Source of the DNA: Candidatus Eiseniibacteriota bacterium
Lineage (GTDB): Bacteria > Orphanbacterota > Orphanbacteria > Orphanbacterales > Orphanbacteraceae
DNA length: 29,635 bases
Direction of reading: 5' to 3'
Assembly: GCA_024276995.1 (NCBI GenBank)
Contig: JAJRWB010000020.1
Location: 1 to 29,635 of the forward strand
Under the pieces are notes generated by a model. It made no database searches and was not told the DNA's origin. It saw only the letters and a list, made by a program, of their open reading frames with translations. The translations under genes were made by a program, and so were the position numbers. Positions 1 through 29,635 of this stretch are shown piece by piece. How positions within the stretch are numbered: the first letter of the stretch is position 1; each line of letters starts with the position of its first letter.

Positions 1-161
1 CCGCTGGCGAGATCGGTGATATTCCTCTGGAATCCCGCCAAGTCGCCACGCGACAAATCGATCATCGCGCCGATCTTGTCGCCGTAGGCATCGGGCATCC
101 CGAGGGCGTCGAGCATCCGGTTGACCTGAGTACCGACGGAATTGACACCACCCATTGACAT
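1..161 (-). CDS. Partial small hypothetical protein downstream of the T3SS operon
   Basis: The first 53 codons of a minus-strand gene are visible before the window edge. The start is the ATG at 161, placed 4-5 bases after a strong AAGGAGGAG ribosome site; a second ATG lies two codons in. The visible product begins MSMGGVNSVGTQVNRML and continues with a Gly/Asp-rich amphipathic stretch (AMIDLSRGDLAGFQRN). It has no signal peptide and no membrane segment. It is the first gene after the terminator-like hairpin behind sctU and has its own candidate promoter. A small, signal-less protein here could be a type III substrate (needle, translocon or effector) or a chaperone. I do not recognise the family and the C-terminal part is missing, so the role is a guess from context. 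Confidence 0.6.
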   Translation of the reverse strand, partial: MSMGGVNSVGTQVNRMLDALGMPDAYGDKIGAMIDLSRGDLAGFQRNITDLAS

Positions 162-194
162 GGTGCTCCTCCTTCTCTACAGGTTACATCTTCT

Positions 195-220
195 TCCTTG
201 AGGGAAATCCCCAACAAGGA
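195..220 (-). promoter_or_regulatory. Stem-loop in the leader of the left-edge gene
   Basis: The inverted repeat TCCTTG ... CAAGGA encloses a second GGG/CCC pairing, giving about 9 base pairs with a small asymmetric internal loop. It lies between the candidate promoter and the ribosome site, about 34 bases upstream of the start codon. It could control translation or transcript stability. Only the repeat itself is seen; no known riboswitch class is recognised. Confidence 0.35.
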
Positions 221-350
221 GCTTCCATTGGATCTTATTTTCCGTATATGAAACCGGCGTGGTACCACCCGCCAGCCGGGAGAGTAGAAATCCGTCGAGT
301 TGCGCGGTGTTCCCTGGGCGACCCCGGTGGACTGCCGGAGACGCGTCGGG

Positions 351-379
351 ATCATATCGCCCTTTTCCCGGAAATGCAA
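351..379 (-). promoter_or_regulatory. Candidate sigma-70-type promoter for the left-edge gene
   Basis: Reading the minus strand, TTGCAT (374-379) and TATGAT (351-356) are separated by exactly 17 bases. The -10 matches the consensus in 5 of 6 positions, the -35 only in 3 of 6. The transcript would start near 344, leaving a leader of about 180 bases. The position just downstream of the terminator-like hairpin fits a new transcription unit. Confidence 0.4.
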
Positions 380-390
380 GAGTTCCCTCG

Positions 391-417
391 AAAAAGCGGT
401 CCCTTTCGCAAAGGCGC
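391..417 (-). terminator. Terminator-like hairpin after sctU
   Basis: On the minus strand a GCG-CCTTT stem closes over a GCG loop with AAAGG and, after a three-base bulge, CGC. TTTTT follows directly. It starts about 25 bases after the sctU stop. The stem is short, so strength is uncertain, but position and T-run fit the end of the type III operon. Confidence 0.45.
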
Positions 418-442
418 ATCCTTTCTTCACGTTTAACCTATA

Positions 443-1513
443 TCAAACACTGAAGGTGTCCTTGCCGCCGCTGTGGCTGTAAACCCACTGGAGCACTTCG
501 GCCACCGCCGTGTAGAGATCCTCCGGGATCTCCTCACCCACCTCCAGTTCGTTCAGCGCATGGGCGAGCGGTACGTTCCGCATGATCGGGACGCCATACT
601 GCTTCGCCACCTCGATGATCTGCCGCGCTATGAGGCGTTCCCCCTTCGCCGTTACGCGGGGCGCCGCGTTGTCTTCCTCGTTGTAGCTGATCGCCACGGC
701 GATATGCGTCGGGTTCACCACCACCACGTCCGCCTTCCTCACGCTCTCCACCATGTTGTGAGAGAGGATCTCCTGGTGCATCTGCTTCCGCCGCCCCTTG
801 TACTGCGGATCACCCTCCTGTTCTTTCCCCTCCCGCTTCACCTCGTCTTTCGACATCTTCAATTTTTTCTCGTGCTGGATCCTCTGGATGAACACGTCCA
901 CCGCGCCGAGCATGATCAGCGCGATCCCGACGCGCGTTCCGATCTTGAAGAGAAGGTCGCCCGTCAGTTTCGCCGCCGCGGAGATCGGTTGGCGCGCGGT
1001 GAGCGCGATCTCCGTGATCGCGCCGCGCATGATCACCCACGCGAGAGCGCCCACGATGGTCAGCTTGAATAGCGACTTGAACATTTCGATATACGTCTGC
1101 GCGGAGAAGAATTTTTGCTTGAAACCGTTGATCGGGTTCAGCTTGTCGAGCTTCGGCGCGAGCGGCTTCATGGTGAAGAGCGCGCCCACCTGGACGAACT
1201 GCACGAACGCGGCAAGCACGAAACCGGTGAGCAGGAACGGCCCGATCACGCGGAACATGAGCATCATTCCCTGGAGGAGGAGCTTGTGGATCTGGTCCGG
1301 GTTGAGGATCGGCGCCGTGACGGCGGTGGTGAAGAACGACGCCATCCCTTCCTTCAGATATGTTGCGTTCTTCGAGTTCGACAGGATGAACACCATGAAC
1401 ACGGCGAGAAACACGACCGACACCACGAGATCCTGGCTCTTCGCTACCTGCCCCTTTTCGCGGGCTTCCCGGATCTTTTTCGGTGTTGGTTTTTCGGTCT
1501 TCTCACCCGACAC
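443..1513 (-). CDS. sctU: Type III export apparatus switch protein SctU (FlhB/YscU family)
   Basis: SctU is the inner-membrane export-gate protein that switches substrate class after self-cleavage. The 356-aa product opens with the family signature GEKTEKPTPKKIREAREKGQ. It has four hydrophobic segments in about the first 210 residues, then a charged cytoplasmic domain with the autocleavage motif NPTH at residues 267-270, and the usual PLAHAL...GEEIPEDLY region near the end. The start is GTG at 1513, chosen because an AGGAG site lies 7-9 bases upstream and because the family signature begins there. The upstream sctT stop codon TAG is part of that ribosome site, so the two genes are tightly coupled. 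It is the last gene of the operon. The sequence alone does not decide between a flagellar and an injectisome type; the neighbours favour the injectisome. Confidence 0.95.
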   Translation of the reverse strand: MSGEKTEKPTPKKIREAREKGQVAKSQDLVVSVVFLAVFMVFILSNSKNATYLKEGMASFFTTAVTAPILNPDQIHKLLLQGMMLMFRVIGPFLLTGFVLAAFVQFVQVGALFTMKPLAPKLDKLNPINGFKQKFFSAQTYIEMFKSLFKLTIVGALAWVIMRGAITEIALTARQPISAAAKLTGDLLFKIGTRVGIALIMLGAVDVFIQRIQHEKKLKMSKDEVKREGKEQEGDPQYKGRRKQMHQEILSHNMVESVRKADVVVVNPTHIAVAISYNEEDNAAPRVTAKGERLIARQIIEVAKQYGVPIMRNVPLAHALNELEVGEEIPEDLYTAVAEVLQWVYSHSGGKDTFSV

Positions 1514-1525
1514 GGCGCGACTCTC

Positions 1526-2341
1526 CTATCTCGCCAGGTACCCCACCACCCGGAACACAAGCTCCATCATCGAGCCCATCCAGACTTCGAACTGGTCGAT
1601 CACGATCCTCAGCGACAGGAGCACCATCAGCACACCGAGAAACATCTTCACCGGCTGGGACAGATTGAACACGTTGATCTGCGGCGACGCCCTGTTGATG
1701 ATACCGAAACCGACGTCGGTGATGAAAAGGGCGATGAACGCAGGCGCACCGAGCTGGAGCGCGATCACGAACAGATCCGCCGTGAGTCGCATCAGGTCTT
1801 TCACGATCGGCTCGCCCGGCCCGGTGAAGGCGGGAAATTTCCATACGGGGAGCACTTCGAAACTGTGAAAATAGCCGCGAAGGAAAATGTGATGGCCGTT
1901 CAGGATGAGGAAGACGACGATCGCCGTCTGAACATAGAACACACCGAACACCGACGCTCTTTCGCTCAGCTGATAGACCATTCCCTCCGCCATGTTCGCA
2001 CCGCGCTGCATGTCGACGAGCCGTCCTGCCGCACCGAAACCGAGGAATACCACCGACGTGATGAAACCGAGCGTCACGCCGATGACGATCTCCTTGATCA
2101 TGAGGAAGAAGAAGATCGGCCCGCCCGCGAGGGCGCCGGGGGGAATCTTCATCAGCGAAGGGAGGAGAATCACCACGAAGGAGACGGCGACGCCCATCTT
2201 CACCTGGGCCGGTACCTTTTTTCCGCCGAGGAAGGGGTTGAAGAAGAGCGTCGGTACGCTCCTGCCGAGAGTGAGGCCGATCGCCATGAGCAGTTCCACG
2301 GGAGCGACGGGAAGGCCGAGCGACTGGTACCACGAATTCAT
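1526..2341 (-). CDS. sctT: Type III export apparatus protein SctT (FliR/YscT family)
   Basis: This is a multi-spanning inner-membrane component of the export gate that assembles with SctR and SctS. The 271-aa product has about six to seven hydrophobic segments. It carries family-typical stretches such as PVELLMAIGLTLGRSVPTLF near the N-terminus and GAPAFIALFITDVGFGIINR in the third quarter. Its length matches the family. The ATG at 2341 follows the sctS stop by one base, so translation is probably coupled. The stop is TAG and overlaps the ribosome site of sctU. sctT and sctU are in the same reading frame, so readthrough of this one TAG would give a SctT-SctU fusion resembling the FliR-FlhB fusions known from some clostridia. 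The simpler reading is two separate genes. Confidence 0.93.
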   Translation of the reverse strand: MNSWYQSLGLPVAPVELLMAIGLTLGRSVPTLFFNPFLGGKKVPAQVKMGVAVSFVVILLPSLMKIPPGALAGGPIFFFLMIKEIVIGVTLGFITSVVFLGFGAAGRLVDMQRGANMAEGMVYQLSERASVFGVFYVQTAIVVFLILNGHHIFLRGYFHSFEVLPVWKFPAFTGPGEPIVKDLMRLTADLFVIALQLGAPAFIALFITDVGFGIINRASPQINVFNLSQPVKMFLGVLMVLLSLRIVIDQFEVWMGSMMELVFRVVGYLAR

Positions 2342-2342
2342 G

Positions 2343-2615
2343 TCAGCTGCCGATCACCTGCGGGATGGCCGAGTAGATGCGCGTCGTGAACAGAACGATC
2401 TGGCTGATGAGCCATGGCCCCATGAGACCGAGAATGCCGAACACGAGAAGGATCTTCGGCACGAACGAAAGGGTCTGCTCCTGGATCTGCGTCGTCGCTT
2501 GGAAGACGCTGATCAGAAGCCCGACGACGAGACTTGTCAGGATCGGCGGACCCGAAAGAATTAGGATGAGAAGGAGCGCCTCGCGACAGAGTTGAAGTAC
2601 GAATTGAACCTCCAT
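2343..2615 (-). CDS. sctS: Type III export apparatus protein SctS (FliQ/YscS family)
   Basis: The 90-aa product has the normal length of the FliQ/YscS family and two long hydrophobic hairpin segments (about residues 15-40 and 52-77). The family-typical sequence QATTQIQEQTLSFVPKI lies between them. SctS packs with SctR and SctT to form the export pore in the inner membrane. The ATG at 2615 follows a GAGGGGGG ribosome site and lies three bases after the sctR stop. The gene is in the same frame as sctR and is separated from it by a TAG. Confidence 0.94.
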   Translation of the reverse strand: MEVQFVLQLCREALLLILILSGPPILTSLVVGLLISVFQATTQIQEQTLSFVPKILLVFGILGLMGPWLISQIVLFTTRIYSAIPQVIGS

Positions 2616-2618
2616 CGC

Positions 2619-3032
2619 CTACGCCCCCCTCACATAGCCGAGCACGAGGCCCTGCACGATGAGGTACCAGCCGTCCACCAGAACGAAGAGAAGGATTTTG
2701 AACGGAAGGGCGATCGTCGTGGGAGAGAGCATCATCATCCCGAGGGAAAGGAGCACGTTCGCCACCACCATATCGATCACCAGGAAAGGGATGAAGATGA
2801 TGAAGCCGATCTGAAACGCTTCTTTCAGCTCGCTGATCACGAACGACGGAATGATCACCTGGAAGCTCTCCGGATCGATCAGCTTGCCCGGTTCGTTGTT
2901 CAACCGCCGGGCGAGATCGACGAATAGAATCTTGTCCTTCCTGTGGGCGTGATACGAGAGAAACTCGCGAAGCGGCTCCTTCCCCCTCTTCGCGCCGTCG
3001 AGAAGCTGGCGCACCGATTGTTCGGAAAACAT
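2619..3032 (-). CDS. sctR: SctR (FliP/YscR), C-terminal part after an in-frame TAG
   Basis: The 137 residues from the ATG at 3032 are the C-terminal half of SctR. They contain PLREFLSYHAHRKD, then the diagnostic ELKEAFQIGFIIFIPFLVID and the closing segment GMMMLSPTTIALPFKILLF with LVDGW. The natural family C-terminus is reached at TAG 2619-2621. This frame is the direct continuation of the N-terminal part; only TAG plus four codons (Thr-Ala-Thr-Lys) separate the two. No Shine-Dalgarno-like sequence precedes the ATG at 3032, so efficient independent translation is not obvious. The full protein would be 249 residues plus the amber position, close to the FliP/SctR family length. Either this is a nonsense mutation or assembly error, or the amber codon is read through. 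Confidence 0.85.
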   Translation of the reverse strand: MFSEQSVRQLLDGAKRGKEPLREFLSYHAHRKDKILFVDLARRLNNEPGKLIDPESFQVIIPSFVISELKEAFQIGFIIFIPFLVIDMVVANVLLSLGMMMLSPTTIALPFKILLFVLVDGWYLIVQGLVLGYVRGA

Positions 3033-3044
3033 TTTCGTTGCGGT

Positions 3045-3371
3045 CTAAGCGGAGATGCCCGCTTCGTTGTAAACGTCTTTCGCAACGGGGATCATCACGA
3101 ATATGGTGAGCACGAAGGCGAGCCCGGTGATCACCTGGTTCGGCGGAATCTGTTGGGTGCCCATGGCGTTGCGCACAATGGAGAGCACAACGGATATCTT
3201 CACGAATGAAGTGAGCATGATCAGCATGAACGGAGCGATCGCGAGCGCCCCCATGACGATCATCAGGTTGATCGGACTGCCGAATTGGCCGGGCGCCTGG
3301 GCGAGGGCCGCGCCCGGGAAGAGAAGAGCGAGAATGATCGCGCCCGACGTTATTCTATGCTTTACTTTCAT
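3045..3371 (-). CDS. sctR: SctR (FliP/YscR), N-terminal part ending at an in-frame TAG
   Basis: The 108-residue product starts at ATG 3371 behind an AAGGAGAGCG ribosome site. Residues 1-25 look like a cleavable signal peptide (hydrophobic core, then ALAQA), a feature of flagellar FliP and unusual for injectisome SctR. Next come the family core INLMIVMGALAIAPFMLIML, TSFVKISVVLSIVRNAMGTQ, QIPPNQVI and FVMIPV. In FliP and YscR the protein continues through a periplasmic loop after the M-x-P-V motif. Here it stops at TAG 3045-3047, sixteen residues after that motif begins, and the same frame then continues with the rest of the family sequence. SctR is essential in known export gates, so a true truncation should disable the system. 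Confidence 0.85.
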   Translation of the reverse strand: MKVKHRITSGAIILALLFPGAALAQAPGQFGSPINLMIVMGALAIAPFMLIMLTSFVKISVVLSIVRNAMGTQQIPPNQVITGLAFVLTIFVMIPVAKDVYNEAGISA

Positions 3372-3759
3372 CGCTCTCCTTGATTCCCGCCCTGGCGCGG
3401 ACGGCGGGATAGTGGGCGAACACGTCCTTCTCGTCGAGTTCCTTCATCATCCGCACGCCGCCGTCCGAGACGCCGACGAGATAGTAGCGCCCCACGGCGC
3501 GGATGACGCACACCGTCCTGCCCGCGCCGATCGAGATCCTGTCGATCACGGTCATCGCGCCGCCGCCCGGCATGCGCCACCGGAAGAAACGGGGCATCAC
3601 GAAACGGAGAACCGCGTAGATCGCCAGGCAGATCAACGCGAGATAGAACACCATCCTGAGGAGAAGGAAACCGTAGCTTTCTCCCGTCGCCGGAACGCCC
3701 CCGTCCGGGAGCGGTATGTCCGCCTGCAAGAGAAGCGCGACCATCGGAAAGCCGATCAT
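3355..3759 (-). CDS. fliO: FliO-like protein
   Basis: The 134-aa product has an N-terminal hydrophobic segment (about residues 29-55, ending RFVMPRFFRW). It is followed by a small beta domain of FliO type, MTVIDRISIGAGRTVCVIRA then GRYYLVGVSDGGVRMMKEL. In flagellar systems FliO is a membrane chaperone for assembly of the FliP ring; injectisome operons normally lack it. The start at 3759 follows a GGAG site at 7-8 bases. The stop TAG lies inside the beginning of sctR (17-base overlap), so both genes are probably translationally coupled. Position directly before sctR matches fliO-fliP order. The family call rests on topology plus the conserved pattern; the functional link to SctR assembly is inferred. 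Confidence 0.82.
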   Translation of the reverse strand: MIGFPMVALLLQADIPLPDGGVPATGESYGFLLLRMVFYLALICLAIYAVLRFVMPRFFRWRMPGGGAMTVIDRISIGAGRTVCVIRAVGRYYLVGVSDGGVRMMKELDEKDVFAHYPAVRARAGIKESDESKA

Positions 3760-3795
3760 GCCGATCTCCGGGGGCGGGCCCGTTTCACGCCTCGC

Positions 3796-3993
3796 CTACT
3801 CGGCGAGCGAGAGAACGCGAACGCCCAGTTCACCTTCCACATCCACCAGTTCCCCGCACCCGATGGAGAGATCCTCCACCACGAGGTCCACCGGCGCGGA
3901 AACATTCTTTTTCAGTTCAAGCACCGTGCCGGCGCTCAGTCTCGACAGCTCGCCGAGGGTCATCCGCACCGACCCGATTTCCACGCGGAGCAC
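3796..3993 (-). CDS. Possible internally initiated SctQ-C (SpoA domain only)
   Basis: Inside sctQ, a GGGAGG sequence (4003-4008) is followed after 9 bases by an in-frame GTG (codon 383). Translation from it would give a 65-residue protein that is the second SpoA domain. Several injectisomes (YscQ, SpaO and others) make such a short form by internal initiation, and it then assembles with full-length SctQ. The site is seen in the sequence; its use is an inference. Confidence 0.4.
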   Translation of the reverse strand: MLRVEIGSVRMTLGELSRLSAGTVLELKKNVSAPVDLVVEDLSIGCGELVDVEGELGVRVLSLAE

Positions 3994-5139
3994 GACAGGC
4001 ACCCTCCCGGCGAGGGCAGCGCCCTCTTCGGTGACCGTCGCCCGGGAAACCTCTTCACCACAGCCCTCCGTCTCTTCGCTATTCCCCGCTTCACTTTCGG
4101 TCTCAGCCGCCTCGCCGGACGCTTCCTCCGCCGATCGTTCCGATTCGTCCTCTTCCCGATCCTTTTCCTGATCGCTGTTCAACGTCTCATCCTCCCTTTC
4201 GGATGGCCCATCTCCTTGCCGCACCACCTCTTCCACCTTGACCCGCAGCATCTCGCCGTCGGCGTCGATCGTGGCCGACACGGAGCCGGCGCCTCCACCG
4301 CTTCCGGCGGGCGCGAGACGGATCGTTCCGCCGAGAACGCCCCGATCGAACGTGCATCCACCCGCGTCGAAAAGAACGATGTCGTCCCTTTCGAGGCGGC
4401 CGATGTCGTCGCCCGTAAGACGCGCCTCGCCTAACCGGCCGGTGAGGGTTACGAAACGGTGGCCGAGCCGTGAAATGAGACGCTTCTTCATCTCTCTTTC
4501 ATGAGAAACGGCGCGCTCTCCGCCGTTGTAGGCGGCGCGGCACGCTTCGAGAACACGGCGGGGAAGGAGAAGGCGCCACGGAAGGGGCGCTCCCGCGAGA
4601 GTCGCCCTGCCGGAAAGCGCGAACCATCCGCCCGGCCCCTCCCCCCCCCATTCGGGGGCGCCCGTTTCCGTCCCCACCGCGCAAAGCGTCACCGGTTGCA
4701 CACCCGCCGCAAATGCCGCCCCTTCGTTCACCGCGGCGAGAATGCGCTCCACGAAATACGCGAGCACCCCTTTTTCGATGTTCGTCGGAAGGTCGGAGAC
4801 GGCTAGCTTCTCCCGATTCACGCCGATCACGCTGGAAGCCACCACTCGCGAACCGTCGATACTCGTTTCGAGAATCAGTTCGTCGCCGGCAACGCCCGTT
4901 CGGAGAAAGAAGCGGAGCCGCGCACCGTCGCCGAACACGTCTTCGCTCCGATCGGCGGTGACGATGCGCGCCGTTTCGAAACCACTCTCTTCGCGGTCAC
5001 CCTCCGGCTCGAACGAAGCGAACACCCGGCGCACGGCGTCACGCAACTCGCGAAGCGCGCCGGGCGATGGAAATAGCGCCGCGTTCGAACGCTCCGCTTC
5101 CATCTCCTTCCTCGTCAAGGTAGTGATCGCTTTCGTCAT
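3796..5139 (-). CDS. sctQ: Type III cytoplasmic sorting platform/C-ring protein SctQ
   Basis: SctQ forms the cytoplasmic sorting platform under the export gate. The 447-aa product has an SctQ-like N-terminal region, a first SpoA-like domain (about residues 228-300) and a second SpoA (FliN-type) domain (378-447, with VEIGSVRMTLGELSRLSAG). Between the two domains lies a strongly acidic, Glu/Ser-rich linker (about 310-366). Such a linker is longer and more acidic than usual, making the protein longer than YscQ or SpaO. The start is ATG 5139, with a weak GGAAG site about 10 bases upstream, 34 bases after the sctP stop. A run of nine G residues in the coding strand (4641-4649) is a possible slippage site. 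An internal start that would yield the SpoA2 domain alone is listed separately. Confidence 0.9.
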   Translation of the reverse strand: MTKAITTLTRKEMEAERSNAALFPSPGALRELRDAVRRVFASFEPEGDREESGFETARIVTADRSEDVFGDGARLRFFLRTGVAGDELILETSIDGSRVVASSVIGVNREKLAVSDLPTNIEKGVLAYFVERILAAVNEGAAFAAGVQPVTLCAVGTETGAPEWGGEGPGGWFALSGRATLAGAPLPWRLLLPRRVLEACRAAYNGGERAVSHEREMKKRLISRLGHRFVTLTGRLGEARLTGDDIGRLERDDIVLFDAGGCTFDRGVLGGTIRLAPAGSGGGAGSVSATIDADGEMLRVKVEEVVRQGDGPSEREDETLNSDQEKDREEDESERSAEEASGEAAETESEAGNSEETEGCGEEVSRATVTEEGAALAGRVPVVLRVEIGSVRMTLGELSRLSAGTVLELKKNVSAPVDLVVEDLSIGCGELVDVEGELGVRVLSLAE

Positions 5140-5173
5140 GAATCAGGTCTTCCCGTGCGGCCTTTTGTTACGC

Positions 5174-6091
5174 TCAGATCGTGTAATCGGTACTCGAACC
5201 GGGTTTGCGATCGTCTCTTTCCGTTCCGGAACGGCTCTTCGCGGCCTCCGTTCCGCCACCCCTTTCGACACCACGCGGTTCACCGCCTTCCCCCCGTCCA
5301 CCCTCGCCCGCGCCTTCGCCGGCACCGCCGGGCATCGCCCCGAACGCACCCGACGACGATTCCCCCTTCACCTCCACCGTGATCTCTCCCACGCTCAACC
5401 CCTGCGCCTCGAGACGATCCTGAAGCTGGGCGATCTCCCCTTCCAGTTTTTCCTTCGCCGCATATTGCTCCACCTGCATCACCACCTGCACGATACCGTC
5501 CTTGGTGCTCACCTTGAGATTCATCCCCTCGAACACGGTCGACTTGAGGCCGAGCCGCATCTCGGTGGCGCCCACGCGGTTCTGTCCGATGCGGACCGAT
5601 TCGACGAGCTTCTGCACCAACTCGGGAGGAAGGGAGGAGCCTTTCGTTTCCTGGACCTGCTGTGCATCGTGGCGGATGGAGAAGTTCTGCTGCGACTGTC
5701 CGACCGCTTCGGTGTTCTGGTCGGCCATTTTCTTCTGCTTCACCGTCTCCCGGCGATACGTGGCGGCGAGTTTTTCCTGGCCCCGGACCGCCTCGTCCTT
5801 GATGGTGAACTTCACCGCCTCCTTCTTTCCCTTGCCGACGCCCTCCGTTCCGGTGGCCGTGCCGCCCGGCGCCTTGCCCTTCCCGCCCTGCGCCTTGCGG
5901 CCGCGGTCCGCGCCCCCACCTTTACCGTTCACCGCCCCACCTTTACCTTCACCCTCACCCTTGCCCTTCCCCTTCTTCTTCAGCACCTCATCGAATTTCG
6001 GGGCATCCTTCGATTTCTTCTTTCCCTGCTTCCTTCCGGGCGGTCTGTCCCCCGTCGGCGGGACCTGCCCGACTCCGTCCACACGGCTCAT
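5174..6091 (-). CDS. sctP: SctP/FliK-like needle-length and substrate-switch protein
   Basis: The 305-aa product begins at ATG 6091, which overlaps the sctO stop (ATGA). The N-terminal third is Lys/Gly-rich and of low complexity (about residues 18-90). Residues 155-242 form a FliK C-terminal-like domain: a conserved MRLGLKSTVFEGMNLKVSTK stretch, VQVVMQVE and a final LQDRLEAQGLSVGEITVEV. The tail (245-305) is Gly/Glu/Arg-rich and probably disordered. FliK/SctP proteins are secreted, measure needle or hook length and trigger the SctU switch. A short motif KFDEVLKKKG at residues 32-41 closely resembles one in SctI, another early substrate. The position between sctO and sctQ is standard for sctP. 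Confidence 0.8.
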   Translation of the reverse strand: MSRVDGVGQVPPTGDRPPGRKQGKKKSKDAPKFDEVLKKKGKGKGEGEGKGGAVNGKGGGADRGRKAQGGKGKAPGGTATGTEGVGKGKKEAVKFTIKDEAVRGQEKLAATYRRETVKQKKMADQNTEAVGQSQQNFSIRHDAQQVQETKGSSLPPELVQKLVESVRIGQNRVGATEMRLGLKSTVFEGMNLKVSTKDGIVQVVMQVEQYAAKEKLEGEIAQLQDRLEAQGLSVGEITVEVKGESSSGAFGAMPGGAGEGAGEGGRGEGGEPRGVERGGGTEAAKSRSGTERDDRKPGSSTDYTI

Positions 6092-6597
6092 CGGTTCCTC
6101 TCCTCGCGGCGACGTTTCTCGTAAAGGGCGCTGCTGATCTCTTCGATCGACTTCTCTTCCCGCTTCATCTCCTCGCGGCGGCGCTCCTCGAGCCACTTCT
6201 CCTTCAGTTCCTCGTGAACTTTCACCTCGTTCGAGATTTCCTGGAACCGCTCGCGCACCGCGGCGAGCGCCTTCTCGGCCCGTCCCACGGCGCGTTCCTG
6301 GGCGAGGTACTTTCGCCGCTGATCGCGGTAATTTCCCTCGATGCACTCGAGGTGGTTCTTCCGCGTTCGGATATCGGCGACACTCAGCTCTCCCGCCTTC
6401 ATCCCCTCCCAGTATTCGCGGCTTTGTACCTCCTTATCGCGCACCAGCGCGTCGAGTTGCGCCTGGATCGTGACGAGCGCCTCTATTTCGACGCGCACCT
6501 TCTCCTCCGCGCCGGTCAGCTCTTCCCGAACGCTCTCCTTCCGGCGGCGCACTTCGTCGAGGTAGACGTCGAGCTTGTACTTCGGCTGCTTCGCCAT
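6088..6597 (-). CDS. sctO: SctO/FliJ-like coiled-coil stalk protein
   Basis: The 169-aa product is almost entirely charged and helical, with heptad-like spacing throughout, no signal peptide and no membrane segment. It starts KQPKYKLDVYLDEVRRRKES, similar in style to YscO/FliJ/CT670 proteins. Members of this family insert into the SctN hexamer as a central stalk and connect it to SctV. Length and position between sctN and sctP fit. Sequence conservation in this family is very low, so the call depends on gene order and coiled-coil character. The ATG at 6597 follows a GAAGGG site, 14 bases after the sctN stop. Confidence 0.82.
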   Translation of the reverse strand: MAKQPKYKLDVYLDEVRRRKESVREELTGAEEKVRVEIEALVTIQAQLDALVRDKEVQSREYWEGMKAGELSVADIRTRKNHLECIEGNYRDQRRKYLAQERAVGRAEKALAAVRERFQEISNEVKVHEELKEKWLEERRREEMKREEKSIEEISSALYEKRRREERNR

Positions 6598-6611
6598 CGC
6601 CCTTCGCCGGT

Positions 6612-7943
6612 TCAGATCGATCGGAGCATTTCGACCGTCTCATCGAAAGTGAAGCTCTCATCGGTTCCCTGTTTCAGAAAAGCGGTGATCGCGTCGATCT
6701 TGTCGATCGCCTCGTCGATCTTCGGGTCGCTTCCCTTCTTATAGATATTGTAGAGAATCGCCTCGCGGTTCTCGTTGTAGAGCGAGTAGAGGTTGATCAG
6801 CCGCATCATCGCCTCTTGGTGATCCTTCCTCGTCACCTCGTTGAACACACGGCTCTTGCTCACCGTGATGTCGATCGCGGGGTAGTGGCCGGCTGCGGCG
6901 AGCGCGCGTGTGAGGATCACGTGACCGTCGAGAATCGAACGGGTTTCGTCCGCCACCGGTTCGCTCATGTCGTCCCCTTCGACGAGGACGGTGTAGAAAG
7001 CGGTGATCGATCCCTTATCGGAGTTACCGGCACGCTCGAGCAGCTTCGGCAGCTCGCTGAAAACCGACGGCGTGAAGCCGGCGCGCGCCGGCGGTTCGCC
7101 GCAGGCGAGACCGACTTCGCGCTGGGCGCGGGCGAAGCGGGTGACCGAGTCCATCATGAGCATCACCTTCTTCCCCTGGTCCCGGAAATACTCCGCAATG
7201 GCGGTGGCGACGTACGCCGCCTTGAGGCGAACGAGAGAAGGCTCGTCCGACGTGGCGACCACGACGACCGAGCGTTTCATCCCCTCTTCGCCGAGAGAGT
7301 CTTCGATGAAATCGTTCACTTCGCGTCCACGCTCGCCGATGAGGGCGATCACGTTCACTTCCGCCTCGGTGTTGCGGGCGAGCATGCCGAGGAACGTCGA
7401 CTTCCCGCCTCCCGCGGCGGCGAAAAGGCCGACACGCTGCCCCTCGCCCACGGTGAGCACGCCGTCCATCGCCTTGATCCCCACGGCAAGAGGCTTGAGG
7501 ATTCGCTTGCGAACGAGCGGGTCGGGGGGGGAGGCCATCACCGGGTAGACCTCGCTCGTTCCGAGGGGTCCCTTGATATGGGCGTCCCGCGGATTGCCGA
7601 GACCATCGAGGACGCGGCCGAGAAGAGTGTCGCCCACCGGTACGGTGAGACAGCTCCCGGTGGGCACCACCTCGCTTTGCATGCCGATATTCGAAAGATC
7701 GCCGAGGGGCATGAGGAGCGCCTCGCTGCGGTCGAAGCCGACCACCTCCGCCTGGAGCGGCTCGTCGTGCGCCGGGTTGTGGATCAGGCAGAGTTCCCCC
7801 ACCCACGCCTCGGGAAGCACCGCCTTCACCACGATCCCCACCAGACCGGTGACGCGTCCCTTCACCTGCACCGGCGAAACGCGATCGAGCATCGCCCCGT
7901 ACGATCCGAAGTCGATGGCGGGTGTTTCGGAAGAGTCGGTCAT
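6612..7943 (-). CDS. sctN: Type III secretion ATPase SctN
   Basis: SctN is the F1-beta-like hexameric ATPase that unfolds substrates and releases chaperones at the export gate. The 443-aa product has the normal length. The Walker A loop is AAAGGGKST (residues 175-183), the catalytic glutamate region is [11 protein letters not shown] (Glu204), and Walker B is VMLMMDS with Asp265, followed by the family signature [20 protein letters not shown]. The C-terminal region ends with the helical domain typical of FliI/SctN. The ATG at 7943 lies six bases after the sctL stop. It is the clearest anchor gene of the operon. FliI and SctN are hard to separate by eye; the adjacent sctJ and sctQ make SctN more likely. 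Confidence 0.95.
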
Positions 7944-7949
7944 GAGAGG

Positions 7950-8594
7950 CTACCCCCGCTTCCCTGATGTGAGCGCCTTTTCGATCACTTTCAGCTGCGT
8001 CTCGAGCGTGGCGTCGATGATGCCGAGATCCGATTCGATGACACACCCACCGGCGGACACGTCGGGATCCTCGCGGATTTCCAGTTCCTTTCCCTTTCCT
8101 ACCTCGTCGAGAAGCCGCTTCCGATCCTTCTTCAATTTCTTCATATCGGAAGGATTGACGCGGATCTCGATCCGTTCTCCGCCCCGGGCGCTGCGCATGG
8201 CGCGACCGACGATATCGGTGAACGCCGACTCATTCGCTTCGAGTTCGCGTCCGAGGATCTTCCCGGCGATCTTCACCGACAGGCCGAGAATCTCGTCGCG
8301 CGATTCTTCCAGCAGTTTCCGCTTCGTAGCCCGGAAGCCCGTGATCAGTTCGTTTAGCGAGGAGATTCCCTCTTCGTAGCCGGCGGCGCGCGCCTCCTCC
8401 CGTATGCCGTCCGCCTCGGCACGTGCCTTCTCGATGATTTCCCGCGCCTTTTCCTCCGCGCCGGCGAGAATCTGCTTCCCTTCCTCCTGCGCCAAGTGAA
8501 CGTCTCGCTTGATCACCTTCCGACCGTCCGCCCCGGTCGCGCCCGGGCGATCTTCTTCGCCGGCGCCGCCGCCCTTCACGATCCTTCCTTTCAT
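7950..8594 (-). CDS. sctL: ATPase stator/regulator SctL (FliH/YscL/HrpE family)
   Basis: SctL dimers tether the SctN ATPase to the sorting platform. The 214-aa product has a flexible Gly-rich start (residues 1-25), a long charged helix (about 30-100, with EEKAREIIEKARAEADGIRE) and a FliH/HrpE-like C-terminal domain (about 100-210, with RIEIRVNPSDM, then ISAGG-like DVSAGGCVIESDLGIIDATL). The C-terminal GGC-x(2)-ES-x(3)-IDA pattern is typical of the family. I chose ATG 8594, which overlaps the stop of the preceding gene as ATGA. An open frame continues further upstream, but that part lies over the preceding gene and lacks family character. The stop TAG lies six bases before sctN. Confidence 0.9.
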   Translation of the reverse strand: MKGRIVKGGGAGEEDRPGATGADGRKVIKRDVHLAQEEGKQILAGAEEKAREIIEKARAEADGIREEARAAGYEEGISSLNELITGFRATKRKLLEESRDEILGLSVKIAGKILGRELEANESAFTDIVGRAMRSARGGERIEIRVNPSDMKKLKKDRKRLLDEVGKGKELEIREDPDVSAGGCVIESDLGIIDATLETQLKVIEKALTSGKRG

Positions 8595-9316
8595 GAATCT
8601 CCTCTTGCGAGCGCCTGGGAGCTTTCCCTCGAAAGGATCGTCCCCATGCGCTCCAGGATTTCTTCGCCCACCACATCGCGATCGTCCCTTTCCCGTAGGG
8701 CGAATTCGTTGCGCCACCGGAGAAGGAAGATTCCCACGGGACGGCTCATCCTCTGGGCGAGCATCTCCGCGGTGCGGCGCGCGCAGCCCGACAGGGCGAC
8801 GGCGATCTTTCCGATTCCCACCAGGCCGACAAGGTCGCCTTCGCCGCCCGCGGAGTCGACGGCGCGACGTATCAGCTCGAGCGCTCTCGCACGTGCGGGA
8901 TCGGTACTCTTCTCTTCTCCTCCACCACCACCCGCCGCGTCGAGTTCGGCTTCTTCCGCGAGAAGCCGTGAAATGCCGGCGGTGTCGTCGCCGCAAGAAC
9001 CTTTCAAGAGACGAAGCACCTCACGGCTCCTGTCGCCGCCGCCGATGCGCGAGATCTCACGCAGCCCGGCATCCTGGACGATTCGATACAGTTCGCTCCG
9101 GCTGAGCAGGAGCAGCGCACCCACGATGCCCTCCCTCTCCCGCTCGGCCACGAGGGCGAACCGGGAGAAGACGTGCCGCCTCAAGCGGGCGGCGAGAGCG
9201 GGGGAGGGCGGTTTCACATCGAGATCGTCGCTCTTCGCCGAGCGGAGCGCCGGCCAGAGGGCGCGGACCACCTGGCGGGCCGACTCGGGCCGCACCGCGG
9301 CGAGAAACGTCAGCAC
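8591..9316 (-). CDS. SctK-position protein, C-terminal part after an in-frame TAG
   Basis: The frame ending at 8591 gives 241 residues from a GTG at 9316. It is an alpha-helical protein with LTFLAAVRPESARQVVRALW near its start and LLLLSRSELYRIVQDAGLRE in the middle. The latter resembles the weakly conserved core of SctK-type proteins, with some FliG flavour. Coding-like sequence runs on upstream without a usable start codon to TAG 9398-9400 (RRARIEDALDLHWTWLVDAL), and the 75-codon piece before the TAG is in the same frame. The GTG has only a GGAG 14 bases away. The gene sits between sctJ and sctL, where sctK (or fliG in flagella) is found. SctK links the sorting platform to the inner ring. 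Identification rests mainly on position; family homology is uncertain. Confidence 0.6.
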   Translation of the reverse strand: MLTFLAAVRPESARQVVRALWPALRSAKSDDLDVKPPSPALAARLRRHVFSRFALVAEREREGIVGALLLLSRSELYRIVQDAGLREISRIGGGDRSREVLRLLKGSCGDDTAGISRLLAEEAELDAAGGGGGEEKSTDPARARALELIRRAVDSAGGEGDLVGLVGIGKIAVALSGCARRTAEMLAQRMSRPVGIFLLRWRNEFALRERDDRDVVGEEILERMGTILSRESSQALARGDS

Positions 9317-9397
9317 GAGCGCGGGGGGTTCTCCATCAAGGGCGTCGACGAGCCATGTCCAATGGAGATCGAGCGCGTCTTCGATGCGCGCGCGCCG

Positions 9398-9625
9398 CTA
9401 CATGTCAAGCCACACGCTCCCGAGCGCGGCGCGCCTGTCGGGAGGGAGAAGCGAAACCGCCTCGTATTCACGCCGCATCTCGTCGCCGTCGAGAGAAGGA
9501 ACGCGCGATCCGATGTCGGCGGCGGGCGGAAAGCCGGCACGGTGCGCCGCGAGAAGAAATCCCCTCGCGAAGGAAGTGCGCTCGTCGAGACGCTCCCTCT
9601 CCCGGTCTCTCATCCGATCGCTCAT
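9398..9625 (-). CDS. SctK-position protein, N-terminal part ending at an in-frame TAG
   Basis: A 75-residue product starts at ATG 9625, behind a strong GGGGGGAA ribosome site and 17 bases after the sctJ stop. It begins MSDRMRDRERERLDERTSFA and continues with a helical segment ending SLLPPDRRAALGSVWLDM before TAG 9398-9400. The strong ribosome site shows that this is the real start of the gene after sctJ. Read through the TAG, it would join the downstream frame into a 343-residue protein (plus the amber position). Alternatives are an independent 75-aa protein followed by a second gene starting at GTG 9316, or a gene broken by a point mutation or assembly error. Confidence 0.6.
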   Translation of the reverse strand: MSDRMRDRERERLDERTSFARGFLLAAHRAGFPPAADIGSRVPSLDGDEMRREYEAVSLLPPDRRAALGSVWLDM

Positions 9626-9642
9626 CCGCCGTTCCCCCCGGT

Positions 9643-10443
9643 CTACTCTCCCCCGTCCGCCATCTCCGCTCCCCGGGCGGCGAGTTCCGATAGTTGCCCG
9701 GTGAGAGAGCGGTTCTTCATGAGAAGCACCGCGAGAAGAACGATCATCACGCCGCACAGCGCCGCGAGAGGGAGGAACCACGCCGTGCCGGTTGCAGCAC
9801 TCCTCGGAGGGTCGACCATTTTCGGCGTCACCCTCTTGGCGACCACGGTCACATGGTCCGCGCTGAGCCCCTCCACGCTGCTTGCCACGAGCTTCCTGAT
9901 ATCCATTTCATCGATCCGCTCTTCCGGCGGAACGCTCCCTTCGACCTTCCACTGCTTCACCATCACCGCGGCGGTCGCCCTCGGCGGCTCCTCTCCTTCC
10001 ATCACCTGCCGGAGGGGGTCCTTTTCCGGTATCGAAACGTGAACCCGCGCGTCGATCACCGACGGCATCGCCTCTATGGTCGCCGCGAGTTCGCCGCAGA
10101 GCGCCTGCAGAAAGAGAGCCTTCTCCTCGGTTTCGGTGGGGATCAGTTTCGATTTGCCGAAGAACTCGGCGAATCCCTTCGGTCTCTCGCGAGGCAGGTC
10201 GTTCTCCACGAGAACCTGCCACGCATCGCTCGCGTCGCCGGGCGCCACGGTGACGGTCCACGTTTTCTCCTGGCCGCTTTCGTTCGGGATCTTCTGGGCC
10301 GCGATGCCGTTATTCCTCAGAACGACGATCACCTCGGTGGCGGCCTCTTCCGAAAGCCCCGAGTGAAGCTCCATCGTGTTGCAGCCTGTGACGACGAGAA
10401 GAAAAAGCGCGGCCATGGCGATTCGGACGGTTCGTCTCTTCAT
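9643..10443 (-). CDS. sctJ: Inner-membrane ring lipoprotein SctJ (YscJ/PrgK/EscJ family)
   Basis: SctJ forms the periplasmic inner-membrane ring of injectisomes. The 266-aa product has a lipoprotein signal peptide with lipobox VVTGC (lipidated Cys21). Next come the family signature MELHSGLSEEAATEVIVVLR, a ring-building domain with VTVAPGDASDAWQVLVENDL then PRE, and the second domain with MPSVIDARVHVSIPEKDPL. A transmembrane segment lies at about residues 221-242 with a short cytoplasmic tail. This is the single best argument for a non-flagellar system, since flagella use the larger, non-lipidated FliF. Start ATG 10443 has GGGAG about 11 bases upstream; sctI ends 69 bases before it. Stop codon is TAG. 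Confidence 0.96.
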   Translation of the reverse strand: MKRRTVRIAMAALFLLVVTGCNTMELHSGLSEEAATEVIVVLRNNGIAAQKIPNESGQEKTWTVTVAPGDASDAWQVLVENDLPRERPKGFAEFFGKSKLIPTETEEKALFLQALCGELAATIEAMPSVIDARVHVSIPEKDPLRQVMEGEEPPRATAAVMVKQWKVEGSVPPEERIDEMDIRKLVASSVEGLSADHVTVVAKRVTPKMVDPPRSAATGTAWFLPLAALCGVMIVLLAVLLMKNRSLTGQLSELAARGAEMADGGE

Positions 10444-10512
10444 GCTTCCAATGACTCCCTCCCGGTCAGAGAACCAGACGAGAAGTTCGAGCCGGACCGA
10501 TCGACCGCCGGC

Positions 10513-11106
10513 CTAGACGTTCGTCTGGAAGATCGTCTTCATGCCGCTCACGCTCTGCTCCACCGCCTTGCTCAGCACCTCCGTACTCTGTGCGATCCGG
10601 TGCGCGCGGATCTGGATCGAGAGCAGTTCCTGGGCGGAGAATTTCTGTCCCGACGCCATCTTGTCGAGCACCGTCTCCAGGTTCCCATACTCTACGCCAA
10701 ACTCATCGAGGCGATCGACCATTTTGTCTTTCCACGCGCCTCCCTCCACGTTGGGCGATTGGCTCTTCATCTGGAGAAAGACCTCCTTCGATCGGCGGAT
10801 CCGGACGGCGAAGTAGCGAACCTGCTCCGGGCGGCTGAGCGGGGCGACCTTCGTGTCGAATTCCTGTTGGAGCTTCGCCTGCTCCGCCGGAGAGATCTGG
10901 TTGATCTGCGTCTTTACGTCGGTCTGGAGGACCTGTTTCGTCGCCTCGATTTCATCCGCGGGCGTCGCGCCCTTCTGTTTCATCACCTCGTCGAATTTCG
11001 ACGGCCCGGTCTTCTTCGCCCCACCCGCCTGCGAGGCGAGATCCCCACCCGCCTGGCCGATCTTGCGGATCGCGTCGCCGCCGGGGCCCTGTATCGGATC
11101 TGCCAT
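10513..11106 (-). CDS. sctI: Inner rod protein SctI (YscI/PrgJ/HrpB-like)
   Basis: SctI forms the inner rod or anchor of the needle and is an early export substrate. The 197-aa product lacks a signal peptide and is largely helical. The C-terminal 45 residues (FSAQELLSIQIRAHRIAQST, then a helix ending SGMKTIFQTNV) match the pattern of rod and needle subunits: LL-x-(L/I)-Q, a polar helix, and a Val-Ser-Gly-x-K segment. It is longer than typical SctI, with a Gly/Ala-rich N-terminus and a motif SKFDEVMKQKG (about 36-46) that recurs in SctP. I chose ATG 11106, preceded by GGGAG; the frame is open further upstream but lacks protein character there. It is the first structural gene after the sigma-factor gene. 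Confidence 0.8.
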   Translation of the reverse strand: MADPIQGPGGDAIRKIGQAGGDLASQAGGAKKTGPSKFDEVMKQKGATPADEIEATKQVLQTDVKTQINQISPAEQAKLQQEFDTKVAPLSRPEQVRYFAVRIRRSKEVFLQMKSQSPNVEGGAWKDKMVDRLDEFGVEYGNLETVLDKMASGQKFSAQELLSIQIRAHRIAQSTEVLSKAVEQSVSGMKTIFQTNV

Positions 11107-11246
11107 GATGAAAATCACTCCCTTCCGATGTGAACTCTTCCGCGGACGGGCCCTTCCCCTTGTTCCGCCCGGCCCGCGCCGCATCTTCGCCACCTTATCG
11201 CGCCCGGAACCGCCGCGGTTGCGTCCTTCTCGCGGTGTCCCAACGA

Positions 11247-11912
11247 TCAGGAAGGCGCCTCCAGGCCCTGTTCGCGGACGAGGGTGAGAAGCTTCTTGAG
11301 CGCCCTGGCGTGGAGGCGACATGTCCATGACTTCGAAAGACCGATCTTCGCCCCCGCCTCCTCCAAATTCAGATGGTTGAAGTAGTAGTCCTCGATCACC
11401 GAGCGCTCCTTCTCGTCGAGTTTCGCCACGCACGCTCTCATAACCAACGACAATTCAGCGACTTCCGTGACCTCATCCGGTAGCGCGCGCTCATCGGCGA
11501 GATCGATCGGCGCTTCGTCGCTGTTCAGCGAGAGGATCTTCGCCGCCGCGATTTTCTCGATGATGTCCTTCGTCTGTTCGATCTGCTCTTCGAGGGAAAT
11601 CATACGGTGACCAGCGGCGGTGCTCTCGGTCGACTCCCGAAGGAGTTCGTTCGATGCCGAATCGTAGGTGATTTCCCTATTGGCGGAACCGCGAAACCAC
11701 GACATCTTCCGGATGCCGTCGTAGATCGCACCCCTAATACGATAGTAAGCGAATGTTTTGAAAAGGATACCCCGCGAAGGATCGAAACGCCGACTCGCCT
11801 CGACGAGTCCGAGCCGGCCGAACGCGACGAGGTCGTCGATTTCGACGAAAGAGGGCAAAGAACGGAGCAGTTTCCGGGCAAGCGCCTCGACCAGCGGAAG
11901 ATGCTGATCCAC
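11247..11912 (-). CDS. FliA/WhiG-type alternative sigma factor
   Basis: The 221-aa product is a sigma-70-family factor of the FliA class. Region 2 spans about residues 1-75: LPLVEALARKLLRSLPSFVE, IDDLVAFGRLGLVEASRRFD then PSRGILFKTFAYYRIRGAIYDGIRK. Region 4 lies near the C-terminus (ERSVIEDYYFNHLNLEEAGA and a helix-turn-helix KIGLSKSWTCRLHARALKKL). FliA-type factors direct transcription of flagellar or, in chlamydiae, other late genes. Here it is the first gene before the type III operon and may control it or its substrates. Start is GTG 11912; an in-frame TAA two codons upstream limits the N-terminus, which is therefore short, and no clear ribosome site precedes it. A promoter is proposed at 12028-11998. 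Stop is TGA. Confidence 0.9.
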   Translation of the reverse strand: MDQHLPLVEALARKLLRSLPSFVEIDDLVAFGRLGLVEASRRFDPSRGILFKTFAYYRIRGAIYDGIRKMSWFRGSANREITYDSASNELLRESTESTAAGHRMISLEEQIEQTKDIIEKIAAAKILSLNSDEAPIDLADERALPDEVTEVAELSLVMRACVAKLDEKERSVIEDYYFNHLNLEEAGAKIGLSKSWTCRLHARALKKLLTLVREQGLEAPS

Positions 11913-11971
11913 CAGGTTTTAAGCAGCGTGATTCACCGGCACCTCGAGCCGGAGTGAGATAGAACCCGACC

Positions 11972-11991
11972 GCGGCCTTTTGCCAGGCCGC
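11972..11991 (-). promoter_or_regulatory. Hairpin at the 5' end of the sigma-factor transcript
   Basis: A perfect 6-bp stem (GCGGCC/GGCCGC) with an 8-base loop lies immediately downstream of the proposed -10 box, so the transcript would begin with it. Terminal hairpins of this kind can stabilise an mRNA. Seen in sequence; role inferred. Confidence 0.35.
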
Positions 11992-11997
11992 CTGGTA

Positions 11998-12028
11998 AGA
12001 ATAGCACGCCGGGGCGCGGGGGTGTCAA
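11998..12028 (-). promoter_or_regulatory. Candidate promoter of the sigma-factor/T3SS operon
   Basis: On the minus strand a perfect TTGACA (12023-12028) is followed after 19 bases by TATTCT (11998-12003), which is preceded by TGC as in extended -10 promoters. Transcription would start near 11,991, about 80 bases before the GTG start. The spacer is long and the -10 matches in only 4 of 6 positions, so confidence is moderate. No other strong promoter is seen between it and sctI. Confidence 0.45.
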
Positions 12029-12115
12029 TAAAGGGAGGAAGGGGGAATAGAGGGCGGATCGCCCCCGCGATGCGCCTGAAAACACCGGGAAAGACTCGAA
12101 ATGCCCTTTTATTTC

Positions 12116-12144
12116 TTTACAATTATCCCGATTGCTGCTATACT
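12116..12144 (+). promoter_or_regulatory. Promoter of the secreted PPC-domain gene
   Basis: TTTACA (12116-12121) and TATACT (12139-12144) are separated by exactly 17 bases; each box matches the sigma-70 consensus in 5 of 6 positions. It lies in a local AT-rich patch in otherwise GC-rich DNA. Transcription would begin near 12,151, giving a leader of about 215 bases to the ATG at 12367. Confidence 0.65.
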
Positions 12145-12150
12145 TCTCAA

Positions 12151-12305
12151 CGTCCCTCATGTAAGAGAATTGCCGCTGCGGGACGAAAGCACAAGAAACT
12201 CTAAAGTCTAAACGGAATTTTGCACTCATAGTTGATTTTCGGGGGAAATCTTCGGAAATCGGAAGGGAGGTTTTGTCTGGGCATAAATGTTCCCGTGGGC
12301 CACGG
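12151..12305 (+). promoter_or_regulatory. Structured leader of the PPC-domain gene
   Basis: The predicted transcript begins with CGTCCC (12151-12156), which pairs with GGGACG (12180-12185) over a 23-base loop. A GATTT/AAATC repeat lies mid-leader and a perfect CCGTGG-G-CCACGG palindrome at 12293-12305. I recognise no known riboswitch. No gene is seen in the stretch from 11,913 to 12,366 apart from these regulatory elements. Confidence 0.35.
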
Positions 12306-12366
12306 TCTTCGCGGCCGGGCCATCGAATTTCGGCCATGTTCCGCACCAAACCATAGGGAAGACAAG

Positions 12367-13434
12367 ATGATGAAAAATGCTATCTTTCTTAGCGCAGCTC
12401 TGGTGTTGTGCGCCGGACTTGCTCCGGCATCCAATCCGCTGATCACCAACAATGTCCAGGATGTCATCGACGCCAAGAATGCCGCGATTACCCACAGCAC
12501 CCTCACACCGGGACTCCCCGTGGGCGGTGAGAATATCGCAAGCGCCACTCCGATTCCGGCCCTTCCTTTCCTCGATACCGGTGACACGGGACTCTACCTC
12601 AATGACTACGACGAAGCGTGCCCTTTCACCGGATCGACGGCCCCCGATGTGGTCTACTCGTTCACACCGACCGCGGATATATCGGTCAATATCAACCTTT
12701 GCGGTGAAGGAACTCAATACGACACCAAGGTTTACGTGTACGAGAACACCGTGGGCAACGTAGTGGGCTGCAACGACGATTTCTGCTCCAACAGCTGGAC
12801 GCCATACGCGTCGGCGATCGAATGCCTCCCGATGCTCGCCGGCAACACCTATTACATCGTGGTCGACGGCTATGGAACCGCATCAGGACCGTATGAACTG
12901 AGCGTCGCTGAATGTATTCCCCCCGAACCGTGCGATCCGACATGCCCTCCGAACGCTATGCTCGAGGGTGAAGCCGACTGTGCGGACGACCAGGACGACT
13001 TCTACAACGCCGGCTGCAACGGAACACCGAACACCTTCACCGATCTGCCGTGCGATGCCGATCCGAAGGTGGTTTGCGGCACATCCGGCAATTACCTGTT
13101 CGGCGGCGTGGAGTATCGGGACACCGACTGGTACCGGATTTCCTGGCCCGGCGGAACTTTGAGGGCCTCCGTCTGTGCGGCATTCCCGCCGGCGCTCGCA
13201 ATTCTCGATGCCGTCTGTCCGGTGGTCAGCGACTACTGCTTCCAGACCGGCGTAGCGAACGAGGAGGTCGTCTGCGAAGTTCCCCTTTCGCCGGGTAACT
13301 ACTACATATTTGTTTCCACGGTTGATTTCGTGGGAACGGCCTGCGGCTCACCCTATACCCTGACGGTCAACGGATGTCCTGGAACGGCAACAGAAGGGAC
13401 ATCTTGGGGAGATGTGAAAGACCTCTTCCGATAG
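12367..13434 (+). CDS. Secreted protein with two PPC-like beta domains
   Basis: The 355-aa product has a signal peptide (residues 1-21, ending GLAPA) and is Cys- and acidic-rich. Residues about 85-190 and 230-340 each resemble bacterial pre-peptidase C-terminal (PPC) jelly-roll domains. The first has APDVVYSFTPTADISVNINL, YDTKVYVYE and NTYYIVVDGYG; the second has DWYRISWPGGTLRASVC and GNYYIFVSTVDF. PPC domains usually accompany secreted enzymes or bind surfaces; no catalytic domain is visible here. The C-terminus ends SWGDVKDLFR, unlike the FlgD-like sorting tails of the neighbouring genes, so it may use another export or anchoring route. I chose ATG 12367 because it directly precedes the signal peptide and follows AGGGAAG by about 8 bases. 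It converges on the cohesin/dockerin operon. Confidence 0.82.
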   Translation: MMKNAIFLSAALVLCAGLAPASNPLITNNVQDVIDAKNAAITHSTLTPGLPVGGENIASATPIPALPFLDTGDTGLYLNDYDEACPFTGSTAPDVVYSFTPTADISVNINLCGEGTQYDTKVYVYENTVGNVVGCNDDFCSNSWTPYASAIECLPMLAGNTYYIVVDGYGTASGPYELSVAECIPPEPCDPTCPPNAMLEGEADCADDQDDFYNAGCNGTPNTFTDLPCDADPKVVCGTSGNYLFGGVEYRDTDWYRISWPGGTLRASVCAAFPPALAILDAVCPVVSDYCFQTGVANEEVVCEVPLSPGNYYIFVSTVDFVGTACGSPYTLTVNGCPGTATEGTSWGDVKDLFR

Positions 13435-13452
13435 GAACGCGGGCCACAAGCT

Positions 13453-13468
13453 CTCTCCACAAGGAGAG
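13453..13468. terminator. First hairpin between convergent genes
   Basis: A perfect 6-bp stem (CTCTCC/GGAGAG) with an ACAA loop lies 18 bases after the PPC-gene stop. It has no T-run of note and probably works, if at all, together with the larger hairpin that follows. Confidence 0.3.
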
Positions 13469-13479
13469 TGCTTACACGA

Positions 13480-13510
13480 ATCGGGCGCCGGCTTTCAGTC
13501 GGCGCCCGAT
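13480..13510. terminator. Bidirectional terminator-like hairpin
   Basis: A perfect 11-bp GC-rich stem (ATCGGGCGCCG with its complement) encloses a 9-base loop. It lies between two convergent genes, 46 bases after one stop and about 100 bases after the other. There is only a short TTT after it on the plus strand. Position and stem strength fit a shared terminator; the weak T-run lowers certainty. Confidence 0.55.
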
Positions 13511-13612
13511 CGATTTGCACTCCGGAACACTGATCCGGTCTTTCGACATCAGGCGAACAGGCGAGGAAAGCGACATCGCCCTCTCTCGCCTGCTCAACAG
13601 CTTCATGTTTTA

Positions 13613-14452
13613 CTAGCGAACGAGGTAGACCTTGCGGGTAATCGTCCGGCCGGGGGCGTTCAACCTGTAGAAGTAAACCCCCGACACCACTTCTCTGCCC
13701 CGGGAATCCCTTCCGTCCCAGGTGATCTCGAAACTGCGCCCCGTCGGCCGTCCGGCGAGCGCCCTGAGAAGCCTTCCCCGAACATCGTAAATCGCCAGCA
13801 CCGACCTTTCTTCCCCGGCGGGACGGCCGAGCAGGACGGAACTCGCGCCGCGCGTGGGATTCGGGTAGGGCTTCCCGAGCTTCCATTCGCCGTCGATAAG
13901 GTCCGTTCCCCGCCCAATGCCGGTCGGGTCCCCCACATAGACCCCGCCGTTTTCCCAGGCGAGTGTGTCGAGGGGGAATCTCCGGATATTCTTGACGTTG
14001 ACCTCGACAAAGGAGAGGGGGGAGTATCCGCGCGCGATCGAATGGAACGTCAGGCGGGTCAGTTCACCGGGAGGAAGGACGTAGCTCATCGCGGGAAAGA
14101 TGACATCGAAGACCTGGTGCGTCCCCGAACTCTCCTCCCGGGTGAAGAACCACGTGTCGTCCGACTCGTAGGTATGCAGGTAGAGAGATCCTTCCACCGC
14201 CTGGACGAACTCGATCACCGACGGATCGAATTGAACATAGACCTGGTAGTTGGAAATCGTATCCACACCGCTGATCCACACTTGAACATCGAAGTCCTGG
14301 TTCGGGGCAACGACGGTTACGCTCGGCTGAAAAGCGGCCAGGGGTACGGCGCCGGCCGACCGGGGGAGAAAGAACAAGAGCAGAAGGATCGGCACCGACA
14401 GGGAACGTGGAAACCCGGCCCCCGGGCGATGATTTGTGCGAGTACTTTTCAT
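13613..14452 (-). CDS. Small secreted cohesin-like protein with FlgD-like sorting tail (third copy)
   Basis: The 279-aa product has a signal peptide (about residues 1-35, ending SAGA). A cohesin-like beta domain (about 40-175) carries VTVVAPNQDFDVQVWISGVD, NYQVYVQFDPSVIEFVQAVE and PPGELTRLTF. A C-terminal FlgD-Ig/type-A sorting-like module (about 190-279) starts PYPNPTRG, contains IYDVRGRLLRALAG and ITWDGRDSRG, and ends in Leu-Val-Arg. It is a clear paralogue of the proteins at 19100-19948 and 25357-26175. Cohesins bind dockerins; the large neighbouring proteins carry dockerin-like regions, so these small proteins could be cell-surface receptors or scaffold subunits. ATG 14452 follows GGGGGA. 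It is the last gene of the unit; stop is TAG. Confidence 0.85.
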   Translation of the reverse strand: MKSTRTNHRPGAGFPRSLSVPILLLLFFLPRSAGAVPLAAFQPSVTVVAPNQDFDVQVWISGVDTISNYQVYVQFDPSVIEFVQAVEGSLYLHTYESDDTWFFTREESSGTHQVFDVIFPAMSYVLPPGELTRLTFHSIARGYSPLSFVEVNVKNIRRFPLDTLAWENGGVYVGDPTGIGRGTDLIDGEWKLGKPYPNPTRGASSVLLGRPAGEERSVLAIYDVRGRLLRALAGRPTGRSFEITWDGRDSRGREVVSGVYFYRLNAPGRTITRKVYLVR

Positions 14453-14486
14453 GTGTATCCCCCGTCGCCGGTTTCATTGGTTGCCG

Positions 14487-14511
14487 GGGCGGGGGGAAGC
14501 GCCCCCCGCCC
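14487..14511 (-). promoter_or_regulatory. Strong intercistronic hairpin after the 1482-aa gene
   Basis: A perfect 10-bp all-GC stem (GGGCGGGGGG/CCCCCCGCCC) with a 5-base loop starts 15 bases after the giant gene's stop and before the next small gene. No T-run follows on the minus strand, so it is more likely an mRNA-stability or partial-termination element than a full terminator. Confidence 0.6.
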
Positions 14512-14525
14512 ACTTTAATCTCAAT

Positions 14526-17500
14526 CTATTTTATCATAATGATCTTGGCGGTGGATCGGTATTCTCCGGCCCTCATCCGGACGAAATACGCGCCTGTTCC
14601 GGCCTGCCGGCCGTTGTTGTCCGCCCCGTTCCAAGCTTCGGCGTAACTCCCCGCTTCCCGGCTTCGATCGACGAGGGTGCGGACGAGACGGCCGTTGGTA
14701 TCGAACACCTCGATCAGCACCCGCTCCGCCCGTTTCAGTTCGTACCGAACCGTGGTGGTCGGGTTGAACGGATTGGGCCATGCGCCTGAAAGCCGGGTCA
14801 CCGACGGGATCGTCCCGTCCGCGACGTCATACGCCAACTCGGTGGTGCCCATGCGGATCTCGTCGTTGGCGACTCCCCGGGCCGTCACTTCGTCGAACCG
14901 AACCGTCAGGTCGCCCTTGTCCAGGATCCTGAATTGAAGCGTGGCCACCTCGCCGGAACCATGAATCGTCTCGTCCCGTCCGAGGACGGCGAAGTCGATG
15001 CCGATTTCGCCCGGCACGACTTCCTTTCCCCAGAAGAAGGCGAATGCGTTGTCGGTGCCCATCGCCCGGTTCGGCGTGATGCCGATCAGCTCCAGGTTCT
15101 CCCGGCTATAGCTCAGACGCATGGAGGCGCCCTTCACCTCGTCGTCGTTTCCGCTCAACACGACGTTCACCGCAAACACCTGCCCCACGCCCGCCGGGGC
15201 CTCGGGGGAGAGGAGCGAGAGTGCCGGGATTCCCGCCTTGGCGGCATCGCCCGCCAGCCGCACGCGGGGACCCTTGCAGGCGGAACAGACCACGTTGAAA
15301 TTCATCGCGAAGATGATGAGATCCTCGAAATCGACGATATCGTCCGGTCCCGGGATTCCCAGCCGGCTTCCATCGTCCGTGGGACCGACATCGCATTCGT
15401 TCTGCGGCCACGGAGGCGTGGATATGGTATACGCGGCGCTCAGTACGCTGATATCGTCGAAGTCGACGTCGCCGTCATAGTCGCCGCCGCCCGGTCCCGT
15501 ATCGGCGTCCACGTCGCCGAGCCAGTAATTCGTGGAGCGATCCTGCGCGCTCGACGCCGCGGGGCCGTAATTCAAGGCCTGATCGAAGGCGAAGGCGGTG
15601 TAGTAGTAGATATCGCGGGCGACGATGTTGTGGTCGTCTCCCGTCGGCACGCCGAGCTGATTCGACGCTTCGCCGTCGCCGGCGTTTTCGTCGGCGGGAT
15701 ACGCTCCCAGGACCGCGTATTCGGGGTAATCCACACCGCCGTCATAGCGGACCACCACGCCGTAGGGGTAAAGATCCAGTCCAGACGGATCGTCCCACGA
15801 CAGGGCCACGCGCTCATGGTGCGTCGCCGCCGCGAAGCCGGTGATCGCGCCGGGCGGCGTGTTGTCCGCGATGATCGCATCGCTTCCGGACGCCGTGTTG
15901 CCCACGCCGTCGATGACCGTCACGGTCACGTTCTTCGAACCATCGGACGTGAGCGTTACGTTCTGCAAAGCCACGGTCCATGTGGCCACGTTGGCGGCGT
16001 AGCTTTCCGCCTGAACCGCCGCACCGCCGGCGGCGAGCAGCGCCGAGAGATCGGCCGTGATGTCGGACGCTCCAAGAGGACCGTCGTCCGTGACGGTGGC
16101 GGTCAGTTTCAGATTGTCGGTGTCCTTCGCGTAATCGTCGGTATGGGCGAGCGTCAGGTTCTCGATCAGAACGTTCGTCACCACCGGATCGGAGACATCG
16201 ACCACCAGCAGACCATCATCGGCCTCGAACCCGCTCAGCGGACCGTTCGCGCTGTCCCGAACCGCGACCACCGTGAGATCGACCGGGCTCGTCCCCTGGG
16301 AGAGACCGGTGAAGGTGATACTGAACATCGTGCCGGGACCACTCACGCCCGATTGCGCTCCTAGAAGGGCGCAGTCGACGGTGATTTCGTCGGCGCCGCT
16401 TGAATACGTGAAAAAGCGGGTCGAAGCCTGGTCGGAAAGGAGCGACCCTTCCACCACGCTTCCCGGAACGGTGCTCGCGATCGTGCCGTCCCATGAGAAT
16501 TTCAGCGAGTAACCGTAGAGGAGACCGCTCCCGCCGCCGAGGTACTTCACGTCCACCGTCTTTACCGGGGACGCAACGGAAAGCGTCTCCGGATCGGCGA
16601 CCACGATGATGTTCCCCGTGAACCACGGATCGTAGTCGATGTTGTCGCTTACCGCGTTACCGAGGCCGCCCGGGTTGTAAAGCCCGCCGCTTCCCGTGTC
16701 ATCGCTGTTGTCGAGAGGACCGGCGGCGTCGCCCCACCAGTTTGACTCGGCCATCAGCGGTCCCCCGATCGCGCTGCTTGTTGCCGATCCCGCGGGGGCA
16801 TCGCTGATCCATGCACCGAACGTGCTGTTCCCACTGATCGTATTGTTGTAAATCGAACCGGAAGGCACGTAGCACGCCATGTTGACATCGACAGCCACAT
16901 ACCCGGGAATATAGATTCCCTCGTTGTTCCCGGTGATCACGTTGTCATGGATATCCACGGTCCATGGAGTGACGCTCCATGCCTGGAGACCCTGGCCTTC
17001 GTCACCCTGCGCCGGAACGCCGGTGATCGTGTTATCGAACACGGTGAGGTCGGAAACATTGTTGACTTCGATGCCGGCCCAGATCCAGCCACCGCCGCCG
17101 GAGTTATCCACCCAGCCGGTCATCGTGTTCCCGCTGATCACGGCACTTGCGGTCGGCTCGTCCAGCTTCCCGCGGAATGCGATCGAACCGCCGAGCCCGG
17201 TTACCGTGTTATTCGTGAACACCACGGACGTCAGGGCGACACCCGGATAGTTGCTGCTTCCGGTATTGTCGATAACATACCAGGAGCGGAAATCCCTGAT
17301 CGTGTTGTTGTCCCAGGTCCATGTGCCCGCCACGCGACCCGTGCGGCCGTAGAAGCAGTAGCGATTCGTCGCTTCTCCGTCGAGCACACAATTCCGGAGC
17401 GTAATGTCGGTCACGACGCCGCCGGGGATCATGTCGATCACCGAGTTGTGGCCCCCCGCGGGAGAATCGCCGGTCAGCGTGAAGCCATCGATGGTAACGC

Positions 17501-18974
17501 CTGTGAACGTTCCCGACCCGAAGACGATTCCGCCGGAAAGAAACGTGCTCGACGCACCCGACCCGAGGAGGGTGAGGCCTTGGTTGATGAGCAGCGACGC
17601 CGGATACGTCCCCGGCGCCACGTTCACCGTGCTGCCGGTCACCGCATCGATCCCCTCCTGAACCGTGGCGAAGGCGGTGTAGCCCCATACATAGTTCGTG
17701 CCGTTGGCGGTGTTGTACAGATCCACGTCCGCCTGGCCGGTGAAATCGTCGTCCACCACCACATCGGTCACGTCGTTGGTGGTGAAGTAGAGACCGGAAG
17801 AGTTTTCACCTGCGATCTCGGGGTAATGGTTGCCGGAACTGTAGACCCATCCCCCGCTCGGATCCTGTGTCGCACCGGTCCAGTATCCCATCCGGTTGAT
17901 TTCGTCCTGATACGTCGCCTGGCCGAGGTTCCCCAGCGTCATCATCGCGTACGCCGTCGACTGCCAGTCTTCGTCGTCCGTGTTGGCGCCATAGCTGAAG
18001 CTGATCGCGCCCGTCGAGAATTGGCCGGCAAGGAGCCTCGATACGAGGCCGGGAATCTCGGAAGCGTACTTGTCGGCCGCGGCGAAACCGTCGATCAGCC
18101 CCGTGATACCGAGGTTGTACCACCAGAAGTTCTTGTCGGTGTACGTCGGATCCCACCCGGCGTCGGCGACGACGTCGAACAGGCCGGGATTACCGTTGAA
18201 CGAATCCTCCCAGAGCGTGTCCGCCACGGCATCCGCATCGGTATCGTACCCGTTCCCCGGATAGAGGGCGTCGAGCATGGCCGCCGCGCGGGCCCATACG
18301 CCGATATCCCAGCCGATGATACCGTTCGGATAGCCCTGCGTGACGCCGCGGACATCACGAATGTAGGCCGCGAGCGCGCCGGCCGAACCGTAAGTCAGGA
18401 TGCGGCCGTCATATTTCGCCCTCGCCGAATCCCGATACGTCGTCCCGCTCACGCCGGGCAGCGCGTTGTAAAGCATCAGAAAAACGAGGTCCGCCCCCGA
18501 TCGGATTCCCGCATCGGCGGCCATGGCGTTCGCGGCGTCGGTCATGGCGGTGAAGAGAGAAGCATCGCCCGACTCGAGGTACGCATAGTAGATTCCCAGC
18601 GCCGATACGCCGTAGATATTCGGCGGACTCGCGCCGGTAGTGTGGAAGAACGGCTGGGCGGGAGTGTTCACCACCCAGTCCCATCCGCCGTCATCGGGAT
18701 CATCGGGCGTTTCGTCAACGCCGTTTACACCGTTCCCGGCATTGTCGTCCGTAACATCCGCCTGCATCTGTCGCAGGTAGCCGGCGCCCGCCTGAAGACT
18801 CGCATCGAAATCGACAGGATCGCCCAGGGCGTTGAGCGGCAGCCGGATCTCCTCCGGCCCCCCCGGAACCGCCTGGGACGGCGCGACCCTCTCGTCCACC
18901 GGCGCCACCGGCGAAGCGAGCGCCATGCCCGCACAGATCGCCGTTGCGACGATCAGCGTCAATGATTTTCTCAT
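14526..18974 (-). CDS. Giant secreted protein: alpha/alpha-toroid-like, beta-helix, cohesin-, dockerin-like and sorting domains
   Basis: The 1482-aa product begins with a signal peptide (1-20, MALA/SP). Residues about 55-390 are helical and Trp/Gly-rich with repeats ending DPSGGWVYSSGNHYPEI, resembling the alpha/alpha-toroid of terpene-cyclase-like or polysaccharide lyase-like proteins. A right-handed parallel beta-helix follows (about 430-785, opening with VQEGIDAVTGSTVNVAPGTY). Next come a cohesin-like domain (793-925), an Ig-like domain (930-1037), a fibronectin-III-like domain (1040-1140) and a dockerin-like region (1150-1230, NYWLGDVDAD ... GDYDGDVDFDD ... DIVDFEDLIIFAMNF). A second cohesin-like domain (1250-1380) and the FlgD-like sorting tail (1395-1482, PNPFNPTTTVRYEL, final IIMIK) close the protein. 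ATG 18974 follows GGAGGAAG. The C-terminal 700 residues are paralogous to the 1749-aa protein. Substrate unknown; carbohydrate binding or cleavage is a guess. Confidence 0.88.
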   Translation of the reverse strand: MRKSLTLIVATAICAGMALASPVAPVDERVAPSQAVPGGPEEIRLPLNALGDPVDFDASLQAGAGYLRQMQADVTDDNAGNGVNGVDETPDDPDDGGWDWVVNTPAQPFFHTTGASPPNIYGVSALGIYYAYLESGDASLFTAMTDAANAMAADAGIRSGADLVFLMLYNALPGVSGTTYRDSARAKYDGRILTYGSAGALAAYIRDVRGVTQGYPNGIIGWDIGVWARAAAMLDALYPGNGYDTDADAVADTLWEDSFNGNPGLFDVVADAGWDPTYTDKNFWWYNLGITGLIDGFAAADKYASEIPGLVSRLLAGQFSTGAISFSYGANTDDEDWQSTAYAMMTLGNLGQATYQDEINRMGYWTGATQDPSGGWVYSSGNHYPEIAGENSSGLYFTTNDVTDVVVDDDFTGQADVDLYNTANGTNYVWGYTAFATVQEGIDAVTGSTVNVAPGTYPASLLINQGLTLLGSGASSTFLSGGIVFGSGTFTGVTIDGFTLTGDSPAGGHNSVIDMIPGGVVTDITLRNCVLDGEATNRYCFYGRTGRVAGTWTWDNNTIRDFRSWYVIDNTGSSNYPGVALTSVVFTNNTVTGLGGSIAFRGKLDEPTASAVISGNTMTGWVDNSGGGGWIWAGIEVNNVSDLTVFDNTITGVPAQGDEGQGLQAWSVTPWTVDIHDNVITGNNEGIYIPGYVAVDVNMACYVPSGSIYNNTISGNSTFGAWISDAPAGSATSSAIGGPLMAESNWWGDAAGPLDNSDDTGSGGLYNPGGLGNAVSDNIDYDPWFTGNIIVVADPETLSVASPVKTVDVKYLGGGSGLLYGYSLKFSWDGTIASTVPGSVVEGSLLSDQASTRFFTYSSGADEITVDCALLGAQSGVSGPGTMFSITFTGLSQGTSPVDLTVVAVRDSANGPLSGFEADDGLLVVDVSDPVVTNVLIENLTLAHTDDYAKDTDNLKLTATVTDDGPLGASDITADLSALLAAGGAAVQAESYAANVATWTVALQNVTLTSDGSKNVTVTVIDGVGNTASGSDAIIADNTPPGAITGFAAATHHERVALSWDDPSGLDLYPYGVVVRYDGGVDYPEYAVLGAYPADENAGDGEASNQLGVPTGDDHNIVARDIYYYTAFAFDQALNYGPAASSAQDRSTNYWLGDVDADTGPGGGDYDGDVDFDDISVLSAAYTISTPPWPQNECDVGPTDDGSRLGIPGPDDIVDFEDLIIFAMNFNVVCSACKGPRVRLAGDAAKAGIPALSLLSPEAPAGVGQVFAVNVVLSGNDDEVKGASMRLSYSRENLELIGITPNRAMGTDNAFAFFWGKEVVPGEIGIDFAVLGRDETIHGSGEVATLQFRILDKGDLTVRFDEVTARGVANDEIRMGTTELAYDVADGTIPSVTRLSGAWPNPFNPTTTVRYELKRAERVLIEVFDTNGRLVRTLVDRSREAGSYAEAWNGADNNGRQAGTGAYFVRMRAGEYRSTAKIIMIK

Positions 18975-19099
18975 GACGTTCTTCCTCCATCTGCTTGTGG
19001 GAGCTGTTTACGGATGCCGGGAAGGCGGTCCGTTCGAAGAGATCGTTATCAAGTCGCTTGTTTCTCCTCCTTCGCCGCCTGTTGCGGACACGGCGCGAA

Positions 19100-19948
19100 T
19101 CAGCGAACCACGATCACTTTCCGCGAGATCGATTCGCCGGCGGTCTCGAGCCGGAAAAAATAGACCCCCGGTGAAACCTCCGCGCCCTTGTCATCTCTTC
19201 CGTCCCAGAACAGCTCTGACGCCGCGGCGATCGGCACGCTCTCCAGGTTCCGAACAAGCCGTCCCGAAAGATCGAACACGCCGAACACGAAAGAACCGGA
19301 CAGATCCGACGGCAGACGGCGGAAAGTGATCCGTGACTCTCCCCGGGCCGGGTTCGGACGGGGATTCCCCAGCACCCAACCGCGATCGATCACCGTTCCG
19401 CCGGGAATCCCCGTGGACGCCGAGCCCACGGCGATGGTTCCGTCGGCGGTCTTGGTATCGGGAAGGGAGTCGCGGTTGATGTCCGCCACGAGCGGGACGG
19501 CGATGAAATGAAGAGGGGAAATGCCGTCCGCCAGAGCCCGGAAGCGGACTGTCGCGAGTTCTCCGGGGGGCAGAATGAAACTGAGCGCGGGGAAGATCAC
19601 GTCGTAAACTTCCACCGTGCCCGGAGATGATTCGAGGTACCCGAACCACGTCTGGTTGCCTGTCGATGTGTAGAGCGACCCTTCGAGGGCCGTCTGGAAT
19701 TCGATCACCGCGGGGTCGTACTCGAAGATCACATGGAACGTGGAGACCGTGTCCACCCCCGCATCGATTCCGATTACGACGTCGAACACGTTCGCCGGAT
19801 CGACAAGAGTGACCCGCGGTTCGAAGGAGACTAGAGCACCCGCCGGGGAGGGCGATGCCCGCAGAAGGGCGAGGCCGAGTAAGAGCACGATAATCCCCGC
19901 CCGGACGGCCGGTTCCCTTGTCGCGATTCCTCCGATCAAACCGGGCAT
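19100..19948 (-). CDS. Small secreted cohesin-like protein with FlgD-like sorting tail (second copy)
   Basis: From ATG 19948 the product is 282 aa: a signal peptide (hydrophobic core GIIVLLLGLALL, then SPAGA), a cohesin-like domain (about residues 40-170, with VFDVVIGIDAGVDTVSTFHV, FEYDPAVIEFQTALEGSLYT and PPGELATVRFRAL) and a sorting-like module (about 190-282, PRPNPARG, VFDLSGRLVRNL, LFWDGRDDKG, final VIVVR). I prefer 19948 over the upstream ATG at 20005, which overlaps the previous stop by one base. The former has a GGAG site at 6-7 bases, gives a proper signal peptide, and leaves the strong hairpin at 19965-19994 as non-coding. Stop is TGA. It is followed after 125 bases by the 1482-aa gene. 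Confidence 0.82.
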   Translation of the reverse strand: MPGLIGGIATREPAVRAGIIVLLLGLALLRASPSPAGALVSFEPRVTLVDPANVFDVVIGIDAGVDTVSTFHVIFEYDPAVIEFQTALEGSLYTSTGNQTWFGYLESSPGTVEVYDVIFPALSFILPPGELATVRFRALADGISPLHFIAVPLVADINRDSLPDTKTADGTIAVGSASTGIPGGTVIDRGWVLGNPRPNPARGESRITFRRLPSDLSGSFVFGVFDLSGRLVRNLESVPIAAASELFWDGRDDKGAEVSPGVYFFRLETAGESISRKVIVVR

Positions 19949-19964
19949 TCGAAACTCCGTAAGC

Positions 19965-19994
19965 GGCCTCCGGCGATCTTCACCGCCGGAGGCC
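19965..19994 (-). promoter_or_regulatory. Strong intercistronic hairpin after the 1749-aa gene
   Basis: A perfect 11-bp stem (GGCCTCCGGCG and its complement) with an 8-base loop begins 10 bases after the TAA of the giant gene. It sits immediately upstream of the ribosome site of the next gene and has no T-run. It mirrors the hairpin at 14487-14511 in placement. Confidence 0.65.
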
Positions 19995-20004
19995 GTAATC
20001 GACA

Positions 20005-23000
20005 TTACTTCAACAACACGACCCGGGCGGTGCGACTGTAGGTGCCCGCCTCCATCCTGAGGAGATAGACGCCACTGCCGCTCGCCCGGCCGTCATTGTC
20101 ACGACCGTCCCACGAATCGGCGTAACGACCCGCCGGGCGCTGCTCGTCCACCAGGTTTCGCACGAGACGTCCCCCGACATCGTAGATGCCGATGGTTACA
20201 TGCTGTGACGCGCTCAACTCGAAGTGGATCGCCGTCGTCGGGTTGAACGGGTTCGGCACGGCACCGACAAGACGGGTCACCGACGGAACCGTGCCGCCGT
20301 TCGACAGCGCCAGGCCGGTTACGGTAACGGTGAGGTCTTCGTTCCCCACGCCGCGAAGGCGCACATCACCGAAACGGAGATCGATATGGTCCCCGGTGCC
20401 GGCCGCCCGGAACGTGAGCACGGCGATCTCGCCCGATCCATGGATCGTCCGCTCCATGCCGAGGGCGGAAAGGTCGACCCTCGCGTCTCCCCGTGAGACC
20501 CGGTCGCCCATGAAGAAGGAACCGCCTCCCGCCAGCGCATCGCTCGGACGGGCACCGACGAACTCGAGGGTATTCTCATCGAAGAGCACTTCCACACTCG
20601 CCCCCTTCACCTCGTCCACGTTCCCGTCCAGGATCAGGCTCGCCGTGAAGAATCCCTCGTCGTCGAGACTCCCTTCGAGCCGGAGCGTCGGAGAAGCGGC
20701 CTCCGTCTTCCCCGCCAGAATCACCTGGGGCGTTCTCTTGCCCGCAGGGCCGACGACGCCGTAATTCATCGCGAAGATGATCAGATCCTCGAAGTCGACC
20801 ACGTCATCGGGAAGGGGAAGCCCCGTGCGGCTGAAATCATCGGTGGGACCCACATCACAACTGTTATCCCAGCTACCGCCTCCCTCGGTCTGCCAGTAGG
20901 TGGCCGAAAGAGTGCTGATATCCCCCACCCAGACCAGGCCGTCGGAACCGGTCACGTCGCCGAGCCAGTAGTTCGTTGTGCGATCGCCCTGGGCGAACGC
21001 GGCGGGAATGTTTCCGGTCGGTAACGTGCCGCCCGTCCAGTTGCCCGCGCAGTCGTGAGCGAATGCGTGATAGAAGTAGATCGAACGGTCGGTCAGCGAA
21101 TCGACGAAAGCCTCCGCCGTTCCCGAGTAGACCACCGTCCCGTCCGCCGGGTTCGCCGGATACCCGGCCGCCGCCTGCAGGGCGGGCAACGAGTAGTAGT
21201 CGGGATAGCTGAACGGACTTGCCGCGCTCCACGCCTTCCGCACGACGACCACATGGTCGAAGTCGCCCCCCGGATTCGTCCAGGAGAGGTGGGTCTTGCC
21301 GTTCCCCGTGGTCGCGGTGAAGCCGCTGACCGGCGAGGGCGGCGTCGTATCCTTGATGAAATCCCACGAAACGGCGGCGCTCACGTTTCCAAAATCATCG
21401 GTGCAGTAGAGATTCACCGTGTGGGTGCCCTCACTGAGAGCGCCGAACCCGGGCAGTGTCCACGCCGCGTTCAACCACGTCGACCCCGCAAGGTTCGTGA
21501 AGAGCCCGGCATCCGACTGCCATCCCCCTCCATCGTAGTTGTAGAAGGCGTCGTCCAGGTCACCGCACACCGCGTCCGCCGAAAGATCGAGGCTCGGCGC
21601 GGAGGCCTGGCAGAGGCTGTCGGGCCACGGGTTACTCACCGTGATCGTCGGAAGCCCCGGGTCGACATAGAGGAGGCCGTCGTCCTCGAAGAAACCGCCG
21701 AGAGGCTGGTTGCTGTTATCCCTCACCGCGTTGATCGTCACGTCGATAACACTCGTATCGCATGCAAGCCCGGTGAACGCGATCGTGAAGAGCGTCCCCG
21801 GCCCGGTAACACCCGGCTGCGCCCCGAGAAGCGCCGCGTTCACGGTGATCGAGTTGCCCCCCTGCTGCTTGAAGAACTGCGCCGATCCCTGGTCGCTGAG
21901 CAGATCCCCCTCGATCACCTGCGCCGCGCTCGTGGTAACGGCCGCACCGTCCCAGGAGAAAGAGATGTTGTAGCCGTACATCAGGCCGCCGCCGCCGCCG
22001 AGATAGTCGACCGAAACGGTCTTCGTCGGATTCGTCATCGTAAGTGTCTCCGGATCGGGCACGATAATGATGTTCCCCGTGTACCAGGGATCGAAAAGGA
22101 CGTCATCCGTCACGCCGACCCCCAGTCCGGACGGGTTCGCCAGCGGATGGAGCGGACCGCTCGGATCGCCCCACCAGTTGCTGCGGGCGTCGACGAGGAT
22201 GCCCGTCACATTCCGAATGCCGTAACCGTCGGTGCCGCTCGGCCCGAGATTCGTAAAACTGTTCGTCCTGATGAGAACGGAGGCGGCGGAAGCGTTGTCT
22301 TCCACCTGGATCGCCGCCGCATCCGACGGAGTCTTGTGATCGAGAAGATTGCCGATCACGTTCCCCTGGACGAGCGCATCGGGGGTATTCCCTTCCAAGC
22401 CGATGCCGTGCGACCAGAGCCCGTCGAGATCATCGATGACATTGTTCAAGATCTGCGGCGCCACGGTCCGACCGGTCACTCCCGTTCCGTGGTTGATCAG
22501 GATCCCGTATGCTCCGTGTCCCACGGGCCAGGCGCTCGTATCCCCCAGGACGTGGGAGATACTGTTGTCCTGGATCAGAAGGCCGGTGATCGGTTCCGAC
22601 CCGGAAGACCAGCCGACGGAGATCGCCGACACGCTCTTGTTCGCGCCTCCCGTGATGTTGCTGATCTCGTTTCTCTCGATCGTGACATCCGCCACGGGTG
22701 AGGCCGAAGAGACGATGGTGATCGCGTGAATCGCGAGACCCGCGGTGCCGTTCCCGACGCTGGTCAGCACGTTGTCGCGGATCGCGATCGTGCTGCGATC
22801 GGCGGCGTAGATCGCGCTCGATCCGGTCGGATTCGTGATCGTGAACCCGGAGATCGTGACGCTGTCGCTGTTCAGCGTCACCGCGGACCCGCCCGCACCG
22901 GCGAGGGTCGTGCTTCCGGCGCCCGCTCCCACGAGATCGACCGCCTTCGTGGCGACGATGTTGCCGGGATACGTTCCGGCCGCCACATTCACCGTGCTGC

Positions 23001-25254
23001 CTGAAACGAGATCGATTCCTTCCTGGATACGGCTCGCCGCGCCGCTCTGCGGGCTGTCGTCGTCCACGCTCAGGACGCTGAAGTCGCCGGAGAATCCGGG
23101 CATGTTGTACGTGCCGTCGTTGCCCATCCAAGGGGTGTAATCAACCGATCCGAGAATGGTCTCGCCCACGAGAAGGGTGCTCGTGTTCGCGTCGACGCGC
23201 GGCCGGCTGCCGGCGTGAGAGGGAAGATCTTCGCCGAAAGGCTGAACGAGTGGAGCGATCGATCGCCGGCCGCCCGCGAACGGCGTTCCCTGGACCGGCC
23301 CGGTTCCGTCGCCCCACCAGCATCCGGACGCATTGATCATCTGCGTCGGGAACTGGTTGTTGATGGCGGAGCCCGCATTGCCGCTGAAGGAGCAGTCGGA
23401 AACGTCGAAAGCGCTCACCGTGTTGGCGTTGCCCGAAAGGTCCGCGGTCCAGATTCCGTCGAGCGCGGCGCCGTTGATATTGCAGCCGCTGATATCGACG
23501 CTCAGGTTCCCATTGTTCCAGCCCGTATAGTAACCGCCCCCCCACGGGTCGATGCCCGAGCCCCACACGTCGATGCCGTCGCCGGCGGAGGCCAGGATGT
23601 CGCACCCGGCGATCGTGATATTCGGATCGCTGTTGTCGCGGCTCAGTTGCGCGCCGAGTGTCCACGTATTGCCGTGGAGATTCAGGTCGGTGAACGTGAG
23701 ATTGACGGGTGAGGGGTTATTGTAGACCCAGCCCCAGTCGCTGAAATTGACGCCGCTTTCGCAGTTGAAAACCTCGTCTCCCGTCATGGCGATATCGCCC
23801 GACTCGAAAAGGAGGATTCCCGTTCCCGCCCAGTCGCTGCCCGTGAAGCCGACACCCTCGACAACATTGCCCGACGTGGTGCCGGAGGCCCCGTAACTGA
23901 GCTGGATACCGTTCCCGGCGATCGCCGAAGAAGGGATCGTGGAGACCGTGTTGCTGTCCACCGTGAATGTCGCGCCCGGCCCCATGATCAGAATTCCACC
24001 CTTCTGGAATTCGGGGATCGTGTTGCCGGAAAAATCGATGTCGATCGTGGAGGCGACGCCGTGGGTCGCCGCCAGGCTGACCACCCGCTGTGTGCCGGGC
24101 GCCGCCGAGTACGTGACATTCTCGATGCACGAGTTCGTCACCGACCCGCTCGTGTTGAACAGGAAGATACCGTAGAAGTTGTTCGCCCCCAGATCGAGGC
24201 CGTCGACGGTAATGCCGGAAATGTTCACCGTGCCGGCATCGTTCACGCCGATGCACGCATCGACGGTCCGCACCGAACTGTTCCACTGGGTTATGTCGAA
24301 CGTCGTCCTGGAGACGAGAGGCACCGCCTGGATGACGGTCGACCCACATCCCGCGCCGACCAGGTCCACGCTCTTATCGATGTAAAGCTGCTCGACGTAA
24401 GTGCCCGCAAGGATGTTCACCGTGCTGCCGGCGACGGCATCGATACCGTCCTGGATCACGTTGAACGCGTCGAACTGCCAGGTGAGGTTCGGATCATAAA
24501 GATCGACGTCCGCCTGGCTGTTCCAATCATCGTCCACATATACCGTGACCGGCGCTCCGCCGGCGCCGATGATCACCTGGATCGTCGTGCTGGCGACGAG
24601 GTTATTCGCGCCGTCGTATGCGTTCAGATAGATGTCGTACGTTCCGTCAATCGTCGGGTCATAGGTGAGAGTCGGATGAATCGGAAAGAATGCGTGTCTC
24701 CACGATTGCTGGCACACATTGTTGTTCGCGATCAGGCCGGCATAGGTGGCGGAATCGGCCGCTTCCGTTCCCGCGCCGTTCAGCGTGAAGTTATCCCCGA
24801 TGCTGTGATCGAAGAACGCGGCGTTCAGCGGCGGGGCGTTGGGCGTGATCGGATCGAACTCCAGAAAATCGGTCCCCTGGCTCGGATCGAAATCGATGCC
24901 CAGTCGATACGTGAAATCGTCGATCTTCATTCCCGACGAACCGGGGAAGTCGGTATTGACCGTCCAGTCGAAGTTCCATCTCTGCGACGGATCGGCGGCG
25001 AGAAGTTCGGCAAGCGTGTAGCTGTACGTGCCGTCGCCGTTGCTGTGAATCACACCGGTGTACGGGATCTTGGCGCGAATACCAAGCTCGACTCCGCCTC
25101 CCTGGTCAACCGTAAAGTATCCGTTGCTGTTGCCGCTCCCGAAGATCACGTCGGGTGTCACGTTCGCGTCGAACGTGAGGGCATCGGCCGTCCCGGCACA
25201 CATCATCACGGCCAGCAGGCCGACCACAGACATCATTCCCGCATTCATTCTCAT
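20005..25254 (-). CDS. Giant secreted protein: two beta-helices, cohesin-, dockerin-like and sorting domains
   Basis: The 1749-aa product has a signal peptide (1-25, ending GTADA) and an N-terminal beta-rich domain of unknown family (26-235). A first beta-helix (about 237-715) and a second (about 725-1055) follow, each introduced by a VDDD...IQ(D/E)GID...GSTVN motif. A cohesin-like domain spans 1063-1198 (PDPETLTMTNPTKTVSVDYL), then an Ig-like domain (1200-1302) and a fibronectin-III-like domain (1303-1420). The dockerin-like region (1427-1500) has TNYWLGDVTGSDGL and CDVGPTDDFSRTG, then DDVVDFEDLIIFAMNYG. A second cohesin-like domain (1510-1650) and the sorting tail (1660-1749, PNPFNPTTAIHFEL, final VVLLK) end it. 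Having both cohesin-like and dockerin-like parts, it could polymerise or cross-link. ATG 25254 is preceded by AGAGGAAAGG at some distance; the next in-frame ATG is two codons in. Stop is TAA. Confidence 0.88.
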   Translation of the reverse strand: MRMNAGMMSVVGLLAVMMCAGTADALTFDANVTPDVIFGSGNSNGYFTVDQGGGVELGIRAKIPYTGVIHSNGDGTYSYTLAELLAADPSQRWNFDWTVNTDFPGSSGMKIDDFTYRLGIDFDPSQGTDFLEFDPITPNAPPLNAAFFDHSIGDNFTLNGAGTEAADSATYAGLIANNNVCQQSWRHAFFPIHPTLTYDPTIDGTYDIYLNAYDGANNLVASTTIQVIIGAGGAPVTVYVDDDWNSQADVDLYDPNLTWQFDAFNVIQDGIDAVAGSTVNILAGTYVEQLYIDKSVDLVGAGCGSTVIQAVPLVSRTTFDITQWNSSVRTVDACIGVNDAGTVNISGITVDGLDLGANNFYGIFLFNTSGSVTNSCIENVTYSAAPGTQRVVSLAATHGVASTIDIDFSGNTIPEFQKGGILIMGPGATFTVDSNTVSTIPSSAIAGNGIQLSYGASGTTSGNVVEGVGFTGSDWAGTGILLFESGDIAMTGDEVFNCESGVNFSDWGWVYNNPSPVNLTFTDLNLHGNTWTLGAQLSRDNSDPNITIAGCDILASAGDGIDVWGSGIDPWGGGYYTGWNNGNLSVDISGCNINGAALDGIWTADLSGNANTVSAFDVSDCSFSGNAGSAINNQFPTQMINASGCWWGDGTGPVQGTPFAGGRRSIAPLVQPFGEDLPSHAGSRPRVDANTSTLLVGETILGSVDYTPWMGNDGTYNMPGFSGDFSVLSVDDDSPQSGAASRIQEGIDLVSGSTVNVAAGTYPGNIVATKAVDLVGAGAGSTTLAGAGGSAVTLNSDSVTISGFTITNPTGSSAIYAADRSTIAIRDNVLTSVGNGTAGLAIHAITIVSSASPVADVTIERNEISNITGGANKSVSAISVGWSSGSEPITGLLIQDNSISHVLGDTSAWPVGHGAYGILINHGTGVTGRTVAPQILNNVIDDLDGLWSHGIGLEGNTPDALVQGNVIGNLLDHKTPSDAAAIQVEDNASAASVLIRTNSFTNLGPSGTDGYGIRNVTGILVDARSNWWGDPSGPLHPLANPSGLGVGVTDDVLFDPWYTGNIIIVPDPETLTMTNPTKTVSVDYLGGGGGLMYGYNISFSWDGAAVTTSAAQVIEGDLLSDQGSAQFFKQQGGNSITVNAALLGAQPGVTGPGTLFTIAFTGLACDTSVIDVTINAVRDNSNQPLGGFFEDDGLLYVDPGLPTITVSNPWPDSLCQASAPSLDLSADAVCGDLDDAFYNYDGGGWQSDAGLFTNLAGSTWLNAAWTLPGFGALSEGTHTVNLYCTDDFGNVSAAVSWDFIKDTTPPSPVSGFTATTGNGKTHLSWTNPGGDFDHVVVVRKAWSAASPFSYPDYYSLPALQAAAGYPANPADGTVVYSGTAEAFVDSLTDRSIYFYHAFAHDCAGNWTGGTLPTGNIPAAFAQGDRTTNYWLGDVTGSDGLVWVGDISTLSATYWQTEGGGSWDNSCDVGPTDDFSRTGLPLPDDVVDFEDLIIFAMNYGVVGPAGKRTPQVILAGKTEAASPTLRLEGSLDDEGFFTASLILDGNVDEVKGASVEVLFDENTLEFVGARPSDALAGGGSFFMGDRVSRGDARVDLSALGMERTIHGSGEIAVLTFRAAGTGDHIDLRFGDVRLRGVGNEDLTVTVTGLALSNGGTVPSVTRLVGAVPNPFNPTTAIHFELSASQHVTIGIYDVGGRLVRNLVDEQRPAGRYADSWDGRDNDGRASGSGVYLLRMEAGTYSRTARVVLLK

Positions 25255-25290
25255 GATTCTCAGCCTTTCCTCTCGGGTTTTCGGATCACA

Positions 25291-25316
25291 GGCGATTTCG
25301 ATATGCGAAAAGCGCC
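25291..25316 (-). promoter_or_regulatory. Imperfect intercistronic hairpin before the 1749-aa gene
   Basis: GGCG and TTTCG on one side pair with CGAAA and CGCC on the other, with a small internal mismatch and an ATATG loop. It lies between the first small gene and the first giant gene. It is weaker than the hairpins behind the giant genes. Confidence 0.3.
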
Positions 25317-25356
25317 TCCCGCGGCAGACACCGCCGAAGCCGCAACAGGTAACGAA

Positions 25357-26175
25357 TCAGCGAAGGAGGACGATCTTTCGCGAAATCAGACGGCCCGCTC
25401 CTTCAAGGCGGATGAAGTACGCTCCCGAACACACCGCGACTCCCCGGTCATCGCGGCCGTCCCACGCCAACCGGACATTCCCCCCTCCCGCGCCGGGATC
25501 GAGAACACGAATGCGTCGTCCGGCGATGTCGAATACGCCGAGCCGACAGAGTGCCCCGTCGCTTCTTCCGGTCCGGTAAAGCATGATTTCCGTCGAACCG
25601 GCCGCGGGATTCGGGAACGGCGCCCCAAGATCCCAGCCCCCCCACGGGATTTCCGCCGGACCGACCGATACGACATCTCCTACGAGGATGACGCCGCTTT
25701 CGATGGAAAGCGGCTCGATCGGATACCGGCCGATATCCTTGATCGAACAGGTGAGGATCGTCACGGGTGAGTATCCGACGCTCAATGCATGGAAATGCAG
25801 GCGGCAAAGCTCCCCCGGCGCGAGAACGAAGCTCTCGGCGGGGAAAATGACATCGAAAACCTGCCATGTTCCGAGCGATTCCTCGGTGGATTCGAACCAG
25901 CTGAAATCGCCGTAACCTTGATAGAGCGACCCTTGAACCACTTCCATCAGCTCTACCACGGTAGGGTCGAACTGTAAAATAACATTGTAATTGGAAATCG
26001 TGTCCGCTTCGGCGCTGACTCTCACATCAATGAAGAACAGATCACCCGGTTGTACGGAAGAGGTGGCGGGTGTGACCGTGACGGCGGGAATCGCCGCCGC
26101 GGCACAAGGCGATAGTACGGATACCAGGAGAAGCAGCGCCGCGCATCGAAACTGGGAGATAACCGATGTGTGCAT
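25357..26175 (-). CDS. Small secreted cohesin-like protein with FlgD-like sorting tail (first copy)
   Basis: The 272-aa product has a signal peptide (about 1-28, ending AAAA), a cohesin-like domain (about 30-165) and a FlgD-like/type-A sorting-like module (about 180-272). The cohesin-like part has DLFFIDVRVSAEADTISNYN, LQFDPTVVELMEVVQGSLYQ and PGELCRLHFHAL; the tail has PFPNPAAGSTEIML, VFDIAGRRIRVLD, LAWDGRDDRG and final VLLR. It is the promoter-proximal gene of the unit, paralogous to the small genes at 19100 and 13613. The ATG at 26175 has no convincing Shine-Dalgarno sequence. It probably serves as a surface-anchored dockerin receptor; the binding specificity cannot be read from sequence. 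Confidence 0.85.
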   Translation of the reverse strand: MHTSVISQFRCAALLLLVSVLSPCAAAAIPAVTVTPATSSVQPGDLFFIDVRVSAEADTISNYNVILQFDPTVVELMEVVQGSLYQGYGDFSWFESTEESLGTWQVFDVIFPAESFVLAPGELCRLHFHALSVGYSPVTILTCSIKDIGRYPIEPLSIESGVILVGDVVSVGPAEIPWGGWDLGAPFPNPAAGSTEIMLYRTGRSDGALCRLGVFDIAGRRIRVLDPGAGGGNVRLAWDGRDDRGVAVCSGAYFIRLEGAGRLISRKIVLLR

Positions 26176-26304
26176 AGGCAGATCCCGGAATTCAATTCGA
26201 CAAGTTTCGAACAGGAAATCTGGCGCACCGCCGCGAAGAGCCGGATAAGAAAGAGACGCCTTTCTTCATCAATCCAAACTGTTCCACCCCGAAACGGCGT
26301 AAAC

Positions 26305-26333
26305 ATAATAGCACCGTCGATACTTTGTGTCAA
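26305..26333 (-). promoter_or_regulatory. Near-consensus promoter of the cohesin/dockerin operon
   Basis: On the minus strand, a perfect TTGACA (26328-26333) and TATTAT (26305-26310, 5 of 6) are exactly 17 bases apart. Transcription should start near 26,298, about 120 bases before the first ATG. Apart from this promoter and its overlapping palindrome, the 337-base gap (26,176-26,512) holds only the ribosome site of the divergent hydrolase gene and no gene that I can see. Confidence 0.75.
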
Positions 26334-26338
26334 AGTAT
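26320..26338. promoter_or_regulatory. Palindromic operator overlapping the -35 box
   Basis: ATACTTTG-TGT-CAAAGTAT is a perfect 8+8 inverted repeat with a 3-base centre, and the -35 box of the operon promoter lies inside it. This is the typical geometry of a dimeric repressor site. The cognate regulator is not in the window. It could also affect the divergent hydrolase gene. Confidence 0.6.
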
Positions 26339-26512
26339 TTCTTGTCCATTTTACATGAAATTCAAATAAAAACCTCGCCATGTAATGTTGCAGGTATAAC
26401 GGACGGCGACGGTTCGTGCCGGCGAACGGCCCTGTCCCGGCGGGAGTTACGGGCGGGACTCGCCTGTTCTTGATCCCGGCGGCCGTGCCGATACTCTGGG
26501 AGGGGGAATATT

Positions 26513-27583
26513 ATGATGAGCACATGGAAGGTTCGATGGCCCTTTCCGGCCGTGCCGCTCGCGCTTCTCGCGCTGCTTCTCGTCGCCGGGTGCGGGGGGG
26601 GCGGGGGGGGCGCGCCGGTCGCCGGCGGAGAGGACGCGATCGTCCAGGAGGGACCGTTCCTCTACGACGGATCGCTCCACGAGCCCCTCGGAGATTTCCG
26701 GATCACCGATCTGCGCAGCCGGATGGTCGAAACGGACGACGGGGACAGCATCGATACGTATGCGTCGAAGGAGGACTACGAAGCCAGGGACCTGACTCTC
26801 TTCCACGAACCGGGCGCGACCGGCCGACCGGTGGTTCTCTTCATTCACGGCGGCGGATGGACCGACGGCTACAGGGAGTGGTATCACTATACCGCCGAAG
26901 CGTTTACCGGTGAAATGGGATATGTCACCGTGGTCGCCAACTACCGTCTCACGTCGGACCAGGTCTTCCCTTCATCGATCTGCCCGACGCGGGAGTCGGA
27001 AGCGCCCGACGCCGAAGAGAAGGCGGCATGGTATCCCGATAATCTACGGGATTGCGCCGACGCGCTCGCGTGGACCGCCGACCACGTGGAAGAGTACGGC
27101 GGCGATCCGAATGAGATCTTCCTCTTCGGGCACTCCGCCGGCGGACATCTCGTCTCCCTCCTCGCCCTCCACGACGATTACGACTCTCTCCGCGCCCGGA
27201 TCCGCGGGGTGATCTCCATGAGCGGCGCCTACGATCTCGGCGATCTGAACGACGCCATGTTCGGCACGGTTCTCGATCTCACCTTCGACACCCACACCAA
27301 CGCGGCGGTGCTCTCGGAAGCGTCGCCGGAAACGTATGTCGCCGCCGGGGATTCCCTCCCACCTTTCCTGGTGCTCTACTGCGAAGACGAACTCCCCTCG
27401 CTCACGTCCGAGGCGCTCTCGTTCATCGCTCTTCTCGAAAACACCGGCCACGAGGTGGAAAGCGAATACCTGGCCGGCTACAGCCATGTTAGCGAGATGA
27501 ACGCCATCGAGTTCTCCTACGAAGCCCCCACGGCGCGGATCATCCGATTCATCGAGGATCGTGTGGCGGAGGACGGTCCCTGA
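26513..27583 (+). CDS. Lipoprotein alpha/beta hydrolase (esterase/lipase-like)
   Basis: The 356-aa product has a lipoprotein signal peptide with lipobox LVAGC (Cys27) followed by a poly-Gly linker, so it is probably membrane-anchored outside the cytoplasm. The body is an alpha/beta hydrolase of the HSL/carboxylesterase type. It has the oxyanion-hole motif HGGGW (112-116), the nucleophile elbow GHSAGG with Ser208, a probable acid in the YCEDEL region (Asp292) and catalytic His325 in GYSHVSE. It should hydrolyse an ester or related bond; substrate unknown. Start is ATG 26513 (or 26516) after AGGGGG. The linker is encoded by a G8-C-G7 tract. The 3' end overlaps the convergent gene by 35 bases. 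No strong promoter was found; the AT-rich region around 26,395 is a weak candidate. Confidence 0.88.
   Translation: MMSTWKVRWPFPAVPLALLALLLVAGCGGGGGGAPVAGGEDAIVQEGPFLYDGSLHEPLGDFRITDLRSRMVETDDGDSIDTYASKEDYEARDLTLFHEPGATGRPVVLFIHGGGWTDGYREWYHYTAEAFTGEMGYVTVVANYRLTSDQVFPSSICPTRESEAPDAEEKAAWYPDNLRDCADALAWTADHVEEYGGDPNEIFLFGHSAGGHLVSLLALHDDYDSLRARIRGVISMSGAYDLGDLNDAMFGTVLDLTFDTHTNAAVLSEASPETYVAAGDSLPPFLVLYCEDELPSLTSEALSFIALLENTGHEVESEYLAGYSHVSEMNAIEFSYEAPTARIIRFIEDRVAEDGP
26594..26609 (+). repeat. G8-C-G7 homopolymer tract just after the lipobox
   Basis: Eight G, one C and seven G encode the glycine linker following Cys27. Tracts of this length can slip during replication or be miscounted in assembly; one base gained or lost would frameshift the hydrolase. 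Confidence 0.7.
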
Positions 27584-29635
27584 CGGTCCGCTCGGACCGG
27601 CGCGTTTCCGCGGCACGGAAAAGTTTCTCGACGGCGGCCGACCCGAGCAGCTTCGCGACGAGCGCCAGATCGAGTCCCGGCAGGTGGGCGCGTAGGATCG
27701 CCAGCGTGATGGCAACCAGGCGCGAAACATCGTGATGAATGAGGTAGACCGGCTCCCATGCCGGCTGGAACCGCTCCTTGAATCTGAAGAGCGTCCGAAA
27801 ATCGTAGTACTTGTCGAAACGCTCGAAAATGCGTCCGAGCGCCCACGGGACGAACGATTCCTCGCCGTCCCGATCGACACCGGCGAGCGGTGCCACCGAG
27901 AGACTCGCCATCTCCTCGCCCCGTTCCTTGAACGTCAACAGGCTCATGCCGATGACGAATTCCATCACCCCGCTCATCGCGCCGGAGCGCCGTCGCATCA
28001 GGTCGAGAACCCGGCCGTTTCGCGCATAAACGGGCAACCAGTCGACGTAGGCGTGCACCGAACCGCTCCCGTCGACCGCGGCGGCGGTGATCACCCTCGG
28101 ATCATCCACGTCTTCGGTGCGTCCCAGCGTGAATCCCATTTCGGGGAGATTCTTCCGTGACGTCCACTCTTTGCTGATTTCGGTCATCTGCTCCCTGAGA
28201 TCCGACGGGATCGTGCCTCCTTCGAAAATCATGAAGCGGACGCCTTCCCGCCTCGCTCGATTGATCGCCGTTCGCACGTTCTGCCAGCGCTTTCCCTTGA
28301 AGTCGAGCGATCGGAGGGGGATGACCGAATCCTCGCCGATCTGCAGCGATTCGTAACCGATGCGAAGATACGTATCCCGATCGGCGATCGATGCGGCATA
28401 GAACACATGATCCCATCCGTTCCGATCGGTGAATCGGGCGAACGCCGCGATGGTTTCCGATTTCAGGTTGTCGGGGCCGATCGGATCGCCGAGCGCGATG
28501 GCGATTCCGGAACAGACCCGATAGGAGATGTAACACCCCCGATCCGGGCCGAAGAAGAGGGAGTTCCCTTCTTGAAGCGTCATGTAGGATGTGCCGTTCC
28601 AGCCGTAAAGAGCAAGGAGCTTGCCGGCGTGTTCGGCATCCGTGTAGTCGGCGGCAGGTGCCGCGGGACGGCGGATGAAACGGGTGAGCGCGTATAGCAG
28701 ACCGACCCAGGCCACAAGGGGGATCGATCCCATGAACCATTCGGCCCTCCTGCTGATCGGCGTGAGGAATCGTTCGTCGAGAAAAAGGAGACGCCGTCCC
28801 AACTCCCCGATCGCGGCCGTCCAGCCGAATGGTTCCTCGAATCCGGTACGAAGAACGTAGAATCCCACGAGTGCATACAACGGAACGAAGCACACGACCC
28901 ACGCGATCGCCCGCCGGCCCGCTCGGGCGGTCGGTCCCGGCGAGGATGCCGTGAACTCGGCACGCCAATGCACGAGAAGCCATAGAAAGGTCGCGGCGAT
29001 GACCGCCTCGAGCCTGGTGATCCCCAGGTGCAGTTGCAGGGCGATCGATACCACGAGAAACACCATGGCGGCCCGCCACGCCGAGCGCTGCCGTGTGGCC
29101 AGACCGGGGGCGATGACGAGCAGGGCGATTCCGGTGGCAAGTAGAAGATGGCGCGGCCAGGGGAGACCTCCGACGGGAACCCACTCTTCCAGGCGGGCGA
29201 GTCCCGGATGCCGGGCCAGCAGAAACGCTCCCAGAAAATTGATGATCCCCACGATTCCGACCGCCCACGCCACGAGCCAGGGGCGTTGCCGGCGCGCCAC
29301 CATCGGGCGAACGGCGAGTACCGGCTGAAGTCGGGCGGCTCGTTTGAGAAAGAAACGCCCTACCAGCGCTCCCGCGGCGAAGGCGAGGAGATGCTCCACG
29401 TCCCAGACCTGTGGATCCAGCGCGAAGAGAAGTATCTGTGCCGAAAGCAGAAGGATGTACATATTCCGCCGGAACCTATCGGGCAGAAAAGCCAGAACCG
29501 CTCCGGCACACCCCATCACGCCGTTCGACGCACCGACATCCCTGACACCCGAAAGATCGGTCGCCCAGGCGGCGCCGAGCTTTCCGAGACCACCGAGAAG
29601 CAGCGGCGCGAAGAGGAAGCCGGCCAGATGTCCCG
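27549..29635 (-). CDS. Rhomboid-like membrane region fused to an MprF/DUF2156 domain (5' truncated)
   Basis: The frame is open to the window edge, so at least 694 residues are seen and the true start is outside. The N-terminal visible part is membrane-embedded and rhomboid-like: GHLAGFLF at the edge, a Ser in GASNG (residue 36) and a His in WDVEHLLAFAAGALVG (residue 81). Several further membrane segments follow. The C-terminal ~330 residues match the MprF-type DUF2156 fold, with TLQEGNSLFFGPDRGCYISY, GIAIALGDPIGP and RRARREGVRF-like spacing. That domain transfers amino acids from tRNA to phosphatidylglycerol in MprF, altering surface charge. Whether the rhomboid-like part is proteolytic is unclear, since the usual Gly after the Ser is Asn. 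The gene ends (TGA) inside the convergent hydrolase gene. Confidence 0.8.
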   Translation of the reverse strand, partial: GHLAGFLFAPLLLGGLGKLGAAWATDLSGVRDVGASNGVMGCAGAVLAFLPDRFRRNMYILLLSAQILLFALDPQVWDVEHLLAFAAGALVGRFFLKRAARLQPVLAVRPMVARRQRPWLVAWAVGIVGIINFLGAFLLARHPGLARLEEWVPVGGLPWPRHLLLATGIALLVIAPGLATRQRSAWRAAMVFLVVSIALQLHLGITRLEAVIAATFLWLLVHWRAEFTASSPGPTARAGRRAIAWVVCFVPLYALVGFYVLRTGFEEPFGWTAAIGELGRRLLFLDERFLTPISRRAEWFMGSIPLVAWVGLLYALTRFIRRPAAPAADYTDAEHAGKLLALYGWNGTSYMTLQEGNSLFFGPDRGCYISYRVCSGIAIALGDPIGPDNLKSETIAAFARFTDRNGWDHVFYAASIADRDTYLRIGYESLQIGEDSVIPLRSLDFKGKRWQNVRTAINRARREGVRFMIFEGGTIPSDLREQMTEISKEWTSRKNLPEMGFTLGRTEDVDDPRVITAAAVDGSGSVHAYVDWLPVYARNGRVLDLMRRRSGAMSGVMEFVIGMSLLTFKERGEEMASLSVAPLAGVDRDGEESFVPWALGRIFERFDKYYDFRTLFRFKERFQPAWEPVYLIHHDVSRLVAITLAILRAHLPGLDLALVAKLLGSAAVEKLFRAAETRRSERTVRDRPPPHDPR

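Follow-up and report, generated by a model that had tools for sequence, protein, structure and literature searches.

Small cohesin-like proteins alternate with giant cohesin- and dockerin-like proteins carrying T9SS tails in an uncultured bacterium

Introduction

Cohesins and dockerins are the snap-together parts that hold cellulosomes together. In the stretch of DNA analysed here (29,635 nucleotides, referred to as the window), small proteins with a single cohesin-like domain alternate with giants that carry both cohesin-like and dockerin-like modules. This raises the question of which module binds which, and whether such proteins could build a chained or cross-linked complex on the cell surface, as the initial annotation had proposed. 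Such a complex appears plausible.

Organization of the gene row

On the minus strand, read from 26175 to 13613, five open reading frames alternate in the order small-giant-small-giant-small, with coordinates, lengths and strand exactly as initially annotated. The features are given in gene order, with domain positions in residues; coh1 and coh2 denote the two cohesin-like domains of each giant, dock the dockerin-like module, and T9SS the type IX secretion system.

26305-26333, minus strand: promoter-like site TTGACA-17-TATTAT (11/12, TG before the second hexamer), about 130 bp upstream of P0005; the count of such sites in the region is not above that in shuffles, and the site is a lead only
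25357-26175, minus strand: P0005, small cohesin protein 1, 272 aa; Pfam Cohesin 27.9 bits, TIGR04183 24.6 bits; signal-like N-terminus, one cohesin (~32-166), T9SS tail (~183-272)
20005-25254, minus strand: P0004, giant 1, 1749 aa, from domain map and profile matches; N-terminal domain, beta-helix-like region, coh1 (1061-1198), Ig/FN3-like, dock (1424-1503), coh2 (1513-1648), T9SS tail (1662-1749)
19100-20005, minus strand: P0003, small cohesin protein 2, 301 aa; Pfam Cohesin 25.6 bits, TIGR04183 28.3 bits; one cohesin (59-194), T9SS tail (212-301)
14526-18974, minus strand: P0002, giant 2, 1482 aa, from domain map, profile matches and a model of dock+coh2; N-terminal domain, beta-helix (~551-726), coh1 (788-927), Ig/FN3-like, dock (1144-1231), coh2 (1240-1380), T9SS tail (1395-1482)
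13613-14452, minus strand: P0001, small cohesin protein 3, 279 aa, also modeled; Pfam Cohesin 27.7 bits, TIGR04183 33.7 bits; one cohesin (40-174), T9SS tail (192-279)

The intergenic gaps measure 102, -1, 125 and 73 bp in gene order, and the start codon of P0003 overlaps the stop codon of P0004 in the sequence TAATG. The shared strand, the short gaps and the single promoter-like site are consistent with co-transcription of the five genes. Terminator-like sites in the region are no commoner than in shuffles, and none of the RNA families searched across the window was found. A perfect 10-bp G+C hairpin lies at 14487-14511, in the gap between P0002 and P0001.

The paralogues within the window are 39-49% identical, as distant from each other as proteins from other genera. 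A recent tandem duplication was considered as the source of the alternation and not retained, the trees of both the small cohesins and the dock+coh2 units being unresolved.

Downstream of the cluster, at 443-11912 on the minus strand, lie genes that appear to be of the flagellar/export type, judged from their translations alone. They include an FlhB-like gene (443-1513), a FliI-like ATPase (6612-7943) and a sigma-factor-like gene (11247-11912), all on the minus strand.

Cohesin folds in the small proteins and the giants

In each small protein, a single cohesin lies between a signal-like N-terminus and a tail of T9SS type A. In the domain map, P0001, P0003 and P0005 are stand-alone (autonomous) cohesins, made up of cohesin and sorting tail only. 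All three exceed the Pfam Cohesin (PF00963) cut-off of 24.1 bits, which bears out their initial description as cohesin-like, and with E values up to 1 the same profile matches 8 of 10 small cohesins. The AlphaFold model of P0001 (pLDDT 91, pTM 0.85) has a cohesin fold; its top Foldseek ranks are all solved cohesins (E 5e-12), and comparison with the solved cohesin 5nrm gives a VIA Z of 17.9 and an rmsd of 1.8 over 133 residues.

The two giants are 44% identical across their last 774 residues, while their upstream parts differ. More specifically, they share a C-terminal cassette of coh1, an Ig/FN3-like region, dock, coh2 and a T9SS tail, in which dock and coh2 are always neighbours. Both kinds of module expected in the giants were recovered in this way, with two cohesin-like domains per giant instead of one; coh1 is the weaker. 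The pre-tail cohesin, coh2 of P0002, lies above the Pfam cut-off (31.8 bits in the genome search, 30.4 bits in another search), and 16 of the 22 dock+coh2 relatives are matched by Pfam Cohesin with E values up to 1. In the AlphaFold model of dock+coh2 from P0002 (pLDDT 83, pTM 0.84), the coh2 part aligns to solved cohesins with a VIA Z of 17.3 and an rmsd of 2.6 over 138 residues, and solved cohesins again fill the top Foldseek ranks (E 8e-11). Structure prediction, which had been named as a check, has thus yielded solved cohesins as the best matches of both models. Furthermore, sequence profiles reach PDB cohesins, at E 1.5e-7 in one search and 7e-4 in another. The predicted cohesin folds of the small protein and coh2 can be regarded as firm. 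For coh1, profile-profile comparison with the small cohesins gives a probability of 97% (E 2.3e-11, 126 columns), and a sequence search of the PDB matched no cohesin.

Across the 3.76-Mb genome only four cohesins score above the Pfam cut-off. All four fall inside the window, so the cluster is not a product of chance.

The reading of the giants as beta-helix proteins has modest support. P0002 matches Pfam Beta_helix with 24.9 bits (cut-off 25.9) and P0004 matches NosD at E 1.1e-12, yet under the cut-off of that profile. The N-terminal domain and beta-helix region of P0002 matched no PDB sequence. No enzyme domain was recognized in the five window proteins by profile search.

A remote dockerin relative in the giants

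The dockerin-like modules of the two giants differ in the state of their loops:

15282-15545, minus strand: dockerin-like module of P0002 (1144-1231), two EF-like loops with insertions and a helix after each
20746-20988, minus strand: dockerin-like module of P0004 (1424-1503), second loop intact, first degenerate

Even with E values up to 1 allowed, none of the 22 relatives is matched by Pfam Dockerin type I (PF00404), a miss that the insertions in both loops may account for. When the profile of the module was compared with the PDB, four chains were matched up to E 10, and all of them are dockerins (4wi0, 4u3s, 4fl4, 2y3n), with matches that are individually weak (E 0.016-0.29). An aspartate is invariant at the start and the end of both loops in the alignment of relatives, across phyla, and the dock+coh2 model places one helix behind each loop (32-41 and 76-84). 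Based on profile search, conservation and model, we describe the module as dockerin-like, a remote relative of dockerins with insertions in both EF-type loops. The initial assignment therefore stands on the PDB profile, the paired acidic residues and the two helices, but not on a Pfam match. No significant profile match was found between this module and the FFDTFQ-type dockerin-like modules located elsewhere in the genome.

T9SS tails and predicted export

All five cluster proteins pass TIGR04183, the NCBIfam model of the T9SS type A tail (24.6-33.7 bits, cut-off 23 bits). The genome also encodes SprA (516 bits in total) and PorU (546.6 bits), so that tails above the cut-off, as in T9SS type A cargo, occur together with translocon and sortase. 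Surface export of the cluster proteins by T9SS is thereby supported at the level of sequence. The common sorting tails noted at the outset are confirmed in all five proteins, but they are not special to the cluster; about 100 proteins of the genome carry one, so tails are what would be expected of surface proteins of this organism, and they were discarded as a distinguishing trait.

Conservation of the giant-small adjacency

Among relatives that carry a name, the nearest are for the most part MAGs under the title Candidatus Eisenbacteria. Seven genomes of the phylum were examined. Five contain giants with the dockerin-like module, the same five contain full-scoring small cohesins, and every one of these small cohesins adjoins such a giant. 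The other two genomes (G002 and G003) have neither, G003 showing weak cohesin matches. One genome (G006) repeats the order small-giant-small-giant, G004 and OFTM309 have the order giant-small, and RS_13_32 has giant-small-giant-giant.

A giant with an adjacent single-cohesin protein was also found in the distant genomes G031, G007 and G009 and in Calditrichaeota contigs. The anchors of these distant small cohesins vary: a T9SS tail (L095), a WGxxKxxYR-type motif (L091, L092), a lipobox-like N-terminus (L096, L098), or no recognized anchor (L035, L036). In G031, the single-cohesin proteins beside the giants (L091 2515-3072, L092 3453-4010) carry the WGxxKxxYR-type end in place of the T9SS tail. 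Two others (L096 360-1211 and L098 3585-4187, minus strand) have the lipobox-like N-termini LITC and TASC, which suggests lipoprotein anchoring.

Counted from the domain map, 19 of 35 giants with the dockerin-like module adjoin a small cohesin. Many of the remaining 16 are truncated by contig ends, and four that are complete lack a small neighbour (L025, L026, L028, L033). Giant-small pairing is frequent, not obligatory.

The N-terminal payloads vary among giants. Beta-helix/NosD regions occur in several, and others carry an LVIVD propeller plus lamin-tail domain, DUF7901, AAT or FG-GAP/ASPIC. In Candidatus Eisenbacteria RS_13_32, one giant (L021 7214-12003) combines the same C-terminal cassette with two GH5-type domains, in which NEP and EEFG motifs are present.

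Further dockerin-type proteins in the genome

Additional dockerin-type proteins are encoded outside the window. On contig C65 of the same genome (L015 2381-5767), a metalloprotease-like protein of 1128 aa ends in a dockerin-like module and has no T9SS tail. The next gene (5788-6555) encodes a 255-aa cohesin-like protein with a T9SS tail, whose Pfam Cohesin score of 22.2 bits is just below the cut-off. Two dockerin giants with T9SS tails (L016, L017) each have a lipoprotein upstream. The L016 lipoprotein has a sub-threshold Cohesin match (20.3 bits), and the L017 lipoprotein is its homologue (E 4e-14). The latter, of 373 aa, was not accepted as a cohesin, the link running via L016 homology with no direct profile support.

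Possible modes of assembly

We give an even chance to an arrangement in which surface proteins exported by T9SS assemble via cohesin-dockerin contacts, and the small cohesin is the cognate partner of the dockerin of its neighbour giant. T9SS would deliver all five proteins to the cell surface, where a giant would present a variable N-terminal payload (here beta-helices) on its conserved C-terminal cassette. Each small protein would be a stand-alone cohesin that brings its own surface anchor. Its most likely role would be to receive, anchor or cap the dockerin of the giant next to it, and the cohesins within the giants could bind additional dockerins, by which the assembly would grow. That the dockerin-like module binds the small cohesin, and not coh1 or coh2, would best explain the adjacency with exchangeable anchors; the tail-less dockerin protease followed by a tailed cohesin supports the same pairing idea. 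The payloads would then act jointly at the surface. Several observations speak against this arrangement. The giants carry tails of their own and would need no small protein for anchoring, the dockerin-like module is without a Pfam match, with weak PDB matches and a degenerate first repeat in P0004, and there are the complete giants without a small neighbour.

A serious rival, because of the pTM of 0.84, is that the dockerin-like module binds the following cohesin in its own chain. The pTM suggests that dock and coh2 have a defined relative arrangement, in keeping with their constant adjacency in the cassette. Such a unit would stand as a stiff stalk or spacer ahead of the T9SS tail, no chains would result, and the small cohesins would have another partner or a separate role. 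We hold this to be rather unlikely, since it leaves unexplained both the lone cohesin gene beside a giant, in 5/5 family genomes and in distant ones, and the tailed cohesin that follows a dockerin protease without a tail.

It is more doubtful that the modules have drifted away from pairing altogether, so that the cohesin-like domains bind glycans or act as beta-sandwich spacers and the dockerin-like module is a degenerate calcium-stabilized linker. The missing Pfam dockerin match, the degenerate loop 1 in P0004 and the failure of the coh1 sequence to find a PDB cohesin would fit such drift, whereas the acidic residues that stay invariant across phyla at the two ends of each loop, the small cohesins and coh2 above Pfam cut-offs and the conserved adjacency of the two partners would not. 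Least probable, and in our estimate quite improbable, is a true cellulosome-like complex that degrades polysaccharide of plants or algae, with non-enzymatic members alone encoded in the window: the GH5-type domains on the same cassette in RS_13_32 point that way, but the five window proteins are free of recognized enzyme domains, the payloads in relatives are mixed, and no many-cohesin scaffoldin was seen.

Returning to pairing between neighbours, a further possibility, put forward tentatively, is a scaffoldin-free, self-assembling surface lattice. Giants, with one dockerin and two cohesins each, could chain together, and stand-alone cohesins could start or cap the chains through exchangeable anchors; it is equally tentative that these anchors are the T9SS tail, the lipobox or the new WGxxKxxFR C-terminal motif described below.

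Relation to known cohesin-dockerin systems

To place the locus among known systems, we compared it with five of them. The clostridial cellulosome (CipA, ScaA/ScaB) shares the cohesin fold and a remote dockerin homology; unlike it, the window has neither a multi-cohesin scaffoldin nor a dockerin-bearing cellulase or other glycoside hydrolase. The cohesin enzymes of Clostridium perfringens belong to a Gram-positive organism and have dockerin partners of another kind. Here as in those single-cohesin glycoside hydrolases (PDB 2vo8, 2jh2, 2w1n, the last being cohesin plus FN3), a cohesin can sit in a large secreted non-cellulosomal protein. Ruminococcus flavefaciens ScaG (PDB 4n2o, 4wkz; Z ~13) is likewise a small protein with one cohesin as its main module, but it belongs to a clostridial-type cellulosome and has no T9SS tail or paired giant gene.

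Closer precedents exist, and the initial statement that no such system had been described is too strong. In the Cloacimonadota (Ca. Stygibacter), a cellulosome-like complex has been proposed, consisting of dockerin enzymes and a cohesin scaffoldin whose C-terminal domain would attach it to the surface; the same paper cites a 'planctosome' (PMC8542988). The likeness lies in a Gram-negative setting, cohesin and dockerin proteins and a conserved C-terminal domain proposed for surface attachment of the scaffoldin. There, however, one scaffoldin of 3755 aa bears tandem cohesins and is served by several dockerin enzymes (PMC8542988), whereas here single-cohesin proteins alternate with cohesin+dockerin giants. 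ANME archaea have proteins with one dockerin and several cohesins (PMC9012536), and a cohesin/dockerin pair of Archaeoglobus fulgidus has been used as a binding pair (PMC9705933). These archaeal systems resemble the present one in being non-cellulosomal and in that a dockerin and cohesins can share one protein (PMC9012536), and one of the best structural matches of the P0001 and coh2 models is to 2xdh, a cohesin of A. fulgidus. They differ in being archaeal, without T9SS tails, and in having no described alternation with beta-helix giants. The layout here is new, while cohesin-dockerin assembly as such has precedents in Cloacimonadota, ANME archaea and Archaeoglobus. Among the papers searched, none dealt with Eisenbacteria in connection with cohesins or T9SS.

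With this locus, cohesin-dockerin assembly would reach surface proteins delivered by T9SS in a little-studied bacterium of an uncultured phylum, in a conserved gene-pair layout free of a scaffoldin. If the pairs bind, they would provide new cohesin-dockerin pairs and a model for how these bacteria arrange their very large repertoires of T9SS cargo on the cell surface.

A recurrent C-terminal motif

The C-terminal motif [ST]WGx[VIL]Kx[LM][FY]R-stop occurs in the window at 12232-13434 on the plus strand and at 21 other places in the same genome. Of these 22 matches, 21 end an open frame of at least 100 aa. About 18 of the motif proteins have a signal-like N-terminus, and none has a T9SS tail. 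Counts range from 11 to 41 per family genome and reach 44 in G031, compared with 2 in the 33 other genomes and 0 in the reversed control. The motif is covered by no NCBIfam model. WGxxKxxFR-stop is possibly a new sorting or anchoring signal.
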